DNA from: an uncultured Salinisphaerales bacterium
GTDB lineage: Bacteria; Pseudomonadota; Gammaproteobacteria; Nevskiales; CAJXLF01
Direction: 5' to 3'
NCBI GenBank assembly: GCA_913055805.1
Contig: CAJXLF010000006.1
Location: 127,735-191,734 of the forward strand
DNA length: 64,000 bases
Shown one piece after another: positions 1-64,000 of this stretch. The stretch's first letter is position 1. Each line of letters opens with the position of its first letter. A program made the position numbers and the translations under genes. The notes under the pieces were generated by a model. That model searched no databases. It saw only the letters and a program-made list of their open reading frames with translations, and had not been told where the DNA came from.

Positions 1-1100
1 ACGCGATAACGCGCCAAGCGAGCGCCCTGCTGCTGGGTCTGACATGCATGTTAATGGCTGCCTGTGATTCCGGCCAGCCGGTCGGCAGTAATGAAAGCGA
101 CGGCCTGGCTATACCGAACCCGGCCAACAAAGAAGCAGACCCACGCCGTATCAGACTGAGCAAGCAGTCAGCCCAGCTCTTCGCCCCCCTGCCGCAGAGG
201 GAGGTCGCTGAGAATCAGGCACGCGTCGACCTGGGACGCATGCTGTTTTTCGACCCGCGACTGTCCAAGGCAGGTGATATTTCATGTAACAGCTGCCATC
301 AACTGACCAATTACGGCGTCGATAATCAGCCCACTTCAGCGGGCCATGAGGACCGGCGTGGCACACGCAACTCGCCCACCGTATACAACGCCGCCTTGCA
401 CGAGAGCCAGTTCTGGGACGGGCGCGCCTCCAGTCTGATCGAGCAAATCAGAATCCAGGTATTAAATCCGGCAGAGATGGCCATGCCATCCGAGGGCTTC
501 GTGGTTGCGGTGCTTGCCACCATTCCCGGTTACGTCGAGAAGTTCCAGGCCGCCTTCCCTCAAGGCGATCCGGCCCTGAGTTTCGAGAACATGGCGGCTG
601 CCATTGCCAGTTTCGAGCAAGGCCTGCTCACGCCCGATCGTTTCGATGCTTTCATGAAAGGCGAGCTAAACGCCCTGAGCGACCCGGAGCTCAATGGCCT
701 GGAAACATTCATCGAGATTGGCTGCGCCAGTTGCCACAGCGGCCCGGCACTCGGCGGTAACATGTTCCGCAAAATGGGGCTGGTCGAACCCTATCCCTCC
801 GAAGATCAGGGTCGTTTCGCGATCACCGGCAATGATGACGACCGCCACGTCTTTAAGGTGCCCGGCCTGAGAAACGTCGCCAAGACGGCCCCCTATCTGC
901 ATGATGGCAGTGTGACGCGCCTGGTGGACAGCGTGCACCTCATGGCCAGACACCAGCTTGGTCTCGAACTGAGTGATGCAGACGCCGCCTCGATCTCCAT
1001 GTTCCTGGAAAGCCTCACCGGCACTCCGGATGCGGACTACATAGCCGCACCAGACTTGCCTGCGGGAAATGAACCTATGCGCGCGCCCGACGCCAGCTGA
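1..1100 (+). CDS. Di-haem cytochrome c peroxidase family lipoprotein (5' end outside window)
   Basis: Periplasmic di-haem peroxidase of the CcpA/MauG superfamily, which reduces H2O2 or oxidises a partner with two c-type haems. Two CxxCH haem sites are visible, CNSCH (codons from about 285) and CASCH (codons from 723), as usual for the N- and C-terminal haem domains. The first ATG is at 48, but the frame is open to the left edge and reads LLLGLTCMLMAAC just before an acidic linker. That is the end of a lipoprotein signal with lipobox Cys, so the true start lies upstream and the gene is truncated by the window, not broken. The substrate is unknown. It is followed 47 bp later by the SAM hydrolase gene, with no visible functional link. 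Confidence 0.88.
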   Translation, partial: AITRQASALLLGLTCMLMAACDSGQPVGSNESDGLAIPNPANKEADPRRIRLSKQSAQLFAPLPQREVAENQARVDLGRMLFFDPRLSKAGDISCNSCHQLTNYGVDNQPTSAGHEDRRGTRNSPTVYNAALHESQFWDGRASSLIEQIRIQVLNPAEMAMPSEGFVVAVLATIPGYVEKFQAAFPQGDPALSFENMAAAIASFEQGLLTPDRFDAFMKGELNALSDPELNGLETFIEIGCASCHSGPALGGNMFRKMGLVEPYPSEDQGRFAITGNDDDRHVFKVPGLRNVAKTAPYLHDGSVTRLVDSVHLMARHQLGLELSDADAASISMFLESLTGTPDADYIAAPDLPAGNEPMRAPDAS

Positions 1101-1147
1101 CCACAGGACAGGCATTACCTGCCAGCAGCCTGTTCTATGCTTGACGC

Positions 1148-1864
1148 ATGATTCTGCTATTCACCGACTTCGGCTACCAGGGTCCCTATATTGGCCAGAT
1201 GCATGCCGCACTCAAACAGGCAGCGCCGGATATTGCGGTGATTGATCTCATGCACGACGCAGCACGCTTCAATCCCGGCGCTTCGGCCTATTTGCTGGCG
1301 GCTCTTGCCCCCCGCATGCCGGAAAAGGCTATCTGCGTAGCCGTGGTTGACCCCGGTGTCGGCACGCAACGCCGTCCACTGGCACTCAAGGCTGGGCAAC
1401 GCTGGTTTGTCGGCCCGGACAATGGCCTGTTCAATGTACTGCCGCATGTCCTCGGGCACGGCCAGTGCTTTGAAATCACCTGGCAACCGCCTGATCTGAG
1501 TAAAAGCTTTCACGGGCGGGATCTGTTTGCCCCGGTCGCCGCAGCCCTGGCCCGTGGCGAGGCAGACGGTTATCTGACGCCGGTGGCATCCCTTGTCCCC
1601 GCTGCCGCAGAAAGCGCCGAAGTTATCTATGTTGATGGCTTTGGCAATGCCATGACCGGCCTCAGGGCCTCGACGCTGAATCCGGCTGCCAGGCTACAGG
1701 CCGGCAGACAGACTTTCATCCCCGCCGACACCTTCGGTGATCGCCCTCCCGGGACCCGGCTCTGGTACGCCAATTCCTCGGGATTGGCGGAACTCAGCAT
1801 CTGCCAGGGCAGTGCCGCCAATGCCTGCGGCCTGAATATCGGCGAGCCAGTTTATATCCTGTGA
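1148..1864 (+). CDS. SAM hydroxide adenosyltransferase (DUF62 family)
   Basis: Protein of 238 aa in the DUF62 / SAM-dependent chlorinase-fluorinase fold. Most bacterial members hydrolyse S-adenosylmethionine to adenosine and methionine. Family marks seen: N-terminal LFTDFGYQGPYIGQM, the loop VVDPGVGTQRRPL, the NGLF motif, and FHGRDLFAP in the middle, which carries the His/Arg of the water-activating triad. The length matches the family without an extra domain. No good Shine-Dalgarno precedes the ATG. The 3' end overlaps the convergent membrane-protein gene by 13 bp. It is named by family; halogenase activity is unlikely because those enzymes belong to specialised clusters. Confidence 0.87.
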   Translation: MILLFTDFGYQGPYIGQMHAALKQAAPDIAVIDLMHDAARFNPGASAYLLAALAPRMPEKAICVAVVDPGVGTQRRPLALKAGQRWFVGPDNGLFNVLPHVLGHGQCFEITWQPPDLSKSFHGRDLFAPVAAALARGEADGYLTPVASLVPAAAESAEVIYVDGFGNAMTGLRASTLNPAARLQAGRQTFIPADTFGDRPPGTRLWYANSSGLAELSICQGSAANACGLNIGEPVYIL

Positions 1865-2262
1865 CGGTGACTGCGGTAAATTGCACCAAACAGGGCGCCC
1901 GCCAGAATGCTTTCCCCGACAGCGCCCAGCACCCAGTTGAACACCATGCCACCGGGAAACGGCTGCACCGCATAGAACACCAGGTACAGTGACGAGAAAG
2001 CCAGACCCACGCAACACCCGGCCGAAACCCCCGCGCCTATGCCACTTTTACCGCTGAATACAAGCGTCATCCCGATCGCCAGAGCCATCAGCAGCTGCCC
2101 CACCAGCATCATGTGCATAAGCGCTTCTTCAGGCGGACGCCAGAACTGGGCATAGGCGTCGTACCAGGCATCCTTCATGTAAATGCCGTGAAATCCGAAG
2201 TCGAAGACAAATATGAAGGCAAAAGCGGCCGCCAAAGCCAGCAGGAATCTGATCAAATCCAC
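1852..2262 (-). CDS. Small four-helix membrane protein, unknown function
   Basis: Protein of 136 aa that I do not recognise beyond its topology. Four hydrophobic segments are visible: residues 3-25, about 48-68, about 77-98 and 106-128. Between the first two is a polar loop, GIYMKDAWYDAYAQFWRPPEE. Conserved-looking aromatic and acidic residues in this loop are typical of small uncharacterised inner-membrane families. It ends in a basic RSHRHRI tail. It lies 92 bp downstream of the GDYxxLxY gene on the same strand, so co-transcription is possible but not shown. The 3' end overlaps the SAM hydrolase gene tail-to-tail. Confidence 0.68.
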   Translation of the reverse strand: MDLIRFLLALAAAFAFIFVFDFGFHGIYMKDAWYDAYAQFWRPPEEALMHMMLVGQLLMALAIGMTLVFSGKSGIGAGVSAGCCVGLAFSSLYLVFYAVQPFPGGMVFNWVLGAVGESILAGALFGAIYRSHRHRI

Positions 2263-2354
2263 GGGATGCTCCTTGCGTTACGGGATAGCAAAAGCTTACC
2301 CCGGTGGCCCTGGTTACCCAAACCCGGGGGTCAAAAGAGTGCCCCGTAATGGTT

Positions 2355-2927
2355 TCAGCGCGGGCCTGTTCCCATGCTGTCCAGATATTCCCTGACCGGC
2401 AATCCATCCAGATAGAGCTCTTCCAGAACGGCATGCCCGTCACGTACGCGCACGACCGTCCAGGCCTCACGGCTCTCGCGTTGCATCTCGGCGTAGGCGA
2501 GTTCAGCTTGTGGCGCCTGATGTTCTTCCATGTAAAAACGGTCAAACGGCAAATGCAGCCAGACTTCATCACGGGTCTTGTAGCGTATCCTGACTGCGAT
2601 GTAGTCCCCGTCTGCCGGTGGTTCGCTGGAGAGTTCCGAAAACTCTGCGAAACCTTGCGCATCTTCCGCCAGATGTGCATACAGTTTCTGTCCCTGCTGC
2701 CATTCCGGCCCCTGTGCAGACACCAGCGGCTGTCTTTCCAGCGCGTAACTCAAGCGCACAAAACGCCCGACGAAGGGATCGTAAGGGTCAACCGGCGCGG
2801 TCCTGAAGCGCCAGGCAGTACCCTGTTCCAGCGTTTTCTCACCGGCCTGAATCATCATGGCAGGCACAGCCCATTGCGCCAGGCACAACAGCAGAAACAG
2901 CAACCCGACTAGTAGCGGTCTTTTCAT
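2355..2927 (-). CDS. GDYxxLxY-type membrane-anchored protein
   Basis: Protein of 190 aa with one N-terminal hydrophobic segment (residues 4-26), then a soluble, probably periplasmic domain. The passage DPYDPFVGRFVRLSYALE (about residues 47-64) is a variant of the GDYxxLxY signature, with Val-Gly-Arg-Phe in place of Gly-Asp-Tyr. Members of this family are commonly encoded beside DUF2157 membrane proteins. Here the start overlaps the end of the DUF2157 gene by 4 bp, so the two are translationally coupled and probably form a complex. The biochemical role of the pair is unknown. Confidence 0.78.
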   Translation of the reverse strand: MKRPLLVGLLFLLLCLAQWAVPAMMIQAGEKTLEQGTAWRFRTAPVDPYDPFVGRFVRLSYALERQPLVSAQGPEWQQGQKLYAHLAEDAQGFAEFSELSSEPPADGDYIAVRIRYKTRDEVWLHLPFDRFYMEEHQAPQAELAYAEMQRESREAWTVVRVRDGHAVLEELYLDGLPVREYLDSMGTGPR

Positions 2928-4231
2928 GCGAGCATCCTGCGGCGCAGACGCCAGTTGGCAAACAGAAAGGCAGCCCCGATCAAGACGAAAACAATGCCAC
3001 GCAGAAGAAAAGGCAAATCACTGTCAAAGAAACGAATCAGGATCAGCAGGCATAACATGCCCATGCCGCCATTGAGCCGCGCCATATTTGTCCTGTGCAT
3101 GCCAGAGCGCAGGGTCATGACACTCAGAACAAAAACATAGACGTTCGCCACCAGCATTGCCCCTTCGGCGCCGGCTGCGTAAACCCCGGGCTGCACCAGC
3201 CAGCAGACTGCAAGCACGACCAATGGTGAGGCGCCCCATAGCAGTTCAAGGGGATCACGTTGCCGCCAGGCCTGCGCCCACAGCACGGCATACAGCAACA
3301 TCAGCAGCCATAGCACGGCGGCACTGGCCGCCAGTTCGTTCCACTGCCAGCTTTGGTAGTGGTAGTGCAGCCAAAGCTGCGGTGTTTCGAATGCCAGCAG
3401 CAGGCTGATCGTGGCTATGCCCAGCACCCCGAACTGACGCGCCGGCCGGTTTCCCTTCCCGGGGAGCGGCGCCAACCAGCGATTCGATGCCAGTAATGCG
3501 GCAGCGAACAGTGAGCTGGTCACTAGCAGACGCCAACCCCACCAAAGATAATCGAACGCCACCAGCAGTCCGTATACCAGACTGATACCCAGCCCCCATA
3601 GTAACCAGGCACTGCGAAGACCTGCTGTATCCGAACGCAGGTGCCGCCAGACATGTGGCAGGGAAACCACAAGCAAGGGCCAGAACCAGACCGCATCCGG
3701 CCGCCATTTCTGGGCGCACAGGGCCCATCCACAGAGGCCGGCCCAGTAAAGTAGCGCTACTGCACTACTGTCCAGAAGATAAATCAACGGTAGCGCGAGC
3801 AGGCTCCAGACCATGAGAAAACTTGCGGGATCACCGCTACCGTAGTGGTAGGTTTGCTCGACCAGGGCAATACTGGCGCCTATGGCCAGGGTCAGGAACA
3901 CCCCGCTGGCCTCACGCCACAAGGCAGACTCACGACGGCGCAGTAGTGTCCAGGCCACGGCCACTTGCCCCGCCAGCAGCGGGACGAAGGACATCAGCGT
4001 ACGCATTTCACGCGTCCATTGGGCCCAGTTATGCGCAAACAGCAGAATAATGCCAAAGCCGATCAATGCAGCACCCAGAATGCCCAGCAGCACCATGCCC
4101 AGCGACTGGCCATTGGCAGCCGACTGATAATGTTCCCGCAGACGGCGCGCAGCATCGTTGTCCAGCACACCGGCCGATACCAGGGCCGGCAATTCCCCGA
4201 GTAACCAGCGTTTGTGTTTACTGTCAGACAT
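2924..4231 (-). CDS. DUF2157 polytopic membrane protein
   Basis: Protein of 435 aa. The first 45 residues form a soluble N-terminal helix region (LPALVSAGVLDNDAARRLREHY), the diagnostic DUF2157 segment. About a dozen transmembrane helices follow and it ends in a basic tail. DUF2157 proteins have no assigned reaction. It overlaps the PaaX-like regulator gene upstream by 8 bp and the GDYxxLxY gene downstream by 4 bp, so the three are one transcription unit. Co-transcription with a regulator suggests conditional expression, but the signal cannot be read from the sequence. Confidence 0.82.
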   Translation of the reverse strand: MSDSKHKRWLLGELPALVSAGVLDNDAARRLREHYQSAANGQSLGMVLLGILGAALIGFGIILLFAHNWAQWTREMRTLMSFVPLLAGQVAVAWTLLRRRESALWREASGVFLTLAIGASIALVEQTYHYGSGDPASFLMVWSLLALPLIYLLDSSAVALLYWAGLCGWALCAQKWRPDAVWFWPLLVVSLPHVWRHLRSDTAGLRSAWLLWGLGISLVYGLLVAFDYLWWGWRLLVTSSLFAAALLASNRWLAPLPGKGNRPARQFGVLGIATISLLLAFETPQLWLHYHYQSWQWNELAASAAVLWLLMLLYAVLWAQAWRQRDPLELLWGASPLVVLAVCWLVQPGVYAAGAEGAMLVANVYVFVLSVMTLRSGMHRTNMARLNGGMGMLCLLILIRFFDSDLPFLLRGIVFVLIGAAFLFANWRLRRRMLA

Positions 4232-5030
4232 GTGCTTTCGGCATCCCGGCTGTGGTTTCGTAAAGATTCCGCCAGATTCCCTGCCCCAGCCGGTCGAACC
4301 GGATCAGCGTCTGCAGAAATTCGTGCCGGGCCTTTGCATCCACAAAAGTTTCCGGCAGCAACGGATCAAACACAAGCTGGCGGATAGCGTTACCCCCGAT
4401 GAGGAAACATTCCCTGGCCGCCACCTCGGGTTCAATATCGTCACTGCGCCGCATCCAGGCCTGCATCTGTGCAGTCGCATCGCGATAACCTGCATTCAGT
4501 TGCCATGTATCCCACAGAGCATGAATTTCCTGTTTCTGATCTTCGCTGAATTCATTGGCCAGGCAGACAACAGCTTCGGTTTCCAGACCCAGCGAATACA
4601 AGCGTCTGCGAACTGCCTCGACATCCTGCTCAATATTGTCAGGCCGGATATAAAGACCGCGTCGGTATTCCCTGAAACCCAGTAATTCCAGTGCGCGCTC
4701 TCGCCGCTGCAAGGCACCACGGTCACTGCGCCCGAGCATTCCGGTATAGGCCATGACGTATTGCCCTTTCCATGGACGCAGGCGCTCCTCCTGCTTGCGC
4801 CAGCTCTGCACTTCGCCCCCGAGCTTCATGGCACTCTCACTGAGCCGGTAGGCGCCCCGGCTGGCCGCCTCAATCATGCCCTCCGCCGACAGCCGGGTCA
4901 GATTCACCCGTACATTGTTCTCGCTTATACCAAATAAACCGCAGGCGGAAATGGCGTCACGGGCACTCAGCGGCCTGCCCTCTGCAGCCAGGAGCAGATC
5001 GAGAATGATTTTCTTCGGCTTGAGTTTCAT
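4224..5030 (-). CDS. PaaX-like transcriptional regulator
   Basis: Protein of 268 aa resembling PaaX. It has an N-terminal winged helix (residues 1-60, with LSARDAISACGLFGISENNVRVNLTRL split over the recognition region), a central domain starting WKGQYVMAYTG, and a C-terminal helical domain ending in RLGQGIWRNLYE. PaaX is the GntR-like repressor of phenylacetate degradation that responds to phenylacetyl-CoA. No paa catabolic gene is in this window, so the ligand here is open. It sits 54 bp after lhr on the same strand and overlaps the DUF2157 gene by 8 bp, so it probably belongs to that membrane-protein operon. Confidence 0.75.
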   Translation of the reverse strand: MKLKPKKIILDLLLAAEGRPLSARDAISACGLFGISENNVRVNLTRLSAEGMIEAASRGAYRLSESAMKLGGEVQSWRKQEERLRPWKGQYVMAYTGMLGRSDRGALQRRERALELLGFREYRRGLYIRPDNIEQDVEAVRRRLYSLGLETEAVVCLANEFSEDQKQEIHALWDTWQLNAGYRDATAQMQAWMRRSDDIEPEVAARECFLIGGNAIRQLVFDPLLPETFVDAKARHEFLQTLIRFDRLGQGIWRNLYETTAGMPKAHV

Positions 5031-5084
5031 GTTCTTGGTTTTTTGATAATGACTTCTTCAGCCAGGGTTTTCAGGCGCATCGCC

Positions 5085-8000
5085 TCAATGTGGCAAAGCC
5101 GGACGTTGCAGATAACCAGCCGGGCGCGCCTGGCGCAACAGACGATTTCGCAGAAGCCACTCGTCGGCCGCCTCGACCTTGTCCATGAAACGTACCTCGT
5201 CACCCAGTTGCAGGGCAACAGGCTGACCATCACGAAACAGAATACGGTTGCCCGGCACGGCTGGTACGCGGTTACCCGGCAGGAGGATGCCGACCAGATT
5301 CAGCGGATCGGCAGCAGAAATAGTCACCAGAGACGCCTCACCAGATTCGCGGTGACGTTTCAGCAGAGCCATGGCCTCCGGCAGCACGAACTGCTCGCCG
5401 GCAAAACCGGTTACAAAACGCCCGCCGCGGATTTCACCACGTGCCTCCATACGCCGGTAGACATAGAACAACTCGCGCCAGGGCGGCAGGCCGCTTTCAC
5501 GCGCCAGCAGTCTGCGAAATACCACGCCATAGCGTTGCAGAAGCACGCGCGCGATATGTTCTACTTCCGGCGCAGCCAGACCGCCCTCTGCCGCCTCCAG
5601 TGGCCGGTGCCGCACCAGCGACCAGCGCCCGGCTGCATCGATATCGTTGAGACTGCCCGCCACTGGCCGCCTGCGGCGCTGCTGCCGGCCATAACCCGGC
5701 CGCTTGCGGCTGGGTGCCAGCAAGGCGCGCAGGCCGGTGAAACTGTCCGAACTCACCAGCCCCTGGCTGACCAGTTCTGCCAGCGCCTGTTCCACCTCGG
5801 TGCGCAGCATGCTGCAATCCTGCACCAGGTCGACGAAAAACGAGGCGCCCTGCTGTTTCAACACGGCCAGCACACGTTCGCCACGGCTCGACAACGGCGG
5901 CGCCTCATCATCGGCCTGCGGGCGCCAGGCAGCGGCATGTTCCCTGGGAAACAGCTGAATGGGGGTGCTCTTGATGGGGCCGGAACGCGATTTGCTGTCC
6001 GCCTGCTTTTGCTGCGCGCGCTGCCAAACCACATGTCCGGCAGCACACAGGCTATCAAGCATATTGGGCAAATAACGCTTGATGCGAACCGGCAGAATAT
6101 CGGTTTCCCAGGCGCCGGCAGCCACCGGATAACCTTCCAGCTGTAACAACGCGGCCTGCATGCCGGCCTCGCCTTCGCGCCGCAGGTCTTCGCTGCCCTC
6201 AGACTCTGATTGAATCTGCAGACCCTGCCAGGCGAACAGATAGCGCATGAAGGCGGCCGGTGCGACCGGCTCGATCTCGGCCCGCTTGCGCTCGCGGGTG
6301 TAACGATGAATACGGGCCAGCAAACGGCGTTCGCAGCATTGCGCGACATCCTCCACGCGCGGGTCAAATGACCCGCGCATGACATAGCCTTCGGTCTGCA
6401 GGGCCAGCAGTGCCTGCTGCACCGACGACAATGACAGTCCCAATGGCGCGGCAAGCGCCTGTTCCGTGGTCACGGCCAGCAGATCCAGCCGGCCACGCAG
6501 CACTTCCCGCAGGGCCGAAAGTTCGTCTTCTGCCTGGCCCAGCACCGGCGCATCGCCGATGACTTCCGCCTGCGGCAGAACCGCGCGGAATTCCGCCAGA
6601 CGTTCAGCGGCCACCCACAGTGACTCACCGGCTGACGGGTTTACCAACGCGGCACGGCGTTGTTTGTATAGTTGGTCGAACAAGTCGTTCCAGGCAGCGC
6701 CCTCCGCTTCCGTCAAAAAGCCATGCACCACCAGTGCATCATGCAATTCATCGGCATCCACCGGCGCCGGCTGCACTTCCTGACGCACACGGTCAATCGC
6801 ATCCACATCCAGCTTGCCCAGATCCGCCGCTTCGACAATGTTGCCCAGCCCCTGGCTGCGCACCGCCAGCGTACGGCGCTCCTCGGCCGCGCCGTCATCC
6901 AGGAAGGCATAGGGCCGGGCATTGAGAATGGCCTCGGACAGCGGCGATGGTGCGGTCAGGTCACAGCAGACGATCTCGATCTCGCCGGCTTCAATACGCT
7001 TAAGCACGGCCTCGAAACCGTCGTAATCCATCACCTCGTGCAGACAGTCTTCCAGCGTCTGCCGGATCAGGGGATGATCCGGCACTTCACGTTCGCCCGG
7101 CAGGTTGTCCTGGCAGGCCACGGCGTCCGGAAACACCACGGTGAGCAGGTCCTCGGCATCGGTGCGCTGGAACTGCGGAATCACCCGCTTGCCGCCCACA
7201 TTGCGTTTCACCGCCAGCGCCACACTCGCCACCCAGCGCCAACGGGTCGGAAACATGGGCGCCTGCAAAATGGCCTGTTCCAGGGTATGCCGTGCGCTGG
7301 CCGATTTCACATAACTGGCCGGCTCCTCCAGCGGAAAGCTGTGCGTCGGGCCCAGCGACAGGATCAGCGAATCCTCCAGTGCCGAGGCCTGCAGTTCGAA
7401 ATTGAACTGGCGGCAGAATTTCTTGCGCAGCGCCAACCCCCAGGCGCGGTTGATGCGTGAACCGAAGGGCGCGTGCACCACAAAATGTGTGTCGCCGGTT
7501 TCGTCGAAGAAGCGCTCGAACACAATGCGCTGCTGCGTAGGCAGGCAGCCCAGCGCGGCATTAGCCGCGCCCAGGTACTGTGCCAGTTGCATTGCGGCTG
7601 CCTCGGGCAGACCCAGCTCCGTGGTAAGCCACCGGCAGCAGGCCTCCACACCAGAGGTCAGCTGCTGTTCGGCCAGGCCGCGCAGGCGTGATACGGATTG
7701 TGAAAGCTCATCCGTGCGGCCCGGCGCTTCGCCGAACCAGAACGGGATATTGGGCGGCATGCCCCTGGCGTCTTCCACCAGCACCTTGCCGGCTTCCAGC
7801 TTAAGAATGCGATAGGAGGCGTTGCCAAGTTGAAAGATGTCGCCGGGCAGGCTCTCGAAAGCGAAATCCTCATTGAGACTGCCAATGGGCATACCGTCGG
7901 GCATCAGGACCACGTCATAATCAAACTGATCGGGTATGGTGCCCGCATTCGTGACTGCCGCCAGACTCGCACCGCGCCGGCCACGCAGGCGACCATTGAC

Positions 8001-9539
8001 CTGATCGAAATGCAGATAGGCGCCGCGCCGGCCGCGCCGGGTGGTAAAACCATCGGCCAGTATTTTGACAATATCGAGATAGCCAGCCTTATCCATATCG
8101 CGATAAGGCGCAGCCCGGCACAACACTGCGTATAACTCGTCCACGCCCCATTCGCGGCAAGCCACCTCGGCAATAATCTGCTGGGCCAGTACATCGCGCG
8201 GCATGGCCGGAGTGTGAATACGATCCAGTTCGCCACGCCGCACGCTGTCCAGCAGCGCGCTGCATTCCACCAGATCATCCAGCGACAGCGGAAACAGGCG
8301 GCCCTTGGGGATGGCCTTCACCGCATGGCCGGCGCGGCCCACGCGTTGCAGGAAGGCGGCGATGGAACGCGGCGAACCCAGCTGGCAGACCAGGTCGATA
8401 TCACCGATGTCGATGCCCAATTCCAGTGAAGCGGTGGCCACCAGCACCTTGAGCTTGCCGGCCTTGAGGCGCTGCTCGGCATCCAGGCGGTGCTCCTTGG
8501 CCAGCGAACCATGATGGGCAGTGACGTTTTCCTCACCGATACGTTCGGCCAGATGGCGTGCGGCGCGTTCTGCCAGGCGGCGCTGATTCACGAACACCAG
8601 GATGCTGTGATGCTCCTGACTGAGTTCGGCCAGCCGCTCATAGATTTCGGCCCAGACTTCATTGGCCATCACCGCTTCCAGCGGCGAAGGCGGCACCTCG
8701 ATGGCGATGTCACGTTCGCGGCTGTGGCCGGTATCGATTATTTCCACTACCCCTTCGCCAGCCGATGGCTGGCTCTTCCCCTTTACTGAAGGCGGCTGTG
8801 GAAGTTGTGCGTGGGCGCCCACCAGAAACTGCGCCATATCCTCGATCGGTTTCTGCGTGGCGGACAGGCCGATACGCACCGGCGACGGCCGGCCGGCTTC
8901 GGCACAGAGCGCCTCCAGGCGCTCCAGCGACAGCATGAGATGGGCGCCGCGCTTGCTGCCGGCCACGACATGCAGTTCATCCACGATCACGCTGCGCACC
9001 GATTTGAGCATGTCGCGGCCTGAAGCCGAGGTCAGCAGGATGAACAGCGATTCCGGCGTGGTCACCAGGATATGTGGCGGCTCTCGGCGCATGCGCTGGC
9101 GTTCGAACGGAGTCGTATCGCCGGTCCGGACAGCATCCCGGATAGGTACGTCACCGTAACCACGCTCCATCAATTGATGGCGGATGCCATTCAAGGGTTC
9201 TTGCAGGTTCTTCTGGATGTCGTTGGAGAGTGCCTTGAGCGGCGACACGTAAAGCACATGCACTTCGTTGGCCAGACCTTCGCTCAGACCCTCGGCAACC
9301 AGGTCATTGATCGCCCCCATGAACGCGGCCAGGGTCTTGCCTGAACCGGTAGGTGCGGCGATCAACGCTGACTGACGGCGAGTCGTTACCGACCAGGCCT
9401 GTCGCTGCACTTCCGTTGCGCCTTCGAAACAGGCTTCGAACCAGGCAGCGACCGCCGGATGAAAATACTGCTCCAGCCCGGACTGCCTGTTGCCGGCCTG
9501 TCCGAACTGTAAATGGCCTTGTGAGTGCTTGGCTGACAT
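5085..9539 (-). CDS. lhr: Large ATP-dependent DNA helicase Lhr
   Basis: Protein of 1484 aa, close to the about 1,540 aa of E. coli Lhr. Lhr-family enzymes are 3'-5' superfamily-2 DNA helicases linked to DNA repair. Walker A is AAPTGSGKT (residues 61-69), motif II is DELH, motif III is SAT, and motif VI is QRVGRAGH. After the two RecA domains and the Lhr winged-helix core there is a long C-terminal region (about 600 aa), as in full-length bacterial Lhr and unlike the shorter ligase-associated Lhr. The ATG is at 9539. It reads away from the VOC gene, with a 142-bp divergent region between them. Confidence 0.92.
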   Translation of the reverse strand: MSAKHSQGHLQFGQAGNRQSGLEQYFHPAVAAWFEACFEGATEVQRQAWSVTTRRQSALIAAPTGSGKTLAAFMGAINDLVAEGLSEGLANEVHVLYVSPLKALSNDIQKNLQEPLNGIRHQLMERGYGDVPIRDAVRTGDTTPFERQRMRREPPHILVTTPESLFILLTSASGRDMLKSVRSVIVDELHVVAGSKRGAHLMLSLERLEALCAEAGRPSPVRIGLSATQKPIEDMAQFLVGAHAQLPQPPSVKGKSQPSAGEGVVEIIDTGHSRERDIAIEVPPSPLEAVMANEVWAEIYERLAELSQEHHSILVFVNQRRLAERAARHLAERIGEENVTAHHGSLAKEHRLDAEQRLKAGKLKVLVATASLELGIDIGDIDLVCQLGSPRSIAAFLQRVGRAGHAVKAIPKGRLFPLSLDDLVECSALLDSVRRGELDRIHTPAMPRDVLAQQIIAEVACREWGVDELYAVLCRAAPYRDMDKAGYLDIVKILADGFTTRRGRRGAYLHFDQVNGRLRGRRGASLAAVTNAGTIPDQFDYDVVLMPDGMPIGSLNEDFAFESLPGDIFQLGNASYRILKLEAGKVLVEDARGMPPNIPFWFGEAPGRTDELSQSVSRLRGLAEQQLTSGVEACCRWLTTELGLPEAAAMQLAQYLGAANAALGCLPTQQRIVFERFFDETGDTHFVVHAPFGSRINRAWGLALRKKFCRQFNFELQASALEDSLILSLGPTHSFPLEEPASYVKSASARHTLEQAILQAPMFPTRWRWVASVALAVKRNVGGKRVIPQFQRTDAEDLLTVVFPDAVACQDNLPGEREVPDHPLIRQTLEDCLHEVMDYDGFEAVLKRIEAGEIEIVCCDLTAPSPLSEAILNARPYAFLDDGAAEERRTLAVRSQGLGNIVEAADLGKLDVDAIDRVRQEVQPAPVDADELHDALVVHGFLTEAEGAAWNDLFDQLYKQRRAALVNPSAGESLWVAAERLAEFRAVLPQAEVIGDAPVLGQAEDELSALREVLRGRLDLLAVTTEQALAAPLGLSLSSVQQALLALQTEGYVMRGSFDPRVEDVAQCCERRLLARIHRYTRERKRAEIEPVAPAAFMRYLFAWQGLQIQSESEGSEDLRREGEAGMQAALLQLEGYPVAAGAWETDILPVRIKRYLPNMLDSLCAAGHVVWQRAQQKQADSKSRSGPIKSTPIQLFPREHAAAWRPQADDEAPPLSSRGERVLAVLKQQGASFFVDLVQDCSMLRTEVEQALAELVSQGLVSSDSFTGLRALLAPSRKRPGYGRQQRRRRPVAGSLNDIDAAGRWSLVRHRPLEAAEGGLAAPEVEHIARVLLQRYGVVFRRLLARESGLPPWRELFYVYRRMEARGEIRGGRFVTGFAGEQFVLPEAMALLKRHRESGEASLVTISAADPLNLVGILLPGNRVPAVPGNRILFRDGQPVALQLGDEVRFMDKVEAADEWLLRNRLLRQARPAGYLQRPALPH

Positions 9540-9599
9540 GCGGAGATTATCCCCTGCCGCAGACAGGGTTTAAAGCGCATTCAGGCACTGCTGACAAGT

Positions 9600-9623
9600 C
9601 TACTGACAGAACGCTGTCAGTAG
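9600..9623. promoter_or_regulatory. Perfect 10-bp inverted repeat, candidate operator
   Basis: Arms CTACTGACAG and CTGTCAGTAG are perfectly complementary around the 4-nt spacer AACG. It lies in the 142-bp divergent region between lhr and the VOC gene, 58 bp before the VOC start. No T-run follows, so it is not a typical terminator. A WYL-domain regulator is encoded just downstream of the VOC gene and is the natural candidate ligand-dependent binder. Function is inferred from position only. Confidence 0.45.
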
Positions 9624-9681
9624 CGCTTGCGTATCTTGCTCCCGTGCCGCTTGGGCATGGCTAGATGGAAGGAGAAAAAAC

Positions 9682-10056
9682 ATGCTGGCTGAAAATGTAC
9701 CCGCCTGGTTTGAAATCCCCACCCGGGACCTGGATCGCGCAACACGCTTTTATGAAACCCTGCTGGGCGCCGAACTGATTCGGGAAGACACCCAGATGGG
9801 CAAGATGGCCGTTTTCCCCGCCAGGATTCCTCATGTCACCGGATCGCTGGTGCAGGCGGAAGGCTATCGACCCGATGCCCAGGGCATGGTGATCTACCTG
9901 AATTTGCGGGAAGACCTGACGCAGACCCTGAACCGGGTAGAACCGGCCGGCGGCAAGGTTCTGATGGGCAAGACCGAACTGCCGGATGACATGGGTTTCT
10001 TCGCCCAGTTCCAGGACTGTGAAGGCAATCGCGTAGGTCTGTTCTCGCAAACTTGA
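9682..10056 (+). CDS. VOC (glyoxalase/bleomycin resistance-like) family protein
   Basis: Protein of 124 aa, one vicinal-oxygen-chelate module. It opens with VPAWFEIPTRDLDRATRFYETLLGAEL, broken by the usual beta-alpha-beta layout, and ends with FFAQFQDCEGNRVGLFSQ, the C-terminal strand carrying the family's metal-ligand-like Glu region. Such small VOC proteins range from enzymes to metal-free binding proteins, and the substrate is not predictable here. A strong Shine-Dalgarno AAGGAG lies 9 bp before the ATG. The WYL regulator follows within 33 bp on the same strand, so the two probably form one operon. Confidence 0.84.
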   Translation: MLAENVPAWFEIPTRDLDRATRFYETLLGAELIREDTQMGKMAVFPARIPHVTGSLVQAEGYRPDAQGMVIYLNLREDLTQTLNRVEPAGGKVLMGKTELPDDMGFFAQFQDCEGNRVGLFSQT

Positions 10057-10089
10057 TTGCCCACCCCTGTCGTCGCATGCTGCATCACC

Positions 10090-10785
10090 ATGCGCCGCGC
10101 TGATCGTCTCTTTTTATTGATTCAGGCACTCCGTGGCCGGCGGGTAGTCACTGCCCGCCGGCTGGCGGAACAACTGGAGGTTTCCGAACGCACGATTTAC
10201 CGTGACGTACAGGACCTGCAGTTGTCGGGGGTACCGATCGAGGGAGAAGCCGGTGTGGGTTATTGCCTGCGGCGCGGCGCAGACATTCCCCCGTTGATGT
10301 TTACCGCTGAAGAACTGGAGGCCCTCATCGTGGGCGCCCGCCTGGTGGAAAGCTGGACCGGCGATAATCTCTCCCGTTCTGCCCGTCAGGCGCTCCTCAA
10401 GATTGAAGGCGTGCTGCCGGATACCTTGCGTGATACCGTTGACCGCTCGCGTATCTTCGCCCCCACCTCGTTTCATCACCAGCCATTGACGGGACACATG
10501 GACGCAATGCACCGCGCCATTGGCCAACACCTGAAGGTGCGCATGCGCTATCAGCGCGAAGACGGTGAGATATCACAGCGAAGCATTCAGCCTCTATGCC
10601 TGGCTTTCTTTGCCCCTCACTGGTTACTGGGCGGCTGGTGCGAATTCAGAAAGGATTTCCGCAGCTTTCGCCTGGATCGTATTCGCGAATTCACCGTCAC
10701 GGATGAGCACTTTACCGAGACCGAGACGATCAACCTCAACAGCTACCTGCAACATGCTGAACACCTCCCCGCAAAACCATGTTAA
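10090..10785 (+). CDS. HTH-WYL (YafY-type) transcriptional regulator
   Basis: Protein of 231 aa. The N-terminal HTH_11 domain reads RRADRLFLLIQALRGRR and then TARRLAEQLEVSERTIYRDV, a classic DeoR/YafY-type helix-turn-helix. A WYL domain follows, with the core HWLLGGWCEFRKDFRSFRL. I place the start at the ATG at 10090, because homologues begin Met-Arg-Arg-Ala-Asp-Arg. A TTG at 10057, directly after the VOC stop codon, would add 11 unlikely residues. WYL regulators respond to small ligands, often nucleic-acid or metabolite signals. The inverted repeat at 9600-9623 upstream of the VOC gene is a plausible target. Confidence 0.85.
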   Translation: MRRADRLFLLIQALRGRRVVTARRLAEQLEVSERTIYRDVQDLQLSGVPIEGEAGVGYCLRRGADIPPLMFTAEELEALIVGARLVESWTGDNLSRSARQALLKIEGVLPDTLRDTVDRSRIFAPTSFHHQPLTGHMDAMHRAIGQHLKVRMRYQREDGEISQRSIQPLCLAFFAPHWLLGGWCEFRKDFRSFRLDRIREFTVTDEHFTETETINLNSYLQHAEHLPAKPC

Positions 10786-10789
10786 ACTC

Positions 10790-10810
10790 ATGTTTTTAAA
10801 AATAAAACAT
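10790..10810. promoter_or_regulatory. AT-rich inverted repeat upstream of the amidohydrolase gene
   Basis: Arms ATGTTTT and AAAACAT flank the 7-nt spacer TAAAAAT, starting 5 bp after the WYL regulator stop codon. It could be an operator for the amidohydrolase gene 150 bp downstream or part of a weak transcription end for the preceding operon. The remaining sequence to 10958 shows no other clear signal. Confidence 0.3.
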
Positions 10811-10958
10811 TCATTTGCGCAATAATCGCCACCGCCTCATTAATAACTACTACTGACGCAGCCCGGCGCACTCACTAAGCTGTTTGATTCAATGCAGCAT
10901 AAAACCGAAGACTGCAGCCAGCAGGGGACAAAACCACTGCCATACAAAGGAACAGGCC

Positions 10959-12914
10959 ATGAGTGCAGCCAACAGCCACTGGGAGACCCTATTCAGGGGG
11001 GCCACCGTATTTGACGGCTCCCGTGCAGCTCCCAGACAGATTGATGTTGCGGTATCACAGGGGCGCATCGCCGCCATGGGTGAGAACCTCAATCCCGCCA
11101 ATGCCGGCAAGGTAGTCGATGTCACAGGCAAGTGGCTGACGCCGGGTTTGCTGGACATCCATACCCACTTCGATCTTGAGGTCGAACTGGCGCCGGGCCT
11201 GCCCGAAGCGGTGAGACACGGCACCACCACCTGTGTCGTGGCCAACTGCAGCCTGGGTGTGGCGCTCGGCAACCAGCGGCGCAATGGCGAGGATCCCATC
11301 GTCGATTGCTTTGCCCGGGTTGAGAACATTCCCAAGCCGGTGCTGCGCAAGGTGGCTGATGCGGTCGACTGGAACGATTCCGGTGATTATCTGGATCATT
11401 TCGACCGGCTTAACCTTGGCCCCAACATCGTGCCGCTGATGCCGCATTCCATGATGCGTATTGAAGTCATGGGACTGAATGAAAGCGTCAGCCGCAAGCC
11501 CAGCAACACGGAAATGCAGCGCATGGGAGAACTGCTGGAAAAAGGCATGAGTGAAGGCTATGTCGGCTTTTCTACCGATGCCCTGCCATTCCATTACCTG
11601 TCCATAGCACCCAACGAACGCAAGCAGATCCCCACCCAGTTCGCCTCGCATGGCGAACTGAAATACCTCACCCATATCGTCAGGAAATGGGATCGCGTAT
11701 GGCAGGCCACGCCGCCCAAGGACAGCCGCATTGGCACCCTGCGCACTTTTCTGCTGACCAGCGGTCGCTTCTTCGGCAAGCCGCTGAAGACCACAGCCAC
11801 GGCAGCCATCGACCTGGTCGCCAACCGTTCCATTGTGCGCATGGGTTTCACGCTGTCCAGAATCCTCAACTCGCGGCTTATCCGCGGCATGTTCCGCTTC
11901 CAGGCCCTGTCCGCCCCCTTCAAGGTCTGGTCGGACGGCGTGGTGACACCACTGGCCGAGGAAGTGCCGGAACTGCGCCGACTGAACGAAAAGGATCTCG
12001 AAGATCATCAGGGGCGCCTGGCAATTCTCAACGACCCCGAATACATCAAGGCCTTCCGCAAGATGTGGTACAAGGGCAAGCGCGGCTTCAATATCGAGCG
12101 CCTGAAAACCCTGCTGCGTCTTTCCGATAACGTGCTGAGCCGTGAACTCTCCGATATGCAGATCGATACCGCGCCCGTCAGCGCCTGGAACGGCGAGTGG
12201 ATGGATGCGGTCTACAACCGTCTGCTGGCATGGCAGGCCGGCGACAAACGGGTCGCCCGCAACGACGAGGAAGATGCCGCGTTTGCCGCCTTCCCCGACC
12301 CCATCTCCGATGACTGCGAGTTCTTCCTGCATCTGTTGCGTGAATACGATACGGATCTGCGCTGGGTGACGACGACAGCCAATACCAACCCCGAGGTAGT
12401 CAAGAAGCTGCTCTTCAACCCGCTTATTTTCCCCGGCTTCAATGACAGCGGCGCGCATCTGACCAACATGGCGTTCTACGACGGCAACCTGCGCACGCTC
12501 AAATTCGCCCAGGAAGATATCGCCTCAGAGGGGCTGGAAAAAGTAGCCTACGCCGTACATCGCCTGACCGCCGAACCGGCGGAGTTCTTCGGCCTGAATG
12601 CCGGCACACTCAAGGTCGGCGCCCAGGCGGACATTACCGTGATTGATCCGGCGGCCCTTGCGGCTTACGAGCCGGAAAAGAGAATCGAGTACATCTATCG
12701 CGATCTGTTCGAGCATCACCAGATGGTCAATCGCCCCGAAGACGTGATTACACACACCATGATTAGCGGCTACATGGCCTGGCAGGAAGGCAGCTTTACC
12801 GAGCACTTCGAGAAAGTGCGCATGGGCCGTGTACTCCGCCATCGCGATCATGAGCTGGAACAGACTTACGCCGCCAACAGCGACGAACCGCAGGAAGCGC
12901 TAAGGGCGGCCTAG
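10959..12914 (+). CDS. D-aminoacylase-like amidohydrolase
   Basis: Protein of 651 aa of the amidohydrolase superfamily, N-acyl-D-amino-acid deacylase branch, which removes acyl groups from D-amino acids. It shows the N-terminal beta-sandwich (LFRGATVFDGS), the metal motif DIHTHFD (His68 and His70), and the C-terminal return to the sandwich (FFGLNAGTLKVGAQADITVID). It is longer than typical D-aminoacylases (about 480-580 aa) and has extra helical segments around residues 240-420, so the true substrate may differ. The ATG at 10959 is preceded by AAAGGAA. An upstream ATG at 10884 would add 25 residues without family support. The gene ends 4 bp into the convergent esterase gene. Confidence 0.85.
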   Translation: MSAANSHWETLFRGATVFDGSRAAPRQIDVAVSQGRIAAMGENLNPANAGKVVDVTGKWLTPGLLDIHTHFDLEVELAPGLPEAVRHGTTTCVVANCSLGVALGNQRRNGEDPIVDCFARVENIPKPVLRKVADAVDWNDSGDYLDHFDRLNLGPNIVPLMPHSMMRIEVMGLNESVSRKPSNTEMQRMGELLEKGMSEGYVGFSTDALPFHYLSIAPNERKQIPTQFASHGELKYLTHIVRKWDRVWQATPPKDSRIGTLRTFLLTSGRFFGKPLKTTATAAIDLVANRSIVRMGFTLSRILNSRLIRGMFRFQALSAPFKVWSDGVVTPLAEEVPELRRLNEKDLEDHQGRLAILNDPEYIKAFRKMWYKGKRGFNIERLKTLLRLSDNVLSRELSDMQIDTAPVSAWNGEWMDAVYNRLLAWQAGDKRVARNDEEDAAFAAFPDPISDDCEFFLHLLREYDTDLRWVTTTANTNPEVVKKLLFNPLIFPGFNDSGAHLTNMAFYDGNLRTLKFAQEDIASEGLEKVAYAVHRLTAEPAEFFGLNAGTLKVGAQADITVIDPAALAAYEPEKRIEYIYRDLFEHHQMVNRPEDVITHTMISGYMAWQEGSFTEHFEKVRMGRVLRHRDHELEQTYAANSDEPQEALRAA

Positions 12915-13939
12915 GCCGCCTTGGATTCAACCTCTGCGTTATCGCTGATGACGTAGCGCTGCATGAACTCGTCACACTCGCGCCAGTAACGTGGCGTACG
13001 TGGGCGGCTCATCAGCAACTGAAAACCATGCGGCTCTTTCTTGTAGCGCCGCTCCTCCACCTGGCAGCCATGCGCCTGCAGCGCGTGGGTCAGGTCATAG
13101 GTATCCTGCTGAATGACATCCCGCTCACCGACGGGAGCGAAGACGGGCGGAATGCTGCGATCTGGCGGCGGCGCCTGGCGCAGGTAACGCACGATATCCA
13201 CCAGCAGATTCTCGTCGGAAGCCCTGGCTGCGCCCTCGCCCAGGTAAGCGACGGCAAAACTGTTGATCACCCGCGCTACAAATCGGGCGATTCGGTGACG
13301 CGCCTTGGCCAGCTGTGCATATCGAATCTGCGGTTCGCTGATATGCAGATAGGCGCAGATGATCTGGAACGCGCGAGGCTTCACGCCTGTTTCCCAGACC
13401 TGCCTGAGCCAGGGCTCCGGACGCTGCCAGCAACAACCCAGCAACAGGGTGGCGGTAAGATTGCCCCCCGCCGACTCGCCAGCCACGGTCAGATGTTCAA
13501 TATTCCCCCCGTATTCAGCCGCATGCTTGCAGACCCAGGCATAGGCCTGACTGACATCCTGCGGCCCGGCCGGATAGGGATGTTTCGGCGCCAGGCGATA
13601 GTTGATATTGAAGACCAGGTAACCCAGCTGGGCATAGCGTTCAGCGGCAATGCGGTGCGTACCCTTCGACCCGGTACCGAAACCGCCGCCATGGATATAC
13701 ATAACAACCGGCAATGAGCCTTGTCGTTTACGCGGCCGATAGACATCCAGGCACTGTATACGCAGGTCGCCATAGGAGATATTGCGCAAACGCTCGGTAC
13801 CCTTGAGACCCGGCCGCACCGACTTGTGCCAGAGCCCGAGATTCAGACCCACATACATGAAAAGGTCAAAACAACGGGCGAAAAATGTCCAGCGCCAACC
13901 GCGCAAGGCGTTCTGGATGATGGTTGGTTGCTCGTTCAC
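12911..13939 (-). CDS. HSL-type alpha/beta hydrolase (esterase/lipase)
   Basis: Protein of 342 aa of the hormone-sensitive-lipase-like alpha/beta hydrolase family. It has the oxyanion-hole motif HGGG (83-86) and the nucleophile elbow GESAG (154-158, Ser156). The catalytic Asp and His are expected near PVGERD and the HGFQ passage close to the C terminus, and HGFQ is visible. These enzymes hydrolyse acyl esters; the substrate is unknown. The start is a GTG at 13939 with a strong AGGAGG, which overlaps the end of the MerR-type regulator gene 9 bp upstream, so the two genes form an operon. Confidence 0.87.
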   Translation of the reverse strand: MNEQPTIIQNALRGWRWTFFARCFDLFMYVGLNLGLWHKSVRPGLKGTERLRNISYGDLRIQCLDVYRPRKRQGSLPVVMYIHGGGFGTGSKGTHRIAAERYAQLGYLVFNINYRLAPKHPYPAGPQDVSQAYAWVCKHAAEYGGNIEHLTVAGESAGGNLTATLLLGCCWQRPEPWLRQVWETGVKPRAFQIICAYLHISEPQIRYAQLAKARHRIARFVARVINSFAVAYLGEGAARASDENLLVDIVRYLRQAPPPDRSIPPVFAPVGERDVIQQDTYDLTHALQAHGCQVEERRYKKEPHGFQLLMSRPRTPRYWRECDEFMQRYVISDNAEVESKAA

Positions 13940-13948
13940 CGGGCCTCC

Positions 13949-14734
13949 TCAGGCTTTTCCACTTTTCTTGCGGGTTGTATCTGTAACTATATCTGCCGGC
14001 ATGGGCAAATTGCTCTGGGCAATGCTGTCGATTTCATCAACGATGGCGTCGCTCATCATGGGTTCGATGATTTCCACTGCCAGACTGCGCAGGCCTTTCA
14101 TACGCTCTATCATTTCCGGCAGCCTGTCACGCGGCATGCCGGCCGCCATATAAGGCAGCCAGATATGATTGTTGTAAAGCTCGACAAAACGATGCGCAAT
14201 GCGGTGGGCATCTTCCTGCACCTGCAAAAACTCTCCCAGCAACACCTCGAACGGAATCCCCGCCTCATGCGCCTCGCGTCCCATTTGCAGAACCGCAGGG
14301 TGGCGTACGCGATAGTTGTTGCCGTCCCGAATCACCAATCCCATCTGACGCAGGGTATCGAGCAGATCGTCCACCGGCAGCTCCGCCGGCAGTAATTCAC
14401 GCAGCTCTTCGGCACTCACCACCCTGGAATCGTCCTGCTCGGTTTCGGCAACCGCTGCCTCCATACCCAGTACCTGCTCGAGCGTCTTGCCCGCTTCCAG
14501 GGCATCGAGCAGATCGGCAATGCCGGCCAGGGAAAAACCGCGTTCCTGCAGGCGACTGATCAGGCGTAAACGCCCCAGATGCTCGCGGTTGTAATAACTG
14601 ACGCGCCGCCCCTCCAGCGTCTCTGGCGCAGGTAACAGATTCCGGCTCTGGTAGGCGCGGATGTTGCGCGTGGTCACCCCGGAACGCAGCGACAGCTCCT
14701 CAATGGTCATCAGATCCGCCTGATTTTCGATCAT
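13949..14734 (-). CDS. MerR-family transcriptional regulator
   Basis: Protein of 261 aa. The N-terminal MerR DNA-binding domain is clear: MTIEELSLRSGVTTRNIRAY, then the wing RRVSYYNREHLGRLRLI. A long helical C-terminal domain (about 170 aa) lacks the cysteine pattern of metal sensors, so an organic ligand is more likely. The ATG at 14734 has GAGG 5-6 bp upstream and is preferred over the in-frame GTG at 14740. It is transcribed divergently from the PF10118-type gene, with a 23-bp palindrome between them, and is coupled to the esterase gene downstream. Confidence 0.85.
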   Translation of the reverse strand: MIENQADLMTIEELSLRSGVTTRNIRAYQSRNLLPAPETLEGRRVSYYNREHLGRLRLISRLQERGFSLAGIADLLDALEAGKTLEQVLGMEAAVAETEQDDSRVVSAEELRELLPAELPVDDLLDTLRQMGLVIRDGNNYRVRHPAVLQMGREAHEAGIPFEVLLGEFLQVQEDAHRIAHRFVELYNNHIWLPYMAAGMPRDRLPEMIERMKGLRSLAVEIIEPMMSDAIVDEIDSIAQSNLPMPADIVTDTTRKKSGKA

Positions 14735-14797
14735 CGCCACCTCACAGGGCTAAAAAATCACCAGGAATCATGGAATTGTACACGAATTGACAGAACG

Positions 14798-14820
14798 CCA
14801 AACAATGTTACATCATTTGG
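14798..14820. promoter_or_regulatory. 23-bp interrupted palindrome, candidate MerR-type operator
   Basis: The outer arms CCAAA / TTTGG and inner arms ATGT / ACAT are all perfectly symmetric around position 14809. Only two positions per half-site differ. It lies in the divergent region between the MerR-type gene (start 14734) and the PF10118-type gene (start 14848), and a TTGACA hexamer at 14787-14792 abuts it. Size, symmetry and place fit a MerR dimer site. Binding is inferred. Confidence 0.6.
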
Positions 14821-14847
14821 TGTAATTAAATACCGAGGTAGGGCCCC

Positions 14848-15696
14848 ATGACACCCACAGAGAACTTTGAAATTGAACGCCGGGATCTGGAGTTCGATCT
14901 CTCCGACGTTGATCTCAAGCACTGGCATCCGGCTGGCACTCATGTCTCCATGCTGTTCAACACCCTGTCTCTGTTGTTCCCGGATGGTGAACGCTTTTTT
15001 ATCCAGAGTGTGCGCCACTACCAGGATCAGATTGATGACCCGGTTCTGAAACAACAGGTGCGTGGTTTTATCGGCCAGGAAGCCATGCATGGCCGTGAAC
15101 ACCAGGCCTATAACGACGCCCTGGAACGGGAAGGCCTGCCCGCAAAGGTTATTCAGGAAAAGGTTCTGGATCTGTTAAAAATGGGCCACAAGCTGCTTTC
15201 TCCACGCTCTCAGCTTGCCATCACAATCGCCCTGGAACACTTCACAGCCATTCTGGCGGACGCGGTGCTCTCCGACGATCGCATACTCCAGGGTGTGCAC
15301 CCGAAAATGGCAGCGCTATGGCGTTGGCATGCCATTGAGGAAACCGAACACAAAGCCGTTGCCTATGACGTCTACCAGGCGACACAGAGCGGCATCATGG
15401 GTTATCTGCGACGCTGCTGGATCATGTTCACCATCAGCATCGAATTCCTGGTCCGCAGTTTCATGTTTCATCGGAAAATGATCCGCGCCGCGGGATTCGA
15501 GCATGACAAACAGGCCAGGCGGAATTATCTGGCTTTCATGTTCACAACACCGGGTGTGCTGCGACAGGTTCTGCCGGCCTGGTTAAGTTACTTCAAACCG
15601 GGCTTTCATCCCTGGAAGCATGACAACCGTTACCATGTGGAACGCTGGAAAACCGCTTTTGCCGAAGGCGGCGCTCCGCCTGCACACTGGGATTAA
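14848..15696 (+). CDS. Predicted metal-dependent hydrolase (PF10118 family)
   Basis: Protein of 282 aa of the COG3687/PF10118 predicted metal-dependent hydrolases, a mainly helical family without a firmly established reaction. Likely metal-ligand passages are EAMHGREHQAYND (about residues 78-90) and AIEETEHKAVAYDVY (about 166-180), with the paired Glu/His spacing seen in di-iron helical bundles. A hydrophobic stretch, IMFTISIEFLVRSFMF, follows at about 191-206. The ATG at 14848 is preceded by GAGGTAGGG. Its promoter region faces the MerR-type gene across the palindrome at 14798-14820, so it is the likely regulated target. Confidence 0.8.
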   Translation: MTPTENFEIERRDLEFDLSDVDLKHWHPAGTHVSMLFNTLSLLFPDGERFFIQSVRHYQDQIDDPVLKQQVRGFIGQEAMHGREHQAYNDALEREGLPAKVIQEKVLDLLKMGHKLLSPRSQLAITIALEHFTAILADAVLSDDRILQGVHPKMAALWRWHAIEETEHKAVAYDVYQATQSGIMGYLRRCWIMFTISIEFLVRSFMFHRKMIRAAGFEHDKQARRNYLAFMFTTPGVLRQVLPAWLSYFKPGFHPWKHDNRYHVERWKTAFAEGGAPPAHWD

Positions 15697-15699
15697 AGA

Positions 15700-16686
15700 C
15701 TACTGATTCCAGCGTGTCTTGAAGCCACGCACATCCACGTGCACGAAAGGCCCGTGATAGTCGTTTGAGGTGTAGATGCCCATGCCGCCGATCAGTTCCT
15801 GGTTGGCGGGATCGGCATCGATTTCATCAATGATGCCGGCCAGCCAGACAGCGTCCTGCTGGTCGGAACGGCCATCACCATTGAGATCATCCATATGGCC
15901 ATCGCGTGGATTGTGGTCGACAAAAATATCGGCGGCGTCGCCATAGATATGCCGGCTGTACTCACCGTTGCCGATGTCGTCGTTGTATTCGGGGGTTCGA
16001 TAACCGCTCATCACATGCAGAGTCTCGGCATGGATACCCCGCCCACTGAGTTTGTCCAGGATCATTTCCAGCTTCAACAGCAGCTTTTCACGCAGCACTA
16101 CATAAGAAGGAAACCCGCCCTCCTGCTTGCAGCGGAACTGCCCCAGACGAAAACGCGGTGAAACCGGCAAATCGAAGGTCTCGCTGACCAGCTGCACGAA
16201 GCCCTTAGGCGGCAGGTAGACGTCCAGGTCATTGAGAGGCTCATCCGGATATTCACCGATTTCATAACCGTCCAGCGTCTCATCATCCAGAGCGCTGGAA
16301 GGGCGCATGACAAAGGCACGCAGCTTGAAGGTGTCCAGGCTGGCCACTTTCAGACTGAGGTCATAACTGCCTACCGAGTCAGGCGCAGTCCACACCCAGT
16401 CTCCTGGCGAACCACTTACGCGCCCGTCCGCTGCTTCCAGCCGGATATCGCCCTTGACCTGGCTGACCTGCACCGGCACGCGCTCGCCCGGCATGACGAA
16501 AACGGCGAATTCAGGATGATGGATATCCAGGTCACGAACGCGCACGGAAAAATCGGCAGCGGACGAAGGGGAATGAGGGCTGTTCGCCACGATGGAAGTA
16601 CTGCTGCCTCCTGCTCCCAGCGAAGGCAGGGGCATAAGAAGTCCGAACAGAATGGGCGCGCTGAGAGCAAATCGGCGAATAGTCAT
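15700..16686 (-). CDS. Secreted M15-like D,D-carboxypeptidase-type protein with an EF-hand-like loop
   Basis: Protein of 328 aa with an N-terminal signal peptide (RRFALSAPILFGLLMPLPSLGA). The C-terminal half has the zinc-peptidase marks of the M15/DUF882 fold: SGYRTPEYN, SRHIYGDAADI (the SxHxxGxAxD pattern) and HVDVRG. The family cuts or binds peptidoglycan stem peptides. Between the zinc motifs is an insertion containing DLNGDGRSD, an EF-hand/dockerin-like calcium loop, which I would not expect in simple members. The ATG at 16686 follows the L,D-transpeptidase stop codon by 2 bp, so they form an operon acting on the same wall. The gene ends 3 bp from the convergent PF10118-type gene. Confidence 0.82.
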   Translation of the reverse strand: MTIRRFALSAPILFGLLMPLPSLGAGGSSTSIVANSPHSPSSAADFSVRVRDLDIHHPEFAVFVMPGERVPVQVSQVKGDIRLEAADGRVSGSPGDWVWTAPDSVGSYDLSLKVASLDTFKLRAFVMRPSSALDDETLDGYEIGEYPDEPLNDLDVYLPPKGFVQLVSETFDLPVSPRFRLGQFRCKQEGGFPSYVVLREKLLLKLEMILDKLSGRGIHAETLHVMSGYRTPEYNDDIGNGEYSRHIYGDAADIFVDHNPRDGHMDDLNGDGRSDQQDAVWLAGIIDEIDADPANQELIGGMGIYTSNDYHGPFVHVDVRGFKTRWNQ

Positions 16687-16688
16687 AG

Positions 16689-18350
16689 TCAATGTACCGG
16701 TTTGTGGCGTAATGCCGAGACGACGCTGGAATCCCGATTGTATATGTCTTCGCGGAAATGCACGATACCCTGCGCGTCGGCCCAGGCTGTCCAGTACTGT
16801 AGGTGTACAGTGACCGGCTCGGTCAGATTCAGGGTTTTCTGCTGCCCGGATTCGATCAGGCCCCGTATATCGGCTTGGCGCCATTTCGGGTCACGGCCCA
16901 GAAGATAATCTGCCAGCTGTAACGGCTTTTCCAGACGTATGCAGCCCGAACTGAGCGTTCTGCGCTGGCGTGAGAACAGTTCCCTGGCCGGTGTGTCGTG
17001 CAGGTACACGTTGTAGCGATTGGGAAACATGAACTTGACCCGCCCCAGAGCGTTGTTGGGACCAGCTTCCTGACGCAACAGATACGGAAAATTGTCCTCG
17101 GACAGGGACTGCCAATCGATATCATCCGCATCCAGAATACGGGCATTGGCGCCCTCGCCGCTGAGCACCTGGAAGCCGTTGTCCTCCAGGTAATCCGGAT
17201 CCTTCTGAATCAGGGGCAGCTTGTCCTGAACGGCGATATTCCGGGTCACGTACCAATAGGGATTTACCACCAGGTAAGTGATACGGCTGCTGAATACCGG
17301 GGTACGCCGGTAAGGCATACCCACAATAACCCGCATATCAAGCACCGGCTTGTTGTCCTCGATCACCTGCAACTGAAAATTGGCGGCGTTGACCCGGATA
17401 TGCGGGTTGCCCAGGTCTTCCGGCAGCCAGCGCCAGCGCTCCAGATTCACCTCGATACGCTCGATTCTGTCCTGCAGGGGTTCGTTCAGGGTGCGCAGGG
17501 TGCGAGAACCAACCTTTCCATCCACTTCCAGGCCGTGCCTGCTCTGGAAACGGCGTACCGCAGCTTCCATTTCTGTATCGAAGTAGGGTTTTGCATCCTC
17601 TGCGTCTTCGAGGGTTGACTGGGGTGGATAGTCGCCAGTGGCGCGCAGGCGCCGCAGCAATGCACTCACCCGCGCTCCTTCGGCGCCCTTCTCCAGCGTG
17701 GGCCCACCGCTTACTGCGGGCCAACCGCCCGCCTCGGCAAGGCCGCGATAATAGGCCAGGGCTTTCTCCAGCGCGCTGTAATCCGGACTGGCCGGCTTCA
17801 GCGCCTGCAACGACGCCCGCACCCGGGACTGTTGCAGGGCAGATTCCAGATAATCGGCGGTATCCGACTCACGCCGGTTGGAGAACCATTCCGGATCATA
17901 GGTTTCCGGATTAACGATACCGCTAAGACGATGCGAGGCAAAAAGCAGATAAGCCTGGGTCAGCAACAGATCAAAATCGGCCTGGCGGGCAACCGGGAAA
18001 TCCGCCCCGGATTTCCACAGATTGAACTCCTCCGTCAACTTACCCACATGGTACACAGCCGGCGTGAGGCCTTCGGCCTCGCAGGCGGCGATTTCCTTCA
18101 GCAGGCCGGAAATCTGTTTGCGCGATGCTTTGTCAGCCGTCCAGGCCGGATGAAAGCTGCGGCGGTGATAGAACATACCGATAGCACGGGTCGCTGACAG
18201 CGGCAATCCGTAAGCCACCAGCATGTGATGCTCACCGGATTCGGAAACCCGCTGACGAATCAGGTCACGCACCTCGGATTCTGCCGCCTGCGCCGGCTTA
18301 CCCGGAAATACCAGCGAACCAAGCAGCAACGCTATCGTGAGCAGGCGCAC
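16689..18350 (-). CDS. YcbB/LdtD-type L,D-transpeptidase
   Basis: Protein of 553 aa that makes 3-3 crosslinks in peptidoglycan in the periplasm. It has a signal peptide (VRLLTIALLLGSLVFPGKPAQAA broken at Ala-Ala), an N-terminal scaffold, a peptidoglycan-binding domain (AVRRFQSRHGLEVDGKVG), and the YkuD catalytic core with HDTPARELFS, then SSGCIRLE carrying the catalytic Cys. I place the start at the GTG at 18350. It lies one base after the endonuclease V stop, and the GAGGAAA that serves as Shine-Dalgarno is formed by the last codons of that gene. In-frame ATGs at 18401 and 18380 would spoil the signal peptide. Confidence 0.88.
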   Translation of the reverse strand: MRLLTIALLLGSLVFPGKPAQAAESEVRDLIRQRVSESGEHHMLVAYGLPLSATRAIGMFYHRRSFHPAWTADKASRKQISGLLKEIAACEAEGLTPAVYHVGKLTEEFNLWKSGADFPVARQADFDLLLTQAYLLFASHRLSGIVNPETYDPEWFSNRRESDTADYLESALQQSRVRASLQALKPASPDYSALEKALAYYRGLAEAGGWPAVSGGPTLEKGAEGARVSALLRRLRATGDYPPQSTLEDAEDAKPYFDTEMEAAVRRFQSRHGLEVDGKVGSRTLRTLNEPLQDRIERIEVNLERWRWLPEDLGNPHIRVNAANFQLQVIEDNKPVLDMRVIVGMPYRRTPVFSSRITYLVVNPYWYVTRNIAVQDKLPLIQKDPDYLEDNGFQVLSGEGANARILDADDIDWQSLSEDNFPYLLRQEAGPNNALGRVKFMFPNRYNVYLHDTPARELFSRQRRTLSSGCIRLEKPLQLADYLLGRDPKWRQADIRGLIESGQQKTLNLTEPVTVHLQYWTAWADAQGIVHFREDIYNRDSSVVSALRHKPVH

Positions 18351-18351
18351 G

Positions 18352-19020
18352 TTATTTCCTCGAAGCCAGACGATGCGCATGCCGTGTTGTCTCCGGCTCA
18401 CGATAGCGGGTCAGTGCCTGCATCACGAATGTAATTGCCGACTCCAGGTCGATACGGTGACCGGGTGAAATATATAGCGGCCGGACATTCTTGCGGCTGC
18501 GCAGCACCGCCCCTATGCACTCGTTCTTGTCGACCAGCGGCACCCAATCCCCCTTTTCCTCCGGTACGGCCTCATGCCTTCCGGTAAGGCGGGATTTGCC
18601 TACGCCAATGGCCGGCAAACCGGTTAACAGTCCCAGGTGACAGGCAATGCCGAAGCGCCGGGGATGGGCAATGCCATGGCCGTCACAAAGCAGCATGTCG
18701 GGCTGAACGGACAGACCCTCCAGCGATTCCAATACAGCGGGAATTTCACGGAATGACAGCAGACCGGGCACATAGGGGAAGCGGGTTGGCTGCCGCGCCA
18801 GGCACTGATCCACGGGTTGCAGGGTGAACAGATCGAGCACGACAACCGCAGCCCGTGTCGTGCGCCCCTGATCTTCGAAGCCCACATCCACGCCGGCCAC
18901 GTATTTCACGTCACCGAAGTCATTCTCCAGGGATATCTGGTCCCGCAGCTCCTTTTGAATCGCTATGGCCTGTTTCGGGGTAACATCCCAGGAATGCGGA
19001 ATCGATAATCCGGCTGCCAA
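18352..19020 (-). CDS. nfi: Endonuclease V (deoxyinosine 3' endonuclease)
   Basis: Protein of 222 aa that cleaves DNA one phosphodiester 3' of deoxyinosine, removing deaminated adenine. Family motifs: YVAGVDVGFEDQG with the catalytic Asp, FPYVPGLLSFRE (the wedge motif), DGHGIAHPRRFGIACHLG and IGVGKSRL. The length matches E. coli Nfi. The start is a TTG at 19020 with AGGTGG upstream; the frame closes at about 19036, leaving no better codon. The L,D-transpeptidase gene follows immediately, and the two are likely read by termination-reinitiation. Confidence 0.9.
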   Translation of the reverse strand: MAAGLSIPHSWDVTPKQAIAIQKELRDQISLENDFGDVKYVAGVDVGFEDQGRTTRAAVVVLDLFTLQPVDQCLARQPTRFPYVPGLLSFREIPAVLESLEGLSVQPDMLLCDGHGIAHPRRFGIACHLGLLTGLPAIGVGKSRLTGRHEAVPEEKGDWVPLVDKNECIGAVLRSRKNVRPLYISPGHRIDLESAITFVMQALTRYREPETTRHAHRLASRK

Positions 19021-19165
19021 ACGCCACCTGCCTGTTTAAATCCGTAGAGACATCATCATCCATAGCAGCGAAGCCAGTCGCAAGTGACTCCATCGCGTTG
19101 ACCAACAATCTGTACCCAGTATTGTTGCGGTCCTTTACTGTGAGCTTGAGTATAGTGCAGAGCTA

Positions 19166-20089
19166 ATGAATAACCGGTCGAAGACTTCGGACAGCAATAA
19201 CATCGCCGGGCGCTTTGCACCCTCACCCACGGGCGCACCGCATTTCGGCACCCTGCTGGCAGCCGTGGCCAGCTTTGTGCATGCCCGGGCCAGTGGCGCC
19301 GTATGGCGTGTACGTATAGAAGACCTGGATCAGGACCGTATTATGCCCGGCGCCGCCGACCAGATGCTGCATACCCTGGAAGCCTGCATCCTGCATTGGG
19401 ACGGCCCGGTCGTTTACCAGAGCCAGCGCAACACGGCCTACGAAGCTGCCCTGGAAGACCTGCTGCAAAGGGGTCTGGCCTTTGCCTGCGGCTGTTCGCG
19501 CAAGGATCTGCAGGATGCCAAATCCGGACCGGAGGGACCGATTTACCCCGGCACCTGCCGGCAAGGCCTGCCGCCGGGCAGGACAGCACGCAGTTACCGA
19601 CTCAGGGTGACGGATGAAGATATCTGCTTCGACGACCTCGTACTGGGATGTGTCTGCCAGAATCTGGCCCACGAAGTCGGGGATTTTGTCATTCGCCGGG
19701 CCGACGGTTACTTCGCCTATCAGCTTGCAGTGGTCGTGGATGATGCCTGGCAGCAGATTACCCAGGTCGTGCGCGGCGCTGATCTGCTTGCCTCCACCCA
19801 ACGGCAGATATTCCTGCAACGTCAACTCGGCCTGCCTACCCCCCTGTACCTGCACTTCCCTCTGATACTGGGGCCGGACGGCAAGAAGCTCAGCAAATCA
19901 GAAGACTCGCCACCCGTCGATCTGCGACACCCCGAGCGCTTGCTCCACCTGGCGCTGTCGGTCCTCGGACAGGATCCACCCGACGGCAAGGCGGAAGAAC
20001 TGCTGGCCTGGGCTGTTGAAAACTGGCGGCCTTCCGCGATTCCCGCTGTAGCCACCCTGCCCTATAGCGTGCTCAGCTCCCTGACCTGA
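19166..20089 (+). CDS. gluQ: Glutamyl-Q tRNA(Asp) synthetase
   Basis: Protein of 307 aa, a shortened glutamyl-tRNA synthetase without the anticodon-binding domain. It attaches glutamate to queuosine 34 of tRNA(Asp). It shows the HIGH-like FAPSPTGAPHFGTL (residues 13-26), VRIEDLDQDR, the zinc-type cysteines ACGCSRKDL with a later Cys pair region (YPGTCRQG), and the KMSKS-like GKKLSKSED. The length fits GluQRS. It is transcribed away from nfi, and its last 28 bp overlap the convergent Rieske oxygenase gene. Confidence 0.91.
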   Translation: MNNRSKTSDSNNIAGRFAPSPTGAPHFGTLLAAVASFVHARASGAVWRVRIEDLDQDRIMPGAADQMLHTLEACILHWDGPVVYQSQRNTAYEAALEDLLQRGLAFACGCSRKDLQDAKSGPEGPIYPGTCRQGLPPGRTARSYRLRVTDEDICFDDLVLGCVCQNLAHEVGDFVIRRADGYFAYQLAVVVDDAWQQITQVVRGADLLASTQRQIFLQRQLGLPTPLYLHFPLILGPDGKKLSKSEDSPPVDLRHPERLLHLALSVLGQDPPDGKAEELLAWAVENWRPSAIPAVATLPYSVLSSLT

Positions 20090-21276
20090 TCCGCCTCATC
20101 CAGCGCCTGTTGCAAGCTTTCGTGAAACTGGCGGATGGTGTATTCCATGCGGCCCAATGTGATGTCTGTATTCGCACCGGAAGCCAGACCGGCCTGAATC
20201 TGCTCTGCCGCATCCACATCCTCGGCCCGGAACACGGTCTCGTGAATCAGATTGAAGGTGTTCTCCCAATGGGTCTGCTCGGCCTCGGTGTTGCGTTCCG
20301 CAGGAATGAGCATGTGATGCACCCAGCGCATCTTGTCCACGGCGACCGGATAGAACGTCAGCACACTGCTGTAATCGGGATGATTGACCGTAATGCAGTT
20401 GGGGAAGATGAAATGCGTCATGGAACAGTGCTCGCGGAAATCCCATTGCTCCGGCGGCAGTGATGCTGCTTCCTCGATACGACGGCGCGCCACCGAGGAG
20501 CGCATGTGGCGGTTCACGGTTTCTGAAATCGCCATGGAATCCAGGAAGAACGGATAGACCGAATTCCGGTGCAGCACCTTGACGTGATAGGCCTCCAGAA
20601 AAGCGTCAATGATCAGCTTCCAGTTGTTGTCGTGCAGGCTTTCGGTCTTGCGGTATTGCACGAAGTCATCGAAACCCAGATAACTCAGGTCATCGCTAAT
20701 GGAACCCAGCCATTCGCCGACGTCGATCTTCTCGCCCGGCGTGGGCAGAACCCAGATCAGGCCATTCTTCACCTCACAGGGCAATTCCGTCAGGCCATGA
20801 TCATCCTTGTCCATAGCCGGAAAGAATTCGTCATGCGGCACATGTTTCAGGCTGCCGTCCAGGTTGTAAGTCCAGCCGTGATAGGGACAGACCAGCGTCT
20901 TGCGCTGGCACTGCTGCTCTTTTTGCAGGCGCATGCCACGGTGCCGGCAGACGTTGAGAAACGCGCGCACCCGGCCTTCGCCATCACGTGTAAGTAACAT
21001 TGGCAAATCAAGTCCGTCGTGTCTCAGGGTACTGCCCGCTTCGGGCAATTCCGAATCATGCCCCACAATCAACGGGAAACGCCGGAATACCACATCCCGC
21101 TCACGCTGACAGCGTTCAACCGAGAGATAGTTATCGACCGGAATGCTGGCCTGGCTATCGGCCATTTGCGGAACGCCGCTTTGCGCATTGCGAATCAGGC
21201 GCGCAAGGATGTCCAGCATCGCTTGTGGTGCGCGGGGCGTTTTCTCACGCTCTGCCGGTTGCATTGCAGTGGCCAT
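20062..21276 (-). CDS. Rieske non-haem iron aromatic-ring oxygenase, large subunit
   Basis: Protein of 404 aa, alpha-subunit type. The Rieske [2Fe-2S] ligands are CRHRG and CPYHGW (residues about 110-135). The mononuclear iron passage DNNWKLIIDAFLEAYHVKVLH gives the two His ligands; the Asp ligand lies later. Such oxygenases hydroxylate or demethylate aromatic or quaternary-amine substrates. No reductase or small subunit is adjacent, so the electron donor is elsewhere and the substrate is unknown. The ATG at 21276 has GGAG upstream. A TetR gene is divergent across a 14-bp palindrome and is the likely repressor. Confidence 0.87.
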   Translation of the reverse strand: MATAMQPAEREKTPRAPQAMLDILARLIRNAQSGVPQMADSQASIPVDNYLSVERCQRERDVVFRRFPLIVGHDSELPEAGSTLRHDGLDLPMLLTRDGEGRVRAFLNVCRHRGMRLQKEQQCQRKTLVCPYHGWTYNLDGSLKHVPHDEFFPAMDKDDHGLTELPCEVKNGLIWVLPTPGEKIDVGEWLGSISDDLSYLGFDDFVQYRKTESLHDNNWKLIIDAFLEAYHVKVLHRNSVYPFFLDSMAISETVNRHMRSSVARRRIEEAASLPPEQWDFREHCSMTHFIFPNCITVNHPDYSSVLTFYPVAVDKMRWVHHMLIPAERNTEAEQTHWENTFNLIHETVFRAEDVDAAEQIQAGLASGANTDITLGRMEYTIRQFHESLQQALDEADQVRELSTL

Positions 21277-21287
21277 GTCGTTCTCCG

Positions 21288-21316
21288 TTGACTATCTACC
21301 TACCGATCGGTAGTCT
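21288..21316 (+). promoter_or_regulatory. Promoter of the TetR gene, apparently leaderless
   Basis: The -35 hexamer TTGACT (21288-21293), a 17-bp spacer and TAGTCT (21311-21316) as -10 place the transcription start at about 21323, the A of the TetR start codon. No Shine-Dalgarno precedes that ATG. The operator palindrome fills most of the spacer. Confidence 0.5.
21300..21313. promoter_or_regulatory. TetR-type operator palindrome
   Basis: CTACCGATCGGTAG is a perfect 14-bp palindrome. It lies between the -35 and -10 boxes of the divergent TetR gene and 24 bp before the Rieske oxygenase start. The TACCGATCGGTA core resembles operators of TetR repressors in hydrocarbon and lipid metabolism. A dimer bound here would block both directions. 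Confidence 0.7.
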
Positions 21317-21322
21317 AACAAG

Positions 21323-21955
21323 ATGCAACCTCTAGTCAATGCCCCCGTCGAGTCCACCCGCGAACGTCTGCTGCAAGCCGCCAGTCAGTACTTTGCGGAC
21401 AAGGGTTTCTATGGCACCAGCATCCGTGATGTAGCCGAGGCCGTGGGGATCAGCAAGCCCTCACTGATTCATCACTTCCCCAGCAAGGAAAGCCTGTACT
21501 CCGAAGTCCTCAAGCGTATTGCCACCGGCCTGAATGCGCGCCTGGAAGAAGCACTGGACGCCCCGGTGGATGAACGCGAAAAACTGCATCGTTTCGTCGA
21601 TCGCTTCTGCGCCTGGTCATTCACCCATGAACATGACGCCCGCATCCTGATGCGTGAGCTGCTGGACAACCCGCAGCGCCTGGCCGAGGTGCATACCTGG
21701 CACCTGAAAGCCCTGATGGACAACCTGGTCAACATGATTGAATCCGGTCAGCGAAAAGGCCTGTTCCGCAAGGCCGAACCCCTGCCGGTGATTATCAACC
21801 TGCTCGGCGGTCAGCATTACGCCATGATCGTGAAACCAACACTGGAACGCATTTATGGCGAATCCAGTTGCCAGCGCCTGGACCTGCAACAGGCGGCCAT
21901 TCTCAAACGCATGCTGGATGCGGAGCTGCTGCCCAGAAACCCCAGTGAAAATTGA
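21323..21955 (+). CDS. TetR-family transcriptional regulator
   Basis: Protein of 210 aa. The N-terminal HTH is clear: TRERLLQAASQYFADKGFYG, then IRDVAEAVGISKPSLIHHFPSKESLY (residues about 33-58, shown here in two parts of the domain). The helical C-terminal ligand domain is unassigned. It is divergent from the Rieske oxygenase gene with a shared palindrome, so it is probably its repressor, induced by a substrate or CoA ester. No Shine-Dalgarno is visible, and promoter spacing suggests translation from a leaderless mRNA. tRNA-Val starts 39 bp after the stop codon. Confidence 0.87.
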   Translation: MQPLVNAPVESTRERLLQAASQYFADKGFYGTSIRDVAEAVGISKPSLIHHFPSKESLYSEVLKRIATGLNARLEEALDAPVDEREKLHRFVDRFCAWSFTHEHDARILMRELLDNPQRLAEVHTWHLKALMDNLVNMIESGQRKGLFRKAEPLPVIINLLGGQHYAMIVKPTLERIYGESSCQRLDLQQAAILKRMLDAELLPRNPSEN

Positions 21956-21994
21956 CGGAAAAGCCCGCTGCGCTTAAGATTGCCGCCCTCTTTT

Positions 21995-22069
21995 GGGCGG
22001 TTAGCTCAGCGGTAGAGCACTGTCTTCACACGGCAGGGGTCACTGGTTCAATCCCAGTACCGCCCACCA
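21995..22069 (+). tRNA. tRNA-Val (anticodon CAC)
   Basis: A complete cloverleaf can be drawn. The acceptor stem GGGCGGT pairs with ACCGCCC, the D-stem is GCTC/GAGC, and the anticodon stem CTGTC/GGCAG closes the loop TTCACAC with anticodon CAC at 22027-22029. The T-arm is CTGGTTCAATCCCAG. Discriminator A is followed by an encoded CCA. It reads GTG valine codons. Confidence 0.95.
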
Positions 22070-22072
22070 ACA

Positions 22073-22103
22073 AAAACGGCCTGGGTTTCCCCCAGGCCGT
22101 TTT
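22073..22103. terminator. Bidirectional rho-independent terminator
   Basis: The stem ACGGCCTGGG / CCCAGGCCGT has a TTTCC loop. It is flanked by an A-run on the left and a T-run on the right, so it can end tRNA-Val transcription rightward and fadJ transcription leftward. Confidence 0.9.
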
Positions 22104-22135
22104 CTTTCTGCATACCGACAAACGGCCTTACGATT

Positions 22136-24358
22136 TCAGGAATAGAAGCGCTGCTTTGCCTTGCCGCGCGCCTTGCTCATTTCCACCAGAATCGGTGCAG
22201 GTTCGAAGCGGCGACCATAGCGTTCAGCCAACTCGCCCATCCGTGTCACAAAAGCCTTGATTCCGACCTGATCGATAAAACGGAACGGGCCACCGGTGAA
22301 CGGCAGGAAGCCCAGGCCAAATACCGCACCGATATCCCCATGCATGGGCTCGGCCAGGATGCCGTCCCCCAGGCAATGAGCGGCTTCATTGGCGAACATA
22401 TAGATGCAACGTTCGGCGATTTCAGCCGGATCCATCCGTTTGTCAGGCTTCACGCCCATCGCTGCATAAAGTTCTTCATTGACGGGGCGCGGACCCTTCT
22501 TTTTCTGCTCATCGTAGATGTAGAAACCACGGCCGGTCTTGCGACCCAGCCAGTTCTTTTCCTGCATCATCTGCGAAGCATCCGGCAGCGCCATGCGCTC
22601 ACCGAAGCTGGCTTCCAGAATCGGCCCAACCTTGAGACCCACGTCGATACCCACTTCATCCATCAGGGTCACCGGGCCGATCGGAAGGCCGTAGTCCAGC
22701 AGGGCATTGTCGACATCCCGCACCGGCACACCCTCGCCCAGCAGGCGCGCGGCCTCATTCAGGTAAGGCGCCAGGATACGGGTGGTGTAGAAACCGGGAC
22801 CATCCTTCACCACGATCACGGTCTTGCCCTGGGCCTTGCCGAATGCCACACAGCTGGCTATCACTTCCGGAGAAGTTTTCTCCGTCGTGATGATTTCCAG
22901 CAGCGGCATCTTCTCGACCGGCGAGAAATAATGCAGACCAATCACGTTTTCCGGGCGTTTCGCTGCCTCGGCAATCTTCGTGACAGGAATGGAAGACGTG
23001 TTGGTTCCGAAGATGATGTCCTTGTTACCCAGGGCCTCGATGTCTTTCACCATCTGGTGCTTGAGCTCAACGCTCTCGAACACCGCCTCGATCACCAGGT
23101 CACAGGATTTGAAACCTGTGTAGTCGGTCGTCGTCGTGGTACGACTCAATTGACGACCGGCTGCCTGCGGCGTCAGCACCTTGCGGCTGACGCGTCGATC
23201 ATAGAACTTGTGCAGGTAATCCAGCCCAGCTGCCAACCCCTTGTCATCGCGGTCTTTCAGGCGCACATCGCAGTTCGCCTTTTCCACCGAGGTGAGCGCA
23301 ATACCAGCGCCCATCAGACCGGCGCCCAGCACACCCACTTTTTCAATATCGCGAGTCTTCACGCCCATCTGGACGAAGGTTTCCTTCTTCAGGGCTTCGG
23401 TCGCATGAAACAGGCTGCGCAGACCGGCCGACTGCGGCGTCATCGCCAGCTTGCCGAATTCGCGGGCCTCAGCAGCATAGCCGGCCTTGATACCCTTGCT
23501 GAAGCCTTCCTCAACCACATCGAGAATAGCCTCGGCGGCAGGATAGTTACCGCGGGTCTTGGACAGCGCTTGCTTGCGTGCTTGCTGAAACAGCAGCTTG
23601 CGACCCGCCGGGTTCTCTTCCAGCGCCAAACTCATCGCTTCTTCACGGATGTTCTGCAGACGGGAAGCAATATCGGGTTTGGCCTTCGGCGCCTTCGTCA
23701 GCTTCAATGCATGTTTGGCGGCAGCTTCCACCAGGATATCGGCCGGCACCACGGCATCGACCACACCAAGTTTCTTTGCCTGCGCCGGACGCAGCTGGCG
23801 TCCGGTCAACATCAGGTCGAGAGCCTTGGCAATCCCGATCAAGCGTGGCAACCGTTGCGTACCACCACCGGCGGGTAACAGGCCCAGCATCACTTCCGGC
23901 AGGCCCAAAGCTGTTTTCGAACTGTCAGCTGCAATTCGTGCATCACAGGCCAGCGCCAGTTCCAGACCCCCGCCCAGGCAGGCGCCATCGATGGCGGCCA
24001 CCACCGGAATTGGCAGATTTTCCAGCTGCTGCAGTGCCTGCTGGCATTCACGTGACAACGCAGAGACGTCTTCTGCTGTCTCCAGTTGGTCAAACATGTT
24101 GATGTCAGCGCCGGCGACGAAAGAACCCGGCTTGGTGGAACAGATCACCAGGCCCTTCAGGCCCTGCGCTGCACGCACCTCGTTCATGGCATCGTCGAAC
24201 TGTAGAGCGAATTCTTCCTTCAGTGTGTTCTGCTTGTCACCAGGAACATTGATCTCAATGACACCTACCTTGTCGTCGCGTACGTAAAAATTGAACGCGC
24301 TCTCAACAGTTGGCTCGCCCTGATATTCCAATTTCGCTGCCAGATTGCTCTTGCTCAT
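22136..24358 (-). CDS. fadJ: Fatty-acid oxidation multifunctional alpha subunit (FadJ/FadB type)
   Basis: Protein of 740 aa with enoyl-CoA hydratase and L-3-hydroxyacyl-CoA dehydrogenase activities of beta-oxidation. The N-terminal crotonase domain shows CSTKPGSFVAGADINMF, AAIDGACLGGGLELALACD and GLPEVMLGLLPAGGGTQRLPR as separate motifs. The NAD-binding domain begins VGVLGAGLMGAGIA, and the C-terminal dehydrogenase domain contains GLHYFSPVEKMPLLEI and the second helical repeat. The ATG at 24358 follows the thiolase stop by 4 bp; the longer in-frame start at 24409 lies inside the thiolase gene. The FadI-like partner upstream makes FadJ the better name than FadB. Confidence 0.9.
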   Translation of the reverse strand: MSKSNLAAKLEYQGEPTVESAFNFYVRDDKVGVIEINVPGDKQNTLKEEFALQFDDAMNEVRAAQGLKGLVICSTKPGSFVAGADINMFDQLETAEDVSALSRECQQALQQLENLPIPVVAAIDGACLGGGLELALACDARIAADSSKTALGLPEVMLGLLPAGGGTQRLPRLIGIAKALDLMLTGRQLRPAQAKKLGVVDAVVPADILVEAAAKHALKLTKAPKAKPDIASRLQNIREEAMSLALEENPAGRKLLFQQARKQALSKTRGNYPAAEAILDVVEEGFSKGIKAGYAAEAREFGKLAMTPQSAGLRSLFHATEALKKETFVQMGVKTRDIEKVGVLGAGLMGAGIALTSVEKANCDVRLKDRDDKGLAAGLDYLHKFYDRRVSRKVLTPQAAGRQLSRTTTTTDYTGFKSCDLVIEAVFESVELKHQMVKDIEALGNKDIIFGTNTSSIPVTKIAEAAKRPENVIGLHYFSPVEKMPLLEIITTEKTSPEVIASCVAFGKAQGKTVIVVKDGPGFYTTRILAPYLNEAARLLGEGVPVRDVDNALLDYGLPIGPVTLMDEVGIDVGLKVGPILEASFGERMALPDASQMMQEKNWLGRKTGRGFYIYDEQKKKGPRPVNEELYAAMGVKPDKRMDPAEIAERCIYMFANEAAHCLGDGILAEPMHGDIGAVFGLGFLPFTGGPFRFIDQVGIKAFVTRMGELAERYGRRFEPAPILVEMSKARGKAKQRFYS

Positions 24359-24362
24359 GGTT

Positions 24363-25679
24363 TTACTCCGATTCGATAACCATCGCAGCGCCAATGCCGC
24401 CGGCCGCACAGGCCGTCATCAGGGCCATTCCGCCCCCTCGACGTTTTAATTCATTCGCTGTCTGGCCGATGATGCGAGCACCGGTGGCGCCAAAAGGATG
24501 ACCGTAGGAAATTGAACCGCCGACAACATTCAGTTTGTCGCGATCAACTTCACCCACTGCCTTGCTACGACCGGCATGCCTGGCAAGATATTCCCTGGAA
24601 TCAAGGCCACGGATGTTGCAGGCAATCTGTGCCGCAAAGGCTTCATGCATATCGATCAGGGTCATGTCTTTCAGACTGACACCCGCACGATCCAGCGCCA
24701 CGGGTGCAGCCAGCACCGGCCCCATTAACAGATCTTCCTGCGGGCATCGTGCGGCAAAGGCCGATGAACGGATATAGGCAATCGGCTCATAGCCCATTGC
24801 CTTGGCCGTATCCTCGCTCATGAGAATCATGGCGGAGGCGCCATCTGTCAGCGGGCTGGCGTTGCCGGCCGTGACTGTGCCGTATTCACGGTCGAATACC
24901 GGCTTGAGCCTGGCATAACTGTCACGCTCGGAGTTATGACGCACCAGATTATCTTCATGCACCGCCCGCGACTTGCCGGCGCCATTCACGAATGCCGTCA
25001 TGACTTCCTTGTCCATCTTGCCGTCGGCCCAGGCCCTGGCGGCATTGCTGTGCGAGGCATGGGCAATGTCGTCCTGTTCCTCGCGGGTCACCCCCCAGGC
25101 CTTGGCCATGGCTTCGGCGCTCTGGCCCATGGTCTTGCCCGTGGAATATTCAGTAATGGATGGCGCCGTGGGAATCAGATCCTTCGGACGCAGTTTCGAC
25201 AGCAGTTTGATGCGCTCACCGGTGGTCTTGGCGAAGTTCACATCACGCAGCGTGGCTGAAAACTTCTCGGAAAGCGGGATACGCACGCTGGAAGTTGAAT
25301 CCACGCCGCCGGCGATGGCGATATCAGTCTCGCCCACGACAATGCTGTTGGCTGCGGTCGCCGCCGTCTGGAAGCTGGTGGCGCAGGCGCGGGTGATGGA
25401 ATAGGCATCGGTATAGGGGTTCATGCCGGTGGCCAGCACGATCTCACGGCCGATGAAGGGCGCGTCCGGCATCATGATGGTCTGGCCGAAAACCAGCTGC
25501 TCAACCTGTTGCGGATCGAGATCGCTGCGTGCCAGCAGTTCAGACACCAGCATGGCGCCCAGTTCGATCGGGTTCAGGTCACGGAAGTGCGTACCCATGC
25601 GGGCGAAGGGGGTGCGCAATGTCGAGACAATGGCGACCCGGCCATTCTTGCCCTTCATTTCGATGCGGTCTGATTTCAT
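24363..25679 (-). CDS. fadI: Acetyl-CoA C-acyltransferase (FadI-type thiolase)
   Basis: Protein of 438 aa, thiolase superfamily, closest in pattern and length to E. coli FadI (436 aa). It carries out the last step of beta-oxidation, 3-ketoacyl-CoA to acetyl-CoA plus shortened acyl-CoA. The nucleophilic Cys is in SITRACATSFQ. The catalytic His lies in IDMHEAFAAQ and the second Cys region in ACAAGGIGAAM, with GGSISYGHPFGATGAR before it. The start has AGAGGA 8 bp upstream. First gene of the fadIJ operon; a small palindrome overlaps a TATAAA box in its promoter region. Confidence 0.92.
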   Translation of the reverse strand: MKSDRIEMKGKNGRVAIVSTLRTPFARMGTHFRDLNPIELGAMLVSELLARSDLDPQQVEQLVFGQTIMMPDAPFIGREIVLATGMNPYTDAYSITRACATSFQTAATAANSIVVGETDIAIAGGVDSTSSVRIPLSEKFSATLRDVNFAKTTGERIKLLSKLRPKDLIPTAPSITEYSTGKTMGQSAEAMAKAWGVTREEQDDIAHASHSNAARAWADGKMDKEVMTAFVNGAGKSRAVHEDNLVRHNSERDSYARLKPVFDREYGTVTAGNASPLTDGASAMILMSEDTAKAMGYEPIAYIRSSAFAARCPQEDLLMGPVLAAPVALDRAGVSLKDMTLIDMHEAFAAQIACNIRGLDSREYLARHAGRSKAVGEVDRDKLNVVGGSISYGHPFGATGARIIGQTANELKRRGGGMALMTACAAGGIGAAMVIESE

Positions 25680-25706
25680 TACAGGTCCTCTAAGATTAAG
25701 CGAATG

Positions 25707-25720
25707 CTGCTTTATAGCAG
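25707..25720. promoter_or_regulatory. Inverted repeat over a -10-like box, fadIJ promoter region
   Basis: Arms CTGCT and AGCAG flank TTAT. On the minus strand this contains TATAAA, about 30 bp before the fadI start. It does not match the E. coli FadR or Pseudomonas PsrA consensus that I know. Its position suggests an operator overlapping the promoter. Confidence 0.35.
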
Positions 25721-25742
25721 TTCAGGACACAGGACACAGGAA

Positions 25743-25764
25743 AGGCCGCCCTTGCGGGCGGCCT
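25743..25764 (-). terminator. Hairpin terminator of the VCBS gene
   Basis: Perfect 8-bp stem GGCCGCCC / GGGCGGCC with a 4-nt loop, about 14 bp after the stop codon of the VCBS gene. On the minus strand only a short T-rich tail (CCTTTCC) follows, so termination may be weak. Confidence 0.6.
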
Positions 25765-25777
25765 GCCCACTCAGCCC

Positions 25778-26932
25778 TTACTGCGAAATGTTTTTCACAA
25801 TCGATACATTGTTGGGTCCGGCTGCGGCCATATCCACGTCACCGTCTCCGTCCAGATCACCCAACGCCGGGGTCTGCGGAAAACCGGTCACACTCACGGC
25901 CAGCGGCGAGCCGAAGCTACCATCACCGTTGCCCGGGAAGACATTGACCTTGGCTTCACCTACCACGGCCTCGGCAATATCCAGATTGCCGTCACCATCG
26001 AAGTCCGCCAGCGCAACACTCACCGGTCCCAGTCCGCCAAACATGCGGTTCTGGCTGAAAATGGTCTGGAAACCACCCTGTCCGTCTGACAGCACCGCAG
26101 TGACGGTGAAGGAGAAGGAGTCAGCCGTGACCACGTCGTCGATACCGTCATTGTTGATATCGCCGGCGGTGCCGTCTTCAGGGATGAAGCCGACAATGCT
26201 GAAGCCGCTTTCGGCGAAGTTGCCGTTGCCGTCGCCCAGCAGCGCAATCACACGTTGCCCGAAACCATCGGTGGCAAGAATGTCGGCATTGCCGTCGTTA
26301 TTCAGGTTGGCGGGCTTGATGGAGGTCAGCGCGCCGGCCACGAAATTGAGCGACCCTGCACCGAAGGTGCCATCGCCATTGCCGATGTGAATCTGCAGAC
26401 CCCCCTGGGTCATGCCGACGATATCCGGTGTGCCGTCGTTATCCACGTCCATGGCAATCGCCTGCTGCTGGTAGGCAATCGGCATGTTGTGGGTCTGGAT
26501 TTCGGTAAAATTGCCGGCGCCATCCCCCTGCAGCACATGGATGATGAAGCCATCAAAGGCCAGCAGGTCGATATTGCCGTCACCGTTATGATCGGCGGCA
26601 TTGATCGCACCAACCGCCGCACCAATATTCACGACCTGCGCTGCACCGAAGACGCCATTGCCCTGGTTCTTCATCACACGCGGACCCTGGCCGAACTGGT
26701 CGGCAAGAATCAGGTCGATATCGCCATCATTGTCCACGTCCGCAGCTATGGTATTTTCCGGCGCCGGGCCAGGGCCTGAGGCGCTGCCCGTGGGATAGTT
26801 CACCGCGGATGCGAAGGCAATCCCCGTGCTACCGCCACCCTGCCACCAGTCCTGCCATCCGGCGCCCGCCTGGGCGCTCACCGCCAGCAAGCCGGCGGTC
26901 GCGGTACAAGTCATCGTCTGCTTAAAGTTCAT
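25778..26932 (-). CDS. Secreted FG-GAP/VCBS seven-repeat protein
   Basis: Protein of 384 aa. After a signal peptide (MNFKQTMTCTATAGLLAVSA), seven repeats of about 45-50 aa each carry a calcium loop of the D-x-D-x-D-G-x-x-D type: DVDNDGDID, DHNGDGNID, DVDNDGTPD, NLNNDGNAD, DINNDGIDD, DFDGDGNLD and DLDGDGDVD. Such FG-GAP repeats build a seven-bladed beta-propeller that binds calcium and often a glycan or protein partner. No catalytic domain or anchor is visible. The ATG at 26932 has GGAGGA 5 bp upstream. It follows the CocE-like gene by 90 bp on the same strand and may share its transcript. Confidence 0.82.
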   Translation of the reverse strand: MNFKQTMTCTATAGLLAVSAQAGAGWQDWWQGGGSTGIAFASAVNYPTGSASGPGPAPENTIAADVDNDGDIDLILADQFGQGPRVMKNQGNGVFGAAQVVNIGAAVGAINAADHNGDGNIDLLAFDGFIIHVLQGDGAGNFTEIQTHNMPIAYQQQAIAMDVDNDGTPDIVGMTQGGLQIHIGNGDGTFGAGSLNFVAGALTSIKPANLNNDGNADILATDGFGQRVIALLGDGNGNFAESGFSIVGFIPEDGTAGDINNDGIDDVVTADSFSFTVTAVLSDGQGGFQTIFSQNRMFGGLGPVSVALADFDGDGNLDIAEAVVGEAKVNVFPGNGDGSFGSPLAVSVTGFPQTPALGDLDGDGDVDMAAAGPNNVSIVKNISQ

Positions 26933-27022
26933 GTGATCCTCCATAGATCGCAAAAAGTGAAGACCTTGCGGTCAGTAACTCCTGCATTCATCCTTTTGTT
27001 ATTGAGTGATCCCCGGGCCCGC

Positions 27023-29002
27023 TTATTCCTGAATGTTCAGACTTTCGGCGGGAGCCACAGGTAATACGACGCTCGAAGGATGCTCGGCATCGTGATAAAT
27101 ATTGATCAGGCCGATCAGCGACTGCAGCAAGCTCGGCACCGGCATCAAGGCGAACGGCAGATTGCTCGGCCCGACGGCAATGCGCAGGCGATGGCCCTTT
27201 TTGATCAAGGCGCTGGTAGGAAAGATTTCCACCGGCACCTTGATAATGTTGCCGCTGCCGACCGGCTCAACCGACTCCACCGTGAAGGGATGCCAGGGCT
27301 GGATCATCTCGCCCTCCAGGTAACGCGACTTGCCTTCGTCAACCGCCCGTAGCGAAGCCGTTTGCAGACCGCTGGTCAGGGCGCGTGCTGTGCCACCGGG
27401 TTCAAGATCAGCCACACGCACCACCAGGCCGGCATCCAGTGCAGTAGTCGATATCCAGATATCGGCCTGAATCGGGCCGTTAATGTAGAAGTCCTCTTCC
27501 ATGACCGGTGTGTCGAAGGTCACTTCAAAGCTGTTAGTGAAATTGTCCTCGGTCCAGCAAGGCAGCGGCAGATAGGAAAACAGACCGATGGAAATCTGCA
27601 TGGCGCTTTCCGAGCACAGGCCATCGGCCGGCTGCTGCAGCATCATGCTGGGCGCAGCCGCACCGGCCGGCGCCTCGGCGCCAAGCACACCGCCACTTTG
27701 CAGATACCAACGCTCGGCGCGAGCCTGCGGATGTGGCCAGTCGCCCGGATAATCGAAATGCTCATGGCCCCACACCCACTGGGTGACGGCCGGCAGGTCT
27801 TCGGCGCCGTTTTCCATGCCTTTCAGGTAGTGGTCGAACCACTGCAGGGCCAGTTGATCCAGGGTTGGCACGCCATCCATGGGCAGGCCCTCACCTGTAG
27901 CAGCTTGAAGGTGATGCCAGGGACCGATCAGCAGTTTCGTCGTGGTGTGATTCTTCAGCGCCTCGTAGTTCAGGGGCTCACTACGCTGAAAGATGTCGAA
28001 CAAACCACCCACGATAAATGTCGGCGCAATAATCTTTTCCGAAACCTCGAGGGGCGCCTTGGTGCCCCAGTACTCATCGTCAAAGGAAGGTTCCTGCCCG
28101 GTCGCCACCTCCACCAGTTTCGGTGCAAAGAATTCGCTCAGTCCCGCCAGATGTTCAAGAATCGCCATCAGCTGCTGTTCCGGCTGATCGTAAAACGTGG
28201 GATTGAACACTCCGAGCCCTGTGACCACGGTCATCCATATGGGCAGAAAACCGATACTCGCCTGGCCGCCCACCATCACCACATCACGGTAAATGTCGCC
28301 ATGCGGCACGATCGGGAACACGGCCTTGATCGCCGGATGCCCGCTACTGGCGGCGAGAACTGATGTAGTGGCCGTGGCCGATATGCCCCACAGGCCCAGT
28401 TCGCCGTTGCTCCAGGGTTGCCCTATTATCCAGTCCATGACCTGCGTGTAATCGGCCTGTTCACGCGCGCTGAACGGATCCCAGGCGCCGCCGGAACGGC
28501 CGGTGCCACGCACATCGATCTGCACATGGTTATAACCACGCAGCACAAAGTAAGGCATGATGCCGCCGCCCAACGACACGTACTGCGTTACGTTCTTGTT
28601 GTAGGGCGTGAAGGTGACAATGGTGGGCAGCGGCCTTGACTCTGGCTCACCTGCATCCAGCTGGGGGCGCACCACCTGCAGTGAAATCACCACCCCGTCA
28701 TCCATCTGCAGCTGGATATTGTCTTCCAGCACCGTCGCCGCATATTCCGCCGGCCGGTCGTAATCCACCCAGCCCGGCGCCGTCTCACGGAGTCCCGCAG
28801 CTTTAACAATCGAAACATCCTGACGCATGCTCTGCGTACGTGTACCCAGGCTCGTCCATTGCGAGGCCGCCGTACTGCCGCCATCGCCAGATACCGGATT
28901 AGCCTGGGCGGAATCCTTACTGTCTCCGCCACAGGCAGCCACCGAAGCCAGCAATGCCAGGATGGAAATGGAAGCGACCGTTTTTTTAATCAACAGAATC
29001 AT
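27023..29002 (-). CDS. CocE/NonD (X-Pro dipeptidyl-peptidase-like) hydrolase lipoprotein
   Basis: Protein of 659 aa. The lipoprotein signal LLIKKTVASISILALLASVAACG ends in a lipobox Cys, so it is anchored in the envelope. The catalytic domain is alpha/beta hydrolase of the CocE/PepX type: TFTPYNKN, DVRGTGRSGGAWDPFS, the nucleophile elbow GLWGISATATT (Gly-x-Ser), and IGPWHHLQ with a late His. The C-terminal PepX jelly-roll (FTNSFEVTFDTPVMEEDF to VGPSNLPFA, in separate strands) is present. Known members cleave X-Pro peptides, cocaine esters or glutaryl amides. The ATG at 29002 lies 6 bp beyond the beta-helix gene stop, with GGAG upstream; the two are one operon. Confidence 0.86.
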   Translation of the reverse strand: MILLIKKTVASISILALLASVAACGGDSKDSAQANPVSGDGGSTAASQWTSLGTRTQSMRQDVSIVKAAGLRETAPGWVDYDRPAEYAATVLEDNIQLQMDDGVVISLQVVRPQLDAGEPESRPLPTIVTFTPYNKNVTQYVSLGGGIMPYFVLRGYNHVQIDVRGTGRSGGAWDPFSAREQADYTQVMDWIIGQPWSNGELGLWGISATATTSVLAASSGHPAIKAVFPIVPHGDIYRDVVMVGGQASIGFLPIWMTVVTGLGVFNPTFYDQPEQQLMAILEHLAGLSEFFAPKLVEVATGQEPSFDDEYWGTKAPLEVSEKIIAPTFIVGGLFDIFQRSEPLNYEALKNHTTTKLLIGPWHHLQAATGEGLPMDGVPTLDQLALQWFDHYLKGMENGAEDLPAVTQWVWGHEHFDYPGDWPHPQARAERWYLQSGGVLGAEAPAGAAAPSMMLQQPADGLCSESAMQISIGLFSYLPLPCWTEDNFTNSFEVTFDTPVMEEDFYINGPIQADIWISTTALDAGLVVRVADLEPGGTARALTSGLQTASLRAVDEGKSRYLEGEMIQPWHPFTVESVEPVGSGNIIKVPVEIFPTSALIKKGHRLRIAVGPSNLPFALMPVPSLLQSLIGLINIYHDAEHPSSVVLPVAPAESLNIQE

Positions 29003-29007
29003 GCTTT

Positions 29008-30975
29008 CTACTCCGAACACACTGCGGGCCTGCTGCCCAGTGCGTGACTCGCGTCTACAGAATCGGGAAGGGTTTGAGAGACTTTGTCTGGATCAGGGCC
29101 ACCAGGCTGCCCCCACCAGTTGCGCTGCATGCTGGCCACGAAACCTTCGTTCTGCACGTCGTTCTGCTCACCACCCAGTATGCAATTGCCGCCTGTGCTG
29201 GCCAGCGCGCCACCACCAAAATCGATGCGCGCTTCCTCCACTTCGCCCAGATATATCTTGCGAAAAAGCACCGCGTTACCGCCCGCACGACTGAAATCAC
29301 TGTCCTGGATTTTTATATCCAGTTGGCGAAGATTGCCGATTACGCCGACCACCACGTTGTTGGCGGAATTGTCGATAAAGGCGGTGTTGCGCACATCGAC
29401 CTCCATGCGTCCGTCGGTACCCAGTGGGTCTGATAACAGTGGCTGCGCAGTCAGGGCGTGCAACAGCGCACCCGGATTCTGCAGAGCCGAAAGCAAGTTG
29501 AGTGGATCCAGCGTGAGAGGGAATGTCGTCGCTGTCGCCAGCAGTTCGGTGAGTACCGGTGTGGTGGTCAGTGCGGTCAGCAGATTGGTCATCAGGTTTG
29601 CGCCGCTCAGCACGGACAGACCGTTGTTACAGCCCGAAAACTCGCTGTCGCGAATGCGCAGGATAGTGGTGTTATCCGTGCCGGTACTGCCCATGAGCAG
29701 GCATTCGCCCAGGTTAAAGGGCAGGCCACCCGCATCCGGGTCCCCGCCCCGCTCATGGGTGTCCTTCACCGTGACGTTGTCGATGTCCAGGATCATGGTC
29801 GAGCCGCTACCCAGATTGGCCTGCTCGAACATGTCGCCCGGGTTGTCTTCGAAGTAACTGTTGCTCAGGGTGACCTCGGCATGGCCGTTGCCGTTACTGA
29901 TGATCAGTTCCATGCCGTTACAGGAAAAACCGCCGATGCCGTGGGCAAAGCGATTGCGGTCGATATCCCAGATGGCGGTACCGCTGTCTGCCACATTCAG
30001 GAAAAGCCCCTCGCAATCCGCCCCCGGGGCTCCGATATAGGTCTGTGTATTGTTGACCGATTTCGCTTCCAGCCTCGCTGTGCCCGTCACCTGCGTGGTG
30101 ATGGCATGGACCAGATGCAGTTCCTCGGTCTGATGCAGCGGACCATGCTTGAGCTGCGTTACAAAGTTGCCGGAAATGTCAGCCAGATAATCAGCATCAC
30201 CAAACAGCCGCAGATCGATACCGTTGCCACAAGCGCTGTCATGCACATAGTTATCGCTGATTTCGACGGCACCGCTACCACTGTCCGCATCCACCATGAT
30301 GCCGGCCCAGCCGGCAGGCAGTAGCAGGGGAATGCCGATGTAGGGTCCCGTGGTGGGCGCCGGAAATGGCCGCACACTGAAGCCAATCGCACAGGCTGTG
30401 TTGTAGCCGGAAACATCATTGCCACGGACCCTGGCGCCGGGCACATTCATGCCGTAGATGGCGCCACGGCTGGCCTGGGTGATGACCAGGTTGCTCACTT
30501 CGCTGCCTGCGGCCAACTGCACCGCATCACCCTGGTGATTCAGCGCACTGCTGTTGCGGATGCGCGGCAGGGCCGTCCTTTCTGCTGCACCGGCGACCGC
30601 TTCATTACGACGCTGCAACAACACATCGGGCCCCGCCCCGATCAGGCGCTGATTCGGCTTGAGTGCAATACCCCCGTCCAACGGCGGTATATCCAGTGGC
30701 GCGGGCAACACCACCAGGGCATCGCCGGGCGCTGATGCCGCCTGCAATGCCTGCAGCGAATCGAATGGCGCCTGGCGGCTGCCATCCCCACCCGGCGCCG
30801 CCGTAGCACTGACATATAACGCACGGCCCGAAGCTGAACCCAGGTTACGTCCGGCGTCACTCGCCGATGGTGAATCCGAAGACCCCCCACAGGCGCAAAG
30901 CAGCATCCCCAGAACCAGGATTGCACCCTGGCTGCCGAGTTTCCTGTGCTGTTCCCGCTGCCGATTTCCCGACAT
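29008..30975 (-). CDS. Right-handed beta-helix lipoprotein
   Basis: Protein of 655 aa from the ATG at 30975 (657 from an ATG at 30981). The signal ends in VLGMLLCACGG, a lipobox. The mature N terminus, ALYVSATAAPGGDGSRQAPF, is the DUF1565-like entrance of pectate-lyase-type parallel beta-helices. A long series of Asn/Asp-rich turns follows (for example EISDNYVHDSACGNGIDLR, DIDRNRFAHG, VTLSNSYFEDN, DVRNTAFIDNSANN), as in solenoid rungs. A hydrophobic helical interruption, about residues 455-515, breaks the helix. No catalytic lyase residues can be assigned. First gene of the exported-protein operon, preceded by two TetR-type operators. Confidence 0.78.
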   Translation of the reverse strand: MSGNRQREQHRKLGSQGAILVLGMLLCACGGSSDSPSASDAGRNLGSASGRALYVSATAAPGGDGSRQAPFDSLQALQAASAPGDALVVLPAPLDIPPLDGGIALKPNQRLIGAGPDVLLQRRNEAVAGAAERTALPRIRNSSALNHQGDAVQLAAGSEVSNLVITQASRGAIYGMNVPGARVRGNDVSGYNTACAIGFSVRPFPAPTTGPYIGIPLLLPAGWAGIMVDADSGSGAVEISDNYVHDSACGNGIDLRLFGDADYLADISGNFVTQLKHGPLHQTEELHLVHAITTQVTGTARLEAKSVNNTQTYIGAPGADCEGLFLNVADSGTAIWDIDRNRFAHGIGGFSCNGMELIISNGNGHAEVTLSNSYFEDNPGDMFEQANLGSGSTMILDIDNVTVKDTHERGGDPDAGGLPFNLGECLLMGSTGTDNTTILRIRDSEFSGCNNGLSVLSGANLMTNLLTALTTTPVLTELLATATTFPLTLDPLNLLSALQNPGALLHALTAQPLLSDPLGTDGRMEVDVRNTAFIDNSANNVVVGVIGNLRQLDIKIQDSDFSRAGGNAVLFRKIYLGEVEEARIDFGGGALASTGGNCILGGEQNDVQNEGFVASMQRNWWGQPGGPDPDKVSQTLPDSVDASHALGSRPAVCSE

Positions 30976-30987
30976 ATCCATCCGTTA

Positions 30988-31005
30988 AGTATCCACTTGT
31001 ATACT
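30988..31005. promoter_or_regulatory. TetR-type operator, copy 1
   Basis: Matches the symmetric pattern AGTATnCAnnTGnATACT. It lies 12 bp before the beta-helix gene start and shares all symmetric positions with copy 2, whose equivalent base is 22 bp away (two helical turns). Confidence 0.72.
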
Positions 31006-31009
31006 CAAA

Positions 31010-31027
31010 AGTATCCAACTGTATACT
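31010..31027. promoter_or_regulatory. TetR-type operator, copy 2
   Basis: Second copy of AGTATnCAnnTGnATACT. It abuts the -35 region of the divergent TetR gene, whose TATAAT is at 31044-31049. Two dimers on one DNA face could bind cooperatively. Confidence 0.72.
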
Positions 31028-31043
31028 TCCTGTCAAGAGCCGC

Positions 31044-31049
31044 TATAAT
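31044..31049 (+). promoter_or_regulatory. -10 box TATAAT of the TetR gene (leaderless layout)
   Basis: A perfect TATAAT ends 6 bp before the start codon at 31056, so transcription should begin at or next to the A of the ATG. No Shine-Dalgarno can fit. The -35 position (about 31021-31026, GTATAC) is poor and lies inside operator copy 2. Confidence 0.6.
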
Positions 31050-31055
31050 GTCCGC

Positions 31056-31697
31056 ATGAGTGTTCAGGCGGAAAAGATCAGTGAAGTCAAAGCGGCCCTG
31101 CCGGACGGCAAGCGCCGCCTGCTGGACGCCGCGCTGAAACTGGCGGCCCAGGGCACGGGCTTCGGCTCACTGGGTATTCGCGAACTCGCCCGTGAAGCCG
31201 GCCTCAACCACAACACCTTCTACCGGCACTTCTCCGACCTGGAGGATCTGGCCCGGAGCGTCGCCCAGGAACTGGCTGACAATTTCATGGCCAGCATGAA
31301 ACGTGTAAGAGCGGAATCCGCCAAGCACGCCGATGCCACTGTCGGCGCCGCCGAACTGATCCTTGAGCAAGTGCGCAAGGATCCCGCACCCTTCGTGGTG
31401 GGATTACGGGAATTACACGGCGGCTCTCCTGAAATCCGCCACATGCTCAGGGGCGTGCTTGAAGATATCGCCCAGCAAAGCGTCGAGCAGATCAGCAGCA
31501 TGAATCTGGCCCCGGGACTTACAGAAAAATACATCTACCAGGTCACCCGACCGGTCACCTACTACATGCTGTACAAGGCCGTTGAATGCCTGGATGAGCC
31601 CGAGCGACGTGACCGTATCGCAGAGGAAATTGTCAGCTTCATTCGTCAGCAGTTCCTCGGCGCTTATGCCCTGCAGGACATGGAAGGCCATAGCTGA
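31056..31697 (+). CDS. TetR-family regulator, FabR/DesT-like DNA-binding domain
   Basis: Protein of 213 aa. The DNA-binding domain reads GKRRLLDAALKLAAQG, then SLGIRELAREAGLNHNTFYRHFSDLEDL, here quoted in part; the REVAREAG-x-FYRHF style resembles FabR and DesT, regulators of unsaturated fatty-acid genes. The symmetric operator AGTATnCAnnTGnATACT is also of the FabR/DesT type in layout. The ligand is unknown. It is divergent from the beta-helix/CocE/VCBS operon and likely represses both it and itself. The ATG at 31056 is chosen because the upstream frame overlaps the operators and the divergent gene. Confidence 0.86.
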   Translation: MSVQAEKISEVKAALPDGKRRLLDAALKLAAQGTGFGSLGIRELAREAGLNHNTFYRHFSDLEDLARSVAQELADNFMASMKRVRAESAKHADATVGAAELILEQVRKDPAPFVVGLRELHGGSPEIRHMLRGVLEDIAQQSVEQISSMNLAPGLTEKYIYQVTRPVTYYMLYKAVECLDEPERRDRIAEEIVSFIRQQFLGAYALQDMEGHS

Positions 31698-31740
31698 ATC
31701 GCGCGACAATGCTCCCTGAAACCTCATCACAGGGACTGGC

Positions 31741-32901
31741 ATGATCAGCCAACGTGCACGCAACCTTAAGCAATCACAAATTCGCGCCATGACTCAGCGC
31801 TGCCATGAACTCGACGGCATCAACATGGGTCAGGGCGTATGCGATACCCCGCCGCCCGCTGAACTGATCGAGGCGGTGATGCCGGCGATTCAAGCAGGCC
31901 ACAACACCTACAGCCGCTATGACGGCATTACCCGGTTGCGTAACGCCATCGCCGACAAGCTGCAACGCCATAATGGTTTGACTGTCGACCCGGAGAGTGA
32001 AGTGCTAGTTACTCTCGGCACCGGCGGTGGTTTCGCCGCGGCCATGACGGCACTGCTGAATCCGGGGGACCGCATCCTGATGTTTGAGCCCTACTACGGC
32101 TATCACTACAACACGGCCAGGGTCGCCGAGCTGCAAGTCGATTTGCTGCCGATGAACTTCGGGGATTTCTCGCTCGACCTGGAGGCTCTGGAACAGAAAG
32201 CCGCCGGCGCCAAGGCACTCGTCATCAACAGCCCCGGCAACCCCACCGGACGGGTATTCACCTATGAAGAGCTCGAGTCTATTGCCGAAATCTGCCAGCG
32301 CCATGATCTGCTCTGCATCAGCGACGAAATCTACGAGTATTTCCTTTTTGACGGTCGCAGGCATATCAGCATGGCCACGCTGCCCGGCATGCGGGAACGC
32401 ACCCTGACGCTATCGGGCTATTCGAAAACCTTCAGCATCACCGGCTGGCGTATCGGCTTCCTGGCCGCAACACGTAAACTGGCAGCACCCATCGGCCTGG
32501 TGGCTGATCTCTACTACGCCTGCGCGCCCACACCGTTGCAGCATGCCGTGGCCACGGCCATTGAAACACTGGATGACACTTATTACTCGGATCTGGCCAC
32601 CGGCTATCAGCGCAAGCGGGATCAGTTCTGCGCTGCCTTGCAGGAAGCTGGACTGACCCCGCATGTCCCGGAGGGCGCTTACTACGTACTCGCTGATGTC
32701 AGCGCAATGAACTGCAGCACCGCCGCCGAAGCGGCCATGCAACTGCTCGAAGGCGCCCGCATCGCCAGCATTCCGGGCACGGCGTTTTTCAGTTCAGGGC
32801 ATGGTGAAAAACTGTTGCGATTTTGCTTTGGCAAGGAGCAGCCGGTACTCGACCAGGCCTGCGCGCAACTTGCTCAATGGCGCGATAACGCAGGGGCATA
32901 A
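31741..32901 (+). CDS. PLP-dependent class I/II aminotransferase
   Basis: Protein of 386 aa, fold type I, aspartate-aminotransferase-like subfamily. Motifs: SYDGITRLRNAIADKL-type helix, NSPGNPTGRVF (PLP-binding Asn), SDEIYEYFLF (Asp/Tyr) and SGYSKTFSITGWRIGF with the Schiff-base Lys, ending in RFCFGKE with the substrate-carboxylate Arg region. The amino donor and acceptor cannot be fixed; close relatives act on aspartate, aromatic amino acids or methionine. It starts 43 bp after the TetR gene on the same strand but is probably separate. It is convergent with the DegT-type gene. Confidence 0.87.
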   Translation: MISQRARNLKQSQIRAMTQRCHELDGINMGQGVCDTPPPAELIEAVMPAIQAGHNTYSRYDGITRLRNAIADKLQRHNGLTVDPESEVLVTLGTGGGFAAAMTALLNPGDRILMFEPYYGYHYNTARVAELQVDLLPMNFGDFSLDLEALEQKAAGAKALVINSPGNPTGRVFTYEELESIAEICQRHDLLCISDEIYEYFLFDGRRHISMATLPGMRERTLTLSGYSKTFSITGWRIGFLAATRKLAAPIGLVADLYYACAPTPLQHAVATAIETLDDTYYSDLATGYQRKRDQFCAALQEAGLTPHVPEGAYYVLADVSAMNCSTAAEAAMQLLEGARIASIPGTAFFSSGHGEKLLRFCFGKEQPVLDQACAQLAQWRDNAGA

Positions 32902-32934
32902 CCTTGCGCATCCAGGCCAATCATCAATCCTTGG

Positions 32935-32962
32935 AAACAGATCGGCGCGGATGATCCTGTTT
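32935..32962. terminator. Possible bidirectional terminator hairpin
   Basis: Arms AAACAGATC and GATCCTGTTT pair with one bulge between two convergent aminotransferase genes. The right arm covers the DegT-type stop codon. T-runs are short, so this is tentative. Confidence 0.35.
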
Positions 32963-34049
32963 AGCCAGCGGCGATACTCTCACGTACAGCGGCAACGATA
33001 GTGTCCTGATCCGCTTCCGAAAGATAGGGATGCATCGGCAGACTGAACACCCGCTCGGCTACGGACTCCGAGACCGGCACCTTGGCCGACTCATCCAGCA
33101 ATGCCGGCTGCTTGTTCAGCGGTATCGGATAATGCACGGCCGTGGGAATACCCTTTTCATTCAATCGCTTGGTGACCGCCTCACGGTCTTCCACCTGGAG
33201 CGTGTACTGGGCGTAGACCGAGGTATTGCCCTCGGCAATGAACGGCGTCACTGCGACATCGTTGAGCAGTTCGCTGTAACGGGCGCCAATACGGCCGCGG
33301 GCCTCGACTTCTTCATCGAAGAATCCCAGCTTCGGCAGCATGGCCGCTGCCTGTAGCGTATCCATACGGCCATTTATGCCGACCAGGGGATGATGGTAAC
33401 GGCGATCCTGGCCGTGGTTGCGGATCCACTGCATCTTTTCCGCCAGGGCGTCGTCATTGGTAAAGCAGGCGCCGGCATCGCCATAACCGCCGAGCGGCTT
33501 GGAGGGGAAGAAGGAAGTCGCACCAATCGCGGAGAGATTGCAGGAGCGGCGGCCCTGGTAGGTTGCGCCGAAACTCTGGGCGCCATCTTCAACAACCGGG
33601 ATGCCGTGTTTTTCTGCTATCGCATTGATGGCGTCGAAATCCGCGCACTGGCCGTAGAGGCTGACCGGCATAATCGCCTTGGTGTTGGGTGTAATAGCGG
33701 CTTCCAGCAGGTTCGGGTCCAGGTTATAGGTCTTGGGGTCGATATCTACGTAGACCGGCTTGGCGCGCAACAGCGCGATCACCTCAGCCGTGGCAATAAA
33801 GGTGAAGGGACTGGTGATCACCTCGTCGCCCGGACCGATATCGTAGGCCATCAGCGCCACCAGCAGCGCATCCGTGCCGCTGGACAGGGAAATGCAGTGC
33901 TTGCTGCCGGTGTATTCCGCCAGTTTTTGCTCCAGTTCCGCCACCTCGGGCCCCATGATGTACTGGCCATGCTCGAAAACCGCCTTGATACGTTGCTGGA
34001 TTTCCGACTCGACACGTGCGTACTGGGTCTTGAGGTCAATGAACTGCAT
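32961..34049 (-). CDS. DegT/DnrJ/EryC1/StrS-type sugar aminotransferase
   Basis: Protein of 362 aa of the PLP-dependent family that aminates keto-sugars bound to nucleotides for LPS, capsule or natural-product sugars. It opens MQFIDLKTQYARVESEI. Motifs: LSSGTDALLVAL, EDGAQSFGA (Asp/Gln), SFFPSKPLGGYGDAG with the catalytic Lys, and the dimer-contact passage INGRMDTLQAA. The ATG at 34049 has AGGAAA upstream. The usual partner genes (epimerase, acetyltransferase, glycosyltransferase) are not next to it, so it is an orphan here. Confidence 0.88.
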   Translation of the reverse strand: MQFIDLKTQYARVESEIQQRIKAVFEHGQYIMGPEVAELEQKLAEYTGSKHCISLSSGTDALLVALMAYDIGPGDEVITSPFTFIATAEVIALLRAKPVYVDIDPKTYNLDPNLLEAAITPNTKAIMPVSLYGQCADFDAINAIAEKHGIPVVEDGAQSFGATYQGRRSCNLSAIGATSFFPSKPLGGYGDAGACFTNDDALAEKMQWIRNHGQDRRYHHPLVGINGRMDTLQAAAMLPKLGFFDEEVEARGRIGARYSELLNDVAVTPFIAEGNTSVYAQYTLQVEDREAVTKRLNEKGIPTAVHYPIPLNKQPALLDESAKVPVSESVAERVFSLPMHPYLSEADQDTIVAAVRESIAAG

Positions 34050-34114
34050 GGGTGTTTCCTTGGTTTGCCTGGCACTCAAATCTTGTCGCCGCCGCATGCG
34101 GCACGGGATGCATT

Positions 34115-35254
34115 CTAACCTTGTTGTCCAAGAAAATCCGCGACTGCCTGCCGGGTCACCCGCCAAAGCCGCGGCTCGGTTTCTTCAATCAGCTGCCTAA
34201 GTTCTTCGTCCTCCCTGCCCAGCCCATGGCAGGATACAAAACCCATATCCCTGCCCTGCTGTTCGGTCAGTCGTATCTGGCCGGCAATAGCCATAACCGG
34301 CACGCCTTTTACGGCGGCCCGCTGTGCTACAGCCTGTGGCAACTTACCATTCAGGGTCTGGGCGTCGAGCCGGCCTTCGCCTGTAATCACCAGATCAAAT
34401 CCACCCTCGGCCAGGCAGCGATCAAAGCCGGTCTTTTCGGCAATAAGTGAAAAACCCGACTGGAAACGCGAATGGCAGAAGGCCATCAGCGCCGCGCCTA
34501 TGCCTCCCGCCGCACCGGCGCCCTTTTCCTGTATGACCCGGTGGCCGGTCATCTCCTCAGCCAGCTGAGCATAGCGCTGCATTGCCGTATCGAATGCCTC
34601 CAGCGCATCGTCAGAAACCCCCTTCTGCGGCCCGAACACCCGTGTGGCGCCTTGCGCACCAGTAAGTGGATTGTCCACATCGCAGGCAACCACAAATTCG
34701 GCCTCGTTCAGAGCTGGTAATCGGGCGTCGGCCTGAATACTGTGCAGATCAAGCAGGCCCTGTCCGCCCGCAGCCACCGGATTGCCCCGTGCATCGAAAA
34801 AACGGTATCCCAGCGCCGTGAGCAGTCCCAGCCCGCCATCGTTGGTTGCACTGCCGCCAAGCGTCACCAGGATCTGCCGATACCCGCCTTCAAGCGCGTG
34901 TGCAATCAATTCGCCGGTGCCGTAACTGCTGGCCTTTAACGGATTCAGCTCATCCTGCCGCAGCAACTGGATACCCGAAGCGGTCGCCACCTCTACCAGC
35001 GCTTCGCCTGAAGGCATCGCCAGATAGTGCCCCTGCATAGACCTGCCCAGCGCATCATGCACCGCATATTGCACAAAATCGCCGCCACAATGATGCTGCA
35101 GAACCGCACTGCTGCCCTCGCCGCCGTCAGCCAGCGGGAATGAAAGCACTTCAATTCCCTTATCCAGAGAAGCGATGGCCGCCGCCATCACCCGGCAGAT
35201 TTCAAAGGTGCTCAGGCTGCCCTTGAAACTGTCGGGCGCAAGGAGGATTTTCAA
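34115..35254 (-). CDS. Glycerate 2-kinase (GarK/GlxK type)
   Basis: Protein of 379 aa that phosphorylates D-glycerate, feeding glyoxylate or tartronate carbon into glycolysis. The N terminus KILLAPDSFKGSLSTFEI and the later GGSATNDGGLGLL and TGEGRLDAQTLNGK are family signatures. The start must be the TTG at 35254 to give the family's first residues (MKIL-); the open frame continues upstream to 35482 without homology and overlaps the divergent phosphatase gene. No tartronate-pathway gene is adjacent. Confidence 0.87.
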   Translation of the reverse strand: MKILLAPDSFKGSLSTFEICRVMAAAIASLDKGIEVLSFPLADGGEGSSAVLQHHCGGDFVQYAVHDALGRSMQGHYLAMPSGEALVEVATASGIQLLRQDELNPLKASSYGTGELIAHALEGGYRQILVTLGGSATNDGGLGLLTALGYRFFDARGNPVAAGGQGLLDLHSIQADARLPALNEAEFVVACDVDNPLTGAQGATRVFGPQKGVSDDALEAFDTAMQRYAQLAEEMTGHRVIQEKGAGAAGGIGAALMAFCHSRFQSGFSLIAEKTGFDRCLAEGGFDLVITGEGRLDAQTLNGKLPQAVAQRAAVKGVPVMAIAGQIRLTEQQGRDMGFVSCHGLGREDEELRQLIEETEPRLWRVTRQAVADFLGQQG

Positions 35255-35333
35255 TGTACCGTCTGCAGCTATGCGAAAATGGTAAAAGCAGATTACCTGA
35301 AACGGATTTCCCAGCAAGCGGCGCGCCTTCCCC

Positions 35334-36077
35334 ATGAATGGCACAGAACACTCACAACCAGGGCCGAAAGTCCTGAAGCTGGCAGCCAACGCTGCCGGCC
35401 GCGACTTCTGCGTGGGCGATATCCACGGCATGTTCGATCTGCTGGACAAGCTCCTCCAATCCGTCAAATTCGATAGCAGCAAGGACCGTCTGTTATCGGT
35501 CGGCGATCTTGTCGATCGCGGCCCCGCGTCCCCGCGCGCCCTTGTTTATCTGGATCAGCCCTGGTTTTACGCCATACGCGGCAACCACGAACAGATGTTG
35601 ATCGAGAGCCATGAAAACCCCGATGACCTAGCGCTGTTCGATATCTGGCAGCGCAACGGCGGACACTGGTGGAAGGATCAGACAGACAGACTCAGGCAAT
35701 CCATTTACCAGAAACTGCGGCAACTGCCCCTGGCCATGGAGATACCTACCGATCGCGGCCTGGTTGGCATCGTGCATGCCGATGTGCCACCTGGCCTGGA
35801 CTGGGCGGCCTTCAAGTCCGCGCTGGAGGAAAACAACGGCGAGGTCGTTACGCATGCGCTGTGGTCACGCCTCCGCGTGAAGCGCCCGGAGAGCTCCCCC
35901 CAGGTCCCGGGGGTCAGGGAAATCTATTGCGGCCACAATATCGTGCCCAGCCCGGTCACTGCGGGCAATATCCACTTTATAGACACCGGCGCCTACCTCG
36001 GCTACGGGGGACGCATGACGCTTGTTGATATTCAGCAAGGCCCGGATTACCGTTACAGTCTTTCTGCAGCACAATAA
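35334..36077 (+). CDS. Serine/threonine protein phosphatase (PPP/lambda type)
   Basis: Protein of 247 aa of the calcineurin-like PPP family. The three metal motifs are present: CVGDIHGMFD (GDxHG), LSVGDLVDRGP (GDxVDRG) and AIRGNHEQM (GNHE), followed by IVHADVP and YCGHNIVP, which bring further His ligands. The length matches lambda and PrpA-type protein phosphatases. It probably dephosphorylates protein Ser/Thr or His residues, or small phosphoesters. It is divergent from glycerate kinase, and the unknown membrane-protein gene follows 12 bp downstream. Confidence 0.87.
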   Translation: MNGTEHSQPGPKVLKLAANAAGRDFCVGDIHGMFDLLDKLLQSVKFDSSKDRLLSVGDLVDRGPASPRALVYLDQPWFYAIRGNHEQMLIESHENPDDLALFDIWQRNGGHWWKDQTDRLRQSIYQKLRQLPLAMEIPTDRGLVGIVHADVPPGLDWAAFKSALEENNGEVVTHALWSRLRVKRPESSPQVPGVREIYCGHNIVPSPVTAGNIHFIDTGAYLGYGGRMTLVDIQQGPDYRYSLSAAQ

Positions 36078-36089
36078 TCGCGATTACGT

Positions 36090-37244
36090 ATGCCTTCAGC
36101 TCAAGTGCTAGGTTTCAAGGTCCGCACGCTTGCCCGCCTTTTTCTACTGGTGGGACTCAGGCATATACGCAAAGCCTGGAATAGCAACACTGTCGGCGAA
36201 AGCTTCGAGGGGCAGGCCACGCCACTGGAAGCCGCCGCCTATCTGACCCTGCAAAACCTGCCACGATTGAAAAAGCGCAAGCGCATCGACCGCGCCCTGC
36301 GCCGCTACATCCAGCGCGGCCAGATCAGGCGCGGCGTGCTGGCTAATGGCTATCCTGACCCCACGCCCATTCCTGAGCAGGCCAGCCTGTTCAGCCAGGA
36401 TGAGACTCAGCCTGCCGAGCCCAAAACCGATGCCGCCACTACCCGGGATCTGGTCTCGTTGATAGAAGAGGTAGACGCCGAGGAAAAACGCGCTCTGGCC
36501 CGGGAAGAAGCCTACCCGCTGGATGACTACGATTTCGACGAAGATGACTACGACAGCGGCCCGGGATTCGCACAAGGCGTACTCATCGGCGCCGGACTCG
36601 CCCTGCTATTACCGCTGTGGATGTGGCTGCAGCCCATTATCCAGGGCATGCCGATCGCGCAGAAAAACCACTACAGCCCGGAAGTCGTCAAGGTAGCCGC
36701 CGCCCGGGGCCAGGATTGCACACGCGCCAAGGATCTCTACAGCCAGCTTTACTGCGGCGAGCTATGGCGCAAGGAACTCAGCGCCCGCGTGGAGCAGAAC
36801 TACAGCGACCTGCTCGCGGTGAGTACGGCCATAGACAACATGCAGCGCGCCACCGGTTTCGAACTGGAACACCCCCTGGCCCTGCGCGTGCAAAGAGCCC
36901 ACCAGAACTGGCAGGCCCACGTGGAAAGCAGTTGCAACACGGGCTCCGCCATTACGAATCTCGGCAGCCAGCGCAGCAATCAGTATCTGGACTGCGTGCA
37001 CCAGCACCTGCAAGCGCGAGAAAAGGAAATCCGGGAACAGCTCACCTTCCTGCGCGGCTTGGGCTGGGAAGAAGAAGCCGCGGATGCGCTCAACAATGAA
37101 CTGATTGCGATACGCAACATGGTGGCTACGCAGCCCAAGGACGAAACAGCTAAAGAAGAAAAAGAAGAGCAGACTGCGGCCGAAGCCGGCGCCGGAGCTG
37201 AATCCGGGAATGCAGAGACTGCTGAAGCAGAGCCGGCACAGTAA
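36090..37244 (+). CDS. Single-pass membrane protein with LprI-like C-terminal domain, unknown function
   Basis: Protein of 384 aa that I do not recognise as a whole. The N-terminal part (about 150 aa) is basic then strongly acidic (DDYDFDEDDYDSG). One transmembrane segment, FAQGVLIGAGLALLLPLWMW, follows at about residues 162-181. The outer part has cysteines in an arrangement like LprI/DUF1311 proteins: DCTRAKDLYSQLYCGELW, then QNWQAHVESSC and YLDCVHQHL in separate helices. It ends in a low-complexity Glu/Ala tail. LprI-like domains include lysozyme inhibitors, but this is only a pattern match. It lies 12 bp after the phosphatase gene and may be co-transcribed; the acidic stretch could be a phosphatase target, which is speculation. 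Confidence 0.72.
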   Translation: MPSAQVLGFKVRTLARLFLLVGLRHIRKAWNSNTVGESFEGQATPLEAAAYLTLQNLPRLKKRKRIDRALRRYIQRGQIRRGVLANGYPDPTPIPEQASLFSQDETQPAEPKTDAATTRDLVSLIEEVDAEEKRALAREEAYPLDDYDFDEDDYDSGPGFAQGVLIGAGLALLLPLWMWLQPIIQGMPIAQKNHYSPEVVKVAAARGQDCTRAKDLYSQLYCGELWRKELSARVEQNYSDLLAVSTAIDNMQRATGFELEHPLALRVQRAHQNWQAHVESSCNTGSAITNLGSQRSNQYLDCVHQHLQAREKEIREQLTFLRGLGWEEEAADALNNELIAIRNMVATQPKDETAKEEKEEQTAAEAGAGAESGNAETAEAEPAQ

Positions 37245-37249
37245 AGGGA

Positions 37250-37325
<76 letters not shown>

Positions 37326-37326
37326 A

Positions 37327-37453
37327 ATGCAAACACAATAAACTTACGGCGTCGTCCTCCATGACACGACCCGGTCCGGACTTCCTGTCCGGCCGTTCGC
37401 GAAGACAAAGCCGTGCCTTGTCTCCCGGCTCACCCAACTGAGCTATTCGGGCA
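37327..37453 (-). repeat. tRNA-like chimeric repeat with hairpins, upstream of tRNA-Thr
   Basis: Reading on the minus strand, the unit opens with an exact 20-nt copy of the tRNA-Thr 5' end (TGCCCGAATAGCTCAGTTGG, 37434-37453; the genuine copy is at 37307-37326). It then closes its own D-stem as GTGAGC instead of TAGAGC. Two hairpins follow: AGACAAGGC / GCTTTGTCT around ACG, and CCGGAC / GTCCGG around AGGAA. A looser one (GTCGT / ACGAC) comes next. The direct-repeat spacing is 127 bp. There is no T-arm or acceptor 3' strand, so it is not a tRNA gene. A TATACT box at about 37470 would place transcription start just before it. Confidence 0.75.
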
Positions 37454-37522
37454 CTGAGGGCGCGCAAGTATAAAGGCAAGGCCAAGGTACGAACAACCGT
37501 TTATCGGGCCCCAACCTCCTTT

Positions 37523-37546
37523 CATCTGATTCCAATACATCAGATG
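37523..37546. promoter_or_regulatory. 8-bp inverted repeat ahead of the pilin operon
   Basis: CATCTGAT and ATCAGATG are perfect complements across 8 nt, ending 17 bp before the first start codon of the minor pilin operon. It may be an operator or a leader hairpin next to the ribosome site. The rest of 37454-37522 shows only the TATACT-like box of the leftward tRNA transcript. Confidence 0.42.
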
Positions 37547-37563
37547 TCCCCCTCCGGATCAAA

Positions 37564-38151
37564 ATGATCGACATGAACAGATTCAGGCAGGAATCAGGCT
37601 TCACTCTCGTTGAGTTGTTCATTGCCGTTACGGTAATGGCCTTGTTGCTTTCGGTCGGCATTCCCTCATTTCAGGCAACCGTTAACAACAACCGGCGCAC
37701 CGCTCAGGTCAATGAGTTCGTGACCAGCTTGACTCTGGCAAGAAGTGAGGCACTCAAACGCGGCAATGCGGTCACCGTTTGCCGTGCCTCCAACTTTTCA
37801 GCCGCCGTTCCCACCTGCGGAAACGGCAATGGCTGGGAAGACGGTTGGGTCGTCTTCAATGACGAAAATGGTGACGGCTCCCCCAACAATGCCATTGATG
37901 TGCTGCGCCTGAGCGAGCCGGTCCAGGGCAACAATATTACGCTTCGGGGCGAGGCAAACGTGGCCACAAGGGTGCTCTATGCCGCTACCGGCCGGGTTGG
38001 CGCGCCCACTGCGGGTAACGCCACCATCGGGAATATTGTCTGGTGTGACGCCCGGGGTGCTGGTGACAACGCACGCGTTATCAACATAGCCGCCACCGGC
38101 AGGATCACGACCACTGCCGGCAACGCAGGCACCAACTGTACACCGCCATGA
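37564..38151 (+). CDS. fimT: Minor pseudopilin, GspH/FimT type
   Basis: Protein of 195 aa. The prepilin signal is RFRQESG/FTLVELFIAVTV, cut by prepilin peptidase after Gly, with Glu at +5, then one N-terminal helix. The GspH/FimT domain follows, with cysteines and the turn GNGWEDGWVVFNDENGDG. Minor pilins of this type prime pilus assembly and, in FimT relatives, bind DNA for uptake. An in-frame ATG at 37573 is an equally possible start. First gene of the operon; its stop overlaps the pilV start. Confidence 0.88.
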   Translation: MIDMNRFRQESGFTLVELFIAVTVMALLLSVGIPSFQATVNNNRRTAQVNEFVTSLTLARSEALKRGNAVTVCRASNFSAAVPTCGNGNGWEDGWVVFNDENGDGSPNNAIDVLRLSEPVQGNNITLRGEANVATRVLYAATGRVGAPTAGNATIGNIVWCDARGAGDNARVINIAATGRITTTAGNAGTNCTPP

Positions 38152-38738
38152 TGACGCATCGATCACCCCCTCTTCCCAAGCAGTCCGGCTTCACCCTGAT
38201 AGAAGTGCTGATCGCGATCGTAGTTCTTTCAATCGGGCTGATGGGCATCGCCGCCATGCAGTTTGTCGGCCTGCGGGACAGCAACCGCTCCAACGAGCGC
38301 AGCCTGGCAACCGTGCTTGCCTACGACATCGTTGACCGCATGCGCGCCAACATCCAGGGAGCCATTGACGGTCAATATGCAGTTACTGCAGGTACTGCGC
38401 CCGACACCCCCACAGTCGGCGGAGGCGCCTCTCCGCATGATTACTGCAAAACCGATTTCACCAATACAACCGTCGCGAACATCTGCAGAAGCGACGAAAT
38501 GGCCGCCGCCGACCTGTTCGACTGGTACACCACGGTACAGAACAGCTTACCCGGCGGGCTGGGGCAGATTGCCTGTGCCGATGCCGATGGCGGTGTGGAC
38601 GGTGATGATTGCACGCAGGGCTCGGTTTACACCATCACCATCATGTGGGATGACGAGCGCAGTGGTGATACCGGCACCGGATGTGACCCCGATGATCCCG
38701 ATGACCTGCTCTGCCTGACCATCACGACCGAGATATAA
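38148..38738 (+). CDS. pilV: Type IV pilus minor pilin PilV
   Basis: Protein of 196 aa. The prepilin site QSG/FTLIEVLIAIVVLSIGLMG includes the PilV-type hydrophobic helix (N-methylation site and Glu5). The globular part contains NRSNERSLATVLAYDIVDRMRAN, in which YDxxDRMRAN is characteristic of PilV. It overlaps the preceding stop by 4 bp (translational coupling), and pilW starts 2 bp after it. Together with PilW and PilX it forms the tip complex under PilY1. Confidence 0.9.
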   Translation: MMTHRSPPLPKQSGFTLIEVLIAIVVLSIGLMGIAAMQFVGLRDSNRSNERSLATVLAYDIVDRMRANIQGAIDGQYAVTAGTAPDTPTVGGGASPHDYCKTDFTNTTVANICRSDEMAAADLFDWYTTVQNSLPGGLGQIACADADGGVDGDDCTQGSVYTITIMWDDERSGDTGTGCDPDDPDDLLCLTITTEI

Positions 38739-38740
38739 CC

Positions 38741-39472
38741 ATGTCAGGCCTTTACTGCCCCAGAATCCATCGCCAGTCCGGCTTCTCACTGATCGAACTG
38801 ATGATTGCCATGCTGATAGGGCTCTTTCTGCTGTTTGGTGTTGTGCAGATATTCATGGGCAGCCGGCTGACCTACCAGGCGCACGAGGGCATCGGCCGCA
38901 TTCAGGAAAATGGCCGCTTTGCCATTGAAATCATGAGCCGGCAGGTCAGAATGGCCGGTTTTCGGTCCCAGCCCCTATCGGGCACCAGTCTTGCCGCCGT
39001 CAATGGCCGCAACAACGTCGCAGCAGGTGGTACGGACAACGCCCTGGCCGGCACAGACAAGCTCATCCTGGTCTACCAGGGAGCTACAGACGGCGGCACT
39101 ACCAACTGCCTGGGCAATGCCGTAACCGCGAATGCCACCACCACTGTGGTATTCCTGGTCGATGCCAACCGAACCCTGCGCTGCGCTGTCGACCCGGCAA
39201 ACATTGATGAGGCCGTTGGGCAACCCATCCTGGAAGGCGTCAGCGATATGCAACTGCTTTTCGGCGAACAAACAATCGACAGCTCAACTAATCCACCCAC
39301 CCGCAGTTACCGCTACGTTACAGCCAACAACGTGACCACCTGGGGTAGTGTCATCAGCGTTCGCATCCAGCTGTCCGTAGATAGCGTGGAAACCTTCAAT
39401 CCCGATTTGCCGGATGACGGGCGGCTGGCTCTGCCCTATTCCACCACGGTCACGATCCGGAATCGCACCTGA
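38741..39472 (+). CDS. pilW: Type IV pilus minor pilin PilW
   Basis: Protein of 243 aa. The prepilin signal is RQSG/FSLIELMIAMLIGLF, and the PilW segment HEGIGRIQENGRFAIEIMSRQ follows, quoted here in its key part (GRxQENGRFAxE). The rest is a beta-rich globular domain with a Cys pair (TNCLG ... LRCAV). It is required for pilus tip assembly. It lies 2 bp after pilV and 8 bp before pilX. Confidence 0.9.
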   Translation: MSGLYCPRIHRQSGFSLIELMIAMLIGLFLLFGVVQIFMGSRLTYQAHEGIGRIQENGRFAIEIMSRQVRMAGFRSQPLSGTSLAAVNGRNNVAAGGTDNALAGTDKLILVYQGATDGGTTNCLGNAVTANATTTVVFLVDANRTLRCAVDPANIDEAVGQPILEGVSDMQLLFGEQTIDSSTNPPTRSYRYVTANNVTTWGSVISVRIQLSVDSVETFNPDLPDDGRLALPYSTTVTIRNRT

Positions 39473-39480
39473 GGAATGCC

Positions 39481-40098
39481 ATGAAAACTACAGGGCGTAA
39501 CACACAACAGGGTTCTGTGCTGATCGTCAGCCTGATTTTCCTTGTTGTACTGACTCTGCTGGGTATCGCGAGCGTGCGCTCCACCTCCATCCAGGAGCGC
39601 ATGGCTTTCAATACCCGCGAGCAGAACCTGGCATTCCAGGCGGCCGAAGCCGCATTGCGTGATGGCGAACTTTGGCTATTGGCGCAAATCGGGAATAGCC
39701 AACCCCCGGGCACCCAGGCCTCCTGTGCATCCAACTGCTATTCCGTACCGGTCTGGGCGCCGAACACCCCGGCCAGCTCGATGGCAGGTCATACACAGGC
39801 CTGGTGGGCGGCCAACGGAAGGCAACACGGGCAGGACACCGCCGGTGCCGATACGGCCAACCTCAGTGCAGATCTGCATGCGGCCCAACCGTATTACATC
39901 ATTCAGCAGGTCAACACAGCCGGCATGCTCAACACCAGACCGGGTTCACTGACCCAGGGCTTCAGCTATGGCACCGGCGGACCGTATTACTACCAGGTAT
40001 CGGCCTACGGTGTCGGCAGAACCTCTTACGTAGACGGCGGCAATACCCGGCATTTCGACGTCGTGCTGCAAAGCCTGTTCTCAATACCCGCATTTTGA
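39481..40098 (+). CDS. pilX: Type IV pilus assembly protein PilX
   Basis: Protein of 205 aa. The N terminus NTQQG/SVLIVSLIFLVVLTLLG is the PilX N-domain: a pilin-like helix with Ser instead of Phe at +1 and no Glu5, as in PilX. It is followed by TSIQERMAFNTREQNLAFQAAEAAL-type helix, of which the key part is ERMAxNxREQxLAFQAAEAAL. It forms a minor component of the priming complex with PilV, PilW and PilY1. It is read directly before pilY1. Confidence 0.9.
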   Translation: MKTTGRNTQQGSVLIVSLIFLVVLTLLGIASVRSTSIQERMAFNTREQNLAFQAAEAALRDGELWLLAQIGNSQPPGTQASCASNCYSVPVWAPNTPASSMAGHTQAWWAANGRQHGQDTAGADTANLSADLHAAQPYYIIQQVNTAGMLNTRPGSLTQGFSYGTGGPYYYQVSAYGVGRTSYVDGGNTRHFDVVLQSLFSIPAF

Positions 40099-40123
40099 GT
40101 AACAGGATGACATGGAGACAGTC

Positions 40124-43100
40124 ATGAAAAACACCCGATTTATCATAGTGATGGCGATGAGCTTCTGTTTCGCCAGACTGGCCATGGCAGCACCGCTGGA
40201 CCTGAGTAACGTACCCCTGTTCGCCGCCACCAACGCACCACCGGCCAATATTCTGTTTGTGTTCGATGACTCCGGCAGTATGGACTGGGGCACGGTAACA
40301 GACCAGGAAAGTGGCACCTTCCACTTCTCCTGCGTTAACGGCAGTAACGATGGCAGAAACTATGTCTACCCTCATGACTCGGGCGGAAACAACTACAGCG
40401 AAACCAGTGTTAACGGGGGCAGAATACCCACCGATGAAGTCGTCAACGCCGTTTCTTCCGGCAATAACGATGGCGTACAACCCAACCAGGGTTTCTGGCG
40501 GGCCTGGAACACTGATTACAACCGCCTCTATTACGATCCGGAAGTACAATATTTACCCTGGCGGGGCGAAGATGATGACGGCCAGGCCTACACCAACGCC
40601 ACAGCTTCTGCCGCACGGGTCAACCCCTACGACCATGACGGTTCCACTTACAATCTGACGACCAATCAGTCGCATGATTCCTACATTCCCTGTACTTACG
40701 ACGATGAAGTCACGGTCACGTTCTTTCCTGCTCGCTATTACACCTGGACAGATTCGGATAATGATGGCGAAGTCGACCCTGACGACAGCCATCAACTGAT
40801 AGAAATCCGCAGCTCGGGTTGTAGTAGCGGGGCCAGTTGTCCAGCCTCCTTCACCAGAGGCGAGAATCGTGAAGACTGTGCCGCCATTGAAGACGGCACC
40901 GGCGATCAATGTACCGTCGCTGAAGAACTGCAAAACTTCGCCAACTGGTTCCAGTATTACCGGCGCCGGGAGTTCACTGCCAAGGGCGCCTATACCTTTG
41001 TTGTCGATGATGCCGGTGCAGTCAACATGGGCCTGTTCACCATTAACAGCAATGCTGACAACGAACGCCTGTCCCTGATGAGCGTCGACGCCAACAAGAC
41101 GAGCCTGTTGGACGCCCTGTCCAAGATAAATGCCACGGGCGGCACACCCCTGCGGGAAAGTGCCTATGACGGCTACAGATACCTTTCATGCCAGTCGAAC
41201 AACTACTTCAGCGTGAACAGCGATTCCGATTGCCCACAGGCCAGTGCCGCCGAAGGCGGTGCCTGCCAGCAAAGCTTCCTGGTGGCGATGACTGATGGCT
41301 ACTACTACGGTGGCTTCGACCTGCCCGGTAACGCCACTCAGGATAATGCCGACGGCAATGATGACAGCCAATGGGACGGCGGACCCTATGCAGACCAACA
41401 ACAGGACACCATGGCGGACATTGCCATGATGTTCTATGAAGAGGACATATCCGGGCCCGGCGACTACTACAATCATCCCAACATACTTCCGGTGATTCTT
41501 GGCATTGACGAAGCAAGGCACCAGCACGTGGTCACCTACAGCGTGGCTTTCGGCGTCAACGGCACACTGGACGCGATGCCCGGACCTAACGTTGATGGTA
41601 ACAATTACTGGCCAGACCCGGATGAGAGTACGGATTCCGCCATTCCGGAAAAAATTGATGATCTCCGCCATGCCGCCTTCAATGGCCGGGGGCTGTTCCT
41701 GAACGCCAGCAGCCCTAACCAACTGGTTGAGGCCTTGTCCGATGCCATTCTTTCCATCGGCGACCGTGCAAGTTCGGCGGCTTCGGTGGCACTCAATTCC
41801 AGCAGCCTGAACAGCGGCTCTCATGTTTTCCAGGCACGCTTTGACAGCGGTGACTGGAGCGGCCAGTTGCTCTCCTTCCCGATTTCGGACGGCTCCGGAC
41901 AGCAGGCTGGCTGCAGCGGTGTGTCACTCGGTGAACTCTGCAATCTGGCCTGGGATGCAGGTGAAGTACTCAAAGGGCAGAACTGGAACAATGGCCGGGA
42001 AATCATCACGATCGATCCTACCACCAATACGACGGGTATCCCCTTTGTATGGGATGACCTGGAGAACTCGCAGAAACTGGATCTGCGCAAGCATCCCGAT
42101 AGCGGCAACCAAAATAATGTAAACAATGGCAAACGCCGCTGGCGCTTCATTCGTGGCCGGGAGTATCCCAACAGAAACGACTTCCGCCTGCGCAGCAGCC
42201 CGCTCGGTGATATCGTGAACTCCGACCCGTTCTTTGTCGGCGCACCACAGTTCCCCTACACGTTTAACAGCTACGCCTCCTTCCGCAGCGCCAATGCCAA
42301 TCGCCGCCGCATGGTCTACGTAGGCGCCAACGACGGCATGTTACATGCCTTTGACGAGAATACAGGCGAGGAACTTCTTGCATATATCCCTGGCGACCGT
42401 CGCATCTATGACAACCTGACTACACTGGCCTCTCTCACCTATTCAACCAAGCACAGCTACTTCGTTGACGGCTCCCCGACAGTCGGCGACGTTTACTCAG
42501 GCACCAACGGTACGACCTGGAAAACTGTTCTGGTCAGCGGACTGCGCGCCGGCGGACAGTCGATCTTTGCACTGGACGTGACCAACCCGGAGCCCGCCAA
42601 CTTCAATGAAAGCAATGCCGACAGCCTGGTACTGTGGGAATTCTCGGACGAAGACGACAAGGATCTGGGCTTCACCTACAGTCAGCCGAACATCGTACGC
42701 ATGGCCAACGGCAAGTGGGCTGCCGTGATCGGCAATGGCTACAACAACAGTGATGGCAGCGGCAATGAAACAGCCGCCACCACCAGCACTACCGGCAAAG
42801 GCTACCTATTCATTATTTACATAGATGGGCCGGGTGCCGACGGCGTGTGGGATCTCGGCACGGATTACGTCAAGATCGAAGTCAACTCGGGTTCCGTTGG
42901 CACGCCCAACGGGCTGGCCACACCAGCGGCAGTAGACAAAGACGGCGACTACGACATTGACGTCATTTATGCCGGCGACCTGAACGGTAACATGTGGCGA
43001 TTCAATGTAAGCGATCCCACCCCGGCCAACTGGGTCGTTGCTTACAGCGGCCAACCGCTATTCGTGGCCCGGGACGCAAGCAATAACCGACAGCCCATCA

Positions 43101-43858
43101 CTGTACGCCCTGAGGTCTCTCCACATCCTTATGGCACTGCCAGTGGCTACATGGTGCTGTTTGGCACTGGCCGATACATAGACGCTGGCGACAATGCAAC
43201 AACCGGCACGCAGACCCAGACCTTCTACGGTATCTGGGACCAGAATCTGGTTAACAACACCAACACCATACCGACCCGCGCCAGTGGCCTGGTGCAACAG
43301 CAGATCAAGAAGGAAGTGGATCTGGGCGGTGGCAGTTGTGGTGATGGCGAAGACTGCTTCCGCATCGTAACGGATAATGCCGTGGACCTGACCGACGGCA
43401 ATGACCGCGGCTGGTATCTGGATCTCTACAACACGGAGAACAACAACACCACAAACTTCGGCGAGAAAGCTGTCAGTAATCCTATCATCCGTGCCGGGCG
43501 CATCGTATTCACTACCCTCATTCCTTCCGGTGAAGTCTGTGAATTCGGCGGTGACGGTTGGTTGATGGAGCTCAATTTCTCCACCGGCGGACCACCTCTG
43601 GAAGCCTCGATTGACGTCGACGGCGACGGAGATGTGGATGAGCACGATGTGATCACCGTAAACATAGACGGTACTGACGTGACCGTGCCCCCGGGCGGCC
43701 AGCTGTCTGATGTCGGTATTATTCCCAGACCCACCATTCTGGTCGTACCCGGTCTTGGGCAGGAAAAGAAATACACCAGTGGCTCCACGGGCGATATCGG
43801 CATCATCACCGAACGAGGCTTTGACGAAGGTCGCCTGAACTGGCGGGAAATCCGTTGA
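40124..43858 (+). CDS. pilY1: PilY1, pilus tip adhesin and mechanosensor
   Basis: Protein of 1244 aa. A signal peptide ([20 protein letters not shown]) is followed by a von Willebrand A-like N-terminal half with a MIDAS-type DDSGSMDWG. The C-terminal half is the PilY1 beta-propeller ([20 protein letters not shown], then GDPxxG-like loops), containing the calcium loop DKDGDYDID. PilY1 promotes pilus extension, adhesion and surface sensing. The ATG at 40124 has GGAG 6 bp upstream and gives the standard signal. An in-frame ATG at 40112 with AGGA is a second choice. Several further Asp-rich loops suggest extra calcium sites. Confidence 0.92.
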
Positions 43859-43893
43859 CCACCGGCACCTCAGTGACAGGAAAGGAAGAGACC

Positions 43894-44355
43894 ATGCCTA
43901 AGCATATGAAGGGCTTCACCCTGCTGGAACTGATGATCACGGTGATCATCATCGGCATATTGGCCAGTATTGCTTACCCCATCTATGCCGATTACCTGAC
44001 CAGATCCCGACGCGCAGACGGATTCGGCGCCATACAGCAATTCGCCGGCGCCATGGAAAGGTACTACACCGTTAACGGCAGCTATCTGGGCGCCGCCGCA
44101 AGCACCCCCCTACCCGCTGCACCTATAGTTCCGGGCACCTTCATGAAGGCCACCGCGCCCCTCGATGGCAATGACGTTTATTACAACCTGACTATTCAGG
44201 CGGCCACCGCTACGACTTTCACCCTGCGAGCCACACCGGTGAATGCCCAGGCTGGCGACGGCATTATCGAGATCACGCACACAGGCCGGCGCGGCTGGGA
44301 TCAGAATAACGACGGTGACACCACAGATGCCGGCGAGGACGACTGGCAGAAATAA
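43894..44355 (+). CDS. pilE: Type IV minor pilin PilE
   Basis: Protein of 153 aa. The prepilin site is [22 protein letters not shown] with Glu5, then [19 protein letters not shown], as in PilE of the Pseudomonas minor pilin cluster. The protein has no cysteine at all, so it lacks the usual pilin disulphide. Its C terminus instead has a calcium-loop-like acidic stretch, [16 protein letters not shown]. The ATG at 43894 has AGGAAGAG upstream; an earlier in-frame ATG at 43855 overlaps the pilY1 stop and gives no signal. It is separated by 78 bp from the second fimT, which has its own promoter. Confidence 0.88.
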
Positions 44356-44374
44356 CCCGCTCGACTGGAGCCAC

Positions 44375-44404
44375 TTGAAATCGGCCGAACCCGTCCTGTA
44401 TAAA
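44375..44404 (+). promoter_or_regulatory. Sigma-70 promoter for the second fimT
   Basis: The -35 TTGAAA (44375-44380), an 18-bp spacer and TATAAA (44399-44404) as -10 lie between pilE and the second fimT. The leader would be about 22 nt. Confidence 0.65.
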
Positions 44405-44433
44405 CTCAGAATCACAAAAATAAGAGTTAAAAC

Positions 44434-44982
44434 ATGCGCAACAACAACGGATACACGTTGTTGGAGTTGTTGGTGACTGTCGCGGTCGCTACCACTCTGG
44501 CAACGGTCGGGCTGCCCCGAATGAACACGTTTATTCTGAATAATCTCAGAGCTGCCGAGGTGAACGAATTCATCGCTACCATGGCATACGCACGCAGCGA
44601 AGCACTGAAACGTGGATATCGCGTCAGCCTTTGCAGGACAGCGGATAATGCCGCCCCGCTACCGACCTGTGGCACCGGCAATGGCTGGGAAGACGGCTGG
44701 ATCGTTTTCCGCGACGAAAACAGGAACAATCAACCCGATTCCGGCGCTGATATCCTGCTGGTTCACGAAGCACTCCACGCAAATACCACATTGCGTGGGG
44801 ATACCAATGTAGCAACCCGGATCAGTTACGCGCCCAGTGGTCGCACGGCAGCCACGTTCGGTAACCTTGTGCGCTGTGATGAGCGCGGCCATTTGCAGTC
44901 GAGAGTCATTACCTTCCCGCTCAGTGGCCGCGTCAGAACATCCCCCGGCGAAGCCGATACCGACTGCACACCCTTAAACTAA
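44434..44982 (+). CDS. Second GspH/FimT-type pseudopilin
   Basis: Protein of 182 aa. The prepilin-like start MRNNNG/YTLLELLVTVAVATTLA has Tyr at +1 in place of Phe but keeps Glu5. The GspH domain shows AEVNEFIATMAYARSEALKRG and GNGWEDGWIVFRDENRN, close to the first fimT in this window, so the two are paralogues. FimT/FimU-type proteins act in pilus priming or DNA uptake. It is preceded by its own -35/-10 pair. The last 9 bp overlap the convergent ThiO-type gene. Confidence 0.85.
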   Translation: MRNNNGYTLLELLVTVAVATTLATVGLPRMNTFILNNLRAAEVNEFIATMAYARSEALKRGYRVSLCRTADNAAPLPTCGTGNGWEDGWIVFRDENRNNQPDSGADILLVHEALHANTTLRGDTNVATRISYAPSGRTAATFGNLVRCDERGHLQSRVITFPLSGRVRTSPGEADTDCTPLN

Positions 44983-46032
44983 TTGCGTCATGAGCCGTCC
45001 GACGGTCGCCGGCGCCAGTGCAATGCCATTACGGTAATGACCACAGTTCAGCCACAGCCCCTCAATTCCCGGATGCGCTCCGACTGTCGGCACCCCGTCC
45101 GGACTGCCCGGACGCAGGCCTGTCCAGTGTGCTTCAAGTTCACATTCCGCCAGCGCGGGTAACAGGCCTTCGGCGAAGGCCCGCAGTTCCTGTTTCACTT
45201 CCAGGGTCGGCGATTTGTTGAAGCCGTCATCTTCCATGGTGCTGCCGGCCAGAATGCGCCCGTCGCTTCGGGACACCAGATAACGGCGGCCCTGCAGAAC
45301 CATGTTTTGCAGCAAGGCCGTATCTTCCGGACGATACAACAGCATCTGTCCCTTGATCGGGCGGATATCCGGCCGCCAGGTACCACGCGGCAGCAGCTCC
45401 GGTGTCCAGGCGCCGGCGGCCAGTATCACCGTTTCTGAAGCAATGATTCCAGCGGCCGTTTCCACTCCGTTGATCGCAGCTTCTCCCAGCGCCAGCTTGC
45501 GCACCGCAGTATGCGGCCGAACCTGCACACCGCGCTTTTCGAGCCCACGGATCAGCGCGCGCAGCAGCCTTGGCGTACGTACCTGGGCGACTTCCGGCAT
45601 CAGCAAGGAGCGGCAATCTGTGGCCAGACCGGTGTATCGGGTTTGAGTATCGGCGGTACTGAGAAATTCATGAGCCACATGGTTGCGACCCAGCCAGGCC
45701 TGCGCCTGGTCATGCTCCCCATCATCCAGCAGCACCAGCAAACCCGACTGACGGTATTCGGGATCGATGCCGCTTGCACTCTGCAACTCATTACACAATG
45801 CCGGAAACATGGTCTGACTTTCTTTGGCCAGCGCCTGTACAGAATCGGGATAGCGCCACGGCCCCAGTGGAGAAAGTATGCCGGCAGCTGCCCAGGAGGC
45901 TTCCCTGCCCGGCTCCCCCTTGTCCAACACAAGAATGCTGCCGTGCCCCGCCTTGCTCAGTTCCCAGGCGGTCAACAAGCCGATGATGCCTGCGCCGACA
46001 ATCACAATGTCGGCATCACGGGATTCGCTCAT
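44974..46032 (-). CDS. thiO: ThiO-type FAD-dependent glycine / D-amino-acid oxidase
   Basis: Protein of 352 aa. The Rossmann FAD site is DIVIVGAGIIGLLTAWELSKAG (GxGxxG at about 13-18). Further family marks are ASWAAAGILSPLGPW, YLVSRSDGRILAGSTMEDDGF-type strand and the C-terminal WTGLRPGSPDGVPTVG, with NCGHYRNGIALAPAT at the end; motifs are quoted singly. ThiO oxidises glycine to iminoglycine for thiamine thiazole; related enzymes oxidise other D-amino acids. No thi gene is adjacent, so substrate choice is uncertain. The ATG at 46032 is 4 bp after the ispH stop. In Pseudomonas a similar oxidase gene lies near the pil/isp region. Confidence 0.82.
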   Translation of the reverse strand: MSESRDADIVIVGAGIIGLLTAWELSKAGHGSILVLDKGEPGREASWAAAGILSPLGPWRYPDSVQALAKESQTMFPALCNELQSASGIDPEYRQSGLLVLLDDGEHDQAQAWLGRNHVAHEFLSTADTQTRYTGLATDCRSLLMPEVAQVRTPRLLRALIRGLEKRGVQVRPHTAVRKLALGEAAINGVETAAGIIASETVILAAGAWTPELLPRGTWRPDIRPIKGQMLLYRPEDTALLQNMVLQGRRYLVSRSDGRILAGSTMEDDGFNKSPTLEVKQELRAFAEGLLPALAECELEAHWTGLRPGSPDGVPTVGAHPGIEGLWLNCGHYRNGIALAPATVGRLMTQLV

Positions 46033-46036
46033 GTAT

Positions 46037-46978
46037 TCAGGCTGTTCGTTGCAGTGCCCGGGGCAGGGAAAACACGATGTTTTCCTCACGACCCGGCAGT
46101 TCTTCGACCGTCTCGCCTCCCAGGGCCTCAAGACGCTCAATTACTCTCCGCACCAGGACTTCGGGGGCTGAAGCGCCTGCCGTCACGCCGACCGACTTCT
46201 TGTCTGCCAGCCACTCCGGCTGAATATCCTCCGGCCCATCCACCAGATAGCCGGGGATATTCTTTTGCTCTGCGATCTCGCGCAGACGGTTGGAATTGGA
46301 ACTGTTACGCGAACCCACCACCAGCAGAACATCGCAACGCTCCGCCAGCTCTTTCACCGCATCCTGCCGGTTCTGGGTGGCATAGCAGATATCGTTTTTC
46401 TTGGGCCCCTCGATCCGGGGAAAGCGTTCGCGCAGCGCATCAATCACACGAGCGGTGTCATCCATCGACAAGGTCGTCTGGGTGACATAGGCCAGGTGGC
46501 CAGGGTCCTTCACGGGAAGTCTGGCCACATCCTCTGGAGTTTCCACCAGGTAGATCTGCCCGCCCCTGGCATCATCAAACTGCCCCATGGTGCCTTCGAC
46601 TTCCGGATGGCCGGCATGGCCGATCAACACCACCTCACGCCCTTCGCGTGAGTAACGTGTCACTTCTATGTGAACCTTGGTCACCAACGGGCAGGTGGCG
46701 TCAAACACCGTCAGCTGCCGATTGGCGGCATGCTCCCGCACAGCCTGGGAAACCCCATGAGCGCTGAAAATAACGGTGGCGCCTTCAGGCACCTCGTCGA
46801 CTTCCTCGACGAAAATTGCGCCCCGCTCGCGCAGGCGCTCAACCACGAAACGGTTATGTACGACTTCATGACGCACGTAAATGGGTGGCTTCAGCTGTTC
46901 GAGTGCACGTTCAACGATCTCGATGGCCCGGTCCACGCCGGCACAGAAACCACGGGGATTGGCAAGAAGTATCTGCAT
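46037..46978 (-). CDS. ispH: 4-hydroxy-3-methylbut-2-enyl diphosphate reductase
   Basis: Protein of 313 aa. The [4Fe-4S] enzyme makes IPP and DMAPP in the last step of the MEP pathway. The three cluster cysteines are in [13 protein letters not shown] (Cys12), [11 protein letters not shown] and [10 protein letters not shown], with the active-site TQTTLS and SSNSNRL. Length and motifs match E. coli IspH. It lies 5 bp downstream of lspA. The usual fkpB gene between lspA and ispH is absent. Confidence 0.94.
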
Positions 46979-46983
46979 AAGAC

Positions 46984-47466
46984 TCAGTCGGCTTCCTGAT
47001 GCTTGTGCTGCAAGACCATATCCAACATTAGCAGACCGGCGCCGATAACGATGGCGGAGTCAGCCACGTTGAAGGCCGGCCAATGCCACCCGGCCACGTG
47101 GAAATCAATGAAATCAACCACATAGCCACGAGTTGCCCGGTCAATCACATTACCCAGCGCCCCGCCCTGAATACAGACAAGACCTATGGCCACCAGCCGC
47201 TCACCCGTCCGGTTCATGCGCAGCCAGACCAGCACGCCGATGCTGACTATCAGCCCCAGGGCAACGAAAAACAGTGGAGAAGCCCCACTGAGAATACTGA
47301 ACGCCGCACCAGTGTTGTGCATGCGTGTCAGATTCAGAAACGGCAGCAGCGGGATCACCTCATACACCTGCATGCCGCTGGCCACCAGCTGCTTGGTGAC
47401 CTGATCCAGCACAATCACCGCCAGTGACAGCCACAACCAATACACGTTTTTATATTCAATGGGCAT
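46984..47466 (-). CDS. lspA: Lipoprotein signal peptidase (signal peptidase II)
   Basis: Protein of 160 aa with four transmembrane helices. It removes the signal peptide from prolipoproteins after diacylglyceryl attachment. Catalytic aspartates are in [10 protein letters not shown] and [17 protein letters not shown] and [12 protein letters not shown] are also family marks. The ATG at 47466 is 20 bp after the ileS stop; a longer frame upstream overlaps ileS and has no homology. It serves the many lipoproteins in this window. Confidence 0.93.
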
Positions 47467-47486
47467 TCCGCAATCCTTGATGTCGA

Positions 47487-50279
47487 TCAGGCGCAGGCGC
47501 GAAGCTCGCCATCGCCTGCCACATTGGCAACACAGCGGCCGCAGAGTTCCGGATGGGCGGCATGCTGCCCGACATCTGCACGGCGGTGCCAGCATCGTAC
47601 GCACTTCGCGTGCTCGCTCTTGGCCGCGGCAATCCACAGGCCGGACATTTCCGTAGCCGCCGCATTACCCGGGCGCTGCGGCGCAGTAAAGAGTCTCGCC
47701 TCAGAAGTAATCAAGACAAAACGCAGCTCATCGCCAAGCACGTCGAGCGCCTCATGAATATTGGCTTCGCAATACAAATCAACCACGGCATCCAGCGAGG
47801 CGCCAATAACGTCATTACGGCGCAGAGTCTCCAGTTCCTTCTTGACGGCTTCGCGCACTTCGATAACGACTGACCAGTCCGGCGCCGCCTTCTTACTCGT
47901 AGGCAATTCATGCCAGGTTTTCAGCAACACCGAATCACCATCAGCACCCGCCAGGAACTGCCAGGCTTCGTCCGCTGTAAAACTCAGCACCGGTGCGATC
48001 CAGCGCACCAGGGCATGCGCCAGGTGATACAGCGCCGTCTGCGCTGAACGCCGGGCCAGACTGTCCGTACCTGTGGTATAGAGCCGGTCCTTGATGACAT
48101 CCAGATAGAACCCGCCCATGTCCACCACGCAGAAGTTGTGCAGCTTCTGGTAAACCTTGTGGAACTCGAAGCTGTCGTAGGCCTGGCGGATTTCATCCTG
48201 CAACTGTGCCGCGCGACTGAGCGCCCAGCGGTCCAGCGCCAGCATGTCGTCTGCCTGCACCGCATGCTGTTGCGGATCGAAACCATGCATATTGCCAAGC
48301 AGGAAACGCAGGGTATTGCGGATACGCCGGTAGGCATCGGCGGTGCGTTTCAGCAACTCGTCGGATACCGCGATCTCGCCACGATAGTCCGAAGCCGCCA
48401 CCCACAGACGCAGCACGTCGGCGCCCAGCTGTTTCATTACTGATTGCGGCGCCACCACATTGCCCAGCGACTTGGACATCTTGTGACCCTTCTCGTCCAC
48501 GGTGAAGCCGTGCGTCAGCACCGCCTTGTAGGGTGCATGCTCATACATGGCGACACTGGTCAGCAGCGAGGACTGGAACCAGCCGCGGTGCTGGTCGGAG
48601 CCTTCCAGATACAGGTCGGCCCTGCCTTCGGTACGCAGTTCCTCGCGATGCGCCGGCACGCATTCATGCACCACGCCCGAATCGAACCAGACGTCCAGAA
48701 TATCCGTAACCTTTTCGTATTCCCCGGCCGCATCGCCCAGCAGCGTTTCCGGCTGCAGATCAAACCAGGCTTCCAGTCCATCCTGCTCCACACGGTCGGC
48801 GACGTCGCGCATGAGGCGCGCGCTGTCCGGGTGCAGATCCTGGTTCTGCCTGTCGATGAAAAGGGCAATCGGCACACCCCAGGTGCGCTGGCGGGAGATA
48901 CACCAGTCGGGCCGTCCCGCAACCATTTCGCGGATACGGTTTTCACCCCAGGCCGGCGTCCATTCCACCGCCTTGATTTCTTCCAGTGCCTGGTCGCGCA
49001 GGCTCTGCTTGTCCATGCTGATAAACCATTGCGGCGTGGCACGAAAAATCAGCGGTGTCTTGTGGCGCCAGCAATGCGGATAGCTGTGCTCCATCCTGGC
49101 CAGGTGCAGAAGATTGCCGCGTTCCCTGAGGGTATCGATCACCAGGTCGCTGGCCTTCCATACATGCTCACCGGCGAACAGCTCGGTATCCGGCAGATAA
49201 CAGCCGTTGCCGCCCACCGGGTTGTCCATCGGTAGGTCATTGGCCAGGCCCACCTGATAGTCTTCCTGGCCATGCGCGGGCGCGGTATGCACCAGGCCGG
49301 TACCCGCTTCCAGGCTCACGTGTTCGCCTGCCACCAGCGGTACCTGGCGGTCGTAGAATGGATGCTGCAGGCTCAGACCAAGCAGATCGACACCCTTGGC
49401 GCGGCCCACGACCTGCCAGTCCTCGATCCCCCAGCGCTGCATGCAGCTTTCTGCCAGATCGGCAGCCAGCAGCAGACGTTCATCGCCTGCCTGCACCAAC
49501 ACATATTCCAGATCCTCATGCACCGCCACCGCCCGGTTGGCCGGCAGGGTCCAGGGTGTGGTGGTCCAGATCACCACGGATACCGGTCCCTGCCCCTCTG
49601 CCGTCATATGCTGCTGCAGGGTGTCGACATCGGCCAGCGGGAAGCGTACGTCTATGGCCGGCGATGTCTTGTCCTGGTACTCGACCTCGGCCTCGGCCAG
49701 CGAGGAGCCGCAATCGATACACCAGTGCACCGGCTTGAAACCGCGCTGCACATGGCCGCGCTCGATGATCTTTGCCAGAGCACGCAGCTGATCGGCCTCA
49801 AAACGCGGGTTCATGGTGAGATAGGGATTTTCCCAGTCGCCGATCACGCCCAGGCGGATGAAGTCCTCACGCTGACGATCCACCTGCTTGCCCGCATACT
49901 CGCGGCAGGCCTGGCGAAACGCGGCGGCATCGATCTTCTGGCCGACCTTGCCGACCTTTTTCTCCACCATCAGTTCGATGGGCAGGCCGTGACAGTCCCA
50001 GCCGGGCACATAGGGAGCGTCGTAACCGCTGAGGGTTTTCGACTTGACCACGATATCCTTCAGCACCTTGTTTACCGCATGGCCGATGTGAATATCGCCA
50101 TTGGCGTAAGGCGGGCCATCCAGCAGCACGAAGCGCGGCCGTCCTTCGCCGGCGACCCGCAACTGCCGATACAGTCCGACTTCCGACCAGCGCTTGAGCA
50201 TTTCCGGCTCACGCTGGGCAAGATTGGCCTTCATCGGGAAATCAGTTCCCGGCAGATTCAAAGTATCCTTGTAATCCAT
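47487..50279 (-). CDS. ileS: Isoleucyl-tRNA synthetase
   Basis: Protein of 930 aa, class Ia synthetase. The HIGH-type motif is [19 protein letters not shown] (His64-Ile-Gly-His), the editing CP1 insertion follows, KMSKS is in [13 protein letters not shown], and the C-terminal zinc site is [12 protein letters not shown] and CGRCVANV. The length equals the bacterial type. It starts 9 bp after ribF and leads into lspA, forming the conserved ribF-ileS-lspA operon. Confidence 0.96.
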
Positions 50280-50288
50280 GTTCCCTAA

Positions 50289-51239
50289 TCAACCGTCCAC
50301 AGGCGCCGCAAAATGCCTGCGCGCCTGTTCAATATCCTGTTCCATAGCGCGCTTAAGCTCGTCAACTGACTCGAAACGCGCCTCATCCCTAATAAAAACT
50401 TCCAGGTAAACCTGCAAATGCCGGCCGTAAAGATCACCGTCAAAATCAAACAGGTGTATCTCCAGCAAACAGGTCTTGCCATCTACCGTGGGCCGCACGC
50501 CCAGGTTTGCCACCCCCTGTTTTACAGTGCCGTCCATACCTTGCACGGTGACAGCGTACACACCAAAACGCGGTGCAGGTACGCGGCCCTTGCGACGGCC
50601 CAGCGCAATATTGGCCGTCGGAATACCCAGCGTACGCCCCAGCTGGCGTCCATGTTTGACCCTGCCGCTGATTCGGTACGGCCGCCCCAGCAGGCGCCTG
50701 GCGCCCTCGGCATCACCAGCGGCCAGACATTCACGCACTCCGGTGCTGCTGACCCGCTGTCCGTCCACTTCGTAGCTGTCCAGCTGCCGGACCGCAAAGT
50801 CATGCTCCCTGCCCAGACGCTGGAGCAACTCAAAGTCGCCGCAACGTCCTTTGCCGAAACGGAAATCATCGCCGATTCCGACAACCCTGGCGTCCACGCC
50901 ATCGACCACGACGCGCCGCACGAACTCTTCAGCTTCCAGCGAAGCCAGCCGATCATTGAACGGCAGGCACAAAACACGATCCACGCCACAGGCCTGCAGG
51001 TCTTCGAGTTTCTCCCGCAGACTGGCCAGGCGCGGCGGCGCACCCCCGGCATCAAAATACTCACGCGGCGTAGGCTCGAATATCGTCACCAGCAAGGGCA
51101 GGTTCAGGCGATCCGCCTCGTCCCGCAGTCCCTGAAGGATGGCCTGGTGTCCCAGATGCACGCCATCGTAATTACCAATGGTCATCACACATCCGCGGTG
51201 CTCGGGACGCAAATTGTGCAAACCGCGGATGATTTCCAT
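50289..51239 (-). CDS. ribF: Bifunctional riboflavin kinase / FAD synthetase
   Basis: Protein of 316 aa that makes FMN and FAD. The N-terminal adenylyltransferase domain shows TIGNYDGVHLGHQAIL (HxGH-like), VVGIGDDFRFGKGR and SSTGVRECL. The C-terminal flavokinase domain shows HGRQLGRTLGIPTANI and YGVYAV-type strand with EIHLFDFDGDLYG. First gene of the ribF-ileS-lspA-ispH-thiO run. The 124 bp up to murJ contain no other feature that I can support. Confidence 0.94.
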   Translation of the reverse strand: MEIIRGLHNLRPEHRGCVMTIGNYDGVHLGHQAILQGLRDEADRLNLPLLVTIFEPTPREYFDAGGAPPRLASLREKLEDLQACGVDRVLCLPFNDRLASLEAEEFVRRVVVDGVDARVVGIGDDFRFGKGRCGDFELLQRLGREHDFAVRQLDSYEVDGQRVSSTGVRECLAAGDAEGARRLLGRPYRISGRVKHGRQLGRTLGIPTANIALGRRKGRVPAPRFGVYAVTVQGMDGTVKQGVANLGVRPTVDGKTCLLEIHLFDFDGDLYGRHLQVYLEVFIRDEARFESVDELKRAMEQDIEQARRHFAAPVDG

Positions 51240-51363
51240 GAACAGACCTGAGTTGGCGCCGTTTTTTAACCCTTGTCGCTCTGCTTAACAGGCGCTTCAA
51301 GATGCAAGCGGCAATTATACCGACCTGCGCCTCGAAGTCAGTAAGCTTCAGTGAAATCGAGGC

Positions 51364-52917
51364 TTAATGATGCAGGAGATGCCGGGGCCGCACACCGCAG
51401 AGAAACAGGACGGCAAAATACGTAGCACCGCCGGCCAGAATGACTTCGACCAGCAGAATAATCCGGGCCCAAAGATCCATGGCGAACCAGTTTGCCAGAT
51501 CGCCACTCAGCCACAGCAACACCGTGGCCATGGCGATGCTGGCCATCGTCACCTGCAAGCCCAGGCGCCCCCAGCCCGCCAGCGGCCGGTAAACCCCGTC
51601 GCGCCGCAGGCGGCGATACAGCAGCCCGGCATTGACGAAAGCGCCCATGGATGTCGCCAGTGCCAAACCGGCGTGCGGCGCAACCCAGCCCAGCTGCAGG
51701 ATGGTGAGCACGAACGTCACGTTCAGGACCATGTTGGTGGCCATGGCCACGATGCCGAAGCGTACAGGCGTGCTGGTGTCCTGCCGCGAGTAGAAGCCGG
51801 GCAGCAGAACCTTGACCATGGAAAAGCCCATGAAGCCGAAAGCGTAGGCCATCAGGCTGTAACGGGTCATGTTCACATCGTCGGGACTGAAAGCGTTGTA
51901 CTGGAATAGCGTGGTGATAAGCGGACCGGACAGCAGGAACAATCCCACCATGGCCGGGGTACCGATCATGATCAGCAGGCGCAGGGCCCAGTCCAGCATG
52001 GCATTGAAGGCCTCGCTGGAGGCTTCCGCGTGGCGCGCCGACAGGCTGGGCAGAATAACCGTGGCCAGCGCGATGCTGAAAATACCCAGCGGGAATTCCA
52101 TCAGGCGGTCGGAGTAGTACAGCCAGCTGACACTGCCAGTGATCAGGAAGGAAGCCACCAGGGTATCCAGCAGCATGTTGATCTGCGCCACCGAGGAACC
52201 AAACAGTACCGGTAGCATGAGACGGATAATGCGCCGCACTTTCTCATGCGCCCAGCCCCAACGTGGACGCGGCATCAGTCCCAATCTGGCAAGGAACGGC
52301 AACTGTATGCCCAGTTGCACGATACCCGCCGCCAGCACACCCAACGCCAGCGCCATCACCGGTTGCTCAAAACGCGGTGACAACCAGAGCGCCGCACTGA
52401 TCAGGCAGAGATTCAGAAACACCGGTGTAAAGGCCGGCACGGCAAAACGTCCGTAAGTATTGAGAATGCCGCCGGCAAAGGCGGTCAGGGAAATAAACAA
52501 CAGATACGGAAAGGTAAAGCGCAGCATGGCTGAGCTCATTTCGAACTTGTTGCCGTCATCCACAAAGCCGGGGGCGAAAATCATCACCAGTACCGGTGCG
52601 GCCAGCACACCCGCCAATGTGATGACCGCCAGAATGCCCCCCAGTGTGCCCGCGACTACGTCCACCAGTTCTTTCACCTCTTCCGGGTTCTGGCTTCGGG
52701 TAGCGCTCAGCACTGGAACAAAGGCCTGCGAGAAGGCCCCCTCGGCGAACAGCCTGCGACCGAAATTGGGGATCTTGAAAGCCACGAGAAAGGCATCCAT
52801 ACCCGCGCTGGCCGCAAAAAGCGTTGCCAGCAGCACGTCGCGCACCAGGCCCAGCACCCGCGAAATCAGGGTCATGCAACTGACAACGAAGGTAGAGCGC
52901 AACAGGGTCGACGTCAT
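51364..52917 (-). CDS. murJ: Lipid II flippase MurJ
   Basis: Protein of 517 aa of the MATE-like MOP superfamily with about 14 transmembrane helices. It flips the peptidoglycan precursor lipid II. Signature passages: VVSCMTLISRVLGLVRDVLLA near the N terminus, AFLVAFKIPNFGRRLFAEGAFSQAFVPVL-type region (key RRLFAEGAFxxAFxP), and SDRLMEFPLGIFSIALATVILP. The ATG at 52917 is divergent from rpsT. The rpsT-murJ-ribF-ileS order is the standard Pseudomonas-type arrangement. Confidence 0.94.
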   Translation of the reverse strand: MTSTLLRSTFVVSCMTLISRVLGLVRDVLLATLFAASAGMDAFLVAFKIPNFGRRLFAEGAFSQAFVPVLSATRSQNPEEVKELVDVVAGTLGGILAVITLAGVLAAPVLVMIFAPGFVDDGNKFEMSSAMLRFTFPYLLFISLTAFAGGILNTYGRFAVPAFTPVFLNLCLISAALWLSPRFEQPVMALALGVLAAGIVQLGIQLPFLARLGLMPRPRWGWAHEKVRRIIRLMLPVLFGSSVAQINMLLDTLVASFLITGSVSWLYYSDRLMEFPLGIFSIALATVILPSLSARHAEASSEAFNAMLDWALRLLIMIGTPAMVGLFLLSGPLITTLFQYNAFSPDDVNMTRYSLMAYAFGFMGFSMVKVLLPGFYSRQDTSTPVRFGIVAMATNMVLNVTFVLTILQLGWVAPHAGLALATSMGAFVNAGLLYRRLRRDGVYRPLAGWGRLGLQVTMASIAMATVLLWLSGDLANWFAMDLWARIILLVEVILAGGATYFAVLFLCGVRPRHLLHH

Positions 52918-52998
52918 TGAGATGTAAAAACTCTTGCAGATCTTGGGTCTTACAGGCTGAAGGCATCATACCGCATCGCCGCAATTGCGCGCCCGGCA

Positions 52999-53027
52999 TT
53001 GACAAAGCACGTCAAAATCAAGAAAAT
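52999..53027 (+). promoter_or_regulatory. Promoter of rpsT
   Basis: TTGACA at 52999-53004 and an AT-rich GAAAAT at 53022-53027 (17-bp spacer) lie 80 bp before rpsT. The -35 is perfect; the -10 is weak. Confidence 0.5.
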
Positions 53028-53106
53028 ACGCGCCCTTTACTGCCTTCCGGCCGGTGCCGGGGCAATCTTCTGAATCAGATCAGAAATCCAGTACACAGGA
53101 GCTGTT

Positions 53107-53370
53107 GTGGCCAATTCACCGCAAGCCAGAAAACGTGCCCGCCAGGCAGAAGACCGCCGTAAGCACAATGTCACCCTGCGCTCGAAGATGCGCACTTCCG
53201 TCAAGAAAGTTGTCAACGCTATTGGCGCCGGCGACAAGGAAGCAGCCACCGCTGCCTACAAGGAAGCCGTGCCGCTGGTCGACAACATGGCGCGCAAAGG
53301 CATCATCCACAGCAACAAGGCCGCCCGTCACAAGAGCCGCCTGAACGCCCAGATCAAGGAAATGTCCTGA
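53107..53370 (+). CDS. rpsT: 30S ribosomal protein S20
   Basis: Protein of 87 aa that binds 16S rRNA. The sequence [20 protein letters not shown] and the C-terminal [20 protein letters not shown] are S20 hallmarks. The start is a GTG with AGGAG 5-6 bp upstream; rpsT often uses a non-ATG start, which supports S20 autoregulation. A strong terminator follows 17 bp after the stop codon. Confidence 0.96.
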
Positions 53371-53387
53371 TAGGGATTCGCTGAAAT

Positions 53388-53416
53388 GAAAAAACCGGCC
53401 GAGGCCGGTTTTTTTG
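53388..53416. terminator. Bidirectional rho-independent terminator (rpsT / proB)
   Basis: The stem AACCGGCC / GGCCGGTT with an adjacent A-run and T-run lies between two convergent genes. It serves both directions. Confidence 0.92.
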
Positions 53417-53441
53417 TGTCCGCTTTCCAGACGAACCGGAG

Positions 53442-54566
53442 TCAGCTCACCACCAGGTTATCACGGTGTATGAGTTCCTCATCGCCCACATAGCCCAGCA
53501 CACCGGCAATTTCATCACTGCCATGACCCAGCAGACGAACGGCGTCCTGGGCGTTGTAATTCACCAGGCCACGCGCCACCTCACTGCCGGACTCATCCAG
53601 GCACAGTACCAGGTCCCCCCGCCGGAACTCCCCCTGCACCGTTTTCACACCGACAGGAAGCAGGCTGCGGCCACCCTGACGCAGAGCGGCGACAGCGCCG
53701 GCATCCAGCACCAATTGCCCGCAGGGGCGACTCAGGCCTGCAATCCAGCGCTTGCGCGCGCCCAGACGCTGTTTGCCGGGCTGCAGCAGGGTACCCAGCG
53801 CTTCTCCCTGCGCCAACCGGGTCAGTACTGCATCTGCCGCACCATTGGCGATAACGGTATGTGCACCCGAACGCGCTGCCCAGCTGGCAGCGGTCAGTTT
53901 GGTACGCATACCGCCGCGCCCGAGTGCCCCCGAACCGCCACCGGCCATTTCCATTAACCGGGGATCATCGGCCGCGGCAGACTCGATCAACACAGCCTCC
54001 GGATGGGTACGCGGATCGGATTCATACATGCCGTCCTGATCGGTCAACAGCACCAGCAGTTCCGCCTCCACCAGATTGGCCGTCAGCGCAGCGAGGGTAT
54101 CGTTATCGCCCAGGCGGATTTCCTCGGTCGCAACGGTATCGTTTTCATTCACAACCGGAATAATATTCAGGTCCAGCAAGGTGAGCAGTGTGCTGCGGGC
54201 ATTGAGATAGCGTTGACGGTCGCGCACGTCTTCGTGAGTCAGCAACACCTGTGCGGTATGCAGCCCATGCTTGCGAAAACGGCTTTCCCAGGCCTGAATC
54301 AGGCCCATCTGCCCCAGTGCGGCCGCTGCCTGCAGGTCGTGGACATGCGCAGGACGCTGTTTCCAGCCCAGGCGCACCATGCCTTCGGCCACCGCGCCTG
54401 ATGACACGAGCACAATCTGGTGCCCGGCTTTGTGCAGGGCCGCAATCTGCGCCACCCAGTCATCGAGGCGGGAAGCATCCAGCCCACGGCCATCCGCAGT
54501 GATCATGGAACTGCCGATCTTGACGATCCAGCGACGGGTTTGCGTTATTTCCTGGCGCCCGCTCAT
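53442..54566 (-). CDS. proB: Glutamate 5-kinase
   Basis: Protein of 374 aa that catalyses the first step of proline synthesis. The amino-acid kinase domain shows [41 protein letters not shown] and GTGGMxTK-like [12 protein letters not shown]. The C-terminal PUA domain (residues about 280-360, [18 protein letters not shown]) is present as in E. coli ProB. The ATG at 54566 is 1 bp after the obgE stop; an ATG at 54590 lies inside obgE. Confidence 0.94.
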
Positions 54567-54567
54567 G

Positions 54568-55681
<1,114 letters not shown>

Positions 55682-55710
55682 TCCTGCTCATTCGAGCGAG
55701 GGGGTTGTGG

Positions 55711-55741
55711 AAAAAATAAAGCCCCGCATCAGCGAGGCTTT
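55711..55741 (-). terminator. rho-independent terminator of rplU-rpmA
   Basis: On the minus strand the arms AAAGCCTCGC and GCGGGGCTTT pair fully, with one U-G, and a T-rich run (ATTTTTT) follows. It lies 27 bp after the rpmA stop codon and separates the ribosomal operon from obgE. Confidence 0.88.
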
Positions 55742-55767
55742 TTGACACTGTTTAAGGTGTGTAGCGG

Positions 55768-56025
55768 TTACTCGGCAACAACCGATACAAATTTACGATT
55801 GCGCGGGCCTTTCACCTCAAACCGTACCACACCGTTTGCCTTGGCAAACAGGGTGTGATCCTTGCCACAGCCCACGTTGTCACCGGCGTGGAAGCGCGTG
55901 CCGCGCTGACGAACAATGATATTGCCGGCCAGAACGTTTTCACCACCAAAGCGCTTGACGCCAAGTCGTTTTGACTCTGAATCGCGACCGTTCTTGGAAC
56001 TACCGCCAGCTTTCTTATGTGCCAT
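55768..56025 (-). CDS. rpmA: 50S ribosomal protein L27
   Basis: Protein of 85 aa near the peptidyl-transferase centre. The N terminus [21 protein letters not shown], quoted in part as [14 protein letters not shown], and [17 protein letters not shown]-type core (RQRGTxFHxGxNVG) are diagnostic. There is no N-terminal extension of the Firmicutes kind. It follows rplU by 34 bp. Confidence 0.97.
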
Positions 56026-56059
56026 CTGTTAAATCCTTTACTGCCTGTTGCCTGCCGTC

Positions 56060-56377
56060 TTACTTGCCGGCCGAAATGCCCGTGATCTTCAGCTCAGTGT
56101 AATCCTGGCGATGACCCTGCGTGCGGCGGTACTTCTTGCGGCGCTTGAACTTGATAATTTCAACCTTGTCGCCGCGGCCGTGCTCGGTGACTTCCGCCGT
56201 CACTTTGCCGCCGTCCAGATAAGGCGTGCCGATCTTGACGGTATCACCATCGCTGACCAGCAGGACTTCACTGATTTCCAGGCTCGAGCCAGCTTCGGCA
56301 TCGAGCTTTTCCACGCGCAGCGAATCGCCTTCGCTCACACGGTACTGCTTGCCCCCGGTCTGAATAACGGCGTGCAT
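56060..56377 (-). CDS. rplU: 50S ribosomal protein L21
   Basis: Protein of 105 aa. It begins [18 protein letters not shown] and ends [13 protein letters not shown], both L21 marks, with the basic [13 protein letters not shown] loop. The ATG at 56377 has GGAG about 10 bp upstream; an earlier in-frame start at 56425 would lie in the promoter leader. First gene of rplU-rpmA. Confidence 0.96.
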
Positions 56378-56437
56378 GGTAACTATTCTCCAGAAGGTAA
56401 GATGCCTCTTCAGACACCCCAACAAAATAGGCGCGGA

Positions 56438-56466
56438 ATTCTACAGATTACAGGCGCTTGGGTCAA
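56438..56466 (-). promoter_or_regulatory. Promoter of rplU-rpmA
   Basis: On the minus strand TTGACC (56461-56466), a 17-bp spacer and TAGAAT (56438-56443) form a good sigma-70 promoter. The leader would be about 53 nt. It begins 16 bp after the stop codon of the RND transporter gene. Confidence 0.78.
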
Positions 56467-56482
56467 ACCTGATTACCGTCTT

Positions 56483-58786
56483 TCAGGCCTGCATTTTCCG
56501 CCCCGGGCCGCGGTCGAAACGTATCAACAGTGTCGGCAGGAACATCAGGTCGAAAAGCAGCGCGATCACAATGGTCATGGCTACCATGGCCCCCAGTGAT
56601 GCATTCACATTGAAATGCGACATGGCCAGCACCAGAAAGCCCATTGCCAGTGCGGCTGTCGTGACCAGAAGAGCCGATCCCACCGTGCTGAAGGCGTAGC
56701 GCACGGCATCGGTTGCGTCCTTGCCCTGCTCCCGCCGCGCACGCAGATATTTCGACAGGAAGTGCACGGTGTCATCCACCACGATACCCAGTGTGATACT
56801 GAATACAGCCGCCACCGCCAGATTGACCTCGGCCACGAACATGCCCCACAAGCCAAAAGCCATTCCGGCTGGAAAAGCGTTTGGAATCAAGGAGAAAAGC
56901 CCGAACTTCCAGGAACGCAGGGCCACAATCAGGGTCAGTGAGATCAACACCAGGGCAACCAGCGAACCATCGATCATGCTGTAGATATTGTTCTGCCCGA
57001 TATAGGCGAACATCATCGAAACGCTGGAACCATGCGTCACCAGTTCGGGCGCATTTTCCTGCAGCCAGGCCGTCGCGCGGTTATCCAGGTCTATCAGACC
57101 CTGTGCCTTCTGCCCCTTGGCGCGTACCGAGAAGCGCAGGGCGGACTTGTCTATGTTGACCTGGTTATTCAGATCCAGCCCGAAAGGCAATGACAACTCA
57201 TACAGCAAAACATACTGCGCAATCAGTTCGCGGTCGTCCGGAATACGGTAGTAGGCCAGGTCATCGCCATGCAGATTCTTGTTCAGGCGTTTGACGACCT
57301 CGGTGAAGCTGTCGACATGCACGACCTCGGGTTGCGCCAGATACCATTCGGCAAAGGCATCTACCTTCTTGAGGAAGTCCGGATCATGGATACCACCGGA
57401 TTCCGCGGCACGCAGCGAATACCCTATCCCGTCCAGCCCGGTAAGATTTTCATTAACAAAATCAGCAGCCTGCCGCAGAGGTATGGTGTGGTCAAAGTAT
57501 TCCACCGTGTCGTCGTTGAGTTCATTACGCGGAATGAAACTGACAATGAATATCACCACGGCAATGGAAACCCAGAAGATCCCGCGCTGATGCCGTATCA
57601 CGAATTCGGCCAGCTGTTCGGCCGGCAAGGGACGCTCCACCGGCCCCTTGACCTTGTGCGGCAGCCACAACATGACGGCCGGCAGTACCACCATGGTCAT
57701 CAGCCAGGCGCCCATGACGCCAACGGCCGCCACTGTGCCCAGCTCACGGAAGGGCGGGGAATCACTGAAGTTGATACTGGCAAAGCCAATGGCCGTCGTC
57801 AGGCTGGTCAGAAATACCGGCTGCATGTTGATCTGCATGGCATGCTTCATGGCCGTAACCTTGTCCTCGCCCTTATGCACCTGGCGTAAGTAGATCACCA
57901 GAATATGCACCGCATCACAGATGGCAATACCAAGGATAATGGTCGGCGCCGACACACTGACCTGGTTGAAAGCCAACCCGGCCCAGCCCATGAAGCCCAG
58001 TGTAATCAGCAGACTGGTGGCAATAATGACAACGGTGGTCAAAGTCCCTGCCAGTGAACGCAGGAACCAGGCAAGCAACATCACCACCAGCACAAACATG
58101 ATGGGCACCAGCGTTTCGCCATCGCTCTGTGCAGATTCATTGAACGTCTGGTTGACGATCACTACACCCAGCAGATATATACGCACGCCTTCGTATTGCG
58201 ACTCGATCTGCCTGGCCAGGTTTCGCGTGTATTCGGTGATTTCAATAATCGCTGCGTCGCGCTCGGCCCGCTCTTCCGGCAACTCAAGCCGCACATTCAC
58301 ACTGGTGACATGCGCCCGCTCGGAGACGAGATTGTGAACCAGCAAAGGCTCCTTCAGGGCGATCTCCCTGGCCCGGGCGTAATCTTTGGCGGTCATATCC
58401 TCCAGATCGCCGACCAGATCCTCCACGATCAGGTCATCACCCTCGCCACGGGTGTGCTGATAATTGGCCACCGAATCCACCCGAATGGAATTCGGCAAAC
58501 GCCAGCCCTCCTCGGTCAGGCGTTTGACCACTTCCATGCTGTCCCGCTCGAATACCTCACCCGAGGCCGGAGCAATAATGAAAGTGACATTATCGGTATC
58601 GGTATATTCGGCCTGGAGTTCCTCGTAGGCGACCAACTGCGGATTGTCGTCGTCGAAGAAAATCTTGTAGTCGCTTTCGAAATAGAGATTCTTCGAGCCA
58701 TAGGCGACCATGGCGACGATCAGCATACCTAATGAAAACAGCCACTTACGCTGGTCCACCAGCCATGCGGATAGACGTTCCGTCAT
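56483..58786 (-). CDS. RND/MMPL-family transporter
   Basis: Protein of 767 aa. One N-terminal helix (WLFSLGMLIVAMVAYGS) and a large periplasmic loop are followed by a five-helix block with the MMPL/SSD-type GIAICDAVHILVIYLRQVHKGED. A second loop and a repeat block with FSITLGIVVDDTVHFLSKYLRARR complete the two-fold RND pattern. Members export lipids or hydrophobic compounds using proton motive force; hopanoid and carotenoid exporters are related, but the cargo here is unknown. The ATG at 58786 overlaps the tadA stop by 4 bp, so it is translationally coupled to it. Confidence 0.84.
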   Translation of the reverse strand: MTERLSAWLVDQRKWLFSLGMLIVAMVAYGSKNLYFESDYKIFFDDDNPQLVAYEELQAEYTDTDNVTFIIAPASGEVFERDSMEVVKRLTEEGWRLPNSIRVDSVANYQHTRGEGDDLIVEDLVGDLEDMTAKDYARAREIALKEPLLVHNLVSERAHVTSVNVRLELPEERAERDAAIIEITEYTRNLARQIESQYEGVRIYLLGVVIVNQTFNESAQSDGETLVPIMFVLVVMLLAWFLRSLAGTLTTVVIIATSLLITLGFMGWAGLAFNQVSVSAPTIILGIAICDAVHILVIYLRQVHKGEDKVTAMKHAMQINMQPVFLTSLTTAIGFASINFSDSPPFRELGTVAAVGVMGAWLMTMVVLPAVMLWLPHKVKGPVERPLPAEQLAEFVIRHQRGIFWVSIAVVIFIVSFIPRNELNDDTVEYFDHTIPLRQAADFVNENLTGLDGIGYSLRAAESGGIHDPDFLKKVDAFAEWYLAQPEVVHVDSFTEVVKRLNKNLHGDDLAYYRIPDDRELIAQYVLLYELSLPFGLDLNNQVNIDKSALRFSVRAKGQKAQGLIDLDNRATAWLQENAPELVTHGSSVSMMFAYIGQNNIYSMIDGSLVALVLISLTLIVALRSWKFGLFSLIPNAFPAGMAFGLWGMFVAEVNLAVAAVFSITLGIVVDDTVHFLSKYLRARREQGKDATDAVRYAFSTVGSALLVTTAALAMGFLVLAMSHFNVNASLGAMVAMTIVIALLFDLMFLPTLLIRFDRGPGRKMQA

Positions 58787-59226
58787 TCTTTTACCTTTTC
58801 GCGTTTCTGCCTGAAAAAATTGCGCAGCAACAATGCGCATTCTTCTTCGAGTATGCCGCCGGTGCATTCCAGACGATGATTGAGGCGCGGCACCGAAAGG
58901 ACATCATAAACCGATGAAACCGCCCCGGCCTTGGGATCCCAGGCCCCGAATACGACGCGCTCGATACGGGCCTGCAGAATGGCGCCAGCGCACATGATGC
59001 ACGGCTCCAAGGTGACATAGATCGTATGACCGGGCAACCGGTAATTGCCCTGCGCCTGGCCGGCCGCGCGCAGGGCCACCACTTCCGCATGCGCACTGGG
59101 ATCATGGTTGGAGATGGGCCTGTTAAAACCGTCGGCGACCAGCTGGTCATCTCTGACTATCACAGCACCGACAGGCACTTCTCCGGCATCGGCTGCCCAT
59201 TGAGCCCGTTGCAGCGCTTGCCGCAT
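58783..59226 (-). CDS. tadA: tRNA-specific adenosine deaminase
   Basis: Protein of 147 aa that converts A34 of tRNA(Arg)ACG to inosine. The zinc site is HAEVVAL (His/Glu) and PCIMC (two Cys); PVGAVIV and NRPISNHDPSAHAE are family motifs. The ATG at 59226 follows Lys-Lys-Trp codons in the same open frame, and TadA proteins often have Trp-Met-Arg at this point, so the natural start could be further upstream at a non-standard codon. It is divergent from the 2OG oxygenase gene. Confidence 0.92.
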   Translation of the reverse strand: MRQALQRAQWAADAGEVPVGAVIVRDDQLVADGFNRPISNHDPSAHAEVVALRAAGQAQGNYRLPGHTIYVTLEPCIMCAGAILQARIERVVFGAWDPKAGAVSSVYDVLSVPRLNHRLECTGGILEEECALLLRNFFRQKREKVKE

Positions 59227-59295
59227 CCACTTTTTATCTTGGGTCGGGTGATCGAACGTGGACAGACTTCTCTCCCTGATATTTTACAATCAAGT

Positions 59296-60189
59296 ATGCA
59301 CAAATATAGTATGTGCAGCGTTCAATCCAACCTGAACGCGCATATGTTAGACAGCCATACTGGTATTACGCGAATTGAAATCGCGGATAGCATTATCGCA
59401 AGTCTTCGCAGCAATCAGGAAGAACTGCGACGGCAATGGGTCTCTCCCGAAGCGACGACTACCCGCCATTTCCTCCTCGACGACCTGCTTTCGGAAGAAA
59501 TCTGCGAGAAAATCTATCACGCTTTTCCCAAGGATTTCAGTCACTGCCGGCAACTCAACTCGTTCCGGGAGCGCAAGAAGACCCTGGCCAAGTATCAAGG
59601 TCTCGATCCCATCATCAGCGAAGTCACCTATGCTTTTCAGGACCCGGGAGTCATCGAGGTTATTGAGGAAGTCACGGAGCTGGAGGCGCTCGAAGGCGAC
59701 CCACGGCTTTATGCGGGCGGCATTTCAATCATGAGTGAAGGCGACTTCCTGAACCCGCATATCGACAACAGTCACGATGCAAAAAGGCAGAGATATCGCC
59801 GGCTGAACCTGCTTTATTACGTCACCCCCGACTGGCAGTCAGAATGCGGCGGTAACTTGGAACTCTGGGACGCGCGAGTCCGCCAGCCCAGGGAGATCGT
59901 GTCCCGCTTTAACCGCCTGGTGGTCATGGCTACAGATGCCAGTTCCTGGCATTCAGTCAACCCGGTCAAAGTGGATGCCGCACGCTGCTGCGTTTCCAAC
60001 TATTATTTTTCCGGGCAATCGCCTTCAGGCCAAGACTACTACCATGTCACCTCATTTCGGGGTCGCCCCGACCAGCCCTTCCGGCGGATATGGGGCCGTA
60101 TTGACAATCGCATGAGACAGACGGTGGCCACGTTGTTAGGAATTTCGAGAGGCATGGGAGAAATGCCTGACTCATCCCAGACCACCTGA
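59296..60189 (+). CDS. 2-oxoglutarate/Fe(II) oxygenase, prolyl-hydroxylase type
   Basis: Protein of 297 aa from the ATG at 59296 (alternatives at 59311 and 59344; no strong Shine-Dalgarno marks any). The double-stranded beta-helix core has NPHIDNSH (His-x-Asp), the distal His in DASSWHSVNPV, and the 2OG-binding Arg in AARCCVSNYYFSG. This is the P4H-like 2OG-FeII_Oxy pattern. Such proteins hydroxylate proline or lipid/sugar moieties in bacteria, and the substrate here is unknown. The gene is convergent with guaA, 6 bp apart. Confidence 0.83.
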   Translation: MHKYSMCSVQSNLNAHMLDSHTGITRIEIADSIIASLRSNQEELRRQWVSPEATTTRHFLLDDLLSEEICEKIYHAFPKDFSHCRQLNSFRERKKTLAKYQGLDPIISEVTYAFQDPGVIEVIEEVTELEALEGDPRLYAGGISIMSEGDFLNPHIDNSHDAKRQRYRRLNLLYYVTPDWQSECGGNLELWDARVRQPREIVSRFNRLVVMATDASSWHSVNPVKVDAARCCVSNYYFSGQSPSGQDYYHVTSFRGRPDQPFRRIWGRIDNRMRQTVATLLGISRGMGEMPDSSQTT

Positions 60190-60195
60190 TCGCAC

Positions 60196-61767
60196 TTACT
60201 CCCACTCAATCGTCGCCGGCGGCTTGCCGGAGATGTCATAGACCACACGCGAAATGCCGTCGACTTCGTTGATGATGCGGCGCGAAACATTGTCGAGAAA
60301 ATCGTAGGGCAGATGAGCCCAGTGTGCGGTCATGAAGTCGACAGTTTCCACCGCACGCAGGGCAATCACGTGTTCGTAGCGTCGGCCGTCACCCATGACG
60401 CCCACACTGCGCACAGGCAGAAATACGGCAAAAGCCTGACTGACCCGGTCGTAGAGCCCCTGCTCGCGCAGCTCGGCAATGAAGATATCGTCGGCCAGAC
60501 GCAGCTTGTCGGCATAGGCCTTCTGCACTTCGCCCAGTATGCGCACACCCAGCCCCGGCCCCGGGAACGGGTGGCGCATGATCATTTCCTCGGGCAGGCC
60601 GAGTTCGAGGCCGATACGACGCACCTCGTCCTTGAACAGTTCACGCAGAGGTTCGACCAGCTTGAGCTTCATCTTCTCAGGCAAACCACCCACATTATGG
60701 TGCGACTTGATCACATGGGCCTTGCCGGTCTTGCTGCCGGCCGACTCGATGACATCCGGATAAATGGTGCCCTGTGCGAGAAAATCGATGCCGGTCAGTT
60801 CCTGCGCCTTTTCGTCGAACACCTCAACAAACAGACGTCCGATGATCTTGCGTTTTTCCTCCGGGTCCGCGACCCCCTTCAAGGCATCAAGAAAGCGCTG
60901 CTCAGCGTTCACACGAATAACTTTCACACCCATGTGTTCAGCAAAGGTGGCCATGACCTGGTCACCCTCGTGCAGTCTCAGCAAACCGTTATCGACGAAT
61001 ACGCAGACCAGCTGGTCACCAATTGCACGGTGCAGCAAAGCCGCCACTACCGAGGAATCCACCCCGCCGGAAAGACCCAGCAGCACCCTGCCCTCACCGA
61101 CCTGTTCACGCACGCGCCCGATCAGGTCCTCGATAATCTGACCCGGTTCCCAGGCCGCCCCGCAACCGCATATTTCATGCACGAAGCGACTGAGAATTCG
61201 GGCGCCCTGTTTGGTATGCGTCACCTCCGGATGGAACTGCACGCCATAGAATCCATGATCTTCATCGGCCATACCCGCAATCGGCGCGGAGTCGGTACTG
61301 GCGATCAGCATGAAACCCTGCGGCAGGCTGGTGACCTTGTCGCCATGACTCATCCAGACGTCCAGCAGGCCATGGCCGGCATCGTTGACGTGATCCTGGA
61401 TATCCTTGAACAATCTGGAATGATTGCGCGCCCGCACCTGGGCATAGCCGAACTCGCGTTGCGATGAAGTTTCCACGGTGCCGCCCAGTTGAGCGGCCAT
61501 GGTTTGCATGCCGTAGCAAATACCGAGCACGGGCACACCGAGTTCAAAAACCACCTGGGGCGCGCGCGGCGGGTCGCCCGCCGTCACCGACTCCGGCCCA
61601 CCCGAGAGGATAATGCCGCTCGGAGCAAACGCCCGTATGTCTTCCTCTGACATGTCCCAGGCATGGATTTCCGAATAAACCCTGGCCTCGCGTACACGGC
61701 GGGCAATAAGCTGGGTGTACTGGGAGCCAAAATCCAGAATCAGAATCTTGTCGGCGTGGATGTCCAT
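60196..61767 (-). CDS. guaA: GMP synthase (glutamine-hydrolysing)
   Basis: Protein of 523 aa that aminates XMP to GMP. The glutaminase domain has [17 protein letters not shown] (catalytic Cys) and [10 protein letters not shown] (His/Glu). The ATP-pyrophosphatase domain has the PP-loop [17 protein letters not shown], and the C-terminal dimer domain ends KPPATIEWE. The ATG at 61767 is used; a TTG at 61776 would add three residues. It follows guaB by 69 bp as the guaBA operon. Confidence 0.95.
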
Positions 61768-61836
61768 CGACGGCAACCTTGTTCAGCCGCGGCCGCGGCA
61801 ATGTTAGCGTTCAGCCCGGCCGCCGGCCGGACGCAA

Positions 61837-63315
<1,479 letters not shown>

Positions 63316-63339
63316 CTACTGTGTGCTGTTGCCGCCGGT

Positions 63340-63359
63340 CCGCCGGAGTTTTCCGGTGG
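63340..63359 (-). promoter_or_regulatory. GC-rich hairpin in the guaB leader
   Basis: On the minus strand CCACCGGA and TCCGGCGG pair with one mismatch around AAAC, downstream of the guaB -10 box. It has no T-run. It may slow transcription or affect guaB leader folding; binding of a regulator is unproven. Confidence 0.35.
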
Positions 63360-63391
63360 CCATGCATGAATAGCGGATGGTAAATTGCCAC

Positions 63392-63397
63392 ATTATA
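63392..63397 (-). promoter_or_regulatory. -10 box TATAAT of guaB
   Basis: A perfect TATAAT on the minus strand about 86 bp before the guaB start codon. The -35 region is not close to consensus. Confidence 0.55.
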
Positions 63398-63485
63398 CAG
63401 ACGCATGAACGTCAGCCTAGTCTTGATGGCACACAGCGGCTTTCGTGGATAACCCTCGGCACAACGGCAGGAACGCACAACCGGC

Positions 63486-64000
63486 ATGTCTCAATCGGAT
63501 TTTCTCTCGGAAACAGTCAACACGGATGACCACCGGGTAATCTACAGCGTCGAACGTCTCAACAATGAAATCAAGGACTTGCTGGAACACAGCTATCCGC
63601 TGATATGGCTTGAAGGCGAAATTTCCAACTTCTCCCGTCCGGCTTCGGGCCACTGGTATTTCAGCCTCAAGGACAGCACCGCCCAGGTGCGCTGCGCCAT
63701 GTTCCGCAACCGTAACCGCATGTTGGGCATGCAGGTGGAAAATGGCAGTCAGGTTCTGGTCCGCGCCCGCATCAGCCTCTATCCGGCCCGCGGCGACTTC
63801 CAGCTGATTATCGAACACATGGAAGATGCCGGCGCGGGCGCACTGCAACGCGCTTTTGAGGCCCTGAAACAAAGACTGCAGGCCGAGGGGTTATTTTCGC
63901 CGGAGAATAAACACCCTCTGCCTGCTGTTCCCGCACGGATAGGCGTTATCACCTCACCTACCGGCGCTGCCCTGCGTGATGTGCTGAGCGTTCTGCGCCG
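63486..64000 (+). CDS. xseA: Exodeoxyribonuclease VII large subunit (3' end outside window)
   Basis: The first 171 codons are visible. The N-terminal OB-fold shows [43 protein letters not shown] (in part: EGEISNFxRPxSGHWYFxLKD) and [13 protein letters not shown], then the start of the catalytic domain [15 protein letters not shown]. The enzyme degrades single-stranded DNA in both directions and acts in repair. It is divergent from guaB across 179 bp. The gene runs off the right edge. Confidence 0.95.

Follow-up and report, generated by a model that had tools for sequence, protein, structure and literature searches.

An exported CocE-family hydrolase clustered with beta-helix and VCBS proteins and a FabR/DesT-like regulator in an uncultured Salinisphaerales bacterium

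Organization of the locus

The locus lies at positions 25778–31697 of the window, by which we mean the whole 64 000-nucleotide stretch of DNA that was analysed, and all of the features described for it in the initial annotation were confirmed in place. Three genes on the minus strand encode a beta-helix lipoprotein (BH), a CocE-family hydrolase (CocE) and a VCBS-repeat protein (VCBS), and a TetR-family regulator is encoded divergently on the plus strand. The BH and CocE genes are separated by 5 bp, which corrects the 6 bp first given, and use of an alternative GTG start would make them overlap. The spacing between CocE and VCBS is 90 bp, and a single transcript probably runs across this gap from BH through VCBS. 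Direct reading revealed a candidate hairpin 3' of VCBS, GGCCGCCC-GCAA-GGGCGGCC followed by TTTCC (25744–25763, minus strand), which might tentatively mark the end of the operon ahead of fadI; it scores under the threshold of the terminator scan, and the generic promoter and terminator scan found nothing above chance. The GC content of the region (0.58–0.60) equals that of the remainder of the window, so composition gives no support for horizontal acquisition of the module.

Every component is a member of a known family. In the literature searched we found no paper on this combination of genes, nor any on CocE and Baeyer–Villiger genes under a TetR regulator, in agreement with the earlier remark that the module was not recognised as a described system.

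The CocE hydrolase

CocE (27023–29002, minus strand) is a 659-residue lipoprotein hydrolase of the CocE/NonD (S15) family. It matches PF02129 (E = 1e-47) and PF08530 (E = 5e-27), and its score against TIGR00976 of 247.3 bits, with a cut-off of 66.3, places it within that family. Among solved structures it matches cocaine esterase by sequence (PDB entry 3i2j; E = 4e-34). Alignment with this enzyme indicates a putative catalytic triad of Ser208, Asp336 and His364 and an oxyanion tyrosine, Tyr134, all of which are conserved in the orthologues. The lipobox, read directly from the translation, is VAAC followed by G, the +2 residue thus not being Asp. CocE is a probable ester hydrolase, predicted to be directed to the outer membrane.

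The CocE/S15 family also includes alpha-amino ester hydrolases and acylases, and TetR regulators commonly sense toxic compounds. The locus could thus serve to hydrolyse and detoxify a xenobiotic or antibiotic amide or ester, in the manner of the cephalosporin/alpha-amino ester hydrolases, with TetR as the sensor of the compound. We consider this very unlikely: CocE is far closer to cocaine esterase than to the amino ester hydrolases, the locus lacks an efflux pump, and the conserved BH and VCBS partners have no place in a simple detoxification system.

The predicted VCBS propeller and the beta-helix lipoprotein

VCBS (25778–26932, minus strand; 384 residues; PF13517, E = 6e-36) is a secreted FG-GAP/VCBS protein with seven repeats, and its signal peptide ends in SAQA. 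Six of the repeats contain strict DxDxDG-type loops, and the seventh, NLNNDGNAD, begins with asparagine. The AlphaFold model is all-beta and propeller-like (pTM 0.82), and the best solved matches to it found with Foldseek include the fungal Psathyrella and Agrocybe lectins.

BH (29008–30981, minus strand; 657 residues) is modelled by AlphaFold (pTM 0.73) as a solenoid of stacked short strands with a right-handed parallel beta-helix fold. Its lipobox, also read directly from the translation, is LCAC followed by G, again without Asp at +2; by the lipobox rule both BH and CocE are predicted outer-membrane lipoproteins. The initial annotation of three exported proteins, two lipoproteins and one with seven calcium-loop repeats, is thus borne out by the lipoboxes and the signal peptide. 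VIA-align comparison of the BH model gave Z scores of 24–26 (top 25.8) with AlgE4/AlgE6, tailspikes, RbmB and NosD, and PL6 enzymes and PfbA also match by fold, the range over this wider set being 23–26. The Pfam Beta_helix match lies under its cut-off, and a sequence comparison with the PDB gave no relative above noise. The N-terminal opening, YVSA..GGDGS...PF.SL..A..PGDT, resembles that of many beta-helix proteins.

These folds raise the question of a polysaccharide substrate. BH might be a lyase, epimerase or hydrolase and CocE the deacylase of a glycan, with VCBS as a lectin-like binder, the whole degrading or remodelling an acylated polysaccharide of the surface or the environment. The likeness of BH to the AlgE4/AlgE6 epimerases, the RbmB lyase, tailspikes and PL6 lyases points this way, as do its invariant acids and histidines (Asp256, Asp322, Glu324, Glu358, His247 and His347) and the resemblance of VCBS, in both sequence and model, to GlcNAc-binding propeller lectins. 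However, the BH fold is shared with the non-enzymes NosD and the adhesin PfbA, and comparison with the alginate epimerase, PL6 and GH136 class of enzymes gave matches of fold only, with no CAZy-type family or solved-enzyme match by sequence and no known catalytic motif recognised. The module has no recognisable sugar transporter or glycoside hydrolase. Furthermore, the class of the regulator and the other genomic contexts of BH, which contain DUF1302/DUF1329 genes, point to hydrophobic molecules. We regard a polysaccharide module as unlikely.

The regulator, its operators and the promoter

The TetR-family protein (31056–31697, plus strand; 213 residues; PF00440, E = 4e-10) is a predicted repressor. 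Its score against the NCBIfam FabR model (NF008402) is 61.8 bits, far under the cut-off of 151, and the nearest solved structure is that of DesT (PDB entry 3lsj; E = 3e-16). By sequence it is FabR/DesT-like, as had been proposed, but is not FabR, and a fatty-acyl ligand is plausible by homology. It belongs to a clade of orthologues with eight rows and support values of 100/99. The -10 box of its gene, TATAAT at 31044–31049, is merely 6 nt 5' of the ATG, a leaderless-like arrangement.

Between the TetR gene and BH is a 75-bp gap that contains two tandem 16-bp palindromes, the predicted operators 1 (GTATCCACTTGTATAC; 30989–31004) and 2 (GTATCCAACTGTATAC; 31011–31026). Direct reading and a script place the promoter of BH–CocE(–VCBS) at 31008–31036 on the minus strand, with TTGACA at 31036–31031, a spacer of 17 nt and TACTTT at 31013–31008; the generic promoter scan demands a closer -10 match and therefore did not call it. 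Operator 2 lies in this spacer and overlaps the -10 element. In the relatives compared, TTGACA or TTGACG is found at the same position. Palindromes of the AG...CA-nn-TG...CT type are present at the divergent promoter (AGTATCCACTTGTATACT and AGTATCCAACTGTATACT) and resemble the site cited for FabR in PMC4273635, AGCGTACACGTGTTCGCT.

A search of the entire 3.38 Mb genome for the pattern GTATnCAnnTGnATAC gave two sites, both at this locus. By chance about 0.08 sites would be expected in a genome and 2e-6 in a gap of 75 bp; the reversed control pattern has zero occurrences in the same genome. The tandem pair is confined to the module locus in each of the three genomes searched (G000, G018 and G052), which rules out a wider regulon for the exact pattern. 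The pair is also kept in G080 and G081 and, with variation, in G006. The two operators noted at the head of the locus are thus conserved and, in the genomes searched, confined to it. As for the suggestion that TetR is dedicated to all three structural genes, a conserved operator covers the promoter that precedes BH; control of the genes as far as VCBS would depend on the probable co-transcription across the 90-bp gap.

Conservation in other genomes

All four genes are adjacent in four Solimonas genomes (Solimonas sp. SE-A11, S. fluminis and two more), in which the order of BH and CocE is swapped relative to the window and their reading frames overlap. In a Nevskia MAG the CocE, VCBS and BH homologues are clustered with an AraC regulator in place of TetR, and CocE is just 35% identical, which indicates that neither the regulation nor the CocE subtype is fixed. 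The four-gene neighbourhood is kept across two families with its order rearranged. The bacteria that share the module are a few related ones from water and soil. The orthologues of BH and VCBS occur in the identical seven of the 85 Nevskiales genomes (probability of co-occurrence 2e-10 if genomes are taken as independent and 7.5e-4 by genus). G006 has the TetR–CocE pair and tandem operators without BH or VCBS, so the core unit is TetR with CocE, and BH and VCBS do not invariably accompany it.

The grouping might be an accident of unrelated exported genes, since VCBS is 90 bp apart, the order varies between genera and the VCBS orthologue of G057 is on a different contig. We consider this extremely improbable given that the genes are neighbours in five other genomes from two genera, that BH and VCBS share one phyletic distribution, that the operators are conserved and that the CocE and BH frames overlap in Solimonas. 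The comparison of neighbourhoods thus upholds the original grouping.

BH was found in one of 369 genomes of the class and one of 398 of the phylum, its own genome both times, in scans that scored at most three candidates per genome and could have missed distant copies. A scan of 84 980 species with two BH peptide patterns gave five matches, all in Nevskiales. A broader spread of BH is rejected by these three scans.

Proposed function

Five sister TetRs are divergent from genes for Baeyer–Villiger-type monooxygenases and have similar operators; four of the five monooxygenases contain the exact FxGxxxHxxxWD signature. This association points to ketone or ester catabolism, and the path from ketone to ester and on to hydrolysis is well established (PMC6304351). 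Paralogues of CocE elsewhere in the genome also adjoin flavin monooxygenases.

The same regulator could instead read the acyl-CoA pool and tune exported proteins whose targets are the lipids of the cell's own envelope. DesT and FabR, which it resembles, are sensors of acyl-CoA or acyl-ACP (PMC4273635), and the divergent arrangement and class of site are as in desT–desB and fabR–desA. Core lipid control would not be expected of a module as rare as this one, which is present in 7 of 85 Nevskiales genomes, its operators are restricted to the one locus, and the sister TetRs face monooxygenase–dehydrogenase operons of catabolic appearance. Membrane-lipid homeostasis seems to us distinctly unlikely.

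In our view there is an even chance that the locus is a conserved unit with its own regulator, devoted to the hydrolysis of esters by exported proteins. Without inducer, TetR would occupy the two palindromes, which cover the structural-gene promoter and the -35 element of the TetR gene. An external hydrophobic ester would be cut in the cell envelope by CocE, acting as an outer-membrane-directed Ser-His-Asp hydrolase, and the freed acid would be imported and activated to acyl-CoA, which would bind TetR and free the promoter. BH and the secreted seven-bladed propeller may be helpers that bind the substrate, or the matrix that carries it, keep it in place or present it to CocE. The sequence directly shows the linkage of the four genes, the operators and their overlap with the promoter, the catalytic residues of CocE and the export signals. 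In this scheme repression and the class of ligand are suggested by analogy with FabR/DesT, and the ester chemistry by CocE together with the Baeyer–Villiger association. Several points argue against it. CocE is exported and the Baeyer–Villiger enzymes work in the cytosol, so that they might act on different molecules, and the window has no such monooxygenase; regulation and CocE subtype differ in the Nevskia cluster; the likeness of TetR to FabR/DesT falls well below the family threshold; and BH, with its modelled lyase/epimerase-like fold, could itself be catalytic.

That CocE, BH and VCBS form a single stable outer-membrane complex, in which BH would dock an insoluble ester or channel it to CocE, is a more doubtful proposal; if true, it would represent a new type of surface ester-processing machine. 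Surface degradation and surface assembly were the two roles first suggested for the module; it is best read as an exported degradation module, and nothing favours assembly over degradation. If the ester-hydrolysis scheme is correct, it would add two uncharacterised exported partners to a well known hydrolase family and tie a fatty-acid-type repressor to the use of extracellular esters. It might also lead to enzymes that attack insoluble esters or polyesters. Since the operators apparently occur at one site per genome searched, the search for the substrate would become tractable through a single promoter.

Comparison with known systems

The catabolism of ketones and alkanes by Baeyer–Villiger monooxygenase (BVMO) and esterase resembles the present case in that sister TetRs have similar tandem operators at BVMO(–SDR) genes. 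It differs in that the hydrolase here is exported and the window contains no BVMO signature; a BVMO gene is found some 3–6 kb from the module in Solimonas only.

DesT of P. aeruginosa and FabR of E. coli, the former the best solved relative of TetR, share with it a divergent gene pair and 18-bp palindromes of the same type. In contrast, the module has two tandem operators, and its target is an exported hydrolase rather than a desaturase or fab gene.

CocE shares with cocaine esterase (CocE/NonD, MEROPS S15-like) the Peptidase_S15 and PepX_C domains, the triad and the oxyanion tyrosine, over a full-length alignment with 1ju3 and 3i2j. It differs in being an exported lipoprotein with a TetR partner and BH and VCBS as neighbours, and the serine is followed by alanine (GISATA) and not tyrosine (GVSYLG).

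BH has the fold of AlgE4/6, RbmB, PL6, NosD, PfbA and the tailspikes, but unlike these is a lipoprotein found only in a few Nevskiales. Similarly, VCBS has the seven calcium-loop repeats and the modelled propeller of the seven-bladed FG-GAP/VCBS proteins such as integrin alpha and the PVL lectin, but is a secreted stand-alone protein whose orthologue group is tied to BH.

Gene organization and conservation

Three genes for proteins with export signals lie consecutively on the minus strand, much as the initial annotation had described them: a 657-residue beta-helix lipoprotein (BH; 29008–30981), which matches Pfam Beta_helix below the cut-off only, a 659-residue CocE/NonD-family lipoprotein (CocE; 27023–29002; NCBIfam score 247 bits, cut-off 66; also matched by Pfam) and a 384-residue secreted protein (VCBS; 25778–26932) with FG-GAP repeats confirmed by Pfam/NCBIfam. 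The tight spacing reported for the first two genes stands, at 5 bp rather than 6; CocE and VCBS are 90 bp apart. The TetR gene (31056–31697; family confirmed by Pfam/NCBIfam) lies on the opposite strand, and the module has the GC content of its surroundings. Immediately downstream on the module's strand, past a hairpin, we note a fadJ-like and fadI-like beta-oxidation pair (22136–25679); none was seen adjoining the module in Solimonas. Elsewhere in the window (37564–44982), type IV pilin-like minor pilins in series around a 1248-residue PilY1-like protein were identified by eye.

The grouping was to be considered accidental if homologues were never neighbours, but comparison of neighbourhoods found them clustered in four Solimonas genomes and a Nevskia MAG. 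The order TetR, CocE, BH, VCBS is found in Solimonas sp. SE-A11, S. fluminis HR-BB, a Solimonas MAG and one further genome (G080, placed in Solimonas only via a shared genus label); CocE and BH are thus reversed relative to the window, and the CocE stop overlaps the BH start. The Nevskia MAG has all three within 8.5 kb (a CocE relative at 35%, VCBS and BH), along with an AraC gene and a gene for a hydrolase-like exported protein. BH occurs in seven of 85 Nevskiales genomes, and exactly these seven carry a VCBS orthologue (E below 1e-78); in compared genome G057 both are present though unlinked. Identical sets would arise by chance with a probability of 2e-10 if genomes are taken as independent and of 7.5e-4 if only genera are counted. 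The module genes form a unit. The Nevskia MAG encodes, immediately upstream of BH (L039:8073–9875), a 600-residue exported protein that has a hydrolase-like GHSMGG motif and no Pfam match.

Control region

The two operators placed at the head of the module beside the divergent TetR gene are 16-bp palindromes (30989–31004 and 31011–31026), 22 bp apart in the 75-bp TetR–BH gap. When GTATnCAnnTGnATAC was scanned over this genome and two Solimonas genomes, each of the three had exactly two sites, all of them between TetR and its divergent neighbour, and reversing the pattern as a control gave no site; the pair is also present in two additional Solimonas genomes. A minus-strand TTGACA-N17-TACTTT upstream of BH, judged from its sequence a good candidate promoter, has operator 2 inside its spacer, and TTGACA/TTGACG stands at the equivalent position in the relatives compared. 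The operators follow the AG...CA-nn-TG...CT pattern of the FabR site (PMC4273635), and among solved structures DesT comes closest to the regulator, bearing out its FabR/DesT-like assignment; TetR therefore likely represses the BH promoter. The −10 box of TetR precedes the ATG by 6 nt here and by about 6–9 nt in most relatives; the TetR mRNA may accordingly lack a leader, in this genome and in those relatives alike. This short spacing is seen at 31044–31058, with matching gaps in compared loci L033, L034 and L104–L106.

Proteins of the module

The alignment of CocE with cocaine esterase is full-length, and S208, D336, H364 and Y134, at the catalytic positions, are kept in CocE orthologues. Structure prediction, a check that the initial annotation had proposed, gave a right-handed beta-helix of moderate confidence for BH (pTM 0.73, five sequences) and a seven-bladed propeller for VCBS (pTM 0.82). 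The closest folds to the BH model (Z about 23–26) span carbohydrate epimerases/lyases, phage tailspikes, NosD and the adhesin PfbA, and for this reason the predicted fold would be compatible with enzyme and scaffold alike. VCBS is most like fungal lectins, both by sequence and by structure. The main rival explanation, a module acting on acylated polysaccharide, seems to us unlikely.

BH in the window has a hydrophobic, predicted helical insertion of about 50–60 residues (residues ~455–515; 29440–29620; LLTALTTTPVL...LLHALTAQPLL), which the Solimonas copies lack. This genome has a second BH copy, 58–65% identical (L021:11349–13172; C8:111348–113171), which adjoins a DUF1302 protein and a 492-residue lipoprotein that matches no Pfam family, with CocE-like and peptidase-like lipoproteins within 9 kb. 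This copy and the G057 BH adjoin DUF1302 or DUF1302/DUF1329 genes, families associated with the handling of hydrophobic substrates.

Proposed function and comparison with known systems

CocE orthologues form a distinct class (931–982 bits, next best 701) in this genome, the four Solimonas genomes and a further compared genome, G006, which has the TetR–CocE pair and tandem operators and lacks both BH and VCBS. The TetRs of these loci fall in one clade of a maximum-likelihood tree (support 100/99). In a nearby clade are those of five loci (L105–L109) where TetR diverges from a Baeyer–Villiger monooxygenase (BVMO)-type gene with similar tandem palindromes between; four of the five have the exact BVMO signature, and in most a short-chain dehydrogenase follows the monooxygenase. 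These FabR/DesT-like TetRs seem to define a type of regulon that recurs in Nevskiales. Because sister TetRs face BVMO-type genes, CocE paralogues of this genome adjoin flavin monooxygenases and a BVMO gene lies ~3–6 kb from the module in Solimonas, ketone/ester catabolism would be the natural reading of the context. Pathways in which an esterase acts after a monooxygenase have been documented, alkane degraders providing one example (PMC6304351).

In our view, the chances are about even that the module supplies an ester hydrolase located in the envelope and repressed by TetR, along with two helpers that handle its substrate. TetR would hold the structural-gene promoter repressed until a pathway acyl-CoA acts as inducer, CocE would hydrolyse an ester substrate in the envelope, and BH and VCBS, presumably surface-exposed with it, would handle that substrate. 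The initial annotation did not recognize a described system, and in the literature searched we likewise found no report in which a beta-helix lipoprotein and a calcium propeller recur as additions to such a regulator and enzyme. Each protein is a member of a known family, and the regulator–enzyme pair is of a known kind.
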